Source of the DNA: Bacteroidales bacterium
GTDB lineage: Bacteria > Bacteroidota > Bacteroidia > Bacteroidales > F082
Direction of reading: 5' to 3'
Length of the DNA stretch: 64,000 nucleotides
Assembly (NCBI GenBank): GCA_017632935.1
Contig: JAGBQJ010000040.1
Span: 1-64,000 of the forward strand
The notes beneath the pieces are model-generated. The model was not told the origin of the DNA and did no database searches. It was given only the letters and a program-made list of their open reading frames with translations. This document shows, one piece after another, positions 1-64,000 of this stretch (position 1 is the first letter of the stretch; each line of letters opens with the position of its first letter). Made by a program: the position numbers and the translations under genes.

Positions 1-2127
1 CCGCAGGTGGAGGAATGTGTGAGCGTGATTTCACACTACACCAACCAGAATCCCAACACGGTCAGGGATATGGAACGCAACGAATCCTTCGAGGTGATGG
101 CTTTGACGACCAGCGACAATTTCTTCAAAGTGTTTACCTATCCCGTAGTGGAGGGCGAACCACATCACATTCTCCGGCCCAACGAAGCGGCCATTTCCAA
201 GGAGATGGCGCAAAAGTTTTTTGACGGCTCGGCCATAGGGCAGCCATTGGTCTGTTCCTATATGCACAAAGAAACCGTTTATACCGTTGCCTTGGTGGTG
301 GATGTGCCTACCAACACGCATCTGCCTTTTGAGGTGGTAATGCCGATGGATAGTCGTCAACTCAATCTTTTTCGCAACATCACTGAAAACCAGACGATTT
401 ATGTCAAATTGAGGGAAAACGCACTGTTCAGCAAGGTGGAGATGAAAAGGTTGGCCAACATCCAAACGGAGAAATACGATAAGCAGAAATGGTTGGAATT
501 CCAGCCTTTGCACGACATCCACCTGCACACCGATTACAACGACCCGGAAAGTGTGGGTAACGGCAAAGCATCGTATGTCTGGATTATCATCTTTGGCATC
601 CTGCTCATCGTGGCGGTCACCATCGTGAATTGCGCCACGCTCGATGTGTCGTATTCGGTGCAGCAGACCAAAAACAGGGTCGTCAAGCGGGTGCTTGGTT
701 GCAGCGAGTTCAGGATCCTTTCGGGCAACCTATTGGAAACCCTGCTCATCACCCTTGTGGCGATGGGGCTTTCCCTGTTGGCGGTGTGGGGGTTGCTGCC
801 CGCGTTCCAGTCGTGGATAGGCGTGCCCGTGCAGTTGCGTTTCGACAAATGGCTGCTCTTTTTCTGCCTTGCGCTTTTGGTGCTGTTGCCTTTGGCTTCA
901 AGTCTTTTCGGGCAATATTGCCTGCGCAGTGTGGCCTTCGCCGATGTGCTGAAAGGCAAGATGCGCCATTTGAAAGGCATTCGCATCAGCAATGCAAGTT
1001 CGGTGTTTCAAGTGGGCCTCTCTTCGCTTGCTGCTGTGTTTACGGTTGTCATTCTATTGCAACTCACTTTTATGCGACATTCTGACAAAGGCATTGATAT
1101 GTCTAACATTGTGTCACTCAATAGTTTGGTAACACCTTGCTACAGAGTGGGGCCTATTCGTGACGAACTGATGAAGAACCCTGATATTTACAGCGTCGGG
1201 CTTTGTATGGGTGACTTTTCGAAGCCTAATGGCTTCATCAGCGAGGTGGAATGGGAAGGTCGAGAAGAAGGGAATGATGCTGTATTTCAGGTACTTTTTA
1301 CTGATGGCTATTTCCAAGAGATGGTTGGGATGGAGTTGCTGGCAGGCGATTATTTGGGCAAGGACTTGAATTTGGATGATTATTTTGCGGGCAAATACGA
1401 AGGGAATGGGCAATATGTAGTCAACGAGGCGGCGGTTAGGGCGATGGGCTGGAGTGCGGAGGAAGCCATCGGCAGAGAATTGACGCTGACAGTGACATCG
1501 GGGAAGATTGTCGGGGTGGTGAAGGACTTCCATTTCTCCGATATGCGCAACGCCGTTTCACCGCTTATTATGGAATATGCACCAGAGGCACAGCCGAATA
1601 TCGTGGTGAAAATCGCGCCCGAAAACCGGCAACAGACCTTGGCTTACATTCAAGAAGTGGTGCGCCCGTTCAATTTTTCGGATGTTTTTTCCTATTCGTT
1701 TTTGGGCGAGAAGGAACTCTACCGCGAGGAGCGGCAGGTCGGACATTTGTCGCTGTTGTATTTCCTTGCCGCGATGCTGTTGGCTTTGTTTGGCTTCTTT
1801 GGTGTGGTTTCCTACCATCTGCATCAGGAGTCGCTCAATATGGCCGTGCGCAAGGTGTTTGGTGCCAGTACCCGCGAGGTGCAAGGGCATTACCTGAAAA
1901 CGCGCCTGCGGATGTACATTCTGCCCGTGATTGCGACAACAGCGTTGTCGGTTTATTTCTCACTGCAATGGCTGCAAGGTTTTGCCTATCACGTTCCCGT
2001 CCCTCTTGTCCTGACGGTGGCCCTGTTGTCGTTCTTCGGAGCCTTCCTGTTGCTCTCGCTGATTGTTTCCGGCGTGGTGCAGGTCATTTGCAGCAAGAGG
2101 ATTACGGATGTGTTGCAGAAGGGATGA
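1..2127 (+). CDS. FtsX/MacB-like ABC transporter permease, 5' end outside window
   Basis: The frame is open from base 1, so the true start lies to the left and the first membrane segment is missing; 708 residues are visible. The visible part begins in a MacB-type periplasmic domain. Hydrophobic segments follow near residues 195-215, 245-270, 285-305 and 340-362, then a second periplasmic domain and a final FtsX block near residue 600 onward containing AVRKVFGAS, a hallmark of Bacteroidota FtsX-like permeases. Such proteins sit in the inner membrane and work with a separate ATPase of the LolD/MacB type, which is not in the window. A second family member lies at 3953. The substrate cannot be told. 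Confidence 0.85.
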   Translation, partial: PQVEECVSVISHYTNQNPNTVRDMERNESFEVMALTTSDNFFKVFTYPVVEGEPHHILRPNEAAISKEMAQKFFDGSAIGQPLVCSYMHKETVYTVALVVDVPTNTHLPFEVVMPMDSRQLNLFRNITENQTIYVKLRENALFSKVEMKRLANIQTEKYDKQKWLEFQPLHDIHLHTDYNDPESVGNGKASYVWIIIFGILLIVAVTIVNCATLDVSYSVQQTKNRVVKRVLGCSEFRILSGNLLETLLITLVAMGLSLLAVWGLLPAFQSWIGVPVQLRFDKWLLFFCLALLVLLPLASSLFGQYCLRSVAFADVLKGKMRHLKGIRISNASSVFQVGLSSLAAVFTVVILLQLTFMRHSDKGIDMSNIVSLNSLVTPCYRVGPIRDELMKNPDIYSVGLCMGDFSKPNGFISEVEWEGREEGNDAVFQVLFTDGYFQEMVGMELLAGDYLGKDLNLDDYFAGKYEGNGQYVVNEAAVRAMGWSAEEAIGRELTLTVTSGKIVGVVKDFHFSDMRNAVSPLIMEYAPEAQPNIVVKIAPENRQQTLAYIQEVVRPFNFSDVFSYSFLGEKELYREERQVGHLSLLYFLAAMLLALFGFFGVVSYHLHQESLNMAVRKVFGASTREVQGHYLKTRLRMYILPVIATTALSVYFSLQWLQGFAYHVPVPLVLTVALLSFFGAFLLLSLIVSGVVQVICSKRITDVLQKG

Positions 2128-2129
2128 AA

Positions 2130-2213
2130 TCACACTTTATCGTCGAAAAGTGTGAGAAAAATCACATTTTTCTGCGATAAAGTGTGAATATTTGAAAAAG
2201 AGTTGTATTTTTG
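2130..2213 (+). promoter_or_regulatory. Inverted repeats and promoter before the first DUF4143 ATPase
   Basis: Three copies of a TCACACTTT half-site lie here: forward at 2130, reverse at 2147-2155, and reverse within the 13-bp arm at 2175-2187 that matches 2130-2142. A TATTTTTG -7 box is at 2206-2213. The right-hand arm lies about 19 nt before it, where the -33 contact should be, so a protein bound to the repeats would touch the promoter. The structure could also act as a transcription terminator for the permease. The operator role is inference. Confidence 0.55.
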
Positions 2214-2237
2214 CCGAAAGATAAAACAGGAATCTCT

Positions 2238-3557
2238 ATGGAAACGATAGAAAGGTATGTCACGCAACAATTGTTAGCGTGGAAAAACAGTTCGGATCGC
2301 AAACCTTTGATTGTCAGTGGTGCGCGTCAGATTGGGAAGTCATGGGCAATTGAGGATTTTGGCAAACGCTATTACGAGCATTTGGCCGTTTTCAATTTCG
2401 ACAGGAAAAGGGAGTTGTCCGAAATCTTTGAGCGGACAAAAGACCCGGAGCGCATTTTGCATGATTTGGCCTATTTCACGGAAGTGCCTTTGTTGCCCGA
2501 GAGGACGCTCATTTTTTTCGATGAGATTCAGGAGTGCAAGGAGGCCTTGAACGCTTTGAAATACTTTTGCGAGGATGCACCTGAATATCACATTATTGCG
2601 GCAGGTTCGTTGCTTGGCGTGGCCATCAACGAGGGCAACTATTCGTTTCCCGTGGGCAAGGTGAATTTCTTGCAGATGTTTCCGGTTAGTTTCAAGGAGT
2701 ATTTGCGTGCCGCCGATGCCGTTTTGTTCGGACAATTGGACAGTCTGGCTGGTGGCGAGGAGCCACTGCCGAAGGTTGTTTTCAACAGGGTAGAGGAATA
2801 TTATCACGCCTATCAGGTGTGTGGTGGGTTGCCGCTGTCGGCCCGTTCCATGATTTGGGGCAAGGGCATTGAGGTGGTTGAGAAAGTGCTGGAAGAGAAT
2901 CTGATGGCCTACGAGATTGATTTCAGCAAACACTCTTTGCAAACGGACATTCCTCGCATTCACGCGATATGGAAATCGACCCCCGAACAACTGTCGCGCG
3001 AAAACAACAAGTTCGTATATCGTGTTGTGCGCGAAGGCGCGAGAGCGAGGGAATACGAAAACGCTTTGCAATGGCTGGTGGATGCGGGGATGATTTATCA
3101 AGTGAAACTGTGCGAAAAACCTGAACTTCCATTGGGTTTCTATGAAAACTCTTCGGCGTTCAAGGTCTATATGATTGATATTGCGCTACTTCGCAAGTTG
3201 GCGAAACTGCCTGCCGAAATCTTCGTAAGTTCCTCCAACCTGTTTACGGAGTTCAAGGGTGCCATTGCGGAAAACTTTGTCCTTAATGCGTTGTTGGCCC
3301 AGGGTTTTGGATTGCCGAATTATTGGACCTTGCAAGGCAACAAGGCCGAAGTGGATTTTCTTGTTGTGAAAGGGTTGTCCGTCATTCCGATTGAGGTCAA
3401 GTCGGACAGGCGCATCAGTGGAAAGAGTTTTGCCGAATACGATAAGAAATACCATCCTATGTTGCGAATACGCTTTTCCATGAACAACATAAAGAAAGAC
3501 GGTAATCTGCTGAACTTGCCAATCTTCATGGCCGATTGGGTTGGCTGTTACCTTTAG
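2238..3557 (+). CDS. AAA ATPase with DUF4143 domain (first of two)
   Basis: A 439-residue protein. The Walker A motif GARQIGKS is at residues 28-35 and a Walker B-like FFDEIQE lies near residue 95. The C-terminal part carries KAEVDFLV followed by IPIEVKSDRR near residues 370-390, the E-V-D...E-V-K arrangement of PD-(D/E)XK-like folds typical of DUF4143. A longer reading from a TTG at 2211 is rejected because that codon lies inside the -7 box; the ATG at 2238 fits a start about 18 nt below the transcription start. The family is abundant in Bacteroidota, often in multiple copies, and its cellular role is unknown. It splits the two FtsX permease genes. Confidence 0.85.
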   Translation: METIERYVTQQLLAWKNSSDRKPLIVSGARQIGKSWAIEDFGKRYYEHLAVFNFDRKRELSEIFERTKDPERILHDLAYFTEVPLLPERTLIFFDEIQECKEALNALKYFCEDAPEYHIIAAGSLLGVAINEGNYSFPVGKVNFLQMFPVSFKEYLRAADAVLFGQLDSLAGGEEPLPKVVFNRVEEYYHAYQVCGGLPLSARSMIWGKGIEVVEKVLEENLMAYEIDFSKHSLQTDIPRIHAIWKSTPEQLSRENNKFVYRVVREGARAREYENALQWLVDAGMIYQVKLCEKPELPLGFYENSSAFKVYMIDIALLRKLAKLPAEIFVSSSNLFTEFKGAIAENFVLNALLAQGFGLPNYWTLQGNKAEVDFLVVKGLSVIPIEVKSDRRISGKSFAEYDKKYHPMLRIRFSMNNIKKDGNLLNLPIFMADWVGCYL

Positions 3558-3797
3558 TGTTGGGTCTTGTGGTCTTGAAGGTTCTGTGATAAAAATTGTG
3601 AAAAATCTACGCTTTTTGTGCACGATAATCAAAAAATGCCGGTCTTTGCTTTCCGCAGAAAGCATTTTTATAACAAAATTGCTTTCCGTAAAAAGCAAAT
3701 TAATATCTTGGCCGACGACATTGAATCGCCGCGCGGTCACAAGTTGCCGCTTTGGATGGTTGGGTTGATGTATTGAGAGTGATGATGATGGTCTCGA
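3558..3797. promoter_or_regulatory. Intergenic region with two TGCTTT...AAAGCA dyads
   Basis: No gene is seen in this part of the gap before the second FtsX gene. It contains two similar semi-palindromes, TGCTTTCCGCAGAAAGCA (3647-3664) and TTGCTTTCCGTAAAAAGCAA (3679-3698). They could be short hairpins at the end of the ATPase transcript or a pair of protein-binding sites. Neither is followed by a clear T-run. Confidence 0.35.
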
Positions 3798-3837
3798 CTG
3801 TAAAGTTTCTTTACACCACTGTAAAGAAACTTTACAG
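3798..3837. promoter_or_regulatory. Double TGTAAAG-N3-CTTTACA dyad, probable activator site
   Basis: Two 17-bp dyads, TGTAAAGTTTCTTTACA (3799-3815) and TGTAAAGAAACTTTACA (3820-3836), sit four bases apart. Together they make an 18-bp perfect inverted repeat. They lie about 53 nt above the -24 element of the sigma-54 promoter at 3889, on the upstream side expected of an NtrC-family enhancer site. The likely binder is the response regulator encoded at 7655; that link is inference. Confidence 0.6.
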
Positions 3838-3888
3838 TTTTACAAAAGGGGAAATCATATCTTGTTGATTCATATTGTTTTGTGATTT

Positions 3889-3904
3889 TGGCACAGAATA
3901 TGCC
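3889..3904 (+). promoter_or_regulatory. Sigma-54 (-24/-12) promoter for the second FtsX gene
   Basis: The sequence TGGCACAGAATATGCC has GG at 3890-3891 and GC at 3902-3903 with exactly ten bases between, matching the sigma-54 consensus TGGCAC-N5-TTGC in all but one base. Transcription would start near 3915, before the ATG at 3953. No TAnnTTTG box is evident in the same gap. Confidence 0.65.
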
Positions 3905-3952
3905 ACACCACTTACAACAATTAAACAATCAACGATTCAACAATTCAACAAT

Positions 3953-6340
3953 ATGTCAAGTTACATCAAATTCCTTTCCCGAAACAAACTCTATACCGTC
4001 ATTGAGGCCATCGGTCTCATCGTTTCCATTGCCTTCGTCATCTTGATTGGCAATTATGTGTATCAGCAGTATTCCGTGGCTTACGGCAACCCTTATCGAA
4101 ATAGGGTTTATGCCGTTGGAAATCAGGATTATCTGTCGCTCTCGTGGTGGGACAAGGCCGTTTTTGAAGCCGAACTTCCCGAGGCGGAGGCTGTCTGTCG
4201 TATCTCCAACGCTGATGATGCGGGCTACATCACCATTGACGACGAGCATATCAATGCAACTGTCACCGAGGCCGACCCCGAACTCTTCGAACTTTTCCCT
4301 AACCTGACCTTGATTGATGGCAATATGGACGAGTTCCGCCTCAAAGGCCATTGCCTCGTTTCGGAATCGCTGGCACAACGAGTCTTCAATGGCGATGCCA
4401 TAGGCAAACCCATTACCATCACCTTTTTTGACGATAAAAACGAAAGTATGGTTTGCGGAGTCTTCAAGGATGACGCCTATTCGATGATTCCTTACACCGA
4501 TGTGATTCTCAATCCCGAGTTCGACGAATTGTACGAGCCTGAAAACCAAGTGCCTTTTAGTTCCATCGGCTCATATATGACCTTGATAAAAGTCCACGAA
4601 GGCACTGATCGAGAAGAGTTTGCAAAGAAGATTGAGGCGGTCGGTTTACCACATTATTCTGGCGGTTTCGTTTCTGCCATGCCGATTTACACGCTTCCCG
4701 AAGTCTTTTTCTACGAAAACCAGTGGATGTTCAAGAAAGGCAACAAGTCCTTGCTGCAAATGCTTACCGTGGTTGTATTGCTATTATTGCTTTCTGCGAT
4801 TTTTAACTACATCAACCTTAATATGGCCCTCTCGGGCAAACGCGCCAAGGAAATGGCCACACGCCGACTGCATGGCGCCACGCAAGGACGAATCATCCTG
4901 AAATATATCGTTGAATCCGTGTCGTTCACGGCGGTGTGTTTCGTGTTGGCGTTTTTGGTAGCCTACGCCTTCCTCCCGATGATGAACAACCTGTTGAGAG
5001 GCGTTTCGGGTGGCGAAATGGGCATCGACGCTCCATTTGAACAGTTCGTCCCAATCCGTTTCGAATGGTCAGCGGGCATCGTGGCGGTTTATCTCGTCGC
5101 GATTGTGCTGTTGGGCACTTTGGCAGGCATCGCGCCAGCCGCCATAGCCTCGCGTTTCGAGCCGATTGATGTTGTGCGCGGCACCTATCGCTTGAAGACA
5201 AAAAGGGTGTACAGCAAGGTGTTTATCGTGTTCCAAAACACCATCACTGTGGTTCTCATCGCCATGGCGTTGCTGATGGAGGTACAGATGCGGCACATGA
5301 TGAACCGTCCCATCCACTCGCGTTCCGAGGGCTTGTATTCGTTGCAAATGTGGGTGAGAGACTACGCCGATTTGGTTCCACTCATCAACCGTTTGGAGCA
5401 GATTCCGAATGTGCGAGCGGTGGGCTATGGCCGTGGTTTTGCGGGTCAGTTGAACATGGGCACAAGTGTCGAAACGCCTGACGGCGAAACAGTGAACATG
5501 CAACTCATCCTGTGCGATGAGACCTATTTCGATATGCTTGGTTTGCAGGTAGTTGAAGATTTCGGCGTACCCAAAACCAACTCGGTCTGGATGTCGAAGG
5601 CCTTGGCCAACAAACTTTCGGTGAACGACTCGACGGCTTCGTATTATGCCCGTCGGATGCGCATCAACGGCAGCCGTCCTGAGACCGTGGGCGGCATCTA
5701 CGAAAACATTCCGACATTGCCAGCATCGGCTTCCGAGCCTGACCGTTTTTCGGCTGTCATCATTGCCAAGGCGGAAGACCTGGTTTGGGGTAATGGCGTA
5801 ATGATTGATGTCTCAAGTGATTATAAAGGGACTGAAAGGGCTATCCTGGAGATTTATCGCGAGTATTCAGAGGAGCAGTACGGCACCTATGTGGAGCCAG
5901 CGCAAAACGGCTATGTGAAAGACCTGAACAATTTGTCTCTGCAGCCCGTCAAGATGGCCATGCGTTTGCTCGAACTGTTCATGTTGCTTTCGGTGCTGAT
6001 TTCCTTGCTCGGCCTCATGGCTATGAGCACCTATTACAGCGAGCAAAGCACCAAGAGCATCGCTGTCCGTAAGGTGTTTGGCAGCAATGTCCAGCGCGAA
6101 TTGTGGCGCTCGGTGAAGGATTATATGGTCTTGGTCGGCATCGCGGCAGTTATTGGTGTCCCGCTTGCCGTTTGGTTCTGTGGCCGCTATTTGGATCGTT
6201 TCGCCTATCGCATTGAGCATTACGGTTGGATCATCGCCGTGGCTGCCATCCTCGGCATGTTGATGGCCTTCCTGTCAGTGCTTTGGCAGACCTTGAAAGC
6301 CGCCCGGACGAATCCTGCGGAGGCTTTGAAGAAGGAGTAA
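3953..6340 (+). CDS. FtsX/MacB-like ABC transporter permease
   Basis: A complete 795-residue inner-membrane permease. There is an N-terminal hydrophobic segment near residues 15-40, a MacB-type periplasmic domain, an FtsX membrane block near residues 255-420 (with KEMATRRLHGA), a second periplasmic domain, and a terminal FtsX block near residues 670-795 (with AVRKVFGSN). The ATG at 3953 is chosen because an upstream TTG reading would start before the sigma-54 transcription start. It belongs to the same family as the protein at the left edge and probably to the same system, with the two-component pair downstream as regulator. The substrate is unknown. Confidence 0.88.
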   Translation: MSSYIKFLSRNKLYTVIEAIGLIVSIAFVILIGNYVYQQYSVAYGNPYRNRVYAVGNQDYLSLSWWDKAVFEAELPEAEAVCRISNADDAGYITIDDEHINATVTEADPELFELFPNLTLIDGNMDEFRLKGHCLVSESLAQRVFNGDAIGKPITITFFDDKNESMVCGVFKDDAYSMIPYTDVILNPEFDELYEPENQVPFSSIGSYMTLIKVHEGTDREEFAKKIEAVGLPHYSGGFVSAMPIYTLPEVFFYENQWMFKKGNKSLLQMLTVVVLLLLLSAIFNYINLNMALSGKRAKEMATRRLHGATQGRIILKYIVESVSFTAVCFVLAFLVAYAFLPMMNNLLRGVSGGEMGIDAPFEQFVPIRFEWSAGIVAVYLVAIVLLGTLAGIAPAAIASRFEPIDVVRGTYRLKTKRVYSKVFIVFQNTITVVLIAMALLMEVQMRHMMNRPIHSRSEGLYSLQMWVRDYADLVPLINRLEQIPNVRAVGYGRGFAGQLNMGTSVETPDGETVNMQLILCDETYFDMLGLQVVEDFGVPKTNSVWMSKALANKLSVNDSTASYYARRMRINGSRPETVGGIYENIPTLPASASEPDRFSAVIIAKAEDLVWGNGVMIDVSSDYKGTERAILEIYREYSEEQYGTYVEPAQNGYVKDLNNLSLQPVKMAMRLLELFMLLSVLISLLGLMAMSTYYSEQSTKSIAVRKVFGSNVQRELWRSVKDYMVLVGIAAVIGVPLAVWFCGRYLDRFAYRIEHYGWIIAVAAILGMLMAFLSVLWQTLKAARTNPAEALKKE

Positions 6341-6385
6341 AACTGCAAATTATGTTTTTCGGTAATAGAAAAATACATTTTTTAC

Positions 6386-6418
6386 TTCGCAAAATCAAAA
6401 AAGTTGTATTTTTGCGAA
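6386..6418 (+). promoter_or_regulatory. Promoter with overlapping inverted repeat before the second DUF4143 ATPase
   Basis: TTCGCAAAA (6386-6394) and TTTTGCGAA (6410-6418) are perfect inverted arms that bracket and overlap a TATTTTTG -7 box at 6407-6414. The layout resembles that before the other DUF4143 gene, although the repeat sequence is different. Autoregulation is a reasonable guess. Confidence 0.5.
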
Positions 6419-6436
6419 ATAGAAATATGTAAAGTT

Positions 6437-7642
6437 ATGGTTAACATAAAGTTAATAGAAAGAGATAATTACCTTGAACAGTTGGAGCATACGAAAAACA
6501 CTCCAGACATAAAGGTTATTACAGGAGTTCGAAGAAGTGGAAAATCGAAACTGCTTGAGATGTTTGCCAAAAAGATAGTATCGGTAGAAAACAACGTCAA
6601 TATCATCCATGTCGATTTCAATCTGTTGAAGTTCGAACCATTGCTGGAATACCATAAACTGCATGATTTCATTGAAGATTCCTATCAGGAAGGGAAAGAC
6701 AATTATGTCATTATTGACGAGATCCAGATGTGTGAGAACTTTGAGAAAGCAGTCAACAGCCTGCATGCTTCCGAAAAATACAACATCTTTGTCACTGGCT
6801 CCAACGCTTTTCTGTTAAGCAGCGATTTGGCGACTTTGTTTACCGGGAGAACTTTCGAGTTGAAGCTCTTTCCATTTTCATTTAATGAATATGTAAGGTA
6901 TTATCAATCTACAGATTACAACTCTGCATTTGATTCATATCTTGAGGAAGGAGGCATGTCTGGCTCTTATCTTTACACGACCACCAAGGAGAAATACTCT
7001 TATATCAACGATGAGGTATTCAATGCCCTTATTGTCCGTGACATTATCAGAAGATATAAAATTAGGAATGTGAACTTGCTCAATAAACTCGTTGATTTTC
7101 TGATGGATAATATCGGTAACATCACATCGGTTAGGAAAATATCCGACACTTTGACTTCAAATAAAATCAAGACGAACGACAAGACCGTCGGGAAATACAT
7201 TGATTATCTCTGCAACGCTTTTGCCTTTTATCGTATCCGCCGTTACGACATCAGTGGGAAAAGGTATCTCACAACCGATGACAAGTACTATCTTTCGGAT
7301 CATTCATTTAAATATGCAAGACTCGGAACCAAGAACCTCAACATTGGTCGAGTCATTGAGAATATAGTGGCCGTGGAACTTTTACGACGTGGTTATGAGG
7401 TTTATGTTGGGACTTTGTACAACGGTGAGATAGATTTTGTTGCCATGAAACAAAACGAGAAAATCTATTTTCAGGTGGCGGACGATATTACAAATGAAGA
7501 GACTTTCGAACGCGAACTCTCAGCGCTTTTAAAAATCAAAGACGCCTATCCAAAAATACTACTGGCAAGAACGCGTCAGAAGGAATTCCAATACGAGGGT
7601 GTCCGAATCATCAATTTGGCCGACTGGCTTGTTTCATCATAA
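6437..7642 (+). CDS. AAA ATPase with DUF4143-type C-terminus (second of two)
   Basis: A 401-residue protein. Walker A is GVRRSGKS near residues 30-37 and a Walker B-like VIIDEIQM lies near residue 95. The C-terminal third carries GEIDFVAMK followed by IYFQVADDI, the nuclease-fold-like region of this family with the usual E-x-K weakened to Q-V-A. The first in-frame reading starts at a TTG inside the -7 box, so the ATG at 6437 is used. It is only distantly similar to the ATPase at 2238 although both have the same architecture and a palindrome at the promoter. It ends 12 nt before the response regulator, so the two may share transcripts. Role unknown. Confidence 0.82.
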   Translation: MVNIKLIERDNYLEQLEHTKNTPDIKVITGVRRSGKSKLLEMFAKKIVSVENNVNIIHVDFNLLKFEPLLEYHKLHDFIEDSYQEGKDNYVIIDEIQMCENFEKAVNSLHASEKYNIFVTGSNAFLLSSDLATLFTGRTFELKLFPFSFNEYVRYYQSTDYNSAFDSYLEEGGMSGSYLYTTTKEKYSYINDEVFNALIVRDIIRRYKIRNVNLLNKLVDFLMDNIGNITSVRKISDTLTSNKIKTNDKTVGKYIDYLCNAFAFYRIRRYDISGKRYLTTDDKYYLSDHSFKYARLGTKNLNIGRVIENIVAVELLRRGYEVYVGTLYNGEIDFVAMKQNEKIYFQVADDITNEETFERELSALLKIKDAYPKILLARTRQKEFQYEGVRIINLADWLVSS

Positions 7643-7654
7643 AGTATAATTGCT

Positions 7655-9004
7655 ATGCCCAAACTCAAATCCAAAATATTAGTCGTCGACGACAACGCCG
7701 GCATCCGGTCCGCACTGAAGATATTGCTGCCCATGCGCTTCGCCGAAGTGGAACTCATCGCTTCGCCCAAGGTGCTGATGGAAACCATGCGAACCTTCAA
7801 GCCCGATGTAGTATTGCTCGACATGAATTTCGAGACCGACATCAATACGGGCAACGAAGGCCTCTTTTGGCTCTCGGAACTGAAACGCGACTTCCCCGAG
7901 GTGGAGGTGGTGCTCTTCACGGCATACGCCGACATCGCCCTCGCCGTGGAAGGCATGAAACGCGGAGCCTTCGACTTCGTGGTGAAGCCCTGGGACAACG
8001 CCAAACTGCTTGCCACACTCGAAGAGGCTTGCAAGAAACACCGTAAGGTCGGCGGGAAAGAGGTTTCTGGACAGCCTGCACCCACGATGCGCTGGGGTGA
8101 AAGCGAGGCGATGCAGCAACTCCGCGCGATGGTGGAGAAAGTGGCTCCCACTGATGCCACGGTGCTCATCACGGGCGAGAACGGAACGGGTAAGGATGTA
8201 TTGGCCAACGAGATACACCGACTTTCCAATCGCGCCACCAAGCCGATGGTAGGCGTGGATATCGGTGCCATCACGGATACTTTGTTTGAGAGCGAGATGT
8301 TCGGCCATGTGAAAGGGGCCTTCACCGACGCCCATGCCGACCACATTGGCAAGTTCGAACAGGCCAACGGCACCACGCTGTTTCTCGACGAAATCGGCAA
8401 TGTGCCAATGGCACAGCAGGCCAAGCTGCTGCGTGTCATCCAAAACCGAAACATCACCAAGGTGGGCGACATGAAATCCATCCCCATCGACATACGCCTG
8501 ATTTGTGCCACCAACATGGACTTGGCGACGATGGTCAAGGAAGGCCGTTTTCGCGAAGACTTGTTCTACCGCATCAACACGGTCACACTGCACCTGCCGC
8601 CCTTGCGCGAACGTCCCGACGAAATCGTCACTTTGGCCGAACTATTTGTCAAGCAGTATGCCGAGAAATACCACCGCAAGGCGCAAGGCCTTTCCGACGA
8701 GGCTTTGAGTCTCCTGCAACGATGCCGTTGGAGCGGCAACATCCGCGAGTTGCAAGGCTGCATCGAGAAGGCGGTCATCTATTCCGAGACCGAACAGGTG
8801 CGCGCCGCCGACCTTCAGCTCCGAGCCTCGGAACTGATGGATGAAGCTGGCCCAAAAACGCAAAGCCAAACCCTTGAAAGTGCCGAGGAACAAGTCATCC
8901 GCAATGCGATGAAGACCTACAACGGCAATCTGACCCTCGTGGCCAAGGCATTGAAAATCAGTCGCCCGACCTTGTACCGTCGCTTAAAGGAATACGGAAT
9001 ATGA
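7655..9004 (+). CDS. Sigma-54-dependent NtrC-family response regulator
   Basis: A 449-residue regulator with three parts. A receiver domain (1-125) carries the acidic pair D12-D13, phosphoacceptor D56 in VVLLDM and the K of VVKPW near 110. A central AAA+ domain (about 145-380) has Walker A GENGTGKD and the sigma-54 contact loop as GAFTDA rather than GAFTGA, a common variant. A Fis-type helix-turn-helix (SRPTLYRRLKEYGI) ends the protein. It should activate sigma-54 RNA polymerase when phosphorylated. Its stop overlaps the kinase start by four bases. The dyads and sigma-54 promoter at 3798-3904 are the obvious local target. Confidence 0.92.
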   Translation: MPKLKSKILVVDDNAGIRSALKILLPMRFAEVELIASPKVLMETMRTFKPDVVLLDMNFETDINTGNEGLFWLSELKRDFPEVEVVLFTAYADIALAVEGMKRGAFDFVVKPWDNAKLLATLEEACKKHRKVGGKEVSGQPAPTMRWGESEAMQQLRAMVEKVAPTDATVLITGENGTGKDVLANEIHRLSNRATKPMVGVDIGAITDTLFESEMFGHVKGAFTDAHADHIGKFEQANGTTLFLDEIGNVPMAQQAKLLRVIQNRNITKVGDMKSIPIDIRLICATNMDLATMVKEGRFREDLFYRINTVTLHLPPLRERPDEIVTLAELFVKQYAEKYHRKAQGLSDEALSLLQRCRWSGNIRELQGCIEKAVIYSETEQVRAADLQLRASELMDEAGPKTQSQTLESAEEQVIRNAMKTYNGNLTLVAKALKISRPTLYRRLKEYGI

Positions 9005-9858
9005 GTGCCTGGATTTGGATATGGATTGTGGTCGTGGCCGTCATCGCTGCTGCAGTGGTGACGGCATTCATCGTGCGCAGGAACGATGCCCGGAAGGTGG
9101 GCTTCATGATGGATGCCTTGGAGGACGGCGAGCTGAACTTTCACTTCAAGGAGAAGTCGGCCCTCAATCGAGCCCTCAACCGCGTTAAGGGCATCTTCGA
9201 GCGGCGCGACGCAGCCAACGAGGAGTCCTCTCAGAACAAACTGTTTCGCGTGATGACACACGAGATTATGAACACTGTCGCACCCATTGCTTCCTTGAGC
9301 GATGCCTTGCTCACCGAGGAAGGCGTGGATGTGAAAGCGGGCTTGGAAACCATCTCGGCCTCGTCGAAGGATTTGATTCGTTTTGTGGAGTCGTACCGCA
9401 GCATGACGCAAGCCCAGGCGCCCATCCGCAAGGCGGTGATGGTGGACGAACTGATGGACCGTGTGTTGCTCCTCAATAAGGCCAAAATAGCCGAACAAGG
9501 TGCCACTTTGACCTACCAAGCAAATACGCCCGACCTGCTCATCTATGCCGATGAAGGCCAAATCATGATGGTCTTCAACAACTTGATCAAAAACGCTGTG
9601 CAGGCAGGCGCCACCTCCGTCCGTATCACCGCCGACTTGAACTCGGAGGACCAAACCGTCATCCGTGTGGCCAACAACGGAAAAGCCATCCCGTTACGCC
9701 AGACAGAGGAAATCTTCATTCCGTTCTACACCACCAAACCGAATGGAACGGGCATCGGCTTGAGTTTGTCGAAACAAATCATGGTCAAACACAACGGGAC
9801 ATTAGTCCTTGAGCAAAGTGATTCAAATGTAACGATTTTTGCCTTGATTTTCAAATGA
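9001..9858 (+). CDS. Sensor histidine kinase, compact form
   Basis: A 285-residue kinase coupled to the regulator by an ATGA overlap. One membrane helix spans about residues 4-24, followed by a short linker, a dimerisation/phosphotransfer helix with H87 in MTHEIMNT, and a HATPase_c domain ending with NGTGIGLSLS. There is no periplasmic sensor domain, so the signal is probably sensed in the membrane or through a partner such as the FtsX permeases. It should phosphorylate D56 of the regulator at 7655. Confidence 0.9.
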   Translation: MSAWIWIWIVVVAVIAAAVVTAFIVRRNDARKVGFMMDALEDGELNFHFKEKSALNRALNRVKGIFERRDAANEESSQNKLFRVMTHEIMNTVAPIASLSDALLTEEGVDVKAGLETISASSKDLIRFVESYRSMTQAQAPIRKAVMVDELMDRVLLLNKAKIAEQGATLTYQANTPDLLIYADEGQIMMVFNNLIKNAVQAGATSVRITADLNSEDQTVIRVANNGKAIPLRQTEEIFIPFYTTKPNGTGIGLSLSKQIMVKHNGTLVLEQSDSNVTIFALIFK

Positions 9859-9877
9859 GCGACGACCGGTTGGAAGA

Positions 9878-10168
9878 TCAATTCAGCACGATTTCCTTGA
9901 CGATCTCCTTCCCTACCACCTCGTTCAGGTTCTTTATCAGCAAGGACTTGGAATAACTGAGTTCGCTTCGCAAAGCGTCGCTGTCGATGCGAACGAACAG
10001 TCTACCGTCCTTGATGGAAAGGTCGATGGTATGCGTGGCGATGAAAGGTCCCACCACCTTGGGCCAGGCCTCGACGGCCTTGACTTCGTCAAGATACTCG
10101 GGGCCACGATGCTGCTCGTAGAAGGCCTGAATGAGCTCGCTCAATGGCTTCACGTCGTAGTAGATCAT
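9878..10168 (-). CDS. DUF721 (DciA-like) protein
   Basis: A 96-residue protein with the compact DUF721 fold: WPKVVGPFIATHT in the middle and a strand-rich LFVRIDSDALRSEL. Members are related to DciA, a replicative helicase loader/operator in many bacteria, and often follow recF in Bacteroidota. It overlaps the recF stop by four bases (ATGA), so the two are translated together. A function in replication or recombination is inferred from family and neighbour. Confidence 0.82.
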   Translation of the reverse strand: MIYYDVKPLSELIQAFYEQHRGPEYLDEVKAVEAWPKVVGPFIATHTIDLSIKDGRLFVRIDSDALRSELSYSKSLLIKNLNEVVGKEIVKEIVLN

Positions 10169-11283
10169 CGCTCCCCTCCTATCTCTTTGACTTGACCTTT
10201 CTCCACCTCAAAGATCTTGTGGTCGATGTTGGTGTTTTCAAACAGCTTCTCGATTCTCTGTTGTTGCGTGTCGGTGATAAACACCTGACCGAAATGATCG
10301 TCACCGACCAAACGAACGAGTTTCATCACGCGTTGGTCGTCGAGTTTGTCGAAGATGTCATCCAACAGCAAAATAGGCTTGTAACCGATTTTTTGGTAGT
10401 TGAACTCAAACTGTGCCAGACGGATGGAAACCACAAACGACTTTTGTTGTCCCTGTGAACCAAAACGTTTCAACGGATGGCCGTCAAGGGTAAACTCCAA
10501 GTCGTCCTTGTGGATGCCCACGTTGGTATAGCCTGAATAACGGTCTTGTTGCAGACTCTCCTCCAACAGCTCGTATAATGGCTTTTCGTCAAGTCGAGAC
10601 TGGTAGATGACATTCACCTTCTCCGTGCCGCCCGAGACAATCTCGTAGTAGTGCTGGAAGATGGGCAAAAACTCCTGTAAAAACTGATGTCGTTTGCTAT
10701 GGATGTCATCGGCATGCTGGGCCAACTGGTCTTCCCAAAGACGGAGCAGCTCACGGTCGAAGGTGCGGGTTTCGGCAAACTGCTTCAACTGCATGTTGCG
10801 TTGCAGCAGGGCGCGGTTGTATTTCAGCAGGGCGTTGAGATACAATGGATCGAACTGCGAGATGACACCATCGATGAACTTACGGCGCAGGTCGCTGCCC
10901 TCGTTGATGAGGTCGCGGTCGTAGGGCGAGATCATCACCAATGGGAACTTCCCGATATGGTCGCTGAGGCGGTCGTATTCCTTTTTGTTGAAGCGGAACG
11001 ACTTCTTCTGGTCGCGTTTCTGCACACACGACACCAGTTCGTCGTCCTTGCCGTCGTGCGAATACAGGCCGTGGATGGCGAAGAAATCCTGCTCGTGGCG
11101 GATGTTCTGCTTGTCAGTGGCGCCGAAGAAGCTCTTGCAAAACGAAAGGTAATAGATGGAATCGAGGATGTTGGTCTTCCCTGCCCCGTTGAGGCCCACG
11201 AAACAGTTGACATTCTCCGAGAGCTGCAAGTCGGCCGATTCGCAGTTCTTGAAGTTGGTCAGTTTCAGTTCGTGGAGATACAT
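10165..11283 (-). CDS. recF: DNA replication and repair protein RecF
   Basis: A 372-residue SMC-like ATPase. It begins MYLHELKLTNFKN, has Walker A GLNGAGKT from residue 30 and ends with a Walker B-type LLLDDIFDKLD region near residue 320. RecF binds gapped DNA with RecOR and promotes RecA loading. A longer reading to 11325 would use residues encoded by a palindromic repeat and is rejected. It forms a two-gene unit with the DUF721 gene. Confidence 0.95.
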   Translation of the reverse strand: MYLHELKLTNFKNCESADLQLSENVNCFVGLNGAGKTNILDSIYYLSFCKSFFGATDKQNIRHEQDFFAIHGLYSHDGKDDELVSCVQKRDQKKSFRFNKKEYDRLSDHIGKFPLVMISPYDRDLINEGSDLRRKFIDGVISQFDPLYLNALLKYNRALLQRNMQLKQFAETRTFDRELLRLWEDQLAQHADDIHSKRHQFLQEFLPIFQHYYEIVSGGTEKVNVIYQSRLDEKPLYELLEESLQQDRYSGYTNVGIHKDDLEFTLDGHPLKRFGSQGQQKSFVVSIRLAQFEFNYQKIGYKPILLLDDIFDKLDDQRVMKLVRLVGDDHFGQVFITDTQQQRIEKLFENTNIDHKIFEVEKGQVKEIGGER

Positions 11284-11291
11284 CTTTTTTT

Positions 11292-11360
11292 GACTCGAGA
11301 CGCGGGACTTCGGGACACGGGACAAAAGACTCGCGTCTCGCGTCCCGTAGTCTCGTGTCT
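11292..11360. repeat. Palindromic repeat, family A (copy 1)
   Basis: A G+C-rich inverted structure built from GGGAC and GTCTCG steps fills the gap between recF and porQ. A second copy with the same arms is at 53775-53860. In this copy the arms are separated by only a few A residues; in the other, a different repeat sits in the middle. Confidence 0.7.
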
Positions 11361-11361
11361 A

Positions 11362-12411
11362 TTACAATTTACTTAAGTCTACTCTAAGCGTCAGGAAATT
11401 AGGCGAGCCCACGATATTGTTCCTTGAGCGGGCATAGTCGATCTGGAAGGCCTTGATCTTGACGCCAAAACCGGCAGAGAAGCCCACCAGGCTACGCGCC
11501 TCGGGCACGCTCATCTCGCGATACGTCTCGTAGTTGTAGGATGCCCTCAGGAACAAGTTCTTGCCGATGGCCAGTTCGCCGCCAACCAACAAATGGCAGC
11601 CCAAGTTAGTGAAGAACCGGGCGGCCTTCGAAGGCTCCTGATACTGACCCGTGATGGGATCGTAATAACCCGCCAAATCAAGCGGATCGTCGTAGAGTTT
11701 ATTCCAATGCTGTATGTCCTTGTAGCCCATGACGATGGTCAGCGGCAGATGGTCAAGTTTCTTGGAGGCCATGAAGTCCATGGAGAAAGGCAACCACTTG
11801 TCCTGCACGTTCAGTTCCTGTGAGAAGAGTTGCCTGCCGATGTTGCGTGCGGCGAGGGTGAAGGCCCAGTTGGAATAGGACCAATAGGTGCCGGCCACAT
11901 CAACACCCAGAGCGCCTGCGCGACCTGCTTCGTACTGCACGCCGGCATATTTCAGGTTGGCGCCGATGCTCCATTTGTCGGTCAGCTCACGGCCCCAGCC
12001 GAGGGTGACGGCATAGTCAGAGACGTTGAAGGTGCTGCCATCGGTATAGCCGCTCTCGGAGGCATATTGCATCGCACCGTAGTTGTAGTATTGCACCGAG
12101 GTGGCGAAGCTGCCCAAGTTCTCAAAGGTGTGGCTGTATTGCGCCGTGGCGAAATTGGTGCCGAGGTTGAAGTCGCCAACATACGACAGGGTCAGCTGGT
12201 TGTTCATCTCGGGCGAGATGGCCGAGGGGTTGAACACCGCCGTCTGCAAGTCGCCGTCATGCACGGGCAAGGGCAGTCCACCCAAGGCCACCACACGGGC
12301 TGAGTTGGCGTCCGTCAAGGCACGATACAAGCCATTGCTCACTTGCGCGTTGGCTTGTAAAGCAATGATTGACAACACCAAAGAGCATATAACGTAAATC
12401 GTTCTTTTCAT
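11362..12411 (-). CDS. porQ: Type IX secretion system protein PorQ
   Basis: A 349-residue outer-membrane beta-barrel protein with a signal peptide (about 1-22, cut after QANA). It begins the mature part with VSNGLYRALTDANSARVVALGG, typical of PorQ, and consists of alternating amphipathic strands ending in VDLSKL. PorQ belongs to the FadL-like group needed for T9SS-dependent secretion and attachment, though other T9SS genes are not in this window. It may be co-transcribed with nusB upstream, from which it is separated by about 54 nt. Confidence 0.85.
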   Translation of the reverse strand: MKRTIYVICSLVLSIIALQANAQVSNGLYRALTDANSARVVALGGLPLPVHDGDLQTAVFNPSAISPEMNNQLTLSYVGDFNLGTNFATAQYSHTFENLGSFATSVQYYNYGAMQYASESGYTDGSTFNVSDYAVTLGWGRELTDKWSIGANLKYAGVQYEAGRAGALGVDVAGTYWSYSNWAFTLAARNIGRQLFSQELNVQDKWLPFSMDFMASKKLDHLPLTIVMGYKDIQHWNKLYDDPLDLAGYYDPITGQYQEPSKAARFFTNLGCHLLVGGELAIGKNLFLRASYNYETYREMSVPEARSLVGFSAGFGVKIKAFQIDYARSRNNIVGSPNFLTLRVDLSKL

Positions 12412-12465
12412 AGTTCCTGTTTATTGGATAACGGCCTCTATGCCTATTTATTGCGTCATGTAGGG

Positions 12466-13419
12466 TTATTTGTCCACCAGTCCCAAGCCCGTCTTCACCA
12501 GCCTTCCGCTCTCTTTCAGCTCGGTCGAGAGGCGGTCGAGCATGCCGTTGACGAAACGACGGCTCTCAGGCGTGCTGTAAAACTTGGAGATCTCGATGTA
12601 TTCGTTGATGGTAACCTTCACGGGGATGGAATGGAACTCGATGAATTCCGTCAAGGCCATAAAGATTAAGATCTTGTCCATCAGCGCCAGACGATCGTAG
12701 TCCCAGTTGGAGATGTTGGCCTTCACCATTTCCATGTATTCGTCAGCATGAAGGATGGTCTTCTCGAACAGCTTGACCACAAACGCCTTGTCCTCGGCCT
12801 CGTCCTTGAACACCGGCGGCAGCAGGCTGTCGGCATTGAAGTCGGCAGGCAGCTCGCTGATAAACTTCCAGAGCAGATAGATGGCCAACTGATAGTCGCT
12901 GTTGTACGACAAGTCACGGTCGGAATAATAGTCGTAGAGCAAGCCATTCTCAGGCATGTATGTGTCAATCACCGTGACAAGGAAATGCTTATCGTCGCTG
13001 AAGCTGTCCTTGCCGTTGTTCATATACTCTTGGTACTCAGGTGTCTCGGTCAGCTTCACGAACATGTTGCGGATGAAGTCCTCGCGAGAGTCAGCCCAAT
13101 CGATTTTGTATTGCTCGACGAGTTTGTCCAGATGATGGTTGTCGTCCAAAGCCTTGAGGATCCTGTTGTCGACAAACTTCATGTTGGGATTCAGGTCCTC
13201 CTCGGTCGGGAAATGCTTTTGCTTGTTTTCCTCGATGCGACGCTCAGCAAACTGCCTGATCTCGACCCAGAAAGAAAGTTGGTAGACAAAGAGCTTGTAT
13301 AAATCGTCAACCCCTGCGAGCAATAGTTTCTCGGCTTGGGGCAAGTTGGAGCTTTCGGACTGATGATAGGCGTAAATTGATTGTAACGCCTTGACTCTCA
13401 GAAATCTTCTATTCAACAT
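12466..13419 (-). CDS. nusB: Transcription antitermination factor NusB (long Bacteroidota form)
   Basis: A 317-residue protein starting MLNRRFLRVKALQSIYAY, the usual Bacteroidota NusB start. It is twice the length of proteobacterial NusB because of an inserted/N-terminal region, with the conserved NusB helices at the C-terminus (FIEFHSIPVKVTINEYIEI, then FVNGMLDRL). NusB with NusE supports rRNA antitermination. A longer reading to 13584 runs back through the promoter, which has TATCTTTG on the minus strand at 13450-13457, so it is rejected. Confidence 0.93.
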   Translation of the reverse strand: MLNRRFLRVKALQSIYAYHQSESSNLPQAEKLLLAGVDDLYKLFVYQLSFWVEIRQFAERRIEENKQKHFPTEEDLNPNMKFVDNRILKALDDNHHLDKLVEQYKIDWADSREDFIRNMFVKLTETPEYQEYMNNGKDSFSDDKHFLVTVIDTYMPENGLLYDYYSDRDLSYNSDYQLAIYLLWKFISELPADFNADSLLPPVFKDEAEDKAFVVKLFEKTILHADEYMEMVKANISNWDYDRLALMDKILIFMALTEFIEFHSIPVKVTINEYIEISKFYSTPESRRFVNGMLDRLSTELKESGRLVKTGLGLVDK

Positions 13420-13449
13420 ATCGATTGATCTATATGGAAAAATAATTTG

Positions 13450-13500
13450 CAAAGATAAAACAAAATCCTGTGCAAATACAACAAAAATGGAGTAATTTTG
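13450..13500. promoter_or_regulatory. Divergent promoters for nusB and the Dabb gene
   Basis: A minus-strand TATCTTTG (13450-13457) serves nusB, and a plus-strand TAATTTTG (13493-13500) serves the gene at 13521. Both match the Bacteroidota -7 box and fix the start codons of the two genes. Confidence 0.7.
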
Positions 13501-13520
13501 CGGCATTAACAACAATCGCC

Positions 13521-13838
13521 ATGACAAAAGTTTTGAAACACATCGTAATGTGGAAATTTCATGAAGAAGCCGAAGGACGCACACGCCAAGAAAACGCGCA
13601 ATGGATGAAGGAACACTTAGAGGCCTTGGTAGGACAGATTCCCGAGCTGCTCAGCGCAGAGGTGGGCATCAACTGCAAGGACTCGGAGGCGGCTTACGAC
13701 GCCGTGCTGACGGCCACCTTCCATTCCTTTGAGGCAATGGAACGTTACAAGAACCATCCGTTGCACCAACAGATAAGCCAATACTGCAAAAAAGTCAGGA
13801 AAGACCGGATCGCGTGCGACTATTTCATTGAATCATAA
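13521..13838 (+). CDS. Dabb-domain (stress-responsive A/B barrel) protein
   Basis: A 105-residue protein matching the dimeric alpha/beta-barrel Dabb family: LKHIVMWKF at the start, a helical middle with LLSAEVGIN and ATFHSFEAMERYKNHPLHQ near the end. Members form small ferredoxin-like dimers and many have no known substrate. The ATG at 13521 lies about 20 nt below the -7 box. No partner gene is evident. Confidence 0.85.
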   Translation: MTKVLKHIVMWKFHEEAEGRTRQENAQWMKEHLEALVGQIPELLSAEVGINCKDSEAAYDAVLTATFHSFEAMERYKNHPLHQQISQYCKKVRKDRIACDYFIES

Positions 13839-13898
13839 GGCATAAAGCGCTTTCAATAGATTTTTTTCAATAAGTCACGCCATTTATAAGAAAAACCC

Positions 13899-13906
13899 TA
13901 TCTTTG
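13899..13906 (+). promoter_or_regulatory. -7 promoter box for the rubrerythrin gene
   Basis: TATCTTTG lies about 52 nt before the ATG at 13959, matching the Bacteroidota consensus. Confidence 0.6.
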
Positions 13907-13958
13907 CGTTTCTATCCATCAAGAACAACTAACTCAAAATCATTAAATACTGACATCT

Positions 13959-14507
13959 ATGAAGAAAAAATTCATCTGCCCCATCTGCGGGTATGTACAC
14001 GAAGGTGAGGAAGCCCCCGAGCGCTGCCCACAATGCAAGCAAATCGTTGAATGGAAAGTCGTTGACGAGAGCGCTGCCTTGAATTTCGTCACCGAACACG
14101 TCCTTGGTATCGCCAAAGGCACTGGCGACGAGATGATCAAGGATCTTAATGCACAATTCATGGGTGAGGCCACCGAAGTAGGCATGTATCTGGCCATGAG
14201 CCGCCAAGCCGACCGCGAAGGCTATCCCGAGATTGCCGAAGCCTTCAAACGCTATGCTTTTGAAGAGGCTGACCACTGCTCTCGTTTCGCTGAATTGCTG
14301 GGTGAAGTGGTTTGGGACACCAAGACCAACCTCTACAAGCGCATGATCGCCGAATGTGGCGCCTGCGAAGAGAAGATGCGCATCGCCCGTGTGGCCAAGG
14401 AGCGCAACCTTGACGCCATCCACGACACCGTCCACGAGATGGCCAAAGACGAAGCCCGCCACGGCAAAGGCTTTGAAGGACTGTATAAACGCTATTTTGA
14501 AAAATAA
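13959..14507 (+). CDS. Reverse-type rubrerythrin (NADH-peroxidase-like)
   Basis: A 182-residue protein with the rubredoxin domain first (CPICGY...CPQCK, residues 8-30) and the ferritin-like diiron domain second, with EATEVGMYL and EEADHCSRF carrying iron ligands and DEARHGKGF near the C-terminus. This order is the reverse of classical rubrerythrin and is common in anaerobes, where the protein reduces hydrogen peroxide. The ferritin gene follows 90 nt downstream, so the pair looks like an oxidative-stress and iron-storage unit. Confidence 0.9.
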
Positions 14508-14516
14508 ACAAGTGAA

Positions 14517-14578
14517 GAGTGAGGAGTTAGTAGTGTGGAGTATTTAATCACTCCAAACTGCTCACTCCTAACTCCTAA
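14517..14578. repeat. Imperfect hairpin repeat between rubrerythrin and ferritin genes
   Basis: Two arms rich in GAGTTAG / CTAACTC steps (GTGAGGAGTTAG on the left, CTCACTCCTAACTCC on the right) can fold back on each other. It may attenuate or separate the two transcripts. It is not a T-run terminator. Confidence 0.5.
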
Positions 14579-14597
14579 CTATTAAAAACTAAAGAAA

Positions 14598-15110
14598 ATG
14601 ATTAGCAAAAAACTAGCAAAAGCCATCAACGACCAAATCAACGCTGAGATGTGGTCAGCCTATCTCTATCTGAGCATGTCGCAAGACATCTATGCCAAAG
14701 GTTTCCATGGCATCGCCCATTGGTACAAGGTCCAGTTCCTAGAGGAACAGGCCCATGCTGCCATCATGATCAACTACCTGCACTCGCAGGATGAAAAAGT
14801 CGTCCTGGCCCCCATCGCCAAGGTGCAGACCGAATGGAAGAGCGTCTTGGCCGCATTTGAAGACACCCTTGAACATGAAAAGAAAGTGACTGCCATGATC
14901 AACAATCTGTGCGACATCGCCGACGAGGACAAAGACCGCGCTGCCGGAAACTTCCTCGCCTGGTTCATCGACGAGCAGGTGGAAGAGGAAGAAAATGCCC
15001 GCGACCTCGTACGCCAAGCCAAGATGATCGGCGACCATATCGGTGGCATGATCATGCTCGACAAGGAACTGGGCGCCCGTGAATACCACACGCCCAGCCC
15101 GCTGAAATAA
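14598..15110 (+). CDS. ftnA: Bacterial non-heme ferritin
   Basis: A 170-residue ferritin, the usual length for FtnA. The four-helix bundle shows the iron ligands in NAEMWSAYLY, FLEEQAHAA and WFIDEQVEEE. Cytoplasmic 24-mer cages of this family oxidise and store iron. It lies downstream of a peroxide-reducing rubrerythrin and is closed by the hairpin terminator at 15163. Confidence 0.94.
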   Translation: MISKKLAKAINDQINAEMWSAYLYLSMSQDIYAKGFHGIAHWYKVQFLEEQAHAAIMINYLHSQDEKVVLAPIAKVQTEWKSVLAAFEDTLEHEKKVTAMINNLCDIADEDKDRAAGNFLAWFIDEQVEEEENARDLVRQAKMIGDHIGGMIMLDKELGAREYHTPSPLK

Positions 15111-15162
15111 TGCAACAATCGTTGAGACGCGGCGCGCCACGTCTCTACCAACCTAAAAGAAA

Positions 15163-15191
15163 AACTCCGCTGTTCATCGAGCAGCGGAGTT
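15163..15191. terminator. Bidirectional intrinsic terminator
   Basis: The arms AACTCCGCTG (15163-15172) and CAGCGGAGTT (15182-15191) form a 10-bp stem with T-runs outward on both strands. It lies between the convergent ferritin gene and the gene ending at 15208. Confidence 0.88.
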
Positions 15192-15207
15192 TTTTAATTA
15201 TTTATAA

Positions 15208-15561
15208 TCAATCTAATATGACAACCCTCTCCTTTACGCCAAATGAAAGCGTTTCTTTTTCATCCTTAATGTCAACAACAATATCTAATCTATCACATCC
15301 CAGACACGAAAACATAAAGGTATATTTCTCAGGTGTAATTCCTTCTATCCTATACTCTCCTTCTCCATTTGTATTAGCTCCATATCTCTGAACACCTGTC
15401 GAATCGACAAGAATCAAATATGCAAAACAATTGAGAGGCTTCCCCGTATCAATATTCCAAATACGTCCACTTAAAGTAGCTTTTTTCTCTGTTTTCTCCT
15501 GCGCCACTGCAGTACCTGAATACATTAACAATGCTGCAAAAATCAATAGTACTTTTTTCAT
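15208..15561 (-). CDS. Exported small carboxypeptidase-regulatory-like domain protein
   Basis: A 117-residue protein with a signal peptide (about 1-21, ending in GTAVAQ). The rest is one CarboxypepD_reg-like beta-sandwich: ATLSGRIWNIDTGKPLN, then GEYRIEGITPEKYTF. The domain is common at the front of TonB receptors in Bacteroidota but stands alone here. The start at 15561 is chosen for the signal peptide; an upstream in-frame start adds non-signal residues. Its base composition is lower in G+C than its neighbours. Function unknown. Confidence 0.72.
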   Translation of the reverse strand: MKKVLLIFAALLMYSGTAVAQEKTEKKATLSGRIWNIDTGKPLNCFAYLILVDSTGVQRYGANTNGEGEYRIEGITPEKYTFMFSCLGCDRLDIVVDIKDEKETLSFGVKERVVILD

Positions 15562-15572
15562 GATATTGAATT

Positions 15573-16604
15573 TTATAGTTCTCCAGCCTGTTTCTTCGCC
15601 CAATACTCCTTGAAGACCTCATAGTTCTTTTCCAAGAGCGTCGGCGTATCAAGGCCATAAGGGCATTTCTCGTGGCAGGCGTTGCAATGCTTACACTTCT
15701 CAATCATCTTCATCTTTTCGGCCCATTCCTCGGTGAGATAGACACTATAAGGTGCGCGCTTCAGGAAGAGGCTCATACGGGCGCAGTTGTTGATCTCGAT
15801 GCCCGCCGGACAAGGCATGCAATAACCGCAACCACGGCAGAACTCACCCGAGATCTCAGCGCGTTCCTTCTCAATCTTGCGCCATGAAGCGGAAGATAAC
15901 TCTGGCTCACGGTCTTGATACGAAAGGAACTCGTCCAACTCGCTCTCACGTTGTATGCCCCAGATGGGCAGCGCATGGTCGAACTGGTTGAGGAAAGCAT
16001 AAGCCAAGGCCGAGTCGTTGATGAGTCCGCCCGCCATGGCTTTCATGCAAATGAAGCCCATATTGTGCTTGAAGCAGGCCTCCACAATCTTTTGGTCATC
16101 CTCCGATGAGAGATAGGAGAACGGATATTGCAGGGTGTCGTAGCAGTCGCGCTCGATGGCTTCCAAAGCCACATTCTGGCGGTGGTTGCTGATGCCGATG
16201 AAGCGCACCTTGCCTTGACGTTTGGCCACTTTCATGGCATCGTACAAGCCTTCCTTGTCGCCCGGGCGCGGACAATAGGCCGGATTATGGAATTGGTACA
16301 AATCGAGGTAGTCTGTTTTGAGGTTTTTCAAGGTGGTATGAAGGTCTTTCCAAAACTCCTCGATATTGGTGGCACCCGTCTTGGAGGCAATGATGACCTT
16401 TTTTCTTCTGTCGGCGAAGGCGGCACCGATCTTCTCCTCACTGTCGGTATAGAAGCGCGCCGTGTCGTAGAAGTTGATGCCGTTGTCGTAAGCCTTGTGC
16501 AGCAGATATACGGCCTCCTTCTCGGTGATGCGTTGAATGGGAAGGGCGCCAAAGCCATTCTTGTTCACCTTCAAGTTGGTCTTGCCTAGCGTAATGATCT
16601 TCAT
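15573..16604 (-). CDS. Aldo/keto reductase with C-terminal 4Fe-4S domain
   Basis: A 343-residue protein. Residues 1-250 form an aldo/keto reductase barrel (NFYDTARFYTDSEE contains the catalytic D and Y). Residues 265-325 carry two cysteine clusters, CRGCGYCMPC and CKHCNACHEKC, of the 4Fe-4S ferredoxin type. Such fused oxidoreductases are common in anaerobes; their substrates are mostly unknown. A minus-strand TATTTTTG at 16623-16630 lies about 20 nt upstream, supporting the ATG at 16604. Confidence 0.88.
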   Translation of the reverse strand: MKIITLGKTNLKVNKNGFGALPIQRITEKEAVYLLHKAYDNGINFYDTARFYTDSEEKIGAAFADRRKKVIIASKTGATNIEEFWKDLHTTLKNLKTDYLDLYQFHNPAYCPRPGDKEGLYDAMKVAKRQGKVRFIGISNHRQNVALEAIERDCYDTLQYPFSYLSSEDDQKIVEACFKHNMGFICMKAMAGGLINDSALAYAFLNQFDHALPIWGIQRESELDEFLSYQDREPELSSASWRKIEKERAEISGEFCRGCGYCMPCPAGIEINNCARMSLFLKRAPYSVYLTEEWAEKMKMIEKCKHCNACHEKCPYGLDTPTLLEKNYEVFKEYWAKKQAGEL

Positions 16605-16675
16605 AACTACCTGATTTTGGCACAAAAATATAAAAAGATTTGATATAATCCAAATTTCAGGGAGAAAAAGTAATT

Positions 16676-16806
16676 CCGCGCATGTCATTCCAACGTAGGC
16701 TGGCGCGGTGGCGGGAATCTATGCGCGGACTTGATAAAATCACCATGAACCGCCTCCCATAGATTCCATCCTCCCCACTTTCCTCTGCAGGAATGACATG
16801 GGAGGC
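16676..16806. repeat. Two family-C palindromic elements (about 54 bp each)
   Basis: The first unit (16676-16728) has ends CCGCGCAT and ATGCGCGG; the second (16752-16806), in opposite orientation, has ends GCCTCCCAT and ATGGGAGGC. Both share the internal GTCATTCC / GGAATGAC and ATCTATG / CATAGAT motifs seen in copies at 21.5, 22.2, 32.7, 32.8 and 44 kb. They fill the gap between the aldo/keto reductase and the permease. Confidence 0.8.
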
Positions 16807-16808
16807 TA

Positions 16809-18158
16809 TTACGCCCAAAGCAACAGGCTTGCACAGATGATCAAACCCGTGACAAACAGGTCGATGATGCAGAAGCCCATGATGTCCTTGGCGTTGAGTT
16901 TGGCGATGGCCAAGGCCGGCAAGGCCCAGAAAGGCTGGATGAGGTTGGTCCAGGCATCGCCCCAAGAGATGGCCATACCCGTCAGGCCAGGCGCCACACC
17001 CAAGGCGGCACCGGCGGTGAACATAATGGGTGCCTGTATGGCCCAGTGACCACCGCCCGACGGCACGAACATGTTAAGGATGGCCGCACAGAAGAAGGTG
17101 AACAGCGGATAGGTTTTCGGCGTGGAGATGGCCACACAAGCGTTGCTGACGACCTCACCCAGGCAGATGCCCGAGGCGCCCACGCCCGTGATGATGCCCA
17201 TGATGCCCGCATAGAAGGGGAACTGCAGCAGGATGCCTGCCGCACCACCCACCGACTTGCCGAAGGCCTTGACGTAGGCCAAGGGCGTGCCGTGCAGGAT
17301 GACACCCAAAAACAGGAACAGCATAATGACCGCGCCAAGGTCGAAGCTGCCGTCTTTGACAAAGAGCTTGATGACCAGATAGGTCAGGCCCAACAAAGCG
17401 ATGATCCACGAGAGCACACGGCTGTTCTCCAGCTTCTCGGCGGGCGTCGTGGCCTTGGGTGCAGGTTGAGGCTCTTCCTCATAGAGCAAGGAGGGCTCGA
17501 TGGCCACCACATGCTCGCCCTTGGGGTGCATCAGTGCGTTGACCACCACGATGGCCACGATGACCACCGCCACCATGATGAGGTTCTGATAGGTCAGGAT
17601 GGTCTCGCTGACAGGTACGGGTTGGGTGAGTGTGCCGTTGGTCACCTTCTCGAGATTGGATTCCATCGATGCCATGGTCAGCGGGATGGAGCCCGAGAGA
17701 CCGGCATGCCAGACCACGAAGCCGCTGTAAGCCGAGGCGATGAGCAAACGGTAGTCGACGCCCCGTAGCTTCTTGGCGATCTCCTTGGCGAAGATCACAC
17801 CCACAATGAGGCCGAAGCCCCAGTTGAGCCAGCAGGCCATGGCCGAGATGCCCGTCACCAAGGCGATGGCACCCGCAGGGGTCTTGGGCAGTCCCGCCAA
17901 GGCGCTGATGCCTTTCTTGACGACAGGGGCTGCCGCCAAGGCCGAGCCCGTCACCAGCACCAAGGCCATCTGCATGGCGAAGGCCAGCAGCGACCACACG
18001 CCGTTGCCCCAGTGCTCGACCACCTCCAAGGGCGTCTGCTTGCACACGGGCATGGCGATGACGAAAGCCAAGAGGGTCAGCACCACGGCGAAGATAAAGG
18101 GTTCGGGGAGATATTTTTGGACTACTTTTACGCAGAAACGGATGATTCTCTGGAACAT
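16809..18158 (-). CDS. AtoE-like short-chain fatty acid transporter
   Basis: A 449-residue polytopic inner-membrane protein with about 11-12 hydrophobic segments, belonging to the AtoE/TIGR00366 family. The typical conserved stretch GFVVWHAGLSGSIPL lies near residue 150 and PSGGGHWAIQAP near residue 370. A charged cytoplasmic loop near 215-245 (EEEPQPAPKA) divides the halves. The family imports short-chain fatty acids such as acetoacetate or butyrate. No atoD/atoA genes are adjacent, so the exact substrate is open. Confidence 0.85.
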   Translation of the reverse strand: MFQRIIRFCVKVVQKYLPEPFIFAVVLTLLAFVIAMPVCKQTPLEVVEHWGNGVWSLLAFAMQMALVLVTGSALAAAPVVKKGISALAGLPKTPAGAIALVTGISAMACWLNWGFGLIVGVIFAKEIAKKLRGVDYRLLIASAYSGFVVWHAGLSGSIPLTMASMESNLEKVTNGTLTQPVPVSETILTYQNLIMVAVVIVAIVVVNALMHPKGEHVVAIEPSLLYEEEPQPAPKATTPAEKLENSRVLSWIIALLGLTYLVIKLFVKDGSFDLGAVIMLFLFLGVILHGTPLAYVKAFGKSVGGAAGILLQFPFYAGIMGIITGVGASGICLGEVVSNACVAISTPKTYPLFTFFCAAILNMFVPSGGGHWAIQAPIMFTAGAALGVAPGLTGMAISWGDAWTNLIQPFWALPALAIAKLNAKDIMGFCIIDLFVTGLIICASLLLWA

Positions 18159-18196
18159 TTGAAATTCAAAGATTTAAAGATTTAAAATTCAAAGAT

Positions 18197-19072
18197 TTAA
18201 TAGGTTTCCCCTTCGGGGGATGGAGGCGCTTCTTTTTTGTTATCTGCGGCGGCATCAGACAGCCTCCTATTCATTAAACCTTCACGCCGCCGCTGTATAC
18301 AGGTATAATCGGCTCCATTCCCCGAAGGGGAAACTACCTGGCTATACTCCACTTCCTCCAGGAAGAGTGCATGCGCAGGGACGGAGGTGCCGGCTTCGCA
18401 GCGGTCCTTGTGCTCAATGACAGCGCGGAACTCCTCCAGGGTCATACGCCCCTTCCCTATCTCCAGCAAGGTGCCGACGATGGCCCGCACCATGTTGCGC
18501 AGGAAACGGTCCGCCTTGATGCGAAACACCAGCAGGCCGTCCTGTTCCATCCAGCGCGCCTCCATGATCTTGCAGTTGTTGGTCTTCACCTGGGTGTGCA
18601 CCTTCGAGAAGCTCGTGAAGTCCTCGTACTCGAAGAGCATGTCGGCGGCCTGCTGCATCTTGGCGATGTCCAAGTCACCGTACAGGAAATAGGCGTCGTT
18701 TATGTGGAAGGGATTCTTGGTGCGCGTGATGTAATAATGGTAGGTGCGCGATACCGCATCGAAACGGGCATGCAGCTCGGGCGCGACCTGCCAGATGCGA
18801 TAGATGACGATGTCCTCAGGCAAGAAAGCGTTCATCTGATTGGCCAGGGCTTCGGGGTCGGCAATCGCCTCCTCTATGTCGAAATGGGCGTAGTAGTTCC
18901 TGGCGTGGACGCCCGTGTCGGTGCGTCCGCAGCCCGTGATGGAGACCGGCTGCCCCAGCTTGAGGCTCAGGCACTGCTCCAAGGTCTCCTGCACGCTCTC
19001 GGAATGCGGCTGGATCTGGTAACCGTGGTAACGGCTGCCGTTGTAGGCCATGTGGATGAAATATCGAGGCAT
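18197..19072 (-). CDS. truA: tRNA pseudouridine(38-40) synthase TruA with repeat-encoded tail
   Basis: A 291-residue protein. Residues 1-245 are a normal TruA: catalytic D in GCGRTDTGVHARNYYAHFD near residue 52, FLRNMVRAIVGTLLEIGKG near 190-210 and ALFLEEVEYSQ at the usual family end. TruA isomerises U38-40 in tRNA anticodon arms. The last 43 or so residues (VVSPSGNGADY... to SPEGETY) are encoded by the palindromic element at 18204-18334 and have no family counterpart that I know. The ATG at 19072 lies about 12 nt below a promoter inside the 46-bp palindrome. Confidence 0.93.
   Translation of the reverse strand: MPRYFIHMAYNGSRYHGYQIQPHSESVQETLEQCLSLKLGQPVSITGCGRTDTGVHARNYYAHFDIEEAIADPEALANQMNAFLPEDIVIYRIWQVAPELHARFDAVSRTYHYYITRTKNPFHINDAYFLYGDLDIAKMQQAADMLFEYEDFTSFSKVHTQVKTNNCKIMEARWMEQDGLLVFRIKADRFLRNMVRAIVGTLLEIGKGRMTLEEFRAVIEHKDRCEAGTSVPAHALFLEEVEYSQVVSPSGNGADYTCIQRRREGLMNRRLSDAAADNKKEAPPSPEGETY
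18204..18334. repeat. Family-D nested palindromic element inside truA (copy 1)
   Basis: The outer arms GTTTCCCCTTCGGGG (18204-18218) and CCCCGAAGGGGAAAC (18320-18334) enclose inner arms containing GCGGCGGC and GCCGCCGC. The second copy at 52405-52530 has the same plan but an outer stem of CCCCTGCGGGG type. The whole element lies in the 3' coding part of truA. Confidence 0.8.
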
Positions 19073-19075
19073 AGT

Positions 19076-19121
19076 AGTTTATTGCGCTGCAAAAATACGT
19101 ATTTTTGCAGCGCAATAAACT
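19076..19121. promoter_or_regulatory. Perfect 46-bp palindrome acting as divergent truA/aat promoter
   Basis: The sequence from 19076 reads identically on both strands through 19121, with its centre at AATACGTATT. A TATTTTTG -7 box occurs on the plus strand (19100-19107) and, by symmetry, on the minus strand (19090-19097). The truA ATG (19072) and aat ATG (19125) lie three bases beyond either end, so both leaders would be only about 12 nt. Confidence 0.8.
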
Positions 19122-19124
19122 GTC

Positions 19125-19907
19125 ATGAACATTTTGTACCAACTCAACGACGACGACTGCTTCTTCCCGCCTGCCGACCGCGCCAACAAGGACGGGCTGC
19201 TGGCCTTTGGTGGCGACCTCTCGCCCCAGCGTCTCGTGGTGGCCTACGCCAACGGCATCTTCCCTTGGTACAGCGAGAACGAGCCCCTGCTCTGGTGGTC
19301 GCTCGACCCGAGGCTCATCATCCGCCCCGGCGAGATGCGCGTGAGCAAGTCGCTGCGGCGCACGATACGGTCGGGGAAGTTCGAGGTGAGGATCGATACC
19401 AACTTCCGCGAGGTGATGCTGCATTGTGCAGAGACGCCGCGCAAGGACCAGGACGGCACCTGGATCCAAGACGAGATGGTAGAGGCCTACTGTGAGCTGC
19501 ACGACTTGGGCATCGCCCACTCCTTCGAGTGCTATCAGGACGGTGCGCTGGTCGGAGGCCTCTATGGCGTCTCCATCGGCAAGGTGTTTTTCGGCGAGTC
19601 GATGTTCCACACCGTCACCGACGCCTCCAAAATGGCTTTCTATCACCTGCATCAGTTCCTGCAGGCCCACGGCTTCAAGCTCATCGACTGCCAGCAGGAG
19701 ACCGAGCACCTGATGAGTCTGGGCGCCTATAGCATCCCCCGCAAGGACTTCATCGAGGAGCTCAAGGTCTTGACGAAAGAGGCCACCTTGGCCGGGAATT
19801 GGGGTAGCGATGACTGCGAGGAGCTCTACCTCAACATACAGCAGCCCGAGAAGCTGCGTTTCAGGGCCTACAACATGGATGAGGACGTCGCCCTATCCAA
19901 TGATTGA
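19125..19907 (+). CDS. aat: Leucyl/phenylalanyl-tRNA--protein transferase
   Basis: A 260-residue enzyme. It has the family landmarks FPPADRANKDGLLAFGGDLS, GIFPWYSENEPLLWWSLDPR, TWIQDEMVEAY and GKVFFGESMFH. Aat adds Leu or Phe to N-terminal Arg/Lys of proteins, marking them for ClpS-ClpAP. The last 35 residues or so (from about AGNWGS) extend past the usual family end. It is expressed divergently from truA. Confidence 0.93.
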   Translation: MNILYQLNDDDCFFPPADRANKDGLLAFGGDLSPQRLVVAYANGIFPWYSENEPLLWWSLDPRLIIRPGEMRVSKSLRRTIRSGKFEVRIDTNFREVMLHCAETPRKDQDGTWIQDEMVEAYCELHDLGIAHSFECYQDGALVGGLYGVSIGKVFFGESMFHTVTDASKMAFYHLHQFLQAHGFKLIDCQQETEHLMSLGAYSIPRKDFIEELKVLTKEATLAGNWGSDDCEELYLNIQQPEKLRFRAYNMDEDVALSND

Positions 19908-19960
19908 CAGCGCGTTGTAGGCCGCAAGGCAGAATTCCGACCCGATTTTCCACTTTTTTC

Positions 19961-19991
19961 TTTGGCTGTTCCGAGAATTTTCCTAATTTTG
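19961..19991 (+). promoter_or_regulatory. Consensus Bacteroidota promoter for arcA
   Basis: TTTG (19961-19964), 19 bases, then TAATTTTG (19984-19991): a textbook -33/-7 pair. Transcription should begin near 19998, upstream of the ATG at 20050, and excludes the longer reading from 20008 only weakly; the family start supports 20050. Confidence 0.75.
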
Positions 19992-20049
19992 CACGCATAT
20001 TTGGAGCGTGGCCCAGGCCGGCTCTTATTGTTTCACCAAATCACCTTTT

Positions 20050-21300
20050 ATGGATTCACAAGAAGGAATCAAAGTCAGTGTCAATTCTGAAATCGGAAAA
20101 CTACAACACGTTTTAGTACATACTCCAGGTCCGGAGCTGGAAAAAGTGACCCCGGAAAACGCCCACACGTTCTTGTTCAGCGACATCCTGAACATGCAGG
20201 TGGCGCAAAAAGAATACAGCTATTTCAAGAGGGTGCTGCAGAAGGCGGCTGAGGTGCATGAGATCGGTGATCTGCTCACCGACATCCTGCGGCTTGACAA
20301 CGTAAGGAACGCCATGGTCGACCGTGTGTGCAAGACCGAGGACAAAGGCTTCCTGGCCCCTTACCTGAAAGAACTGCCGGCAGAAGAACTGTCACGTCAG
20401 CTCATCGAGGGTGTGCGTCTCGAGGACGTCACCTTCATCAACAAGGACCCGTATGCCCTGCTGCCGATTCCCAACCTCTTCTTCATGCGCGACGCCTCGT
20501 TTACCATGTTCGACAACATCATGATCAGCAACATGGCCACCACGGTGCGCGCCCGCGAGTGCCTCATCCTCAACAGCATCTACAACCTGCATCCCTTGTT
20601 TGAGACCAAGGTCATCAACCCTGTGTTGAGCTATGACATCCACGGCGAGGGTACGGTGGAAGGCGGCGACGTGCAGATCATCCGCGACGACGTGGTGATA
20701 TGCGGCTTAGGCTCGCGCACCAACATGCACGGCGTGGAGGCTTTGGTGGAACACCTGAAGACCAAGGAAGGCGTGAAGCACTTGATTTTCCAAGAACTGC
20801 CCTTGGAGCCCGAGTCGTTCATCCATCTCGACATGGTGTTCACCATGCTGGATGTCGACAGGTGCATGATCTACGAGCCTGTCATCATGAACAGCAAATA
20901 CAAGACCTTCCACATCACCATCGACGGACAGAAGGCCATCGGTAAGGAGGTCCCCGACCTGATCGCTGGACTGAAAGAGCTCGGCATCGACTTGGAGCCT
21001 GTCTACTGCGGCAACCGCAACAACGACTGGGCGGCGCGCGAGCAGTGGCATAGCGGCTGCAACTTCTTCTGCCTCGAGCCGGGCAAGTTCATCGGCTACG
21101 GTCGCAACCAACACACCCTGGAGGCCTTGAACAAGGCTGGTTTCAACATCGTCACGGCCTCTGATGTGGCCAACAACAGGGTCAACCTGAGCAACGTGAG
21201 CAAATGCATCGTCGCCTTCGAGGGCAACGAGCTCTCGCGTGGCGGTGGCGGTGCGCGGTGCATGACGATGCCGGTGCAGCGAATGCCTGTGGAGTGGTAA
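20050..21300 (+). CDS. arcA: Arginine deiminase
   Basis: A 416-residue enzyme hydrolysing arginine to citrulline and ammonia. The guanidine-group-modifying fold shows PNLFFMRDASF, GTVEGGDVQII, SFIHLDMVFTMLD and the catalytic Cys in RGGGGARCMTMP near residue 405. The start MDSQEGIKVSVNSEIGKL matches the family N-terminus. No arcB, arcC or arcD gene is adjacent, so it stands alone here and the rest of the pathway, if present, is elsewhere. It ends in an intrinsic terminator. Confidence 0.94.
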   Translation: MDSQEGIKVSVNSEIGKLQHVLVHTPGPELEKVTPENAHTFLFSDILNMQVAQKEYSYFKRVLQKAAEVHEIGDLLTDILRLDNVRNAMVDRVCKTEDKGFLAPYLKELPAEELSRQLIEGVRLEDVTFINKDPYALLPIPNLFFMRDASFTMFDNIMISNMATTVRARECLILNSIYNLHPLFETKVINPVLSYDIHGEGTVEGGDVQIIRDDVVICGLGSRTNMHGVEALVEHLKTKEGVKHLIFQELPLEPESFIHLDMVFTMLDVDRCMIYEPVIMNSKYKTFHITIDGQKAIGKEVPDLIAGLKELGIDLEPVYCGNRNNDWAAREQWHSGCNFFCLEPGKFIGYGRNQHTLEALNKAGFNIVTASDVANNRVNLSNVSKCIVAFEGNELSRGGGGARCMTMPVQRMPVEW

Positions 21301-21307
21301 AGCTAAG

Positions 21308-21331
21308 GCGCTCGGTTGAGCGCTTTTTTTT
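21308..21331 (+). terminator. arcA intrinsic terminator
   Basis: GCGCTC (21308-21313), loop GGTT, GAGCGC (21318-21323), then a run of eight T. Confidence 0.88.
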
Positions 21332-21394
21332 ATGTTTTTTGGTCCTTTCTCCATGATGAGAAATCAAGGATTCGACGAAGTCAAAGGACCAAAG

Positions 21395-21775
21395 AATCTA
21401 GGCCGACATCAACGGCCCGACGCACTAGGCGGACGCCCCTCCGCCATGTCGGCCGGGCCCGCACGCCCAACCCAGTGAAGGGTGGGCGTTCCCACACTCT
21501 GTAGGCTTAGCAGCCATGTCATCCCTACGTGGGCTAGTGCGCAAGATTGGGATCTATGGCTGCGGTCTGCTGGCGTCCCTCCCCGTTTTGGCCATGACCC
21601 TCGCAGCCAAGCCTTGTGGGTCTGCCCCTACTCTCAACTCTACACTTACCACTACTCTAAACTCTACACTCTACACTCTAAACTCTACACTCTAAACTCT
21701 AAACCACCTCCTCGCCGTCATCGCGGGCTTGACCCGCGATCTCCCACAATAGAGGGTAATCATACTAACATTTTT
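21395..21775. repeat. Repeat island between arcA and the HD-domain gene
   Basis: No gene is credible here. In order: a unit with GGCCGACAT and ATGTCGGCC arms (family I, about 21402-21460) followed by a GGGCGTT tail; a family-C unit with ends GCAGCCAT and ATGGCTGC (21510-21563); a low-complexity tract of ACTCTAAACTCT/ACTCTACACTCT steps (about 21630-21705); and a TCATCGCGGG...CCCGCGATC hairpin (family H, about 21719-21743). Confidence 0.75.
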
Positions 21776-21777
21776 TA

Positions 21778-21785
21778 TATCTTTG
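21778..21785 (+). promoter_or_regulatory. -7 promoter box for the HD-domain gene
   Basis: TATCTTTG ends 17 nt before the ATG at 21803. Confidence 0.6.
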
Positions 21786-21802
21786 CTCCATAATCCATTA
21801 TC

Positions 21803-22240
21803 ATGGTAGATATCGAGCAAGTGAAACAATGGGCGGTGCGCCGTTGGACCTTAGGGGCGTTGCATGGCGTGTCGCACTGGGAGCGTGTGGAGCGCAACGG
21901 GCTGCTGTTGGCCACGCCCGAGTGTGACGTGACCATCATCCGGCTGTTCGCCTATCTGCATGACAGCTGCAGGGAAAACGACGGCTACGACCTGGAGCAC
22001 GGCCCTCGTGCGGCCCAGATGATGGAAAGCCTCAGGGACAACCTCTTGAAAGACCTCAGCGATGAGCAGTTCCTCATGCTTCAGCAGGCCTGCCGTCTGC
22101 ACACCTCGACCCATAGCACGGGCAACCCTACCATCGATGCCTGTTTTGATGCCGACCGCCTCGACTTAGGCAGGGTGAATATCAAGCCTGATCCCCAAAA
22201 AATGGCGACGGATAGAGGAAAGGAAATGGCGGGGGTTTAG
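21803..22240 (+). CDS. HD-domain putative phosphohydrolase
   Basis: A 145-residue protein with HGVSHWERV, FAYLHDSC and LEHGPRAA, the H...HD...H arrangement of small HD hydrolases. The C-terminus (DADRLDLGRV) supplies the final D. The family hydrolyses phosphate esters of varied substrates. The last ten residues or so lie next to a family-C repeat, whose first base is the last base of the TAG stop, so a repeat insertion may have trimmed or rewritten the end. Confidence 0.8.
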   Translation: MVDIEQVKQWAVRRWTLGALHGVSHWERVERNGLLLATPECDVTIIRLFAYLHDSCRENDGYDLEHGPRAAQMMESLRDNLLKDLSDEQFLMLQQACRLHTSTHSTGNPTIDACFDADRLDLGRVNIKPDPQKMATDRGKEMAGV

Positions 22241-22293
22241 CAGGCATGTCATGCCAACGTAGGCATGTGTGGTGGCATGGCATCTATGCCTGC
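22240..22293. repeat. Family-C palindromic element abutting a stop codon
   Basis: A 54-bp unit with 8-bp ends GCAGGCAT and ATGCCTGC. It begins at the final G of the HD gene's TAG stop. Confidence 0.82.
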
Positions 22294-22319
22294 GGCCTGC
22301 AGGCCTCCCTCCTCCCCTT

Positions 22320-22577
22320 TAGCCTCATCGCGGGCGAAGACCCGCGATCTCCTATACCTATGTACTACGCTTGCGCTTTCTCCTTGATAAGAAAGGACGA
22401 AAGAATCAAGGCCGACATCATCGGACCCAACGCACAAAGCGGACGCTTCCCCGCCATGTCGACCACTCCTCCCGCCCAGCCAGGTTTGGCGTAGGCGTTC
22501 CCAGTTTTGAAATGTTATACTCTCGCCCTTAGGCGTCATCGCGGGCGGTCCCTGAGCCCGTCGAAGGGCCGCGATCT
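22320..22577. repeat. Mixed repeat island at the left flank of the accessory region
   Basis: It contains a CATCGCGGG...CCCGCGATC hairpin (about 22327-22351), a degraded family-I unit (GGCCGACAT near 22411, CATGTCGACC near 22455, GGCGTTCCCAG near 22494), and a second CATCGCGGG...CCGCGATC unit (22537-22575) with CCCTGAGCCCGTCGAAGGG (family G) nested in its loop. No gene is seen from here to 22727. Confidence 0.7.
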
Positions 22578-22727
22578 TCTGCTCACTTGTACGACTTCAG
22601 ATCGAAGACCTCCTTATTCCTGCAGTTAGGTCTAGTTGCACTAGTTTTGCTCATAGTAGCAGTTAACAAAGATAGTTGTTTATGCTTATAGTCACAATGC
22701 GAAAAGTAAAGAGATTGCAAGCATGAC

Positions 22728-23102
22728 TTAACTATTCCTCTTGGCAGATAAAATCTCCCAAAAATCAGTTCCAGCTTCCATACGTTCCTTTATCTTAAAG
22801 GTGCCATATATCATCAAAACCCTAATATATCGATATGGCGTTTTACAATCAGGAAAAACCGAATTGAATACAGTAATTATTAAAGATGATTTTTTTATGG
22901 AGCCAACATTGTAATGAAGGCCTGAGGATTCGTATTCACTATCAAGTGTTTCAAAATCTATTTCATTTAAGTGTTTTGACAATGCATAAGACATTGCAAA
23001 TTGGAGAAAGGATAATACATCCCTGAAATAGTAACGCTCGCTTAGTTCTTTTGCTATTTCGCTGGCCTCAAATGAGATACCTATATTAGTTAAGTCTGAC
23101 AT
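22728..23102 (-). CDS. Unknown 124-residue protein, last gene of the methylase/SMC operon
   Basis: I do not recognise the family. The protein is mostly helical, with SFEASEIAKELSERYYF at the start, a hydrophobic LSFLQFAMSYALSKHL stretch and a basic end (KERMEAG...SAKRNS). Its ATG follows the stop of the SMC-like gene with no gap (TAA-ATG), so it is translationally coupled and probably a partner of that ATPase. It could be a small accessory subunit in the way LmuC or DndE assist SMC-type ATPases, but no sequence match to those is claimed. Confidence 0.72.
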   Translation of the reverse strand: MSDLTNIGISFEASEIAKELSERYYFRDVLSFLQFAMSYALSKHLNEIDFETLDSEYESSGLHYNVGSIKKSSLIITVFNSVFPDCKTPYRYIRVLMIYGTFKIKERMEAGTDFWEILSAKRNS

Positions 23103-25085
23103 TTATTTAATAATTGTATTGAATGATGATATTTGTTCTAGTGTTACTTCTTTTCTGAGTTTTCCTTTCAATGCATTTCTTGCTACCGTTTCTTGGATTT
23201 CCTCGGGATACGCCAGAACTATAACTTGGCGACCAAGACTTGGAAGCGAAGAGAGTATATTACTTTTATGACGAGGATCTATTCGTTGAAAAGTTGAATC
23301 CATCACGATTGGACCAGAAATTGGAGCATTTTTGTGAAGTGCTGCTATAAGAGAAATTGCAACAACTTGAACATATCCAGAAGACCTATGAGGCACTTTC
23401 ACGCCATTAGATGTGAGTATTTCAAGCCCATATTCCTCATTGATAGACAACTGTTTATAATCCGTGTTATGTGCGACAGACGTAAAATACTCAGTAGCAT
23501 CACGTTGTACATTATTCTTCAAATCAAGTTTGAATTTTTCTATCGCCTCATCAAATAAATCACAGATATCTTGGCATCTTTCCAATTCGTTTTGAGCGAC
23601 TTCAAGAGCAGTATTGGACTGATTCTTCTTTATTTGATTACGAAGTTTTTCGATTGCTTTTTTGTTTTCGTCTATCTCTCTCTGAGCATCATTTATACCA
23701 TCACGATATGTTTTTATTAATTCTGTTAATATATCATGTTTTGGAATAAGTCCTTCAATTGTCTGCTCATCACTATCTAAGCCTATTTTCCGACGTTCCT
23801 TTTCCCAACGTTCCTTTTCCAAATTCTTTAATTGGATTTTTGTTTTAAGTCTTTCTATTGTATTTATTGATAATTTCAAAATTTCAGTATGATCTTCTAT
23901 TTTTAAGCTTTTTAAAATAACTATTTCTGCCTCTAACTGTGAATATCTTTTTTGTACATCTGAATCAATCTGTAAGGCTTTAGAATTAAGCATCTCTTTA
24001 ATATGAGAAATTGCATTATCATCAATGACCGCATTACAAATAGGGCAATTGCAACCAGAGGGATGCTCTGTAACTATTTTTGATAGTATGCCTCTAATGA
24101 TTTTATCTTCTGCTATCTCAGAAATAGTACTAGATAAGTCACTTTTTTCTTTCTCTTTTCGATTAATCTGCTCATCTACAACAGCCTTTAAATTAGCCTC
24201 CCATAAACCATCTAATTTGTCTCGAATTGTATCTATTTCTTTTTCAACACTCTCCTCCCAATCAGAAATCATCTTCTCACAAGACTTAATCTCACTTGTA
24301 ATATTTCGGTATGATTCCGTGTTCTCTAATTGAGTGTCTACAACCCCCAATTCTTCTACAGCCTTACCAAGTTCTTTTTTAAGACCTTCGACGCTCTTGT
24401 TAATTTCTTCATTTTTTTCTTCGAGTTTAGCGATTTTTTCACCAGCTTGCTTTGTTCTAGAATCAGAAGTAGTTACTTTATTAAACGCATCCGAATACTC
24501 TTTGCGTATAATAGACATATTATCTTTACTGTTTTCCAGGATGGGTAGGCCAAGGATATCCTCGATGGAATCCTTAATCAGAGTATTATCATTGCCGCTT
24601 TTAAGCAAATTCTCATATTGCTGCAATACTTCACCATCAAAAAGGTAAAAACGCGATATGCCTTCAGGTATAGCAGATTTCAAAAAATGATCTCGTTCTG
24701 TTGGAGATACAATATCAGAACCTTTTTGAAGGAAAACTTCAAATGCATAATCTGCGTCACTTGTCCCTGGGGTTCCTTTCCTTCTCTCTAATGAACGAGT
24801 TAGAATGTATTCACTTCCGTCGTATTCTAAATAAAGAACAACGGACATGTTTTCTCCTCTTTCCACAGCCTCATAATTTACATATGATGCAATAGTATCA
24901 TCATATCCGTGTTCGTCAACGATATTTCCCCATAGAGCATATCTTATCGCTCTCATTATTGTTGTTTTACCGAAACCATTAAAGCCCCAGATAATCACAA
25001 CACCATCGTCCGATGGAAAATCAACTACTTGGGTGCTTTGATAAGGCCCAAAGTTGGTTATTTCAAGTTTTTTAAAACGAAGCAT
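23103..25085 (-). CDS. DndD/Rad50-like SMC ATPase of the defence-type operon
   Basis: A 660-residue protein with split ATPase ends and a long coiled coil. Residues 1-45 begin LRFKKLEITNFGPYQS with Walker A GFNGFGKTT at about 34-42; residues 190-560 are coiled coil interrupted near 350 by a CNCPIC zinc-hook-like motif; the end has a signature-like SSGYVQVVAISL and Walker B GPIVMDSTFQRID. The family covers DndD and related defence ATPases that sense or process DNA ends. No dndB, dndC or dndE partner is here; instead it is coupled to helicase and methylase genes. A role in detecting foreign DNA is inferred. Confidence 0.85.
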   Translation of the reverse strand: MLRFKKLEITNFGPYQSTQVVDFPSDDGVVIIWGFNGFGKTTIMRAIRYALWGNIVDEHGYDDTIASYVNYEAVERGENMSVVLYLEYDGSEYILTRSLERRKGTPGTSDADYAFEVFLQKGSDIVSPTERDHFLKSAIPEGISRFYLFDGEVLQQYENLLKSGNDNTLIKDSIEDILGLPILENSKDNMSIIRKEYSDAFNKVTTSDSRTKQAGEKIAKLEEKNEEINKSVEGLKKELGKAVEELGVVDTQLENTESYRNITSEIKSCEKMISDWEESVEKEIDTIRDKLDGLWEANLKAVVDEQINRKEKEKSDLSSTISEIAEDKIIRGILSKIVTEHPSGCNCPICNAVIDDNAISHIKEMLNSKALQIDSDVQKRYSQLEAEIVILKSLKIEDHTEILKLSINTIERLKTKIQLKNLEKERWEKERRKIGLDSDEQTIEGLIPKHDILTELIKTYRDGINDAQREIDENKKAIEKLRNQIKKNQSNTALEVAQNELERCQDICDLFDEAIEKFKLDLKNNVQRDATEYFTSVAHNTDYKQLSINEEYGLEILTSNGVKVPHRSSGYVQVVAISLIAALHKNAPISGPIVMDSTFQRIDPRHKSNILSSLPSLGRQVIVLAYPEEIQETVARNALKGKLRKEVTLEQISSFNTIIK

Positions 25086-25090
25086 GATAT

Positions 25091-25273
25091 TTACTTGGAT
25101 TTTATGTATTCATTAACTATAGCCCTTATTTCAGGCAATGATAAAGACGGATCATCTTGATGCTCCGATGCAGATAATAGTATTCTGTCAATAACAGAAT
25201 CTGGTATGTCTGGGTATTTTTCGTCTCTAATACCCCTGATTATTCTTTTTAGGCTATCTAAGTCAATATTCAT
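25091..25273 (-). CDS. Unknown 60-residue acidic protein within the operon
   Basis: A small ORF starting MNIDLDSLKRIIRGIRDE and ending in VNEYIKSK. It overlaps the helicase stop by 11 bases, has a strong GGAGG upstream of its ATG and ends 5 nt before the SMC gene, so it is very probably translated. It looks helical with two amphipathic segments and no cysteines. I know no family for it. Confidence 0.68.
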   Translation of the reverse strand: MNIDLDSLKRIIRGIRDEKYPDIPDSVIDRILLSASEHQDDPSLSLPEIRAIVNEYIKSK

Positions 25274-27386
25274 CTTCAAGTCCTCCTTCATTTATTGTGT
25301 TATAGTTTAGTCCAAAATTAATGGCTATTGCTTTTAGTTTTGTTACACATGTTTTGTCTTCTGACCATTCTCCAAATTGAATTGCACGACAGAGCTCAGC
25401 CTCTACGATATTAAGACGAATGTTTTGTGAATCTTCTAAATCCACTTTCTTTGGAATAACAATTGCATCATAAAGACGAGAGTAGTTTTTACCATGGGAT
25501 TTCCTCAAGATTCGGCCTCTTCTTTGAATAAATTCTCTTGGGTTCTTTGAAGAAGCAAGAATAAGTGCATGAGAAGTAGATGGAATATCCACACCTTCAT
25601 CAAGGCATTTTATTGAAACCAGAATGCCTCCTATTTTATTGAAGAACTTAAGGGTTTGTTCCCTGTCACCTGCCATTGCTGAATGATATTCAATAGCATG
25701 GATTTCCGGCAAAGAGTTAAGGGCTGTTAGGACAGAATTAAGTTGGGTGGTATCCTCGCAATAAATAATCCACTTTTGTCCTTTTTGATAATGATTTTTG
25801 ATGATTTCTTTTACCAATGTGATTTTCGATTCCGCTTTTTTTAGGATTCTTGAACGAGCAATTAATAGAGTTTGTATGCGGGAATCGTCCATTGCATTTT
25901 TGTCCTTTAACTGAGAAACGATAGCATAACGTTTTTTGATTTCCTGTGTTAATTCATCCCAACTTTTCTGTTCATTTTGGCTTAGTTCAACTGGATAAGG
26001 TTTGTAAAAGTATGGTGTTAGAACATCAGCCCTAATAGCATCGTATAGTGTAAAAGGAGGTTGTACGATAGGCCCAAAATAATCAATAATTGCTTGAGTG
26101 CCTACGGGATCGCCATATCGACGAGGAGTAGCAGACAACCCTAATCTATAGCCAGCTTCAATTGAGAAAAACCTTCTACGAGCTGGACTTCCCATTCTGT
26201 GAACTTCGTCAGCTACTACAAAAAGATGTTCACCTGATACAACTCTTGAGATGAAATCAGATGATGAAGCAGTGTCCATAACAGCTAACGTCACCATATA
26301 AAAATCATCGTGTTTTCTTGTCCACAAATTAAGAACATCTTCCCTTTTCCACTCATTATTGTTATCTCCACATGGAAGGAACTGTATTTGTAAATCTGAA
26401 AGGGCATCTTTGATTTCGTTTTCCCATTGTTTTAACAAGTCTGTAGATGGCACCAGGACAATTACAGATTTATGCTCCTCAAGAGATTTTCTAATAGCGC
26501 AAAGAGCAGAATAGGTCTTGCCGCTTCCTGTAGCATGTTCAAATATTCCTCTATGCCCTTGCTTTACCCATGCATCGAGGGCGTCACATTGATGAGGTTT
26601 AGGAATTCTTCCTCCTTTCTTTTTTTCTGCAGCCCATTTCTTAGCACGGTTAATTGATACAGAAACTTCATCAATAAAAACTTCCCAGTCGGCTGTTTTT
26701 GCTCTTTGTTTTACTTGACTACAAATCTCTTCGGGTAGCTCATATAATGACACATCCGAAATCTTGTTTTCCCAAAGATCCTCAAAATGACTGCTTGCCA
26801 ACAAGACCCTTTCTTGATCTCGTCCTCCTACCCAATTTGGGAATACGTCTATTGATTCAATATTACCGTCATCAGAGAGCCCTTTAAAAGTCTCGTTAAT
26901 AGAACCTCTAAATCCAACAATAGATTCAGAATCGTAAAATATACCAACTTTATCATGAAATAATCGCTTGATATCAGAAGACATTGTTGACTTGCCAACA
27001 GCAATTTTAATATCGATTACACCCATTGATATCAAACAAGCTAATGCTCTACTTGGCGCAGAAAGATGTTCGTTATTAAAAAGACTTTCGAATTCCTTTT
27101 GCAACGACTCTTTTAGTATTTCTTCTCGTTTAGATTCTTGACCTTCCTCAATTGCTTTTTGGTCCTCTTCAGTTAAAAATGGCGAACAAATTATCCTCAT
27201 TTTGCCACCATTTCTTACAAAATCTTTCAAAGCACTCCATGCTAAGATATATATAGTGCTTCCAAAATATCCTGAAATTCTATCATACCTCAAAGAGTTC
27301 GATAAGCAAGGTAGATAGAAAGATTCAGCAATATTATCGGAATCTTTACTATAACTAACTTTGAATTTGAAGTCTTTGAGGCTCAT
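25263..27386 (-). CDS. PLD-domain plus SF2 DEAD/DEAH helicase, restriction-type
   Basis: A 707-residue protein. The N-terminal 220 residues resemble a phospholipase-D-like nuclease domain (RYDRISGYFGS...GKMRIICSPF...FHDKVGIFYD...GFRGSINETF, with an H-x-K...S-x-N-E type site). The helicase follows: motif I HATGSGKTYSA, motif II as VVADEVHRM, motif III GLSATP, motif V CLDEGVDIP and motif VI QRRGRILR. PLD-helicases occur in ATP-dependent restriction systems, where they move along and cut DNA. ATG at 27386 is used, 4 nt after the methylase stop; an upstream TTG is also possible. Confidence 0.86.
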   Translation of the reverse strand: MSLKDFKFKVSYSKDSDNIAESFYLPCLSNSLRYDRISGYFGSTIYILAWSALKDFVRNGGKMRIICSPFLTEEDQKAIEEGQESKREEILKESLQKEFESLFNNEHLSAPSRALACLISMGVIDIKIAVGKSTMSSDIKRLFHDKVGIFYDSESIVGFRGSINETFKGLSDDGNIESIDVFPNWVGGRDQERVLLASSHFEDLWENKISDVSLYELPEEICSQVKQRAKTADWEVFIDEVSVSINRAKKWAAEKKKGGRIPKPHQCDALDAWVKQGHRGIFEHATGSGKTYSALCAIRKSLEEHKSVIVLVPSTDLLKQWENEIKDALSDLQIQFLPCGDNNNEWKREDVLNLWTRKHDDFYMVTLAVMDTASSSDFISRVVSGEHLFVVADEVHRMGSPARRRFFSIEAGYRLGLSATPRRYGDPVGTQAIIDYFGPIVQPPFTLYDAIRADVLTPYFYKPYPVELSQNEQKSWDELTQEIKKRYAIVSQLKDKNAMDDSRIQTLLIARSRILKKAESKITLVKEIIKNHYQKGQKWIIYCEDTTQLNSVLTALNSLPEIHAIEYHSAMAGDREQTLKFFNKIGGILVSIKCLDEGVDIPSTSHALILASSKNPREFIQRRGRILRKSHGKNYSRLYDAIVIPKKVDLEDSQNIRLNIVEAELCRAIQFGEWSEDKTCVTKLKAIAINFGLNYNTINEGGLEDEY

Positions 27387-27390
27387 AATA

Positions 27391-28719
27391 CTAATCAAAT
27401 AAACGGTGTCTTAAAGCTTGTAACAAATATTCTGGTCTTGCAGCCATTAGAACTTCTCCATTGTTCTTTGTTGCAAATGCAACTTTATTGTCTAATGCAT
27501 CATATAGTAACGAACTTTTGCATTGAACATTAGCATTGTATGCGAAATCTTTATGTTTTTCTGGATCGTAAAGAACAAAAACATCAAGTTCCTCTTCATA
27601 AGAAGCCAAAACAACTATTCCTTCTGAATTGTCGAAATTTCCTTTCTGCCCTCGTTCTTGATTTGGGGCTGCAAGATTAAACTTGTATTCATCCGCAGAG
27701 CGTCCTCCTGGAGGATGGGTTGCTGGGAAAATATATACTATTAGTTTTGTGCGAATTGGTTCAGTAATGTCTACAGCAAGAGGCCTTTCATCAAAATCAC
27801 TATGACTTTTCACAGCAGATCCCAGTGCTTCAACAAATTTTCGCTGAATTATCTCTCTTTGTTTTGAGACTTTAGCTTTTGTGGACATAATATCAATTAG
27901 TTCGGTGATCAACCTATTAGATATTGCAACATACTCTTGGCTTATGTCAAAACCTATAAACTTTCTACCAAGTTTAATAGCCTCGTAACCAGTTGTTCCA
28001 GAACCAACCCAGGGGTCTACTACTAAATCGCCTTTTGAGGTTGTTGCAAGAATGTATTTTTCAGGGATATAGCCAGGTTGCATTGCTTGATGCTCGCCCT
28101 GTTTACCTGAGACTGCTCCTTTAATGACATTCAATGGCAAAGCACCTTTGGGATTAGGTACGATGTATTTAGCTTTACGTACATACGAAAGGCCATTGTG
28201 TCGTGGCTTATATTCATTATTTGCATAAGCCTTCAATGACTCTGCGTCATAAGGTCTTCTTATGGCATCAAGGTTAATCTTCCATTTTGGACTAACTGAG
28301 AACCATAGATTCTGTTCATAAGCATCTTGACAAGCTACTCTTAATCCTGTCGGTACTGGATTATCTTTAATCCATATCTCAATATCAACACAATAAAACC
28401 CCCATTTTTCCTCAAGTAGAATTGCCAATTTCTCAACAACAAGCGATCGTCTGCTATTTAATGATGTAGTCGCTCGTTCGCGATTAGCTTTGATATTGAT
28501 GACTAGAAAGCCATCATCACGCAATTTCTTTTTCGCTTCATCAATAAATGGAGATATTTTGTCAATATATTCATTAGAAGCCCAATTCCCATAATTCCTG
28601 TCGGCGTTAGGATATGGTGGGGAACCATATATCAACTTGACGGATTTATCAGGTAGAGACGATAAACCCTTCGCACCGTCAATGCATTCTATTTCGAATA
28701 TACTGTCTTCAGAAATCAT
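27391..28719 (-). CDS. DNA methyltransferase B with extra C-terminal domain
   Basis: A 442-residue beta-class amino-methyltransferase: motif IV GSPPYPN near residue 33 precedes motif I DPWVGSGTTGYEA near 238. SPPY is usual for N4-cytosine but is also seen in N6-adenine enzymes. After about residue 310 comes a domain (IRTKLIVYIFP, THPPGGRSADEYKFNL, VFVLYDPEKH) not part of the methylase fold; it resembles domains I associate with restriction enzymes and may read DNA. It overlaps methylase A by four bases (ATGA). Confidence 0.85.
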   Translation of the reverse strand: MISEDSIFEIECIDGAKGLSSLPDKSVKLIYGSPPYPNADRNYGNWASNEYIDKISPFIDEAKKKLRDDGFLVINIKANRERATTSLNSRRSLVVEKLAILLEEKWGFYCVDIEIWIKDNPVPTGLRVACQDAYEQNLWFSVSPKWKINLDAIRRPYDAESLKAYANNEYKPRHNGLSYVRKAKYIVPNPKGALPLNVIKGAVSGKQGEHQAMQPGYIPEKYILATTSKGDLVVDPWVGSGTTGYEAIKLGRKFIGFDISQEYVAISNRLITELIDIMSTKAKVSKQREIIQRKFVEALGSAVKSHSDFDERPLAVDITEPIRTKLIVYIFPATHPPGGRSADEYKFNLAAPNQERGQKGNFDNSEGIVVLASYEEELDVFVLYDPEKHKDFAYNANVQCKSSLLYDALDNKVAFATKNNGEVLMAARPEYLLQALRHRLFD

Positions 28720-29576
28720 AAGTCAAGTTTCATTCTTTCTAATGCAAGGTCACAATAGTCCTTATTAGCATCTATTCCAATCCACTTACGATTGTATTTT
28801 TCAGCAACAAAACAAGTGGTTCCAGAACCTGAGAAAGGATCCAAAACCAAATCCCCTTCATTTGTTCCAGACAATATAAAAAACTCTGCCAACTGAACTG
28901 GGAAACGAGCTGGATGGAGAACACCTCTTTCTTTGCAAAGCTTGAAAAAGGTATCATTACTACTTGTGTTGGCAATTGAGATAACACTACCTGGATCTGC
29001 CCCTCCATGATTGGTCCACTTAACAGCGCAATTGAATGAATGAGTGCTGGGGCGAATATTATCTTCACGACCACCTTTTCCTTTACCCTCAAGATATTTC
29101 GCCATATCAGGGCTGTATTTCTTACGAATAGGATCCAAATTAAAAGTCCACTTATCACCTTTGCTAAACCAAAAACAATATTCATGAGACTTTTTGGTTC
29201 TCCCGTATTTTCCAGTACCATAAATGTTTGGAGGAGTAGACGGATTGTGCCAAATATAATCACGTACAAGATTAAAATTCAGTTCTTTACAAAGGAATAG
29301 TACAAGTTCAAAGACATATGTATGCTGAAATCCGTTAACAACCTTATCATTGATATTCAATACAAAGCTGCCATTATCTTTTAATACTCGATAAATTTCA
29401 CGTGCCATGGGGCCAAACCATTCCACATACTTATCTGGTTTAATAGAGGCATTATCCACCCCATATGAACGCTGATCGGCATAAGGAGGAGAAGTAAGTA
29501 CAAAATCCACACTACAATTATCAAAAGATCGTAGAACTTCTTCACATCTACCGTTTATAAAACAATTTACTTGCAT
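28716..29576 (-). CDS. DNA methyltransferase A, first gene of the operon
   Basis: A 286-residue beta-class DNA amino-methyltransferase with TSPPYADQRSYG (motif IV) near residue 28 and LDPFSGSGTTCFVAEKY (motif I) near 245. The target-recognition region lies between, with PNIYGTGKYGRTKKSHEY. It is shorter than methylase B and lacks its extra domain. Two non-identical methylases in one operon suggest a site needing separate enzymes for each strand. A minus-strand TATCTTTG at 29601-29608 lies 25 nt upstream. Confidence 0.87.
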   Translation of the reverse strand: MQVNCFINGRCEEVLRSFDNCSVDFVLTSPPYADQRSYGVDNASIKPDKYVEWFGPMAREIYRVLKDNGSFVLNINDKVVNGFQHTYVFELVLFLCKELNFNLVRDYIWHNPSTPPNIYGTGKYGRTKKSHEYCFWFSKGDKWTFNLDPIRKKYSPDMAKYLEGKGKGGREDNIRPSTHSFNCAVKWTNHGGADPGSVISIANTSSNDTFFKLCKERGVLHPARFPVQLAEFFILSGTNEGDLVLDPFSGSGTTCFVAEKYNRKWIGIDANKDYCDLALERMKLDL

Positions 29577-29600
29577 TAAAACACCAAATTAAATCGGATG

Positions 29601-29608
29601 CAAAGATA
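29601..29608 (-). promoter_or_regulatory. -7 promoter box of the methylase/helicase/SMC operon
   Basis: CAAAGATA on the plus strand is TATCTTTG on the minus strand, 25 nt from the methylase A start. The rest of 29577-29857 shows nothing else recognisable. Confidence 0.6.
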
Positions 29609-29857
29609 TAAATTACCCACAATATGTCATCATTCCTTTTTGAATTATTACGACAGGCATTCTTTGATAATCTTTAAAAACCTTCCTTCTCAACCCTTTC
29701 ATCTAATAAAGCGATGGATTTGTAAAAAATCAGTTTAAAAGTCATCAAACATCTGAGATGTCCTCCCCAACCCATAGCCTCAATCACTATACGGAATGGC
29801 ATCAAATCGCCCCTGCATATAGGCTTTCTCCAAGTCCATGTTTTCGCGGAAGCCTAC

Positions 29858-29894
29858 AAAAAATCTCCCCACAAGCCCAACGGCTCATGGGGAG
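29858..29894 (-). terminator. Intrinsic terminator of the fic gene
   Basis: Arms CTCCCCA (29865-29871) and TGGGGAG (29888-29894) with an inner AGCC/GGCT pair, followed on the minus strand by a run of six T. It insulates the operon below from fic. Confidence 0.8.
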
Positions 29895-29978
29895 GCATTA
29901 GGATTAAACCCTTGGTCTGCATTTGTATGATCTACCCTCTCTCCATCGCCTCAACAAGGATCCGTTTCTCCAGCTCTG

Positions 29979-31019
29979 TCAATGCCCTTTTTTCGTATTC
30001 TTTATTTCCCAATGTCCAGTCTTATTGCTGCCAATACGGACAATGACTCCTTCCTTTTTCAGTTCGTTGAGTCGACGTTTGATAGTGGCTTCAGAAACAC
30101 CTATCAATGCAGCATATCCGGCGTAATTCAACGAGCCATCCCGTAGAACCGCCCGATATAATTGCTGTTTTATCGGGTCAGAGAATGTGTTTATCGGGTC
30201 AGAAGCAATACTTATCGGGTCAGCGTATTGCGATTGCTTATATTCTTCAATCTCTTTGCGGAGGTTCCTAATGTGCTCATCCATCATGAATTCACGGAAC
30301 GGTTCAAAGGAATCCTGTTTACGAGCTTCAACCAGTGCCTGAATGTATTCCGCCTTGTCTTCCTTGACAATCTTCACTGGCACCAATCCGAACTCGTATT
30401 GCAGATGGTTCATTACAAGGCGCGACATGCGTCCGTTGCCATCCACCCAAGGATGGATGGTCACCAACTGGCAATGGGCATCGAAACTCAACAGATACTG
30501 ATCTATCAGATTATCGGTATCCATCAACTGACGACGATGTTCATTCGTCAACTGGCAGAACTCAGCCAACTTCCCTGGAACTTTCTGGAAATTCATGTAA
30601 GACTGACCACCTGTTCCAGCCGTAACACCTAACAAACGGAGGTCGCCTTTCGACGCGTCAAACGATCCGTTTGGCGTGTTATATTGCGAACCTGTATTCT
30701 TCATCACCAATGCCGACAGCGTTTTGAGCATATCTACCGAGAAGTCAGCGTGTTTGCGAGCCAATTGCATGGAATGCTCGTAGGCCGCTTTCAGGTCGAG
30801 GTTCATCATCTGCTCCTGAAGCGAACGCCCTTTGGCCGTAATGCCTTCGTCGAACAGCAACTGGTTCTCAATCTCAGTCACCGTCGAGCCTTCGATGGCC
30901 GTGGAATGGGTAATGAGCGAGTAGAGATAGAACTTTTGGTAGTCTATCTGCTCTGTTATGCCCAATGAGTGGTATTCATTGAGCACTTCAAGGAACCTAT
31001 TTATCTGCTCTTTTTTCAT
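29979..31019 (-). CDS. Fic-domain protein with N-terminal inhibitory motif and C-terminal winged helix
   Basis: A 346-residue protein. The inhibitory motif STAIEG is at residues 39-44 (class II arrangement), the catalytic HPWVDGNGRMSR near residue 190, and a winged-helix domain (YAALIGVSEATIKRRLNELKKEGVIVRIG) closes the protein. Fic enzymes AMPylate proteins; here the helix is expected to block ATP until displaced. Residues near 270-290 contain three tandem copies of an SDPI-x3 heptad encoded by an exact 21-bp period. Confidence 0.9.
   Translation of the reverse strand: MKKEQINRFLEVLNEYHSLGITEQIDYQKFYLYSLITHSTAIEGSTVTEIENQLLFDEGITAKGRSLQEQMMNLDLKAAYEHSMQLARKHADFSVDMLKTLSALVMKNTGSQYNTPNGSFDASKGDLRLLGVTAGTGGQSYMNFQKVPGKLAEFCQLTNEHRRQLMDTDNLIDQYLLSFDAHCQLVTIHPWVDGNGRMSRLVMNHLQYEFGLVPVKIVKEDKAEYIQALVEARKQDSFEPFREFMMDEHIRNLRKEIEEYKQSQYADPISIASDPINTFSDPIKQQLYRAVLRDGSLNYAGYAALIGVSEATIKRRLNELKKEGVIVRIGSNKTGHWEIKNTKKGH
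30170..30223. repeat. 21-bp tandem repeat in the fic coding sequence
   Basis: TTATCGGGTCAG occurs at 30170, 30191 and 30212, exactly 21 bp apart. It encodes repeated SDPI heptads in the linker between the Fic and winged-helix domains. The reading frame is kept if copy number changes. Confidence 0.85.
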
Positions 31020-31676
31020 TACTCCATTACATTGTTCTCATTTAGAAATTGCAAATATATAAACTTTTCGGGGTTTACCTATTATCATCGAGCAGATAAC
31101 AAGCAAAAAAGCTTTTCACAGACTCTTCCAAACTCAAAGGGCAGCGACGGCTGCCATAGATGCTCTCGGCTTCTCCTCGGCATGACATGGCTGCTGGACT
31201 TGACCCTTTCACGGCTCCACACCCACCCCCGAAAAAGTTTATACCCATATCTAAACTTTTTCTGATATGGGTGTAAAAAAGTTTACATATGGGTCTCACG
31301 GGAAAAAGATATGGGGTATTCGGGCCGCGGGCCACGGCCGACATCCGAAGGAGCGGTCGCAAGGGACGGCTCCGTCAGTCATAGATCCCATGCCTTTGCC
31401 CACATTCCCACGTAGAGATGACATGTTTCCCGAAGCCTGCAATACTGGGAACGCCTGCGCTTAACTGGGACGGGCGGGAAGGCATGACCGACATCCGAGC
31501 TGCGCCAGAAAGGGACAGACTAAGGGCTTGAGCCTCACAGAGCGGCGCTTGTCGTTTGCCTTCGCAGAAGGCACTCCGCGACCTGAGGGTCAGGCCCTTA
31601 GGCTGACCGCGCGAGGGGATTGATGTCGGTCTTGAATTTTCGCTTCCTTTTTTTCAAGAAAAAGGAAGAAAGAGTC
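31020..31676. repeat. Repeat island at the right flank of the accessory region
   Basis: No gene is supported. It holds a short family-C-like unit (31150-31195, CATAGATGC and GCATGACATGG), an AT-rich inverted pair ACCCATATC / GATATGGGT (about 31240-31270), a GGCCGACATCC segment near 31336, a divergent family-C core (31380-31425) and a GGGAACGCCTG...GACCGACATCC unit (about 31447-31497, family I, degraded). A G+C-rich block with AGGGCTTGAGCC and GGCCCTTAGGCTG follows to 31615. Confidence 0.6.
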
Positions 31677-31920
31677 TTGCTGGTTTATAGAAAAGTTGTA
31701 ATTTTGCGGGCAGAAATAAGTCAGGAATCAGGTATGACTTTCCGAAAGTCCGCGCGGTGGCCTATCGTTTCAGTACGACTTACCTCCTGCATTCTGCGGC
31801 AAACATCATCGGATGGGAAATGGCGACTGCCAAGCCCCTTATAACTCCGATTGAAAGCACTCTGTACAAGCGATTGCTTCAAGCAATGACGACTTTTTTA
31901 CAGAGTGCTTTTTTTATGTT
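31677..31920 (+). ncRNA. Candidate small RNA with its own promoter and terminator
   Basis: TTG at 31677-31679, 19 bases, then TAATTTTG (31699-31706) is a good promoter, predicting a start near 31713. At 31856-31917 the arms AGCACTCTGTA and TACAGAGTGCT, with an inner GATTGCTT/AAGCAATG pair and a T-run, look like a terminator. The transcript would be about 200 nt. It could encode a 36-residue peptide starting at 31734 (MTFRKSARWP), so a small mRNA is the alternative. I cannot match it to a known RNA family. Confidence 0.4.
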
Positions 31921-32345
31921 TGAATAACAGTAATACAGTATTGTACTTTGTCTTTGGTTCGTCTTACGATACCAACCATCAGTTTGACTTCACCGACACC
32001 TGGGAGATCGTATTTCATCCACAATAGTTTGTTGAATTGCTTTTGGTTTTTGTCTTTAGGCTTGGCTTTTACTGTTCTATACTTCTTCGCCATAGTTAAT
32101 ATGGAATCCAATTGGAGTACCGCCAAGGTGGAAAGATAGCTTTTCGCTGCTTGATGGCTGGTCTCATCTATAGAGACAAATCTAATGTTGATGAAGTCTT
32201 TCAGAGCTAGGTTATACCTTTTCAATGACGGGTTCTTCATTTTCCAATCTTGATAAAACTGCCAAATGATTTGTTTCCTGATCTTGAAATCTTCTTTGCC
32301 ATCGCCTGTTGGAATCTCAATAGTTTTGTTGCCTTGTGCTTCCAT
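31914..32345 (-). CDS. Unknown 143-residue basic protein
   Basis: Starts MEAQGNKTIEIPTGDGKED, is lysine-rich and probably alpha/beta, with FKIRKQIIWQFYQDWKM near 20-36 and a C-terminal GEVKLMVGIVRRTKDKVQYC. I do not recognise the family; the look is that of small accessory-region proteins of Bacteroidota. It converges on the candidate RNA at 31713, sharing the terminator hairpin. Its upstream region is the 94-bp family-F repeat also found at 42489. Confidence 0.65.
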   Translation of the reverse strand: MEAQGNKTIEIPTGDGKEDFKIRKQIIWQFYQDWKMKNPSLKRYNLALKDFINIRFVSIDETSHQAAKSYLSTLAVLQLDSILTMAKKYRTVKAKPKDKNQKQFNKLLWMKYDLPGVGEVKLMVGIVRRTKDKVQYCITVIQT

Positions 32346-32368
32346 GATAGATATGAATTATTGTTTGC

Positions 32369-32462
32369 GCTGCAAAGATGCAAACCTTGTCAAGACCTAC
32401 CCGTTGAACAAACATTTGTAGTCGACAGCAGTCGTTTGTTGTCGTTTGCTGTCGGGTATATT
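32369..32462. repeat. Family-F 94-bp repeat (copy 1)
   Basis: A 94-bp segment nearly identical to 42489-42582, containing CGTTGAACAAAC, TTTGTAGTCGACAG and the internal GTCGTTTGTTGTCGTTTGCT direct repeat. It lies just upstream of the minus-strand gene starting at 32345. Confidence 0.75.
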
Positions 32463-32492
32463 ACTGAAAAAGAATGAAATAAAAACATTGAA

Positions 32493-32648
32493 TATCCCCC
32501 TCAAGTACCCCCACAAGCTCCCCCTCAAGTACCCGAACAAGCACCCGACAAGTTACCCGACAAGTACAGGACAAGTACAGGACAAGTACAGGACAAGTTG
32601 CACACAGATAACCCAGATATTTTGAAACTGGCAAAGGCCATCATTTGA
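32493..32648 (+). pseudogene. Remnant encoding a PPQV/PDK-rich protein tail
   Basis: Reading from about 32493 gives PPQVPPQAPPQVPEQAPDK, then a tail ending LKLAKAII and a stop, with no start codon (a TGA lies just upstream). Proline-glutamine linkers of this type are familiar in AlbA_2-type ATP-binding regulators of Bacteroidota, so this may be a fragment of one. The DNA contains tandem GACAAGTACAG units. Assignment is tentative. Confidence 0.35.
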
Positions 32649-32667
32649 ACCTTCTACCCTTTTTAAC

Positions 32668-32958
32668 GCAGGCATAGATCCCATACCGCCGCACAGGCCA
32701 GCGTAGGGATGACATGCCTGCTAGGACTTACCTGCTTAGGAGATCGCGGGGCTTCCCTTCGACCCTTCGACAGGCTCAGGGACCTCAGGGGCCGCCCGCG
32801 ATGAGGCCTAGAGGAGGGATGCCAGCAAGCCGCAGCCATAGATGCCATGCCACCGCACATGCCAACGTTGGCATGACATGGCTGCTTAGCCCACCAAGCG
32901 TGGGAACGCCTACCCTCACCCGGGCTGGGCGCGCAGGCCCGGCCGACATGGCGGAGGG
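32668..32958. repeat. Repeat island with two family-C elements, downstream of the GH2 gene
   Basis: A 54-bp family-C unit at 32668-32721 (ends GCAGGCAT / ATGCCTGC) and another at 32832-32885 (ends GCAGCCAT / ATGGCTGC). Between them a GATCGCGGG...CCCGCGATGAG hairpin holds a CCCTTCGACAGGCTCAGGG unit (family G) in its loop. After 32885 comes an inverted family-I unit ending GGCCGACATGGCGG at the GH2 stop. Confidence 0.8.
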
Positions 32959-32959
32959 G

Positions 32960-37018
<4,059 letters not shown>

Positions 37019-37027
37019 CAAAGCGTG

Positions 37028-37426
37028 TCATACTATTTCACTAACTAACAGTTCCCTGTCTTCGTCCGGTATCCGCTCCGACTTGTTCGTCTCGCGGTTG
37101 AAATACACCACCACGGCATGGCACAAGGTCTTGACTTCGCCAGTCTTGCTGTCACGCAAAAGCTGCTCCATCTTGAAGCTAGAGTTGCCTATCTCAAGGA
37201 CGCGACTCTCGCAGACAATCGGGTCGTGAAACAGCACAGGCTTGCGGAAGTCGAGGTCCACATGGACAAGGACATATTTGAAGGTCAGCCAGTCGATTTC
37301 GGTTTGGAAGACATGCTCGAAATAACGGCTTCGACCCATGTCGAAGTAGTTGCACTGCGACCCGTTGTTGACATGGTTGTAGGGGTCGAGGTCACTCATG
37401 CGAATCTGTATGGGGCAGGAATACAT
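37028..37426 (-). CDS. Acyl-CoA thioesterase, 4HBT hotdog family
   Basis: A 132-residue single-hotdog protein with IRMSDLDPYNHVNN, where the D in DLDPYNHVN is the usual catalytic acid of the YbgC/FadM-like group. It should hydrolyse acyl-CoA thioesters; chain length is unknown. It begins 3 nt after the nadE stop, so it is probably in one unit with nadE. Confidence 0.87.
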   Translation of the reverse strand: MYSCPIQIRMSDLDPYNHVNNGSQCNYFDMGRSRYFEHVFQTEIDWLTFKYVLVHVDLDFRKPVLFHDPIVCESRVLEIGNSSFKMEQLLRDSKTGEVKTLCHAVVVYFNRETNKSERIPDEDRELLVSEIV

Positions 37427-37429
37427 AGG

Positions 37430-38179
37430 CTATGGTTTCATTTCAAAATGCGGAATCGGCTGGAGTTTGAAGAGGTTGGTGATGTGCTTGTAGTCGATGA
37501 GGGCCTTAGTCTTGGGGTCGTTGCAGACGCCAGTGCGGATGTAGTTGTCCAACACGGCATAAGTGAAGCCCAGGTTGTCCTCGTCGCTCTTGTTGGTGAG
37601 GCCGTCAGAGGGCGTCTTCTCCACCAGCTCTATAGGCAAGCCTAACTCCTTCCCTATTGCTTTCACTTCCTGCACGGTAAGTCCGCCCAGCGGCGAGAAG
37701 TCGCCGGCAGCGTCGCCGTAGCGTGTCGAATAGCCCACCCAGTCCTCGGAGAGGTTGCAGGTGTTGGCCACACGACCGTTCATCGACTGCGAGATGGCAT
37801 ACAAGGTCGACATGCGAAGGCGTGGTGGCAGGTTGATGGTGGTCTGGCGGCTGACATCAGCGCCCAAGGTATTGAGTTGCTCGCGCACGGCTTCGATCAA
37901 GGTGTTATAGGTATCACCAATGTTGACGCAGCAATGGCGTATGCCCAAATGGTTGATGAGCTTATTGCTGTCGTCAATGTCGGGTTGCACGCCATTGGGC
38001 ATGGTCACGCCGATGACATGATCCTTGCCGAGGGCCTCGGCACAGAGCGCGGCGACCACGCTACTATCCTTGCCGCCCGAGATGCCAACGACGGCATTGC
38101 AGCCTTGTCCGTTCATTTCAAACCAGTCGCGGATCCATTGAACGACTTGATCTTTTACTTGTTTTGCGTTAAATTCCAT
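37430..38179 (-). CDS. nadE: NAD+ synthase
   Basis: A 249-residue ammonia-type NAD synthase. The ATP-pyrophosphatase P-loop VGISGGKDSS is at about residues 31-40, and NLSEDWVGYSTRYGDAAGDFSP carries the substrate-binding region. There is no glutaminase domain, so ammonia or a partner supplies nitrogen. An in-frame TTG two codons upstream is less likely than the ATG at 38179. Confidence 0.93.
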   Translation of the reverse strand: MEFNAKQVKDQVVQWIRDWFEMNGQGCNAVVGISGGKDSSVVAALCAEALGKDHVIGVTMPNGVQPDIDDSNKLINHLGIRHCCVNIGDTYNTLIEAVREQLNTLGADVSRQTTINLPPRLRMSTLYAISQSMNGRVANTCNLSEDWVGYSTRYGDAAGDFSPLGGLTVQEVKAIGKELGLPIELVEKTPSDGLTNKSDEDNLGFTYAVLDNYIRTGVCNDPKTKALIDYKHITNLFKLQPIPHFEMKP

Positions 38180-38208
38180 ATTCAAAATTCAAAATTTAAA
38201 ATTCAAAA

Positions 38209-39876
38209 TCACATGAAACTGCTGCCGCCGATGAACTGGCGCAGCATGGATGTGGCCGGGATCTCCTTGTCGGAGACAGGCGTGAAATAATGCAGGAAAC
38301 GCAACAGACGATGCGCTTCAGTGTATTCTGGACTGTTGGGCGGCACGGTGGCCAGAATGCTTTCGGCATGGTTACGCATGACCGCAAACTCCAAGAGATA
38401 GGCCGAGTTAAACATCACGTCGGCGTTCTCCTGATAGGGATAGATCCATTTCTCCTCGGCGGCACGCACACTGGCCCATTGGCTGATGGTCTGACGCGCT
38501 GTGAACGCTCCTTTGTTGCTGTCGCGCACGATACGGCGCAACAGGCGATTGTCGTCGGTCGGGATAGTGTTGTGGTCATCCAAAGCCGTGCTGGTCAAGG
38601 TGGAGATGAAGATGCGGAATTTTGAGGTCTCAGGAATTTGTTTGGTCAGCATAGGATTCAGCGCGTGAATGCCTTCCAGCAGCAACACAGTGCCTTCTTT
38701 CAACTGCAGCTTCTTGCCGTTGTACTCACGCAAGCCAGTGACAAAATTGAACTCAGGCACTTCGATCTCCTCGCCTCTCAGCAAGGCGATCAGGTCGCGC
38801 TCTAACGCGACATGGTCGACGGTCTCGAAGTTGTCGAAGTCGTAGGTGCCATCGGGCAGCTTGGGGGTGTCCTCACGGTTGACGAAATAGTCGTCCGTCG
38901 AGAACGAGATGGGCTTCAGACCGCAAGCCTTCAGCTGTATGCTGACGCGGCTGCAGAAGGTGGTCTTGCCGCTGCTGCTCGGTCCGGTGATCAGCACCAA
39001 ACGAACAGGGTTCTCGCTGTGATAGCGGCGGTTGATCTCCTCGGCAATCTGCACAATCTTTTTCTCTTGCAAGGCCTCAGCCACCTGCACCAACTCACGA
39101 GCCATACCGTTCTGGCAGGCGTGGTTGACGTCGCCGACCGTACTCAGTCCCATGATGTTATTCCATTTCAGGCTCTCTGAGAACACCTCGAAGGTCTTGG
39201 GCTGGTCTTGCATCTCAGCCAAACGGTCAGGATGGTCGCGGTCGGGGATGCGCACCAAGATACCGTCGCGATAGGCCTCGATGTCCCAGATGTTGAGGTA
39301 GCCCGTGGAAGGCACCAGACGGCCATAATAATAGTCCGCCGTATCCTCCAAGGTATAGTAGTCGGTATAGGCCTTCCCGCTGGTCTCCAGCAGCTTCACC
39401 TTATCCTCCTGCCCCAACCTGCCGAACATGTCGATGGCCTCCTCGATGCGGGCCTCATGGCGGTGGAACTGTATATCCTCTGCCACAATGTTACGCATCC
39501 GCAGCCTCAGGGCGGCGATGTCGTTGCCGTCAAGGATCTTGCCGTCGCTTTTCTTGATGCGGCAATAGAAGCCTTTGGAGATGGGATGCTCCATAGTCAG
39601 CTTGCTGCCCGGGAAAAGATCCTGAGCCGCCTTGTAGAGCAGGAAGCCCAATGACCGGAAGTACACCAGGCGTGCCGTGTGGTGCGTAAGGTCAAGAAAC
39701 TCGACGTCGCGGCTATTGTAGACGCGGAACTTCAGTCCCTGCGACACATTGTTGACCTTGGCGGAAACGATGGGATACGGCCTGTCAAACTCGAATTCCG
39801 ACAGCATCTCAAGCAAGGTCATGCCTTCCGGAAACTCTTTTGTTGTCTTGTTGTTGATGCAATAAACTTGAATCAT
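38209..39876 (-). CDS. TGS-domain uridine kinase-like nucleoside kinase
   Basis: A 555-residue protein with three parts: an N-terminal TGS-like domain (VYCINNKTTKEFPEGMTLLEM), a ThrRS second-additional-domain-like part (about 60-200) and a P-loop kinase with GPSSSGKTTFCSR near 300 and STDDYFVNRE near 330. The fusion is common in Bacteroidota and annotated as nucleoside/uridine kinase. It probably phosphorylates a nucleoside; the role of the tRNA-synthetase-like front end is unknown. Confidence 0.87.
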   Translation of the reverse strand: MIQVYCINNKTTKEFPEGMTLLEMLSEFEFDRPYPIVSAKVNNVSQGLKFRVYNSRDVEFLDLTHHTARLVYFRSLGFLLYKAAQDLFPGSKLTMEHPISKGFYCRIKKSDGKILDGNDIAALRLRMRNIVAEDIQFHRHEARIEEAIDMFGRLGQEDKVKLLETSGKAYTDYYTLEDTADYYYGRLVPSTGYLNIWDIEAYRDGILVRIPDRDHPDRLAEMQDQPKTFEVFSESLKWNNIMGLSTVGDVNHACQNGMARELVQVAEALQEKKIVQIAEEINRRYHSENPVRLVLITGPSSSGKTTFCSRVSIQLKACGLKPISFSTDDYFVNREDTPKLPDGTYDFDNFETVDHVALERDLIALLRGEEIEVPEFNFVTGLREYNGKKLQLKEGTVLLLEGIHALNPMLTKQIPETSKFRIFISTLTSTALDDHNTIPTDDNRLLRRIVRDSNKGAFTARQTISQWASVRAAEEKWIYPYQENADVMFNSAYLLEFAVMRNHAESILATVPPNSPEYTEAHRLLRFLHYFTPVSDKEIPATSMLRQFIGGSSFM

Positions 39877-39900
39877 GTTATTTATCTTTTCTATTGTAAC

Positions 39901-40935
39901 TTATTCAGTTTCTTGGTTTTGTACACGGTTAAGCGCGTCGATGGCCAACTTGTAGTCGGGCTGGGTCTTCAGCACATCCTTATAAATTTCGGTGGCTTGC
40001 GAATAATCGCCCATCTGTTCCAGCACGCGGCCTTTGTTGTATTTGGCGTCGATATAGGCTGGATTAATAGTCAAGGCCTTATTAAAATACTCCAAGGCGG
40101 CATCGTTGTCCATGAGGTAGACATAGTTGACGTAGCCTTTGTTGAACAACACGATGTAGTTATAGGGATACTGCATCAGGATGGTGTCGTAATGCGCCAT
40201 AGCCTCCTCGGGCTCGCCGTGGCTTTGCAGATACAAGGCCAACTCATAACGTGCCGTGGGAATGTCGGGGAACTGTTGCTGTGCCCTGCGGAGGTAATCC
40301 ATCGCGTATGGCGGCTGTTGCACGGCATAGATGCGGCTGATCTGTTCGACTGGGTCATAGAAATTCTCGTCCTGCTCGGCAGCCAGCTGGAAGTTCTTCA
40401 GCGCGCTGACCGTGTCCTGCTTCGAAGCCATGTAGCACATGCCCTTCACGAAGTAGGCCTTCGGGTTGTAGGAAGCGAGGCCCAGGGCTTTGTCGACGTA
40501 AGCGAAGGCGAGGTTATAGTTCTGTTGCAGGAGGTTGAGTTCAGCCAGCTTCACCAAAGGACGTGCATCCAGCGAATTGATCTCCACCGCCTTGTTAAGC
40601 GTCGTGGCGATGTTGTCCTGGTCGCCCATGGCATAATACACGTCAGCTAGCAAGAGGTAGGTTTCGACATTGTTCGGGTCGAGTTTCAGCGACTGGTTGA
40701 TGTCGACCATAGCCTGTCCGACCTGCTCATTGGCGAAATAGGCCTTGGCGCGGTGCACATAGAGGCTCGCATTGGTGCTGTCCATGGCGATGGAGTCGCT
40801 CAGCAACTGGATGGCCTGGTCCACCGTGACGGGTGCCGTAGGTTCTTTGGTGGTATTGTCTGTTTCAGGTTTCGGCGTGTTGTCGCAGGCAAAGAGGACG
40901 AGCAGCAGGCCGAGAAATAGTAGGGTTTTCTTCAT
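39901..40935 (-). CDS. Tetratricopeptide-repeat lipoprotein
   Basis: A 344-residue protein with a lipoprotein signal (LLLVLFACDN, lipobox Cys at about 17). The mature part is a series of about eight TPR units, for example ALEYFNKALTINPAYIDAKYNKG. It probably sits in a cell-envelope membrane facing the periplasm and acts as a scaffold. No partner is apparent. Confidence 0.87.
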   Translation of the reverse strand: MKKTLLFLGLLLVLFACDNTPKPETDNTTKEPTAPVTVDQAIQLLSDSIAMDSTNASLYVHRAKAYFANEQVGQAMVDINQSLKLDPNNVETYLLLADVYYAMGDQDNIATTLNKAVEINSLDARPLVKLAELNLLQQNYNLAFAYVDKALGLASYNPKAYFVKGMCYMASKQDTVSALKNFQLAAEQDENFYDPVEQISRIYAVQQPPYAMDYLRRAQQQFPDIPTARYELALYLQSHGEPEEAMAHYDTILMQYPYNYIVLFNKGYVNYVYLMDNDAALEYFNKALTINPAYIDAKYNKGRVLEQMGDYSQATEIYKDVLKTQPDYKLAIDALNRVQNQETE

Positions 40936-40968
40936 TTTCGATTATTTTTCTTTTATTCTGCCGCTTTG

Positions 40969-41057
40969 CGTCACTGCGAGGAACGAAGCAGTCCAAAGAT
41001 GAAACTTGTTTTGATTGTATACTCTGGATTGCTTCGTCGTACCTCCTCGCAATGACG
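40969..41057. repeat. Family-B palindromic repeat (copy 2)
   Basis: Ends CGTCACTGCGAG and CTCGCAATGACG; the left end has one change from copy 1. It occupies the gap downstream of recA. Confidence 0.8.
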
Positions 41058-41064
41058 TAATGGA

Positions 41065-42093
41065 TTACTCTTCACTCTTCTCCAGCGCCTCGAAGATCTT
41101 GGCCGTCAGTTCATCGGCCAGCTCGGGGTTGTCTTCGATGAGTTTCTTGACCGAGTCGCGGCCTTGGGCGAGTTTGGAGTCGCCGTAGCTGAACCACGAG
41201 CCGCTCTTCTTGATAATGCCCATCTCCACGCCGAGGTCGACGATCTCGCCTGAGCGTGAGATACCCTCGCCATAGAGGATGTCGAATTCGGCCTTGCGGA
41301 ACGGCGGGGCCACCTTGTTCTTGACGACCTTCACCTTGACGCGGCTGCCCATGACGTTCTCGCCGTCCTTGATCTGGCTAATCTTACGGATGTCGATGCG
41401 CACGGAGCTGTAGAACTTCAAGGCGTTGCCGCCTGTGGTGGTCTCGGGGTTGCCAAACATCACGCCGATCTTCTCGCGCAGCTGGTTGATGAAGATGCAC
41501 ACGCAGCCTGTCTTGTTGATGGTGGCGGTGAGCTTACGCATGGCCTGGCTCATCAAGCGGGCTTGGAGGCCCATCTTGCTGTCGCCCATCTCGCCTTCGA
41601 TTTCGCTCTTGGGCGTCAAAGCAGCAACGGAGTCGACGACGATAACATCGATGGCACCGGAGCGGATGAGGTTCTCCGCGATTTCGAGGGCTTGTTCGCC
41701 GTAGTCGGGCTGTGAGATGAGAAGGTTCTCCACATCCACGCCGAGTTTGGCGGCATAGAAACGGTCGAAGGCATGCTCCGCATCAATGAAGGCGGCGATG
41801 CCACCCTTCTTTTGGGCCTCGGCCACGACATGGAGTGCAAGCGTGGTCTTACCCGAGCTCTCGGGGCCATAAATCTCAATGATACGGCCTTTCGGCAGAC
41901 CGCCTACACCGAGGGCGTAGTCAAGGCCGATGGAGCCAGTGGAGATGCTCTCCATCTTCTCGGCCTCGGCGCCCAGGCGCATGATGCTTCCCTTGCCGAA
42001 GCTCTTCTCGATGTTTCCCAATGTGGCTTCCAAAGCCTTCAGTTTCTCCTGCCTCAGTTTGGCAGCTTCCTCTTGTGTTTTTTCTGTAGTCAT
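41065..42093 (-). CDS. recA: Recombinase RecA
   Basis: A 342-residue RecA of normal length: Walker [10 protein letters not shown] near residue 75, Walker [11 protein letters not shown] near 150, and the L2-loop region with [20 protein letters not shown] near 210. It forms filaments on single-stranded DNA for strand exchange and stress signalling. A minus-strand TATCTTTG is at 42211-42218, giving a leader of about 110 nt. Confidence 0.97.
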
Positions 42094-42210
42094 GATTGTG
42101 GGGTTTTTAGATGTTGATTGTTTATTTGTTGAATTGTTGAATTGTTATTGATTTCAAGTATTTTCTGACGCGAAACACGAAACGCTTATCGCGCGATTCA
42201 TATAAAGGGA

Positions 42211-42218
42211 CAAAGATA
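42211..42218 (-). promoter_or_regulatory. -7 promoter box of recA
   Basis: CAAAGATA on the plus strand is TATCTTTG for minus-strand recA. I see no LexA-like dyad nearby with confidence. Confidence 0.55.
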
Positions 42219-42276
42219 GTAATTTTTGGTATAATAGTGTCATTTTCGTTGTTTTTTGATAAAAGAGTCTTGCATA

Positions 42277-42471
42277 TTACGAAAAAGTTTTATTTTTGCA
42301 TGTGGGAAACATCGGATACAGTACCGTTTGAGCCTGCCTCTTTATCGGCATTTGTTGCAGGTTGCGAAGTATTACTGGAAGCCGGTTCCTCATTCTGCAA
42401 TTCGGAAGCAGACCAGATGTTTTCTTTCCCAGTCCGTTTTGATCCATGATAGTTGAAATGCAGTATTCCAT
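42277..42471 (-). other. Possible small ORF (64 residues) below family-F repeat
   Basis: A minus-strand ORF starting MEYCISTIMDQNGLGKK occupies the same position relative to the family-F repeat (18 nt) as the gene at 32345 does relative to copy 1. On the opposite strand a TTG/TATTTTTG promoter pair (42270-42298) reads through the same DNA, so it is unclear which strand is expressed. No similarity to a known protein is seen. Confidence 0.25.
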
Positions 42472-42488
42472 CGTTTGAATGATTTGAT

Positions 42489-42582
42489 GCTGCAAAGTAA
42501 CGAAACTTGTCAAGAGTAAGCCGTTGAACAAACGTTTGTAGTCGACAGTAGTCGTTTGTTGTCGTTTGCTGTCGGATATATT
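42489..42582. repeat. Family-F 94-bp repeat (copy 2)
   Basis: The same length as copy 1 at 32369 and nearly identical over the last 60 bp, including TTTGTAGTCGACAG and GTCGTTTGTTGTCGTTTGCT. Confidence 0.75.
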
Positions 42583-42606
42583 GTTGGTTTACAGTTAGTA
42601 GAAAAA

Positions 42607-43935
42607 TCAGATTCTCTTCCTCCCCCAATCCGCCTTCCAGATGTAGAACAGCGAAATCAGCCAAATGAGGATGTTGTAGACCCACTCGGCGGTCCAGACA
42701 CCGGCGATGGTGGAGGTCTTCGCCATCAGGAAGACATAGATGATATAAACGATGAGCACACCGAACTCCAAAGCCATGGCTGCTGAGGTGTTGCCCGTGC
42801 CTGAGACAGCCTCGAAGAAGGTCATGGCAAAGGCTCCCATCAGCGTCGCAATGCATATCACATGAACCGATGGGACAGCCGCCTGTGCCAGGGCCAAGTC
42901 GTCAGTGTAGATTTGAAGAACCAACTGCGGAATGATGGCCACCACAGCCACCAAGACTGCAGAACACAAGAAACTGTTTTTCACCACTTTCCATATCGTT
43001 GACATCACCTCGTTGCTCTTGCCTTCGCCGATGATGCGGCTCGTTAGGGTGTTGGCGGTTGAGGCAAAGGCGATGCCGGGGATAATGAGGATCATATAGG
43101 TGCTTCGAACGACAGAAGAAACCCCGATGGCCATCTCCCCCATCTTCTCGATCATGACGAAGAAGATGAACCAGGCACCGAACGAGAACAGACGTTGTAT
43201 CATGCTCGGGAAGGCCACCTTGATTATGTCGCCCAGCAGCTGCTTTTCCAACTTGTGCCAACGGAACATGCCGTATTCCTCGTGCGGTATCTTGCTGAAG
43301 GTGAAGATCCAGAAGAAACAGAACGCCGTAACCTCCGCCAGCAGCGAGGCCAAGGCCGCACCGCCGATGCCCATCTCGGGCAGTCCCGCGTGACCGAAGA
43401 TCAAGGCCCAGTCGAAGAAGATGTTGACCACCGCCATGATGATGGTCGAATAGGTGATGACACGTGTGCTGCTGATGCCGACATAGAAAGAGCGAAACAG
43501 GAAGTTGAACACCACGAAGAAGATGCCGAACTGTCTGAAACGCAGGTATTCATCCGCCGCCACATAGATGTTTTCCGACTCGATGATGACATGCAACAGC
43601 CTGTGGCTGAAGAAGAACAGGATGCAAAACAACACGATGCCCAAGGCCAGCACGAAATGCGCCCCATGCTGAAACACCACGCCGATGCGTTTGTAGTCAC
43701 CCTCGCCGTAACGTCGCGCGATGAAGATCTGTATGCCCACGGCAAAACCCATCGCCAAGGTGGTGAAGACGAAATAATACAAGCCCGCCATCATGGAGGC
43801 ACTCAGCTCGTTGGTACCGAGGTGGCCCAAAAAGGCCGTGTCAGTGAAAGTGATGATGGTCTGCGCCAGGTTACCCAGCATGATAGGGTATGCAATGCGC
43901 CAGATTTCCTTGTTGGTGACGGTGGTTTTAATCAT
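42607..43935 (-). CDS. MATE-family efflux transporter
   Basis: A 442-residue inner-membrane protein with about 12 transmembrane helices in two halves (IAYPIMLGNLAQTIITFTDT at the start, VAFPSMIQRLFSFGAWF at the start of the second half). MATE proteins export drugs or metabolites using a Na+ or H+ gradient. A minus-strand TATCTTTG at about 43940-43947 overlaps the leader, so an upstream reading to 43986 is rejected. Confidence 0.9.
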   Translation of the reverse strand: MIKTTVTNKEIWRIAYPIMLGNLAQTIITFTDTAFLGHLGTNELSASMMAGLYYFVFTTLAMGFAVGIQIFIARRYGEGDYKRIGVVFQHGAHFVLALGIVLFCILFFFSHRLLHVIIESENIYVAADEYLRFRQFGIFFVVFNFLFRSFYVGISSTRVITYSTIIMAVVNIFFDWALIFGHAGLPEMGIGGAALASLLAEVTAFCFFWIFTFSKIPHEEYGMFRWHKLEKQLLGDIIKVAFPSMIQRLFSFGAWFIFFVMIEKMGEMAIGVSSVVRSTYMILIIPGIAFASTANTLTSRIIGEGKSNEVMSTIWKVVKNSFLCSAVLVAVVAIIPQLVLQIYTDDLALAQAAVPSVHVICIATLMGAFAMTFFEAVSGTGNTSAAMALEFGVLIVYIIYVFLMAKTSTIAGVWTAEWVYNILIWLISLFYIWKADWGRKRI

Positions 43936-43991
43936 GCGGCAAAGATAAAGATTTCTTGGAAAACGTTTCGTATAAAAATCTGTCATAGGCA

Positions 43992-44161
43992 GCCTCCCAT
44001 GTCATTGACTTCGTCGAATGTAAAACATTTCCAACGGGGGCAAGTGCGTTGGATGGAATCTATGGGAGGCGGTAAATGAAACAAAGACCATAATTTGACG
44101 GTTCCAGAAAGCATAGATTCCTTGCCTCCGCGCTATCCAGCGCAGGAATGACATGCTTTCT
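43992..44161. repeat. Two family-C elements, one with an insert
   Basis: The first (43992-44070) has ends GCCTCCCAT / ATGGGAGGC and is 79 bp because of about 24 extra bases after GTCATT. The second (44106-44161) has ends AGAAAGCAT / ATGCTTTCT and is 56 bp. The stem sequences differ from each other and from other copies but stay complementary. Confidence 0.8.
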
Positions 44162-44199
44162 AAAACCTGAACCTAACCCAAAGGCGATCCCACAACAGA

Positions 44200-45708
44200 C
44201 TACTTTGAGCGAAGCGAAAAGAAAGCCTTCCCAAGATGCTCCGTGATATCAGAAGCAATCAAAGCTTCCTGCCCTATCTCCTCAGCGGCAAGGTCGCCAG
44301 CGAGGCCATGGAGATAGACACCCAACACGGCAGCTTCCTCGGGCGAATAGCGTTGCGCCAAGAGCGAGAGGATGATACCTGTCAGTACGTCGCCGCTGCC
44401 AGCCGTGGCCATACCAGGGTTGCCCGTGGTGTTGAAGAAGATGGTGCCATTGGGCATCGCGACGGAGGTGTGCGCGCCCTTCACGATGACAATGAGGTTG
44501 TATTTGGTAGCCAGCTCACGTTGTTTTTCAAGGCGTTCAAACGAGGTCGAGGTCTTTCCCACCAGGCGTTCAAACTCTTTGGGATGAGGCGTCAATATAG
44601 TTTTGGCGGGCAAGAAAGATAGCCAAGTCGGGTTGTTGGAGAGGATGTTCAAGGCATCGGCATCCATGACGAGCGGCACCTGCACCTCTTGGATGAGGCG
44701 TTTCAAGGCACGTTCAGTGTCGTCGGCCTTGCCCAAGCCCGGACCCACGCCCACTGCGGTGAAAGCATCCAAATGCCCGAACATAGAGAAGCAGGTCTCT
44801 GACTCGTCGGGGTCGATCATCGCCTCGGGGATGGCGGTCTGCAAAGGCAATTGGGCCATCTTAGGCAGGTGGACGCTCAGCAGGCCGACACCCGTGCGCA
44901 GGCAAGCCTTTGCCCCGAGCAAAGCAGCGCCCGTCTTGCCTTCGGAGCCAGCAATGAGCAGCGCGTGACCGTAAGTGCCTTTGTGGGAGTATTTCGTGCG
45001 GTTGTGCAGGATGGGCTTCACCATCGATTTCACCGTCAGCAGGTTGTGGGTCTCCACCTTTTCCAGATAGTGCGGGTGCAGACCGATGTCCAAGACCTCG
45101 AATCGACCCACATAGGGGTCGTTTTCGGGCAGCAGGAAAGCCAGCTTGGGATTTTGGAAGGTCAGCGTGTAGTCGGCCTTGAGGATGAAACCCAAAGCAC
45201 TAGGCTCGTCGGCGAAGAGGCCCGAAGGGATGTCGATGGCCACGCGGATGGCCTTGCTTTGGTTGAGGTAGGCAATCAGATCGGCGGTCATGCCTTGCAG
45301 CGGACGGTTGAGGCCCGAGCCGAAGATGGCGTCGATCACCACGTCGTTGGCATCGATTTTCGGGAAGTCGTCTTCGGTGAGGATGTCGAACATCGGCACT
45401 TTAGTCTCGTTCATCAGGCGGTAGTAGTTCACCTCGCAGTCGTGGCTCATCTTATCAGAGTAGCGCACCATAAACACCTGCGGGACAATCTCTTGCTCGT
45501 TGAGCAGTCGGGCCACCACGAGGCCATCGCCGCCGTTGTTGCCCATGCCGCAGAAGATCTTGATGGTCTTCTCGCGCGGCGCACGGCGATAAAGCCATTC
45601 AAAGACTTTGGTGGCCGCCCGTTCCATCAAATCGACGGACTCGATGGGTTCGTTTTCTATCGTGTATTTGTCCGCTTCACGGATTTGTTCTACTGACAAT
45701 ATCTTCAT
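44200..45708 (-). CDS. nnrDE: Bifunctional NAD(P)H-hydrate epimerase/dehydratase
   Basis: A 502-residue fusion. Residues 1-220 are the NnrE epimerase (FCGMGNNGGDGLVVARLL near 50-65), and residues 235-502 the NnrD ADP-dependent dehydratase (GSEGKTGAALLGAKACLRTGVG, GVGPGLGKAD, GNPGMATAGSGDVLTGII). It repairs damaged hydrated NAD(P)H. It overlaps the HAD gene by four bases. Confidence 0.94.
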   Translation of the reverse strand: MKILSVEQIREADKYTIENEPIESVDLMERAATKVFEWLYRRAPREKTIKIFCGMGNNGGDGLVVARLLNEQEIVPQVFMVRYSDKMSHDCEVNYYRLMNETKVPMFDILTEDDFPKIDANDVVIDAIFGSGLNRPLQGMTADLIAYLNQSKAIRVAIDIPSGLFADEPSALGFILKADYTLTFQNPKLAFLLPENDPYVGRFEVLDIGLHPHYLEKVETHNLLTVKSMVKPILHNRTKYSHKGTYGHALLIAGSEGKTGAALLGAKACLRTGVGLLSVHLPKMAQLPLQTAIPEAMIDPDESETCFSMFGHLDAFTAVGVGPGLGKADDTERALKRLIQEVQVPLVMDADALNILSNNPTWLSFLPAKTILTPHPKEFERLVGKTSTSFERLEKQRELATKYNLIVIVKGAHTSVAMPNGTIFFNTTGNPGMATAGSGDVLTGIILSLLAQRYSPEEAAVLGVYLHGLAGDLAAEEIGQEALIASDITEHLGKAFFSLRSK

Positions 45709-46301
45709 AGCGCATTTATTACCTTTTCTAGTTTGTCCTTCGACTCAAACAATATCCCCGTGATTCCCAAGGCATTCGCCGCCGCCACATTATTCGGGTT
45801 ATCATCAATGAAAACCGTTTCCTCCGCCTTGACGCCGAAGCGTTGCAAGGCCAATTGGAAAATCCTCGGGTCAGGCTTCATCACCCGCTCGATGCCAGAA
45901 ATCACCATGTCCTCCATGAGGTTGAGGACGGGATAAACAGGTCTTACCAAGGCGAAGGTCTCCACCGACCAGTTGGACAAACCAAACACACGGTAGCCTT
46001 TGGCTTTCAGTTCCTTGACATATTCCTCCATACCAGGAATCTGTCCGCCCATCATCTTCATGAACTCGCCGTAATACAGCTCGATTTCCTTCTTCCACTC
46101 GGGATGTTCGGCGATGAGTTCCGCCGTGCCTTCAGCAATGGGGCGGCCGTTGTCGTGCTGTGCATTCCACTCGTAGGTGCAGATATTGGTGAGGAACCAT
46201 TCGGCTTTGTCCACATTGCCGAAATAAGGGTCATAAAGGTAATGCGGGTTCCAGTCGAGGAGCACGCCGCCGTAGTCGAATATGATGTTTTTGATCATCA
46301 T
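45705..46301 (-). CDS. HAD-superfamily hydrolase (YihX-like)
   Basis: A 198-residue HAD phosphatase: motif I IIFDYGGVLLDWN, where the second D is replaced by G as in YihX-type enzymes, motif II FGLSNWS, and a final VFIDDNPNNVAAA. Substrate is probably a small phosphate ester. It overlaps both neighbours by four bases, so the three genes from 46603 to 44200 form one operon. Confidence 0.88.
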   Translation of the reverse strand: MMIKNIIFDYGGVLLDWNPHYLYDPYFGNVDKAEWFLTNICTYEWNAQHDNGRPIAEGTAELIAEHPEWKKEIELYYGEFMKMMGGQIPGMEEYVKELKAKGYRVFGLSNWSVETFALVRPVYPVLNLMEDMVISGIERVMKPDPRIFQLALQRFGVKAEETVFIDDNPNNVAAANALGITGILFESKDKLEKVINAL

Positions 46302-46603
46302 CTCAGCGAATCAATCCACAGGCGCAGCTGCTCGTACCACTCGGGCATGAGCACCAACACCAAAACGACGATAATCACTGCCACGACGAAGCCCACCAAG
46401 GCACCGAAGCAGCCCCATTTGCGTTCTTTGTTGGGCAGTTTTGGGGTGCAAAGGGTCACAATCAAACCGATGAGAGGCGTGAAGACCACGGAGAGCAAGA
46501 AAGCCCATCCGAAACCAATACGACGGCGCGAGCCGACCAAGCCGACGATGGCTGCCAAAAGCGAGTCCGTCAGCAAACCGAAGATAAGTGCTAATAATGA
46601 CAT
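46298..46603 (-). CDS. Small membrane protein, first gene of the nnrDE operon
   Basis: A 101-residue protein with three hydrophobic segments (about 1-22, 33-50, 66-90) and a charged loop PKLPNKERKWG. The start at 46603 fits a leader from the minus-strand TATCTTTG at 46620. No family recognised. Confidence 0.72.
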   Translation of the reverse strand: MSLLALIFGLLTDSLLAAIVGLVGSRRRIGFGWAFLLSVVFTPLIGLIVTLCTPKLPNKERKWGCFGALVGFVVAVIIVVLVLVLMPEWYEQLRLWIDSLR

Positions 46604-46619
46604 GACATTTACAATTTGC

Positions 46620-46658
46620 TGCAAAGATAAGCAAATCTCATAGAAAAACGTATTTTTG
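46620..46658. promoter_or_regulatory. Divergent promoters for the nnrDE operon and tex
   Basis: CAAAGATA (46620-46627) gives TATCTTTG on the minus strand and TATTTTTG (46651-46658) serves tex on the plus strand. Confidence 0.68.
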
Positions 46659-46676
46659 CGCCATAAAATCGAGATT

Positions 46677-48812
46677 ATGCCAAACACAATAGATTTCAGC
46701 GCCCAGATCGCACAGGAACTCAACCTGGCCGCTCATCATGTGGGCAACGTCATACGCCTCTTGGACGAAGGCGCTACCATCCCTTTCATCGCCCGCTACC
46801 GCAAGGAAATGACAGGAACGATGAACGAGGAGAACGTGGCTGCTGTGCAGAAACGCCTCGAACAACTCGTTGAACTACAAAAGCGTAAAGAAAGCGTCAT
46901 TGCCTCCATTCGGGAGCAAGAGAAACTCACGCCCGAACTGGAACAAAAGATACTGAACGCCAAAACCTTGCAAGAGGTGGAAGACCTCTACCTCCCTTAC
47001 AAACCCAAACGCCGCACCCGCGCCGCCATCGCTCGCGAGAAAGGTCTGGAGCCGCTAGCCGCGCAAATCATGGCGCAGAATGTGGATATGGTGGACCGTC
47101 TTGCTGCACGCTATGTCAATGCAGGCAAAGGCGTCAACGACGTGGAGGAAGCCTTGCAAGGCGCGAAGGACATCATGGCCGAGTGGGTCTCGGAAAACAT
47201 CAACGGGCGCAACCGCATCCGTAAGATCTTCCATATCCAGGGAGACATCAGCTCCACTGTCATCAAAGACAAGGAGGACGAGGGCAAGACCTACCAGCAG
47301 TATTTCGACTTCCGCGAGCCTATCTCACAGGCACCCTCGCACCGCCTGTTGGCTTTGTTCCGCGCCGAGGAAGAAGGCATGTTGAAGGTGAGAATCAAGG
47401 TGGATGACGACTTTGTATTGGGTTCGTTGGAAAGCATCTTCCTGAAAAACGACAACGCCTCCTCCGAACTCGTGCGCGAGGCCATCGCCGACTCATGGAA
47501 ACGCCTCTTGGAGCCGAGCATCGAGACCGAGATCCGCAATTATTATAAGGAGAAAGCCGACGAAACCGCCATCCGCGTCTTCGCCGAAAACCTCAAGCAG
47601 CTGCTCCTCGCCGCCCCGATGGGTCAGAAACGCGTGCTGGCCATTGACCCAGGATTCCGCACGGGCTGCAAGGTGGTGGTCCTGAGCGAGACCGGCGCCT
47701 TGCTCCACAACGAAACCATCTACCCTCACCCACCCAAGTCGGACACAATGGGCGCGACGCGCAAGATCAAGAGCCTCGTGGATGCCTACCGCATCAAGGT
47801 TATCGCTATTGGCAACGGCACAGCGGGACGCGAGACCGAGGACTTCATCCGCTCTATCAAGTTTGATCGCGACCTGATGGCCGTGATGGTGAGCGAGAGC
47901 GGAGCCTCGGTGTACTCCGCCTCCAAGATTGCCCGCGACGAGTTCCCCGACTATGACATCACTGTGCGCGGCGCGGTCAGCATCGGACGCCGACTGATGG
48001 ACCCACTGGCCGAGTTGGTAAAGATTGACCCGAAGAGCATCGGAGTGGGCCAGTACCAACACGACGTGGACCAGAAGAAACTCGGCGAGAGCCTCGACCA
48101 AACTGTAGAGAGTTGCGTGAACGCCGTCGGCGTGGAGCTCAACACCGCCAGTCAACAACTGCTTTCTTATGTAAGTGGCGTCGGCCCTACCTTGGCTTCT
48201 AACATCATCCAATATCGTGAGGAACAAGGCGGCTTCAAGAGTCGCAAGCAACTCAAAGAGGTGCCGCGCCTCGGCGACAAGGCTTTCGAGCAATGCGCCG
48301 GCTTCCTGCGCATCCATAATGGCGACAACCCCTTGGACCAGAGTGCCGTCCACCCTGAAAGTTACCACATCGTGGAAAAGATGGCCAAGAAACTGGGCGT
48401 GAAAGTGAAAGACCTCATCGGCAACAAGGAACTCATCGCCCGAATCAAGCCGGAGGAGTTTGTAGAAGAGCATTTCGGCTTGGAGACCATCAACGACATC
48501 CTCGCCGAGTTGGACAAGCCTGGCCGAGACCCACGTAAGACTTTCGAGGCCTTCGAGTTTGACAAGAACATCCGTACCATCAACGACCTGCGCGTCGGAA
48601 TGACCCTCAACGGCATCGTGACCAACATCACCGCCTTCGGTGCCTTCGTTGACATCGGTGTGCATCAAGACGGCCTCGTCCACATCAGCCAGATGGCCGA
48701 CCATTACATCAAAGACCCGAACGAGGTGGTGCACTTGAATCAGAAGGTCCGCGTGAAGGTATTGGATGTTGATGTCAATAGAAACCGTATTAGTCTATCG
48801 ATGAAACTCTGA
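46677..48812 (+). CDS. tex: Tex-like S1 RNA-binding transcription accessory protein
   Basis: A 711-residue protein. The N-terminal helical domain begins with IDFSAQIAQELNLAAHHV and ARYRKEMTGTMNEE; the RNase H-like YqgF domain has VLAIDPGFRTGCKV near 320; helix-hairpin-helix elements (YVSGVGPTLASNI) follow; and an S1 domain (GIVTNITAFGAFVDIGVHQDG) closes it. Tex proteins bind RNA and assist transcription. The ATG at 46677 lies 18 nt after the promoter box; an in-frame start at 46656 overlaps it. Confidence 0.94.
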   Translation: MPNTIDFSAQIAQELNLAAHHVGNVIRLLDEGATIPFIARYRKEMTGTMNEENVAAVQKRLEQLVELQKRKESVIASIREQEKLTPELEQKILNAKTLQEVEDLYLPYKPKRRTRAAIAREKGLEPLAAQIMAQNVDMVDRLAARYVNAGKGVNDVEEALQGAKDIMAEWVSENINGRNRIRKIFHIQGDISSTVIKDKEDEGKTYQQYFDFREPISQAPSHRLLALFRAEEEGMLKVRIKVDDDFVLGSLESIFLKNDNASSELVREAIADSWKRLLEPSIETEIRNYYKEKADETAIRVFAENLKQLLLAAPMGQKRVLAIDPGFRTGCKVVVLSETGALLHNETIYPHPPKSDTMGATRKIKSLVDAYRIKVIAIGNGTAGRETEDFIRSIKFDRDLMAVMVSESGASVYSASKIARDEFPDYDITVRGAVSIGRRLMDPLAELVKIDPKSIGVGQYQHDVDQKKLGESLDQTVESCVNAVGVELNTASQQLLSYVSGVGPTLASNIIQYREEQGGFKSRKQLKEVPRLGDKAFEQCAGFLRIHNGDNPLDQSAVHPESYHIVEKMAKKLGVKVKDLIGNKELIARIKPEEFVEEHFGLETINDILAELDKPGRDPRKTFEAFEFDKNIRTINDLRVGMTLNGIVTNITAFGAFVDIGVHQDGLVHISQMADHYIKDPNEVVHLNQKVRVKVLDVDVNRNRISLSMKL

Positions 48813-48823
48813 CAGCCGCTTCG

Positions 48824-48920
48824 CGTCATCGCGAGGAACGAAGCGATCCAGAAATTAAAGTTTTACGTCTGGATTGCTTCACTTCGTTCGCAAATCGAAG
48901 ATTCGACGAAGTCAATGACG
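48824..48920. repeat. Family-B palindromic repeat (copy 3)
   Basis: Starts CGTCATCGCGAGGAACGAAG and ends GACGAAGTCAATGACG, with TGGATTGCTTC between. It follows tex. Confidence 0.75.
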
Positions 48921-48950
48921 CAAAGCGAGCAACTTTTTTTTCGCAAAAAC

Positions 48951-48981
48951 TTGCTTTTTTAAAATAAAGCACCTATTTTTG
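48951..48981 (+). promoter_or_regulatory. Promoter of the C10 protease gene
   Basis: TTG at 48951-48953, 20 bases, then TATTTTTG at 48974-48981. Confidence 0.65.
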
Positions 48982-49001
48982 CATCCAAAACGCCATCTAG
49001 C

Positions 49002-51467
49002 ATGAATAAACTGACAAAAACGCTTTTTCTAAGCATCGCTATTATCGGGTTGCATCTTTCCTCAGTCGCACACTCCATCGACCTGCAAACAGCCCAGTCC
49101 ATAGCCTCCAAATTCATGGGCACCAACAATGTGCAGCTTTCCGCCACTTATACGACAGATAGCAACGTTGCCGCTTTTTATGTCTTCAACATTCCTGACG
49201 GCTTCGTCATCGTTTCCGCCGACGACTGCGAGACGCCCATCATCGGCTATTCACGTGAAGGACGTTTCGACCCGAACAACATGCCCGTGCAGCTGGAGGA
49301 CTACCTTCAGGATTTCGTCACAAGGATTCAATACGGCATCGAGAATCATATTGAAGCAGACGAAGCCACAGCAAGGCAATGGGAACTGGTAAAGACCATT
49401 GGCAGGCTTAACGAGCGCAAAGATTCTAAAGCCGTTGGGCCTCTGCTTACCGAAATGTGGGAACAGGGCTGTCTTTACAACAGCCTCTGTCCCGAGATGG
49501 GGAAAGTGCCTTGCGGCCATGCCGAAGTGGGTTGCGTAGCGGTGGCCATGGGACAAATCATGCACTACTGGCGCTATCCGGAAACCGGCTGGGGATCGCA
49601 CTCTTATAACAATACGGGGTTTCAACTTTCCGCCGACTTCGGCAACACTATCTATGACTGGGAGCACATGCCCGATTCCTTGACCGACAATTCCACTGAC
49701 GCCGAGATTGAGGCAGTTGCCACCCTTTTGTTCCATTGTGGCGTTTCAGTAGACATGCAATACAAAACCAACGGCTCAGGAGCCGACTCGGGTGATGTTC
49801 CCGATGCGCTGATACGCTACTTCAATTATTCAAGGCAGCTACATAGCGAAAAGCGGAGTAATTACAGCAATGAAGATTGGCTGTCGATGCTTGAAACCTG
49901 CCTTGACATGCGCCAACCTGTGTATTATGCAGGGAAAGGCGACCAAGGCAGCCATGCCTTTGTCTGCGATGGCTACGATGACAACGATCTGTTACACTTC
50001 AACTGGGGCTGGGGCCGCGCCAACGGCTATTTTGCCTTAGGCAACTTGAATCCAATTGGAGTCAGCTTTAACCAAAACAACTTCGCCATCTTTGACATCA
50101 ACCCCCAATACGAGCCATGGATGGTCAATGCTACGGCCTATCCCTCTGCAGCAGGCACCATCGAAGGCACCGGTGCATACCACATCATGGAGCAATGCAC
50201 ACTTACAGCAGTGCCAGCCGAGAATTGCTTGTTTAACTATTGGAAAAGAGATGGTGCCATAACTTCCTACGACAATTCCATCACTTTCGTTGTGGATGAT
50301 GACATTGAAAGCATTGAAGCACACTTCTCTTATATGCCAATAAAAGACATCTCAGTAGCTTATTCTCCAGACACGAATGACGTAAACAGTCCCTGTGTCA
50401 GCCTGTCTTGGGAATATGACGGCCTCAACGAATGGAATCTGCTAAAACAATTTGAAATCGAAGGGAGTCAGCAAGGCATTACCACTGACGGCGAATATAT
50501 TTATACCAGCAAAAACCATTATGACACTTTGTATCATCTGAGGTTGAGAAAATACACCATGGATGGCGATTTGGTGGATTCGTTCGAACTAGATAATATC
50601 TATGCCCTCAACATAACATGTGATGACCATTATCTTTATTGCTGTAACACCCATATTGTCACCAAATACCTTTATTGCATCGATTTTGCCCAACATGCAC
50701 TGGTCGACAGCATCAACATGAACTTCAGGGCGGAAAAATGCACATACGACACCAAAAATGACAGCTTTTGGCTTTATGAGTCATACCCAAACGATAAATT
50801 TATACTAGTAAACCGACAAGGCGAAACGATATGTAACGTGCCAAAATTTTCTTCATCATATAATAATACACACGGATTTGGCAGTATCATCGCCGAAGAT
50901 GGAAATTTTCATTTGTTGATACTCAACAACAGAAATCTTAGTAATTACGACGTTTCCGAAAGAAGTTTATTCAACCGTCTCATAGCTCCTTTGACTATTA
51001 ATGGCGAAAGTATCCATAGTGCTTGCATCGGAAAATACGACGGCAAGGATGCCCTGTTTGTTGTCACAAGCAGTTATAACTCAGAAAACAGCAAACTCTA
51101 TGTTTTTGAAATCAACTGTCATCTCGCGCGCGTTATGCATTACCAACTTTATCGTGCCGCCAATGAATTGGATACAGTAATGCTTGCTGAGGAGTATACA
51201 GGAAGCGCGTTCACTGACACCACTTGGAAAGACATCCGCGCCGGAGCGTATTGTTTCGGCATCAGCGAAGTGTATTTCAACGGCGTTGAATCCGAGATCA
51301 TCTGGTCCGACCCCATCATAAAGACAGACTTTGGCATCGATGAAAACGACAGCGACCAAGAAGACGCAGATCCATCTGTCCAAAAAGTGTTTGAAGACGG
51401 GCAAATCATCATTATCAAGGACGGAAAACGTTACAATGTGATAGGACAGCCGTTGAATCCACGATGA
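49002..51467 (+). CDS. Exported C10-family (streptopain-like) cysteine protease
   Basis: An 821-residue protein with a signal peptide (about 1-25), a propeptide region like SpeB/interpain (SKFMGT...DGFVIVSADD) and the catalytic domain with Cys178 in GCVAVAMGQIM and His near 312 in GSHAFVCDGYDD. After about residue 370 comes a long beta-rich region of unknown role. The last residues, GQIIIIKDGKRYNVIGQPL, resemble tails common on secreted Bacteroidota proteins. It probably acts at the surface or outside the cell; T9SS export is a guess. Confidence 0.87.
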   Translation: MNKLTKTLFLSIAIIGLHLSSVAHSIDLQTAQSIASKFMGTNNVQLSATYTTDSNVAAFYVFNIPDGFVIVSADDCETPIIGYSREGRFDPNNMPVQLEDYLQDFVTRIQYGIENHIEADEATARQWELVKTIGRLNERKDSKAVGPLLTEMWEQGCLYNSLCPEMGKVPCGHAEVGCVAVAMGQIMHYWRYPETGWGSHSYNNTGFQLSADFGNTIYDWEHMPDSLTDNSTDAEIEAVATLLFHCGVSVDMQYKTNGSGADSGDVPDALIRYFNYSRQLHSEKRSNYSNEDWLSMLETCLDMRQPVYYAGKGDQGSHAFVCDGYDDNDLLHFNWGWGRANGYFALGNLNPIGVSFNQNNFAIFDINPQYEPWMVNATAYPSAAGTIEGTGAYHIMEQCTLTAVPAENCLFNYWKRDGAITSYDNSITFVVDDDIESIEAHFSYMPIKDISVAYSPDTNDVNSPCVSLSWEYDGLNEWNLLKQFEIEGSQQGITTDGEYIYTSKNHYDTLYHLRLRKYTMDGDLVDSFELDNIYALNITCDDHYLYCCNTHIVTKYLYCIDFAQHALVDSINMNFRAEKCTYDTKNDSFWLYESYPNDKFILVNRQGETICNVPKFSSSYNNTHGFGSIIAEDGNFHLLILNNRNLSNYDVSERSLFNRLIAPLTINGESIHSACIGKYDGKDALFVVTSSYNSENSKLYVFEINCHLARVMHYQLYRAANELDTVMLAEEYTGSAFTDTTWKDIRAGAYCFGISEVYFNGVESEIIWSDPIIKTDFGIDENDSDQEDADPSVQKVFEDGQIIIIKDGKRYNVIGQPLNPR

Positions 51468-51472
51468 TTTTG

Positions 51473-51480
51473 TATTTTTG
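51473..51480 (+). promoter_or_regulatory. -7 promoter box for the outer-membrane protein gene
   Basis: TATTTTTG lies just past the protease stop and 57 nt before the ATG at 51538. Confidence 0.55.
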
Positions 51481-51537
51481 CATCGCGTTCCGCAATAAAA
51501 CCGACCTAAATCAGTTAATCCTACAAACCGATAGTCT

Positions 51538-52401
51538 ATGAAGAGATTCAGAATAATTACCCTTGTATTAGCCATTTTGCTGGCCGCCCCTGCCCTGCTC
51601 CGTGCCCAGATCGTCAAAGGCGAACTGATATTGGGCGGCAACATCAGCCAAGTGGACGGCGACGAATGCTACCGCTTCCGCAAACCAGGCGTTCATGTCG
51701 GAGCCGGTGCCTTGGTTCCCATCACCAGCTTCATGGATGTCGGTCTCGAAGTGCTGTTCAATCAGAGAGGCGCCTACAAAAGAGACTCTATCAACCAGCA
51801 TCTTGGGCTCTACACGGGCACTTACAAGCTGAATCTCAACTACGCGGAGATTCCTGTGATGGTTTACTTTACCGACAAGGACCGCTACAGTCTCGGTGTC
51901 GGCGTCTCCTACGGGCGTATCGTCGGGCTACAGGAATACGTCAACGGACAAAGCACAAGCATCCGCCTGGGCGACGGACAAATCCATTGGAGAGACGAGA
52001 CTGCCGACCTCCCCGACCTCAGTCAGGCGAGAGATATCAAAGAGTTGACCACTCTCCTTTATGAGGCAGGTTATCCCCAAGACGCAGCCATAGAAGAGCT
52101 AGTGCCGCTAGTCATCGCCAACTCCGATAGCTACCGAGCCCACGACTTCAGCATCATTGGAGACTTGCGCGTACGCGTTTGGGAAGGCATACATGCCGAA
52201 CTGCGTTACCAATACTCGCTGGTGCCCATCCGAACTCGCCTGTTTTACAAAGACGCCAACGAAACCTACCTTATGACTGACGCTCCAAGTAGCGTTCAAC
52301 CCTTGCAACGCCAGTACAACAACTGCATCACGCTGAGGGTGGTGTATATGTTTAATGAACGTAGGAGTAAGGCGAACAAGGAAGCTACGAAGAAGCAATA
52401 A
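51538..52401 (+). CDS. Outer-membrane beta-barrel protein (PorT-like)
   Basis: A 287-residue protein with a signal peptide (about 1-23, ending LLRAQ) and a series of amphipathic strands typical of small barrels (VHVGAGALVPITSFMDVGLEV, then YAEIPVMVYFTDKDRYSLGVG). The final YNNCITLRVVYMF is a barrel-closing strand. The extra basic tail after it (NERRSKANKEATKKQ) is cytosol-like and odd for a barrel end. Function unknown. Confidence 0.8.
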   Translation: MKRFRIITLVLAILLAAPALLRAQIVKGELILGGNISQVDGDECYRFRKPGVHVGAGALVPITSFMDVGLEVLFNQRGAYKRDSINQHLGLYTGTYKLNLNYAEIPVMVYFTDKDRYSLGVGVSYGRIVGLQEYVNGQSTSIRLGDGQIHWRDETADLPDLSQARDIKELTTLLYEAGYPQDAAIEELVPLVIANSDSYRAHDFSIIGDLRVRVWEGIHAELRYQYSLVPIRTRLFYKDANETYLMTDAPSSVQPLQRQYNNCITLRVVYMFNERRSKANKEATKKQ

Positions 52402-52404
52402 GCA

Positions 52405-52530
52405 GATTCCCCTGCGGGGAATGGAGTCTGTTTCCTAAAACACAGCGGCGGCATTGGCACTTACGAAGCGTAGATCCTTTATGCCGCCGCATTTACATTA
52501 TTACGGGATTCCATTCCCCGCAGGGGAATC
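52405..52530. repeat. Family-D nested palindromic element (copy 2)
   Basis: Outer arms GATTCCCCTGCGGGGAATGG and its complement enclose GCGGCGGCAT and ATGCCGCCGC arms. Copy 1 lies inside truA. Confidence 0.82.
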
Positions 52531-52533
52531 TCC

Positions 52534-53247
52534 TTATAGTCCTAAATAATAATCCTTCAGGAATTCGTTGTATTGTGGCGTGAAGCGTATGTCCGCGTCA
52601 CGGATGACGAAGGTTTCCTCACAAACCGTATCACCTTTTTTAAAGCCTAATTCCAGATTGACGCGGTTGGGCTCCTTTCCAGCTATCGGAATAATGGTCA
52701 TGCGTTTGTGCAGATAAAGGCCATGTTGTTCCGCCGTCTGCAGGAAATCCGCCGACACATCGAATGGCAACACCAGTGCAAAACGGCCTTCCGATTGCAT
52801 CAGGCGGCCGACCTCACGGCAAATTGTGGCATAAGGAAGTCCTGCGTCGTTGTGTCGAGCCCTGCTTTTACGCTCCGAGTCGCATTTCGAGAATCGGTTG
52901 AAAAACGGCGGATTGGAGACAATGAGGTCGTATTTTCTGTCCGTATTGAACTCAACGATGTCCGTACAATAGGCTTTCAGATGCTCACGCCACTGCGAGG
53001 CCTCGAAATTGATGGTGGCTTCCTCGATGGAAGCCTTGTCGATGTCCACGGCATCCACATGAGCCACGCCTTTTTGCAAGAGCATCAAAGGCAATAGTCC
53101 GCAGCCCGTGCCGATATCCAGCACCACATCCGTCGGCTTGACCTCGGTCCAGCGCCCCAACAAAATGGCATCCGTCCCCACCTTCATCGTCGAGCGGTGA
53201 TGGTAGAGGCTGAAATGCTTGAAGTGAAAAGGACGCGCGTCGGTCAT
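52534..53247 (-). CDS. trmN6: tRNA1(Val) (adenine(37)-N6)-methyltransferase
   Basis: A 237-residue class I methyltransferase with MKVGTDAILLGRW near 20, SAM-binding LDIGTGCGLLPL near 43, and the N6-adenine motif SNPPFF near 112. It methylates A37 of tRNA1(Val) in characterised members. It overlaps rimM by four bases, coupling two RNA-maturation genes. Confidence 0.9.
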   Translation of the reverse strand: MTDARPFHFKHFSLYHHRSTMKVGTDAILLGRWTEVKPTDVVLDIGTGCGLLPLMLLQKGVAHVDAVDIDKASIEEATINFEASQWREHLKAYCTDIVEFNTDRKYDLIVSNPPFFNRFSKCDSERKSRARHNDAGLPYATICREVGRLMQSEGRFALVLPFDVSADFLQTAEQHGLYLHKRMTIIPIAGKEPNRVNLELGFKKGDTVCEETFVIRDADIRFTPQYNEFLKDYYLGL

Positions 53248-53768
53248 TGCAAGTACATGTCTATCAGTCCTTCTGGAGCGGTTATGGTAAGGATTCTCTT
53301 ATCACGATCGACATTTTGGATCACTTGGTCGAGAATGGGAATGAGAATTTCCTTCTTGTCTTTCATAATTTGCAAGATGGCTTGCGTAGGATATTCCAGC
53401 ACCTCGGTAACAGGTCCCAGCTCGCCCTTCTCGGTATCGACCACCGTGAAACCAATGATCTCATGGAAATAGAACTGTTTGCCACTGAGCTTAGGCAGCA
53501 ACTCCAAAGGCAGGTAAATCGTCTTCCCGACCAGGTTTTGTGCCTGCTCGACGGTCTTCACGTCCTGCACGGCGATGAAGAACTTGTCGCCGCTTGCCGT
53601 GATCTTCTCCACAAAAAAAGGCGTCAGCACCTTGTTAATTTCGAGGAAGAAATGCTTCATTTCGAGGTAAGCCGAAGGGTCGTCGGCCTCCACTTTGAGG
53701 GTCACCTCCCCTTTCAGCCCGTGGGTCTTGGCGATGCGGCCAAGGTAAAAACAATCTTCTTTTTTCAT
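53244..53768 (-). CDS. rimM: Ribosome maturation factor RimM
   Basis: A 174-residue protein: FYLGRIAKTHGLKGEV at the start, GKQFYFHEIIGFTV in the PRC domain and ILIPILDQVIQNVD near the end. RimM assists 30S assembly with ribosomal protein S19. It is not next to trmD or rpsP here. Confidence 0.94.
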   Translation of the reverse strand: MKKEDCFYLGRIAKTHGLKGEVTLKVEADDPSAYLEMKHFFLEINKVLTPFFVEKITASGDKFFIAVQDVKTVEQAQNLVGKTIYLPLELLPKLSGKQFYFHEIIGFTVVDTEKGELGPVTEVLEYPTQAILQIMKDKKEILIPILDQVIQNVDRDKRILTITAPEGLIDMYLQ

Positions 53769-53774
53769 AATTAT

Positions 53775-53860
53775 GACTCGGGACGCGGGACTTCGGGACG
53801 CGGGACAGGTTCCTGAGCCCGTCGAAGGACTCGCGTCTCGTGTCTCGCAGTCTCGCGTCT
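53775..53860. repeat. Family-A palindromic repeat (copy 2) with nested unit
   Basis: The same arms as at 11292, but with TTCCTGAGCCCGTCGAAGGA, a family-G unit also seen at 22549 and 32770, placed in the middle. Confidence 0.72.
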
Positions 53861-53891
53861 TTTTTAATTTTGCTGCAAAGATAAAACTTTT

Positions 53892-53899
53892 TATTTTTG
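53892..53899 (+). promoter_or_regulatory. -7 promoter box for the metal permease
   Basis: TATTTTTG ends 18 nt before the ATG at 53918. Confidence 0.6.
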
Positions 53900-53917
53900 C
53901 CGCTCATTTTTGAAGTC

Positions 53918-55015
53918 ATGCACGAGTTTCTGCATTTGTTTTTGGATGTACTGAGAAACAGCGTATTAATCACCGGTTTGGTGATTATCATGATGCTGAT
54001 GATCGAGTATGTCAACATACATTCCCATGGAAAATGGTTCACCAAGCTGCGCCGTAACCGTTTCGGGCAAGTCGTTTTGGGCGCGGGCTTGGGCATCATC
54101 CCGGGCTGCATGGGCGGTTTTGCCGCCGTGTCGATGTATTCGCACAAGTTGTTAAGTTTCGGTGCCTTGATCGCCATGATGATCGCCTCGTCAGGCGACG
54201 AAGCCTTCGTCATGCTCGCCATGATTCCCAAAGAAGCATTATTGCTGACGGGCATCCTCTTTGTAGTGGCCATCCTAGCCGGCTGGCTCGTCGACCGTTT
54301 TGCCAAGCCCGGCAAACCCGTCAAACACGAGGGCTGTGACGAAGGCTATCAGCTGCACCATGAAGACGAGGAAGGCCATGACAAGGTGGAAAAGCCTACC
54401 CTGCGCAACATGAAACACGCCAGTGCAGAGCGTATCGCCCTGCTGCTGGGCGTCGTCCTGTTCATCGTGGCCTTGGCTTTCGGCATGTTGGAGCACGAGC
54501 ATGAACACGAAGAAGCCGTGGAAGCCGTCCACACGCATCTCAATATCTTCGACGAATACTGGCTGAATCTGCTTTTCGCTATCGTCAGCCTGTTTGTGGT
54601 ATGGTTCATCGCCACCACAAGCGAGCATATCGTCAAGGAGCACCTTTGGGAGCACATCATCCGCAAGCATTTCCTGAGCATCTTTCTGTGGACCTTTGGT
54701 GCACTGCTCGTCATCCAAATCGGGTTGCATTACTTCGACATCGAGACGCTCATCAGCAACAACATACCATGGATGATTCTGCTGGCCGTCTTAGTCGGCA
54801 TCATTCCCGAGTCGGGGCCGCATTTGCTGTTCGTCACCTTGTTTGCCACGGGCACAGTGCCCTTCTCGGTACTGCTGGCCAGTTCCATCTCACAGGACGG
54901 ACATGCCTCATTGCCGTTGCTCGCTGAAAGCAAACGAGGATTCCTTAAGGCCAAGATTGTCAATGTCTTGGTGGCAGCGGTCTTCGGGTATCTGTGTTAT
55001 TTTGTTGGGGGTTGA
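53918..55015 (+). CDS. Putative manganese/metal permease
   Basis: A 365-residue polytopic membrane protein in two related halves: GLGIIPGCMGGFAAVSMYSH with ASSGDEAFVMLAMIP in the first, and VGIIPESGPHLLFVTLFA with ASSISQDGHASLPLLAES in the second. A His/Glu-rich loop (EHEHEHEEAVEAVHTH) lies between. The family is usually annotated as a putative manganese transporter or arsenic efflux permease; the acidic and histidine loop fits a metal role. The direction and ion are not shown by sequence. Confidence 0.78.
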   Translation: MHEFLHLFLDVLRNSVLITGLVIIMMLMIEYVNIHSHGKWFTKLRRNRFGQVVLGAGLGIIPGCMGGFAAVSMYSHKLLSFGALIAMMIASSGDEAFVMLAMIPKEALLLTGILFVVAILAGWLVDRFAKPGKPVKHEGCDEGYQLHHEDEEGHDKVEKPTLRNMKHASAERIALLLGVVLFIVALAFGMLEHEHEHEEAVEAVHTHLNIFDEYWLNLLFAIVSLFVVWFIATTSEHIVKEHLWEHIIRKHFLSIFLWTFGALLVIQIGLHYFDIETLISNNIPWMILLAVLVGIIPESGPHLLFVTLFATGTVPFSVLLASSISQDGHASLPLLAESKRGFLKAKIVNVLVAAVFGYLCYFVGG

Positions 55016-55074
55016 TTGACATGTTATAGTTGTCGTAATATCGTTATTCCGTCATTACGATATCACGAAAGAAT

Positions 55075-55824
55075 CTACCGGAATTGTAAAACGCTCCTTG
55101 TTCCATCACATTCAGGATAGCTTGAGCAACTCCAAAAGGCATTCCCAGCGTTTTTACCCTTTTTGGCCATACGCTTTATCATCGGCTTTCCGCATTTTGG
55201 ACATAGAGGCGCATCGTTTTGGGCACTTTGCTCCGCCCTGCGGGCTAGCCTTTCAGCTGACAATGCTTCAGCAAAGCCCCCTTCTTCTTTGAATGCCTCA
55301 AGTTGGTTCTCAATTTGTTTGCCCAGCATCATAATGAGGCGATTGCAAAGGACAAGCAAACAGTTGGCTTCTGTAATTGAGTTTTTGGAGCAAAGCCATG
55401 CATCAAACTTGTGCTTCTGCTTCAGGATGTGAATGCTGCTGAGATGTTGCACATCGTCTTTATAAGTGGGTCTGTCGAGGGGAATATTGCTTACATTTTT
55501 GTGTTCTTCTGACTTCACCGACCACGGAATCTCCTCATGTCGCATGAGCCAATTCACATAGTCGTTGGCTAGTTCTGCCAAACTCGCACGAGCCACATCC
55601 GTGAGACGCATTTCGGTTTCTTTTGAAGTTGAATGTCGCGAATTGCCTTCAGCAATGTTGGCGGGAACCGATCTTGCCGCCTGTGTCATTTGGTCATACT
55701 GCCGCCCGCAAGGGTCGTTGATGTGGTTGAGATTACGGGCGCAAAAGTCTTGCGTAGCCAGTTGTATGACATTGGCCATCACCCATGTATCCAGCCAATA
55801 ATATCCAAACCTATTAATCTGCAT
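55075..55824 (-). CDS. Four-helix-bundle protein with topoisomerase-type zinc finger
   Basis: A 249-residue protein. Residues 15-190 resemble the S23/four-helix-bundle family (AARSVPANIAEGNSRHSTSKE), and residues 205-249 form a C4 zinc finger (CPKCGKPMIKRMAKKG...CSSYPECDGT) of the topoisomerase I type. The arrangement is known in Bacteroidota as a four-helix bundle suffix-domain protein. Nucleic-acid binding is likely; function unknown. A minus-strand TATTTTTG lies about 20 nt upstream. Confidence 0.83.
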   Translation of the reverse strand: MQINRFGYYWLDTWVMANVIQLATQDFCARNLNHINDPCGRQYDQMTQAARSVPANIAEGNSRHSTSKETEMRLTDVARASLAELANDYVNWLMRHEEIPWSVKSEEHKNVSNIPLDRPTYKDDVQHLSSIHILKQKHKFDAWLCSKNSITEANCLLVLCNRLIMMLGKQIENQLEAFKEEGGFAEALSAERLARRAEQSAQNDAPLCPKCGKPMIKRMAKKGKNAGNAFWSCSSYPECDGTRSVLQFR

Positions 55825-55887
55825 CTCGTGTGCCTTTGTTTTGTCAGCAAAAATAACACTTTTTTAACAGCGTTCCGAAAAAAGCTG

Positions 55888-55895
55888 TATTTTTG
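55888..55895 (+). promoter_or_regulatory. -7 promoter box above the TPP riboswitch
   Basis: TATTTTTG lies immediately before the riboswitch. Confidence 0.65.
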
Positions 55896-55905
55896 CCGCC
55901 GATAC

Positions 55906-55992
55906 CAATAGGGGTGCCTTATCCGCTTGCGGATTGAAAGACAGGCTGAGATCAAACCCTTTGCACCTGATACGGATAATGCCGAGACAGGG
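55906..55992 (+). ncRNA. TPP (THI-box) riboswitch
   Basis: GGGGTGCC (55911-55918), GGCTGAGATCAAACCC and CCTGATACGGATAATGCC are the conserved THI-box core in the right order and spacing, with a variable CCGC..GCGG stem between. It binds thiamine pyrophosphate and should lower expression of the receptor gene at 56056 when TPP is plentiful. Confidence 0.93.
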
Positions 55993-56055
55993 AATCGAGT
56001 TCCTCATCATTCCTCTATTGATTTATTGAATTATTAATCTTTAAATCAACGAGTT

Positions 56056-58731
56056 ATGCTCAAAAAACAAACCTTAATCCTCACACTCGCTACAATGATG
56101 GCGATGAATCTTCATGCACAGTTTACCATTACAGGCACGGTATTCGACACCGACAGCATTCCATTTCCTTTTGTGGATATCAAGCTTGAGCCTTCTGGGT
56201 TACAAACCAGAGCTAATTTTGACGGGTTTTATTCTATAAAGGATGTGAAACCAGGACGTTACACCATTACGGCATCGTGTGTCACATGCACAACACAAAG
56301 CAAAACCATTGTGATTGAAGACAACGCGACAGTAAATTTCACTTTGGGGATTGATCCGAACAACGATTCTCCTGTCGAATCGGAAATTCCGGTTATCCGC
56401 ACCCCTTATGTTTCCCCTTATGATACCCTTAAAGCACGCGAATTAGGCGAAGTGATCGTCAGCGGCGTGCGTGTCCAGAAAAACGCACCGTTTGCCGTCT
56501 CCAACATCCAGAAGGTGGAACTGAATGACTTCTCAAAAACAGGCCAAGAGCTGCCCTTCCTGTTTGCCAAGACACCTGGTATCCTTGCTTGGAGCGAGAA
56601 CGGCGTTGGCACCGGCACATCTTATATGCGTATCCGCGGCGCCGGCGACTCGCGCATCAACGTCACTCTTGACGGCGTGTCGCTCAACTCGCCCGAAGAC
56701 CAATGCGTGTTCTGGGCCAATATGAACAGCTATGGCTCACTGCTGGGCTCCGTGCAGATCCAACGCGGCGTAGGCACCTCCACCAACGGCGACGGCGCCT
56801 TCGGTGGCACGGTGGCCCTTTCGTCAGCAACGCCCTCCTCTGTACCGAGCGCTGAAATCACTGGCTCTTACGGCTCGTTCAACACGCTCAACTTCGGCGC
56901 AAAGGCCTCGACGGGTATGTTGTGGAACCACCTCATCATCGACGGTGCCTATCACGAGACCGGCACCGATGGTTTCATCCACGGCACGAAAGGTCGCAGC
57001 GGTAGCTACTACGGCGGTCTCTCTTGGATGGGCAAGGACTTCATCATCCGCTACAAGAACATCGGCAACTTCGAGAAGACCGGTCAGGCATGGAACGGCG
57101 TGACGGCAGGCAACAACGATATGAGCCTTATGGACGGCACCTATGGCATCACCACAGGCATCAAGACCTACGAGGATATGTATAAGGTGGGCTTGGGACA
57201 GTTCAACTCGCTGTACGAATACCTCGTCACCGACGACGACGGCAACTTCGTCATAGACGAGAACGGCCATTACGTCACAGCACGCTACCAGATGAACGAC
57301 GGCACGTATTGGGATCGTACCACCGACAACTTCTGGCAGGACCACAACATCCTCTCGGCAGCTTGGGAGATCAACGAACGCTGGGCGACGACAGCCACAC
57401 TGCACTACACCTACGGTTACGGCTACTATGAGGAGTTCCGTCCCAACAACAAACTCTCGAAGTTCGGCATGACCTATTACGACGCTGAAGGCAACCAGGT
57501 GAAAAAGACTGACTTCGTCCGCAAGAAAGGACTGCGTCAGGACACCTACGGCCTCGTGTGGTTCACACGTTACAAGGACGCACATTGGAACGTCATCGGC
57601 GGTATCTCGGCCCAGAATTTCCAAGGCAACCACTTCGGTTATGTGAATTATATCGCCAACCAAGACGTCGCAGACAAATACCTCGCTGATGGCGACTACA
57701 AATACTACGACTCCGACGCACAGAAGCTCGACGGCAACGTCTTCGTCAAGGCAGCCTACACCTTCGCCGACCACTGGACCGTCTTCGGCGACATGCAGTT
57801 CCGCTATGTGGACTACAAGACCAACGGCATCAACGACAAGTTCTACGACGACGCGAGCGGCTATTACAACCAGGAACTCGACATCCACGAGAAGTACCCC
57901 TTCTTCAACCCCAAGGGCGGCATCTCCTTCGACACGGACAGCCACCACGCTTACGCCTCCGTGGCCATGAGCCACCGCGAGCCAGAGCGTAACAACTTCA
58001 CCGACAACGGTTCCTATCCCTTCCCCAAGCCCGAACAACTCCTCGACTATGAGTTGGGCTACAACTACAACGGACGCATCTGGCAGGCAGGCGCCAACCT
58101 CTATTATATGGACTACACCGACCAGTTCGTGCAGACGGGTGCCGTCAGCGACATCGGCGAGGCTCTGACCACTAACATCAAGGATTCGTATCGTATGGGC
58201 GTCGAGTTGCAGGCTGGCGTCAATGCCACCAAATGGTTGACCATCGAGGCTAACGCCGCTTTGAGCCAAAACAAGATCAAGGACTTCGACGAGGTCGTCG
58301 AGGACTGGGACAACTGGGACACCGGCACCGCCACCATACATTATGACAATTCCACCTTGGCCTTCTCGCCTTCGGCTATATTGAATGGCTTCGTCACCTT
58401 CCACCACAAGGGCTTCGAGGCCACCTGGCACAGCAACTACGTTTCGAGGATGTATCTCGACAACACCGAAAACCTCGACCGTTCGCTGCCGGCCTTCTCC
58501 ACCTCGAATGTGAGCCTCGGCTACACCTTGAAGCCCAAGAAGGTCGTCAAAGAGGCCGTCTTCAAGGTCAATTTCAACAACATCTTCAACAAACGTTATG
58601 CCGCCAGCGGCTGGGTCTATTCAGCCCTCTACGCCAGCGGCGGTCACCCGAACGACAACCGCTATTACCAGATCGGTTTCATTCCGATGGCTGGTTTCCA
58701 TGTCATGGGCAATCTGACGTTGAGGTTCTGA
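56056..58731 (+). CDS. TonB-dependent receptor, TPP-riboswitch controlled (probable thiamine importer)
   Basis: An 891-residue outer-membrane receptor: signal peptide (about 1-21), a CarboxypepD_reg-like domain (22-100), a plug (about 130-250, with YMRIRGAGDSRINVTLDGV) and a 22-strand-type barrel ending in NLTLRF with terminal aromatic F. Its riboswitch implies import of thiamine or a precursor. No pnuT or thiamine kinase gene follows; the next gene is on the other strand. Confidence 0.92.
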   Translation: MLKKQTLILTLATMMAMNLHAQFTITGTVFDTDSIPFPFVDIKLEPSGLQTRANFDGFYSIKDVKPGRYTITASCVTCTTQSKTIVIEDNATVNFTLGIDPNNDSPVESEIPVIRTPYVSPYDTLKARELGEVIVSGVRVQKNAPFAVSNIQKVELNDFSKTGQELPFLFAKTPGILAWSENGVGTGTSYMRIRGAGDSRINVTLDGVSLNSPEDQCVFWANMNSYGSLLGSVQIQRGVGTSTNGDGAFGGTVALSSATPSSVPSAEITGSYGSFNTLNFGAKASTGMLWNHLIIDGAYHETGTDGFIHGTKGRSGSYYGGLSWMGKDFIIRYKNIGNFEKTGQAWNGVTAGNNDMSLMDGTYGITTGIKTYEDMYKVGLGQFNSLYEYLVTDDDGNFVIDENGHYVTARYQMNDGTYWDRTTDNFWQDHNILSAAWEINERWATTATLHYTYGYGYYEEFRPNNKLSKFGMTYYDAEGNQVKKTDFVRKKGLRQDTYGLVWFTRYKDAHWNVIGGISAQNFQGNHFGYVNYIANQDVADKYLADGDYKYYDSDAQKLDGNVFVKAAYTFADHWTVFGDMQFRYVDYKTNGINDKFYDDASGYYNQELDIHEKYPFFNPKGGISFDTDSHHAYASVAMSHREPERNNFTDNGSYPFPKPEQLLDYELGYNYNGRIWQAGANLYYMDYTDQFVQTGAVSDIGEALTTNIKDSYRMGVELQAGVNATKWLTIEANAALSQNKIKDFDEVVEDWDNWDTGTATIHYDNSTLAFSPSAILNGFVTFHHKGFEATWHSNYVSRMYLDNTENLDRSLPAFSTSNVSLGYTLKPKKVVKEAVFKVNFNNIFNKRYAASGWVYSALYASGGHPNDNRYYQIGFIPMAGFHVMGNLTLRF

Positions 58732-58752
58732 TTGAACGAATCGGTTATATGT

Positions 58753-58786
58753 AAAGAATCCCGCTCCCATGGGGACGGGATTCTTT
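58753..58786. terminator. Intrinsic terminator between receptor gene and preA
   Basis: Perfect 11-bp arms AAAGAATCCCG (58753-58763) and CGGGATTCTTT (58776-58786) separate the convergent genes. It can serve both strands. Confidence 0.87.
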
Positions 58787-58790
58787 TGTG

Positions 58791-60269
58791 TTATTTATCC
58801 TTCTTTGCAATGCGTTTCGCCACGCCGATGGCGCCTGTGGGACAGACGAGTCGGCAGAGATGGCAGCCCACACAACGTTTTCCATCAAGATGCGGCTGAC
58901 GCAGGTCGGCATCGAAGGTGATGGCCTGATGGCCTCCGTCTTGGCAGGAGGTGTAGCAACGGCCGCAGCCGATGCATTGCTCACGGTCGAAGGTGGGATA
59001 CACGATGGTGTCGCGGTCGAGGTTGGTGGGCGTGTCGAAATTGGGCAGCTCCTCTCCTACCAGGTCCGACAGGTGCTCGATGCCGCGTTCCGCCATATAG
59101 TTTTGGAGTCCCAACACAAGGTCGTCGATGATGCGGTAGCCGTACTGCATCACGGCGGTGCACACCTGCACGTTGCTGCAGCCCAGCTGGATGAACTCAA
59201 GCGCGTCGCGCCAGGTCTCGATGCCACCGATGCCGCTCAGCTCGATGCGTTTGCCATCGTTGGTGGCAGTGAAAATGGGGTTTTTCGCCATCTCGAGGAT
59301 ATGGCGCAAAGCGATGGGCTTCACGGCGCGGCCCGAGAGTCCGGAGACGGTCTTCTTGTTGGCCACTGCACCACGACTGTTCATGGTCACGCTCTTGATG
59401 GTGTTGATGGCCGACACCGCATCGGCGCTGGCGAAGTGGGCAGCCATAGCGGGTTGGTTGATCTGGGTGATGTTGGGCGTCATCTTGGGGATGACCGGGA
59501 TCTTGACATTGTGTTTCACGTAGGCCGTATAGAACAGCACCAGTTCCGAGTTCTGTCCCACGTCGCTGCCCATGCCGGCCAGACGCATCTGCGGGCAGGA
59601 GAAATTCAGCTCCACCGCGTCGACGCCGGCCTCTTCGGCCATCTTGGCCAGCGTGATCCACTCCGTCTCGGCGTTGCCCATGATGGAGGCGACGACGACT
59701 TTCGAGGGATAGTCCTTTTTCAGCCTGCGCAGGATGTCGAAGTCCACCTCGACGGGGTTCTCGCTCAGCTGTTCCATGTTACGGAAACCGAAGAAATCGG
59801 AGCGGCCTGGCTCGCTGACGGCGTCAAAGCGCGGCGACACCTCGCGGATGTCCTCCATGCAGATGGTCTTGTAGAACACGCCCGCCCATCCTGCCTCAAA
59901 GGCCCGTGCCACCATCTCGTAGTTAGTGCAGATGGCCGACGAGGCGAGGAAGAAGGGATTCTCGCAAGAGATGCCGCAGAAGTCGATGGCGAGGCCGGGG
60001 AGATCCTTTTGTGGCTTCGTGCCTTTGACGGCTTCCGCCAGTTCCCTGATGCGGATCGGCCTGTCGTAGTGGATGCAGGCTGCCTCGGCGGCTTGCAGTT
60101 CGGCGTCGCTGCACGGGTCGAGCCATTGTCCGGCGACGGCTTCGTTGTCGAATCGTATGGCGCGAATGACGCGTGCCGGGTCGCCATTCTTGCAGGCCTT
60201 GCTGCACGGTGCATCGGCGCAGAGCAGACAACGCGCGGCTTCTTCTTGGAGGTGCATAGTTTTATTCAT
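58791..60269 (-). CDS. preA: Dihydropyrimidine dehydrogenase-type PreA subunit
   Basis: A 492-residue fused protein. An N-terminal cysteine block (CLLCADAPCSKAC) resembles the PreT/GltD Fe-S entry, the middle is a dihydroorotate dehydrogenase-like FMN barrel (LNFSCPQMRLAGMGSDVG), and the end carries two ferredoxin clusters (CIGCGRCYTSCQ, CVGCHLCRLVC). PreA with PreT reduces uracil and thymine using NADH. No preT gene is adjacent, so the partner must be elsewhere or the N-terminal block substitutes. A minus-strand TACTTTTG is at about 60299-60306. Confidence 0.9.
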   Translation of the reverse strand: MNKTMHLQEEAARCLLCADAPCSKACKNGDPARVIRAIRFDNEAVAGQWLDPCSDAELQAAEAACIHYDRPIRIRELAEAVKGTKPQKDLPGLAIDFCGISCENPFFLASSAICTNYEMVARAFEAGWAGVFYKTICMEDIREVSPRFDAVSEPGRSDFFGFRNMEQLSENPVEVDFDILRRLKKDYPSKVVVASIMGNAETEWITLAKMAEEAGVDAVELNFSCPQMRLAGMGSDVGQNSELVLFYTAYVKHNVKIPVIPKMTPNITQINQPAMAAHFASADAVSAINTIKSVTMNSRGAVANKKTVSGLSGRAVKPIALRHILEMAKNPIFTATNDGKRIELSGIGGIETWRDALEFIQLGCSNVQVCTAVMQYGYRIIDDLVLGLQNYMAERGIEHLSDLVGEELPNFDTPTNLDRDTIVYPTFDREQCIGCGRCYTSCQDGGHQAITFDADLRQPHLDGKRCVGCHLCRLVCPTGAIGVAKRIAKKDK

Positions 60270-60324
60270 AGCGTCAGTGTTAGGATGATTATTGGGGACA
60301 AAAGTAGAAAAATATCTAGATTAA

Positions 60325-61230
60325 GGACATAATTGCTTGCATTTATCTTGTATCTTTGCTCTTTGAAACAACTGTGACGGAAAAACAGCAGTCACGATGG
60401 TCGTTGTGAATTGCTTGCATTTATCTTGTATCTTTGCTCTTTGAAACAACCGCTCAATTAGAGTTGCCTTTTATGATGTCGTTGTGAATTGCTTGCATTT
60501 ATCTTGTATCTTTGCTCTTTGAAACAACTTAAGTGAACCAGCCATTAGTTTCTGAATAGTTGTGAATTGCTTGCATTTATCTTGTATCTTTGCTCTTTGA
60601 AACAACCCGAGGGCTGATTATGAGGTGTGTCACTAAGTTGTGAATTGCTTGCATTTATCTTGTATCTTTGCTCTTTGAAACAACCGCATTAAATCATTTA
60701 TATCAACATCGCCAGTTGTGAATTGCTTGCATTTATCTTGTATCTTTGCTCTTTGAAACAACAAATTTGATTTGAGGAACGAAAACGAGCAAGTTGTGAA
60801 TTGCTTGCATTTATCTTGTATCTTTGCTCTTTGAAACAACTAATCAGCGTGCGAGCCTTGGCAGCTTTAAGTTGTGAATTGCTTGCATTTATCTTGTATC
60901 TTTGCTCTTTGAAACAACGCCAATCAACGCGGGCAATCCAATTGCGGTGTTGTGAATTGCTTGCATTTATCTTGTATCTTTGCTCTTTGAAACAACATGA
61001 GGCTGAAAAGTACGCTCATGGTGTTTGTTGTGAATTGCTTGCATTTATCTTGTATCTTTGCTCTTTGAAACAACTATCCTAATTTCCATTGGTGATTTGC
61101 TGCAGTTGTGAATTGCTTGCATTTATCTTGTATCTTTGCTCTTTGAAACAACCATATGCGTTTAATTTGCCGCAAATATACTGTTGTGAATTGCTTGCAT
61201 TTATCTTGTATCTTTGCTCTTTGAAACAAC
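60325..61230. CRISPR. Type II-C CRISPR array, 12 repeats and 11 spacers
   Basis: The 48-nt repeat starts GTTGTGAATTGCTTGC and ends CTCTTTGAAACAAC; all spacers are 30 nt, giving an exact 78-nt period from 60403 to 61183. The eleven full repeats look identical; the left-most (60325-60372) differs in its first six bases, marking the old end. Every repeat contains TATCTTTG, a Bacteroidota -7 box, so transcription can start inside each repeat on the plus strand. The repeat resembles those of Bacteroides type II-C systems. Confidence 0.96.
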
Positions 61231-61316
61231 ACGATATGGGTAAAACAAAGAGCAACAGCAATTTAGAAGTTGTTTCAGAAAAGAAAAATCCAGCTCATTT
61301 GAGTTGGATTTTTCTT
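61223..61316 (+). ncRNA. Candidate tracrRNA next to the array
   Basis: Downstream of the last repeat the plus strand has CAAAGAGCAA (61246-61255) and AGCAATT (61257-61263). They are exact complements of repeat positions 32-41 and 7-13, in the order expected of an anti-repeat with a deleted middle. The TATCTTTG in the last repeat (61209-61216) could start the RNA near 61223 and the hairpin at 61282-61315 could end it, giving about 90 nt. The real tracrRNA may instead lie beyond cas9, outside the window. Confidence 0.42.
61282..61315. terminator. 15-bp hairpin between CRISPR array and cas2
   Basis: Arms AGAAAAATCCAGCTC (61282-61296) and GAGTTGGATTTTTCT (61301-61315), with one G-T pair and an ATTT loop, end in T-rich DNA on both strands. 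It can close the cas operon and any plus-strand RNA from the array. Confidence 0.85.
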
Positions 61317-61338
61317 TGTTATGACCATTTTTTCCGAT

Positions 61339-62577
<1,239 letters not shown>

Positions 62578-62585
<8 letters not shown>

Positions 62586-63414
62586 CTGATTCCAATTCCA
62601 AGGTGTTTTGCGTGGGTAAATAATTATTGGGGTTTGAGACACTGCGACCGAGTTCCTTTTCGGTTTCTTTTCTGGCCACTCCTGCCACATTTCCTCCACG
62701 TTTTGCAATCTGCCGACTTTCCTCAAAAGTCTCAGGATCTTCTTTTTGGGAGATTTCGGTAGTAACCCGTTCGCCAAGCATGGTGAAAATCAGTTCGAGG
62801 TCGTCCATGTGGTCGCGTAGGTTCTGGTTCTTCTTGGTCAAGCCTTTGAACTCCTTGTATTCCGAAGGTGTCATGCCAAAAGTCGCCTTTGAGATTTCCG
62901 CCGTCAGGATGGCGTAATCCTGCTCGGCTGTGATGCCGCGCCTTTTCCATTCATCGGTCAAATTCTGGCGGATGGCCATACCACGAAGGCGTTTGTCAAT
63001 CCAGTCTTTGGGATAGCCTTTCTTTTCGTAGAGTTCCTTCATGCGTTCCTGTGCCAGTTCAGGGTTCTCGATTTCGAGCATACGCTCATAGCCCACCGTC
63101 GCCAACCATTGCTTGAAAGGTTCTGCCTTTGGCGAGGGGATGGATTGGATGATGCGGAGCAGGCCTTTGACATTAGCCGCCAAAGTCTTTCGTTTCTTAC
63201 CTGTTTCTGTAAGCATTTCTACCTGGGGACAATTTGTCCCTAGGAAACTCCCAAGTGCCTCATCCCTTTTACGAATCTTTTTCAGATAGTCGGTAGGATT
63301 GACGCTATCCGTCAATGCCTCCACCACATCCACAACGGAGAAATACCATTGTTCCTCTTCCTCGTTCCATGCGGAACGGATTTTCTTGTCTTGGAAAAGT
63401 TTGATGTTGGTCAT
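62578..63414 (-). CDS. BRO-N/DinD-like protein inside the cas operon
   Basis: A 278-residue protein: an N-terminal BRO-N-like domain (SAWNEEEEQWYFSVVDVVEAL...DYLKKIRKRDEALGS, about 1-110) and a DinD-like C-terminal part (EYKEFKGLTKKNQNLRDHM near 200, ELIFTMLGERVTTEI after it). The family occurs in phages and as free-standing genes in Bacteroidales and is thought to bind DNA; DinD antagonises RecA in E. coli. Here it overlaps cas9 by four bases and cas1 by eight, so it is part of the operon. It is not a known cas gene. Confidence 0.9.
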
Positions 63415-64000
63415 AGTTTCTTTCCGTTTAGTTCAATGATATTGCCTAATCTGTCAACTTTGATAGGGACACAGATTTCTTTAATCATTTCACCTGAAAT
63501 AGCACGTTCTGCTTTATTCAACGAGGTAAACTCAACTTTGTCAACAATTGGTTTTGAAACTCTATCACCAATGAAAAAACATTGATTACCCGACGAAGAC
63601 ACCATTTTATATATCCTCTTTCTGTTTATCACGATTATCCCATCCTTCAATTCCTCTTTCGTTGGCAAATACACCAAATCATTTGGCGAAAGGATGAACA
63701 AGAGCTTGGCATCGGATGTAGCTAATTGTTGTTCTTGCAGATAGATTTCAATATTGCGATGCCACTGCGAACCGTATTTCTTTTGGCAGTCAATCATCAC
63801 ATTGAGCGGAATGGTCAGATATGAACGAACTATTTCGGTTTCGCCAGTTTCCTTGTTTGTCTTTTCCATTCCGAAAATGGCAAAGAAAAGATTGGTGCCC
63901 TTGGCAGCCTCAACGAATTTGGCTGATTTATTTCCATTCTGCCCAACTGCAAACTTTTCAGCCTTTTCATAGACACGCACTTTCAAGATGGGCTGATGGA
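63411..64000 (-). CDS. cas9: Cas9 (type II-C), C-terminal part only
   Basis: The frame runs off the right edge; 195 residues are visible, beginning HQPILKVRVYEKAEKF, then IFGMEKTNKETGETE and ending in GNIIELNGKKL. This is the C-terminal PAM-interacting region of Bacteroidota II-C Cas9. RuvC and HNH residues are outside the window. The stop overlaps the BRO start (ATGA). Confidence 0.9.
   Translation of the reverse strand, partial: HQPILKVRVYEKAEKFAVGQNGNKSAKFVEAAKGTNLFFAIFGMEKTNKETGETEIVRSYLTIPLNVMIDCQKKYGSQWHRNIEIYLQEQQLATSDAKLLFILSPNDLVYLPTKEELKDGIIVINRKRIYKMVSSSGNQCFFIGDRVSKPIVDKVEFTSLNKAERAISGEMIKEICVPIKVDRLGNIIELNGKKL

Follow-up and report, generated by a model that had tools for sequence, protein, structure and literature searches.

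A PbeABCD operon paired with two predicted DNA methylases in place of phosphorothioation in a Bacteroidales genome

Described PbeABCD systems and identity of the operon

In Haloterrigena jeotgali A29, the PbeABCD module works alongside DndCDEA with phosphorothioation as self-mark, and is reported to guard about 10^4-fold against virus SNJ1, all four pbe genes being required for full protection (Xiong 2019, PMC6459918). Its antiviral mode is disputed, since viral DNA cleavage was not observed in the experiments of that report (PMC6459918), while cleavage is argued for by Rakesh, Aravind and Krishnan (2024, PMC10853773). Methylase-linked versions were suggested in 2019, with nearby MTases presented as possible partners only (PMC6459918), and the 2024 paper describes CxC/PbeABCD neighbourhoods that contain N4-cytosine methylases as well as MTaX1, which it credits to its ref. 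24 (PMC10853773). Methylase-linked PbeABCD with MTaX1 is, therefore, already in print, and the operon considered here, within a window of 64,000 nucleotides (the whole stretch of DNA analysed), is a further member of that group. Judged from its encoded proteins, it is a PbeABCD ('CxC ABC-ATPase') operon paired with two DNA methylases in place of phosphorothioation. Added here are the six-gene order in two more Bacteroidota contigs and, MTaX1 being a gene of its own there, in Bacillota, and a methylase-linked PbeA clade.

With the H. jeotgali A29 module as described (PMC6459918), the operon shares the PbeA-B-C-D order and the protein types (PLD-helicase, small protein, SMC-like ATPase and small partner); on the contrary, the self-mark there is phosphorothioation, while the window has two beta-class methylases and MTaX1, no DndC having been found in its genome. 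The CxC systems as presented by Rakesh 2024 (PMC10853773) share with it the HKD nuclease joined to an SF2 helicase, the small protein, the ABC ATPase, predicted N4-cytosine methylases and MTaX1, and in the window PbeD is the putative counterpart of their DndE cognate; but the window and the contigs L004/L026 and L013 carry an MTaX1-methylase fusion, and the hook reads CPIC (CxxC) rather than the CxC after which the clade is named. Canonical Dnd (DndBCDE-DndFGH) resembles the operon in that PbeC is a DndD relative, and differs from it in that the host genome (92% complete) gave no DndC match and no DndB, DndC or DndFGH model matched the scanned island proteins. NgoAVII/CglI-type restriction-modification likewise combines a PLD nuclease, an SF2 ATPase and a methylase; unlike in the window operon, nuclease and ATPase are separate proteins and no SMC-like scanner is known to take part.

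The first-pass annotation had read the locus as a mix matching no known system. This is wrong, considering that PADLOC models of PbeABCD strongly match two of its proteins and that such neighbourhoods are described in the 2024 paper (PMC10853773). The HMM search of all six proteins that it had proposed recovered PbeA and PbeC with PADLOC, that is, two of the six and neither small protein. Its enzyme classes were correct, namely two beta-class methylases (Pfam N6_N4_Mtase), a PLD-helicase and a DndD-like ATPase (PADLOC), and so were its dismissals of BREX, DISARM and Lamassu, BrxH, DrmD and LmuB scoring far below PbeA and PbeC on the large proteins (best LmuB E 7e-32), and of Dnd, in agreement with the island scan. 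A modification-based anti-phage system is still the best reading, in the wider sense of anti-invader, although as PbeABCD by PADLOC and not as an unnamed mixture. Neither do the methylase-helicase and SMC parts always occur apart, the case in which it would have abandoned its reading: of the 82 loci that have both PbeA and PbeC, 46 carry an M1/M2-family methylase within the sequence retrieved, which extends at most 10 kb to each side.

Layout and encoded proteins

The ORF check returned six closely packed ORFs on the minus strand (22728-29576 of the window). M1 and M2 overlap by 4 bases; M2 and PbeA overlap by 8 with the listed TTG start or are 4 bases apart with the ATG at 27386; PbeA and the 66-aa gene overlap by 29 bases from the first ATG or by 11 from the second (25273); gaps of 5 and 0 bases then precede PbeC and the 124-aa gene. 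Overlaps and gaps given earlier agree with the second choice of starts. Confirmation also extends to the six-gene minus-strand operon, whose gene order is kept in L004/L026 and L013, and to its A+T-richer composition, G+C being 0.335-0.389 in the 1-kb steps between 23 and 30 kb and 0.47-0.57 in adjoining steps. The promoter box placed at 29601 is present as TATCTTTGC (29608-29600), which resembles a Bacteroidota -7 box. A chance arrangement is excluded, because the same six genes stand in the same order in L004/L026 and L013, the L004 PbeA being 56% identical. Both contigs also have MTaX1 fused to the second methylase, and Bacillota loci comprise M1, M2, MTaX1 as its own gene and PbeA-D.

Table 1. 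Features of the operon and its island (window coordinates)
Feature	Position	Strand	Basis or content
PbeD, 124 aa, predicted DndE-like DNA-binding partner of PbeC	22728..23102	-	position and weak profile matches
PbeC, SMC/Rad50-like ABC ATPase, 660 aa	23103..25085	-	PADLOC PbeC
Zinc-hook motif CNCPIC, aa 345-350 of PbeC	24036..24053	-	alignment and hook table
PbeB, 66 aa (60 aa from second ATG)	25091..25291	-	position and jackhmmer family
PbeA, PLD (HKD) nuclease and SF2 helicase, 711 aa (TTG) or 707 aa (ATG 27386)	25263..27398	-	
PLD active-site stretch H148-x-K150 ... G-S-x-N168 ... E181	26856..26957	-	in PbeA
M2, 442 aa, second beta-class methyltransferase fused to MTaX1	27391..28719	-	motifs GSPPY, DPWVGSGT
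MTaX1 domain of M2, aa 325-436	27412..27747	-	own gene in Bacillota relatives
M1, 286 aa, beta-class DNA methyltransferase, N4-cytosine predicted	28716..29576	-	motifs TSPPY, DPFSGSGT
Promoter -7 box TATCTTTGC, upstream of M1	29600..29608	-	Bacteroidota-like motif
Fic protein, island cargo outside operon	29979..31019	-	Pfam Fic E 5.2e-12; PADLOC SoFic E 8e-26
Inserted island, 11.6 kb, between arginine deiminase and beta-galactosidase genes	21332..32961	.	

Both methylases match Pfam N6_N4_Mtase (M1 E 2.4e-52; M2 E 1.9e-38) and have M.PvuII (1boo) as closest solved structure (E 1.4e-42 and E 4.3e-19, respectively), M2 matching MTaX1 as well (E 1.4e-19). Methylases of predicted N4-cytosine class thus accompany MTaX1 beside the Pbe core, as in the subtype of Rakesh 2024. 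MTaX1 immediately precedes PbeA in just 36 of 56 methylase-lineage loci and is, therefore, dispensable in parts of the lineage; its profile gave a best match of E 1.1 against solved structures, and a B3- or PUA-like reader fold is a guess. In the methylase tree, the M2 proteins, 15 in all, make up a single clade (support 100) and all 15 M1 proteins fall in a separate set (support 97) together with two single methylases, indicating that the pair is old and co-inherited. Single-methylase loci are present (L006, L014, L017, L039 and others), so that the argument of one methylase per strand is not general.

PbeA joins a PLD (HKD) nuclease to an SF2 helicase, the fusion expected of PbeABCD, matching the PADLOC PbeA model at E 7.4e-214 as well as Pfam ResIII and Helicase_C. 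The H, K, N and E of its intact PLD site are invariant across the PbeA proteins of 550 aa or more (54 of 54 in the methylase lineage and 70 of 70 others), the helicase residues being likewise conserved. PbeC corresponds to the DndD-like ABC ATPase of the system and has a zinc hook (PADLOC PbeC E 7.6e-157; DndD E 2.3e-51), with weak matches to Rad50 and SbcC models.

Neither small protein of the window matched the domain and defence model libraries, PADLOC included. PbeB lies between PbeA and PbeC and belongs to the same family as relatives at that position, a jackhmmer family with one ORF per locus in 42 loci, some being copies of one locus. The L006 homologue, named 'DNA modification system-associated small protein' by NCBI, aligns weakly to it by direct BLASTP (E 0.019); in the methylase-linked lineage, PbeB has a recognisable conserved core. 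In PbeABCD systems, the place after PbeC belongs to a DndE cognate with two RHH domains. The protein predicted as PbeD follows PbeC and shares a family with relatives there (BLASTP to L006 PbeD E 1e-7). By hhalign, window-type PbeD aligns weakly with phosphorothioate-type PbeD (P 0.0012 over 102 columns) and with DndE (P 0.003 over 112 columns, probability 10%), phosphorothioate-type PbeD reaching just P 0.015 with DndE and the PbeB control P 0.47. The DndE model matched 0 of 45 PbeD family members, and the best match of the PbeD profile to solved structures was to unrelated proteins (E 0.39). Two of the 45 weakly match DUF3502.

Relatives, marks and genomic setting

The survey comprised 91 loci (window, L006-L095), L002 and L004 being omitted as copies of L026, and 82 remained after removal of 9 in which no PbeC of 550 aa or longer lies near PbeA. 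The first loci were the 80 most similar to window PbeA among 504, a biased sampling, and marks were assigned by presence of a modification gene in the fetched stretch. In this first set, all 58 loci with an identified modification gene combine either a CxxC hook with a methylase (46) or a CxC hook with DndC (12), the remaining 24 of 82 having no identified modification gene. As a diagnostic, the rule was rejected on 50 held-out loci (L199, of 3.5 kb, omitted): the hook was readable in 47, and among the 32 of those with a modification gene, 22 fit and 10 do not. The exceptions are 6 CxxC loci with DndC/SspD, every one from the Bacteroidota sample, and 4 CxC loci with a methylase. At L162 and L164 the methylases lie 7-10 kb away, and at the plasmid locus L163 the methylase adjoins its own type II restriction enzyme.

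In the 125-row PbeA tree, which omits L094 (a copy of L093) and PbeA proteins below 550 aa (L007, L009, L055, L067, L173, L225), the 54 rows of the main methylase-linked lineage group as a single clade (SH-aLRT 99) that contains no phosphorothioate member. A second PbeA branch, on haloarchaeal plasmids, likewise has methylases beside it, but no MTaX1. Frequent exchange of marks, anticipated because published accounts speak of 'mix and match', was rejected for this sample: one change suffices on the 77-row PbeA tree and on the PbeC tree, and the 125-row tree requires 2 changes among 91 labelled loci, or 3 with L163 labelled as methylase.

As judged by genome comparison, the operon sits in a recent insert at a defence hotspot. 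The island is absent from a same-genus genome (G042), whose flanks lie one base apart (L131); type I R-M genes occupy its site in G049, and TmtA with a type I REase (G029) or a LmuB/PbeC-like ATPase (G021) adjoins the same flanking gene. Window PbeC is present in 2 of 149 relatives, its own genome counted. The DndC query that gave 0 matches in the host genome finds DndC in G430 and G332 of the same phylum (44-45% identity); the SspD query of the host genome was run without a positive control. A phage origin was rejected, no phage record matching PbeC at E 1e-10. Six IMG/VR contigs carry a PbeA relative; L090 is near-identical to L021, which suggests that host DNA was binned as viral.

Proposed mechanism and alternatives

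The cassette probably methylates the DNA of its host as a self-mark and stops foreign DNA that lacks the mark. M1 and M2 would methylate host DNA, probably at N4-cytosine, presumably pairing on an asymmetric site with one strand each; PbeC and PbeD would form an ATP-driven DNA scanner; the MTaX1 part may sense the methylation state of the site and couple modification to PbeA; and on unmethylated invader DNA, PbeA with the small PbeB would stop the invader by nicking, cutting or replication stall. To this full reading, a PbeABCD (CxC-ATPase/DndE) anti-invader system with base methylation as self-mark, MTaX1 as link and PbeA/PbeB as effector, we assign a probability of roughly 0.7. The literature searched yielded no laboratory work on any methylase-linked member. 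A bolder version is offered as rather doubtful: that DNA is licensed through N4-methylcytosine in each strand of the asymmetric site, a task carried out by the SMC-like scanner and the MTaX1 methylation reader instead of a type I specificity subunit, that unmarked DNA is stopped mainly via a replication block, and that the phosphorothioate-to-methyl switch was rare, occurring once at the lineage base, mark and effector being closely matched and not freely exchanged.

PbeABCD might instead turn on the DNA of its own cell when infection releases PbeA from PbeB or strips the methyl mark, the cell dying before phage release. Such suicide, suggested for the family by Rakesh 2024 (PMC10853773) with PbeB as releasable inhibitor, is compatible with a conserved PLD nuclease site able to damage self-DNA; it nonetheless appears unlikely, considering that (i) phosphorothioated virus escaped in the 2019 experiments, a sign that invader DNA is what is recognised, (ii) pbeB was required for protection there (PMC6459918), and (iii) the conserved core of PbeB here is less like the fast-evolving disordered protein of the 2024 description (PMC10853773).

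That methylases and PbeABCD are two independent, merely adjacent systems would suit both the reserve of Xiong 2019 (PMC6459918), which rates nearby MTases as only possible partners, and the plasmid locus with its own type II enzyme, but genes that overlap or almost touch, an order kept in different phyla and a shared methylase-linked clade make it very improbable. Scarcely different odds, marginally lower, are given to a housekeeping or gene-regulatory DNA-repair/methylation operon with a Rad50/SbcC-like ATPase and a helicase-nuclease, a reading to which the weak PbeC matches lend themselves and against which stand its sparse presence among relatives and its recent insertion where the site carries other defence genes. 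Least credible is a module still relying on phosphorothioation made elsewhere in the cell, with the methylases secondary: the PbeABCD tested in 2019 does use phosphorothioate marks (PMC6459918), but the host genome, 92% complete, returned 0 DndC matches with a working control.

The PbeA tree bears on how freely marks are exchanged between such modules. A methylase-marked member would be transferable to ordinary laboratory strains by standard tools, and its mark could be mapped by long-read sequencing and abolished by mutating two enzymes. It may thus be tested whether the effector reads the chemistry of the mark or merely a blocked site, and whether the conserved PLD nuclease cuts.

Composition of the operon

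The operon consists of six minus-strand ORFs arranged head to tail, with a TATCTTTGC box upstream, in a stretch whose G+C content is 34-39% as against 47-57% in the adjoining 1-kb steps. They encode two methylases, M1 (286 aa) and M2 (442 aa), and proteins of 711, 66, 660 and 124 aa. The spacing of the junctions depends on the start codon chosen; if the ATGs at 27386 and 25273 are taken, it amounts to an overlap of 4, a gap of 4, an overlap of 11, a gap of 5 and a gap of 0. PADLOC identifies the 711-aa PLD-helicase as PbeA (E 7.4e-214) and the 660-aa SMC-like ATPase as PbeC (E 7.6e-157; DndD model, E 2.3e-51).

Both the PLD residues of PbeA (H148, K150, N168, E181) and its helicase residues (K294, D397, E398) are identical in 54/54 proteins of the methylase lineage and in 70/70 others, the count covering proteins of at least 550 aa and leaving out shorter PbeA outside that lineage (e.g., that of locus L007, 457 aa). 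So strictly conserved a nuclease site argues for the importance of nucleolysis, in agreement with Rakesh 2024 (PMC10853773); the lack of visible cleavage in Xiong 2019 (PMC6459918) stands in tension with this.

For the 66- and 124-aa proteins, PbeB and PbeD, none of the models of Pfam, PADLOC, NCBIfam and PHROGs gives a match at E 0.01, and homologues of both occupy the same positions across relatives. One PbeB homologue is named by NCBI 'DNA modification system-associated small protein'; its direct BLASTP match to the window protein is weak (E 0.019), and it is the iterated family, together with the position, that carries the link. PbeD is a DndE according to Rakesh 2024, and our profile comparisons point weakly in the same direction: PbeD gave P 0.0012 against phosphorothioate-type PbeD (102 columns) and P 0.003 against DndE (112 columns), phosphorothioate-type PbeD against DndE just P 0.015, PbeB against DndE P 0.47, and the DndE model was matched by 0/45 PbeD members.

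PbeA relatives come from a scan in which each species was represented by one genome and which gave the best 80 of 504. All six genes recur, identically ordered, in genome G117, from the same order of bacteria (L004, of which L026 on a Bacteroidales contig is a copy with agreeing genes), and on an Alistipes contig (L013). In Bacillota, M1 and M2 are usually followed by a separate MTaX1 gene (~180 aa) and then by PbeA, PbeB, PbeC and PbeD. A gene of ~830-880 aa follows PbeD in loci of the proteobacterial branch (L039, at 14621-17257 there, L041-L044, L049, L050, L052, L064 and L067); the L039 copy, which was scanned, carries RNA polymerase alpha-CTD and sigma region 4 domains.

The first-pass annotation had assigned the six genes to no named system. 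In Xiong 2019, however, methyltransferases lie near 155/320 solitary PbeAC, and methylation is suggested as another possible mark; Rakesh 2024 reports the Pbe core together with N4-cytosine methylases and MTaX1, crediting an earlier paper by the same authors. Since both already link this core to methylases, the operon is not a new kind of system, and it is a well-formed further example of the described methylase-linked PbeABCD system, for which the portions of the literature searched yielded no experimental test.

The island and its insertion site

In the same-genus genome G042 the counterparts of both flanks lie one base apart, and the DNA that separates the flanks in the window is therefore an insert. 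It begins directly after a hairpin and T-run behind an arginine deiminase gene, and the site, recognized also in the loci L130, L131, L132 and L133, lies between this gene and a GH2 beta-galactosidase gene. Both flanks are present in G049, separated by ~12 kb of other DNA that includes type I R-M genes. The arginine deiminase gene, the only side that the fetched stretches of G029 and G021 cover, has as neighbours TmtA and a type I REase in the former and an LmuB/PbeC-like ATPase (E 1e-19) in the latter. The pattern suggests a hotspot whose defence cargo is exchangeable, a setting that supports, short of proof, a defence role of the operon. Short repeats near the island ends, each matching at least one place in L131 or L132, are possibly involved in exchange. 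The window PbeC is present in 2/149 relatives, its own genome included, and its sole other match in the phylum sample is a DndD (G430), in a search less sensitive than that with the PbeA profile (10/395).

Coordinates of features in the window
Feature	Positions	Strand	Remark
Left flank	19081-21331		counterpart in G042
Insert	21332-32961
Right flank	32962-36829		counterpart in G042
Six-ORF operon	29576-22728	minus
SoFic-like Fic gene	29979-31019		PADLOC SoFic; same island
143-aa gene	31914-32345		in island; no family match
Short repeat	21397-21569
Short repeat	22239-22503
Short repeat	32334-32480
Short repeat	32819-32954
Short repeat	42483-42593

The paired methylases and the mark of the host

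M1 and M2 are beta-class methyltransferases, the closest solved structure for both being the N4-cytosine enzyme M.PvuII. Their motif IV reads TSPPY and GSPPY, respectively, SPPY being typical of N4-cytosine methyltransferases. M2 ends in an MTaX1 domain, a fusion seen in the window, L004/L026 and L013 and in no other locus surveyed; the start of PbeA adjoins the end of MTaX1 in 36/56 methylase-lineage loci. In the 15 loci with two methylases, the M2 proteins together form a single clade (SH-aLRT 100). The 15 M1 proteins all belong to another set (SH-aLRT 97), which also holds the lone methylases of L014 and L017. Judged by this separation, M1 and M2 have long been paired, each with a job of its own. 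One strand each of an asymmetric site would be the simplest division; as single-methylase loci exist (L006, L014, L017, L039), it is proposed for this branch alone. A second case of paired methylases in the lineage is L033, with adjacent genes of 684 and 586 aa, in place of which L027, L029, L031 and L034 (alphaproteobacteria) and L030 (an acidobacterium) have one protein of ~1260-1350 aa.

DndC has no match in the host genome (92% complete) while the same query matches two genomes of the same phylum as positive control, which makes a phosphorothioate mark in this host unlikely. An SspD query, run without positive control, gave no match there either. The mark most obviously comes from the two linked methylases.

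Pairing of mark and effector across Pbe systems

Among 82 loci with PbeA and PbeC, 46 carry an M1/M2-family methylase, 12 a DndC-family gene, none both and 24 neither, and the first trees required one mark change. A search of further genomes, drawn by phylum and scanned with the PbeA profile, gave matches in 23/398 genomes of Bacillota (the phylum of G542), 6/398 of Pseudomonadota (that of G543) and 10/395 of the host's own phylum, centres being counted. Neither MTaX1 nor a methylase of the M1/M2 family is present in any of the 35 non-centre loci examined from these samples, so that members of the methylase lineage seem to be a rarity among the Pbe systems there.

In a 125-row PbeA tree, built from the first, phylum-sample and plasmid loci, the main methylase lineage forms a single clade (SH-aLRT 99) of 54 rows, 45 with a methylase, 9 without a mark found and 0 phosphorothioate, adjoining L161, a phosphorothioate-type archaeal plasmid locus. 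A second, separate pairing of PbeABCD with methylases appears in another branch, on the haloarchaeal plasmids L162, L164 and L166, where the methylases lie downstream and the hooks are CxC. The minimum number of mark changes is 2, or 3 counting L163, whose methylase adjoins its own restriction enzyme. The phosphorothioate mark may have come first, given how widespread that type is around the methylase clade in this unrooted tree.

The zinc hook of PbeC was considered as a predictor of the mark (CxxC with a methylase, CxC with DndC) and rejected: the rule fitted 58/58 cases in the first set and failed in 10/32 held-out loci, mostly owing to CxxC hooks in phosphorothioate-type PbeC of Bacteroidota. 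L217-L222 are of this kind, against the clade's CxC name.

Methylase-marked and phosphorothioate-type Pbe loci, L014 and L175, occur together in Anaerovibrio lipolyticus (G545), a genome which offers a natural test for interference between two marks.
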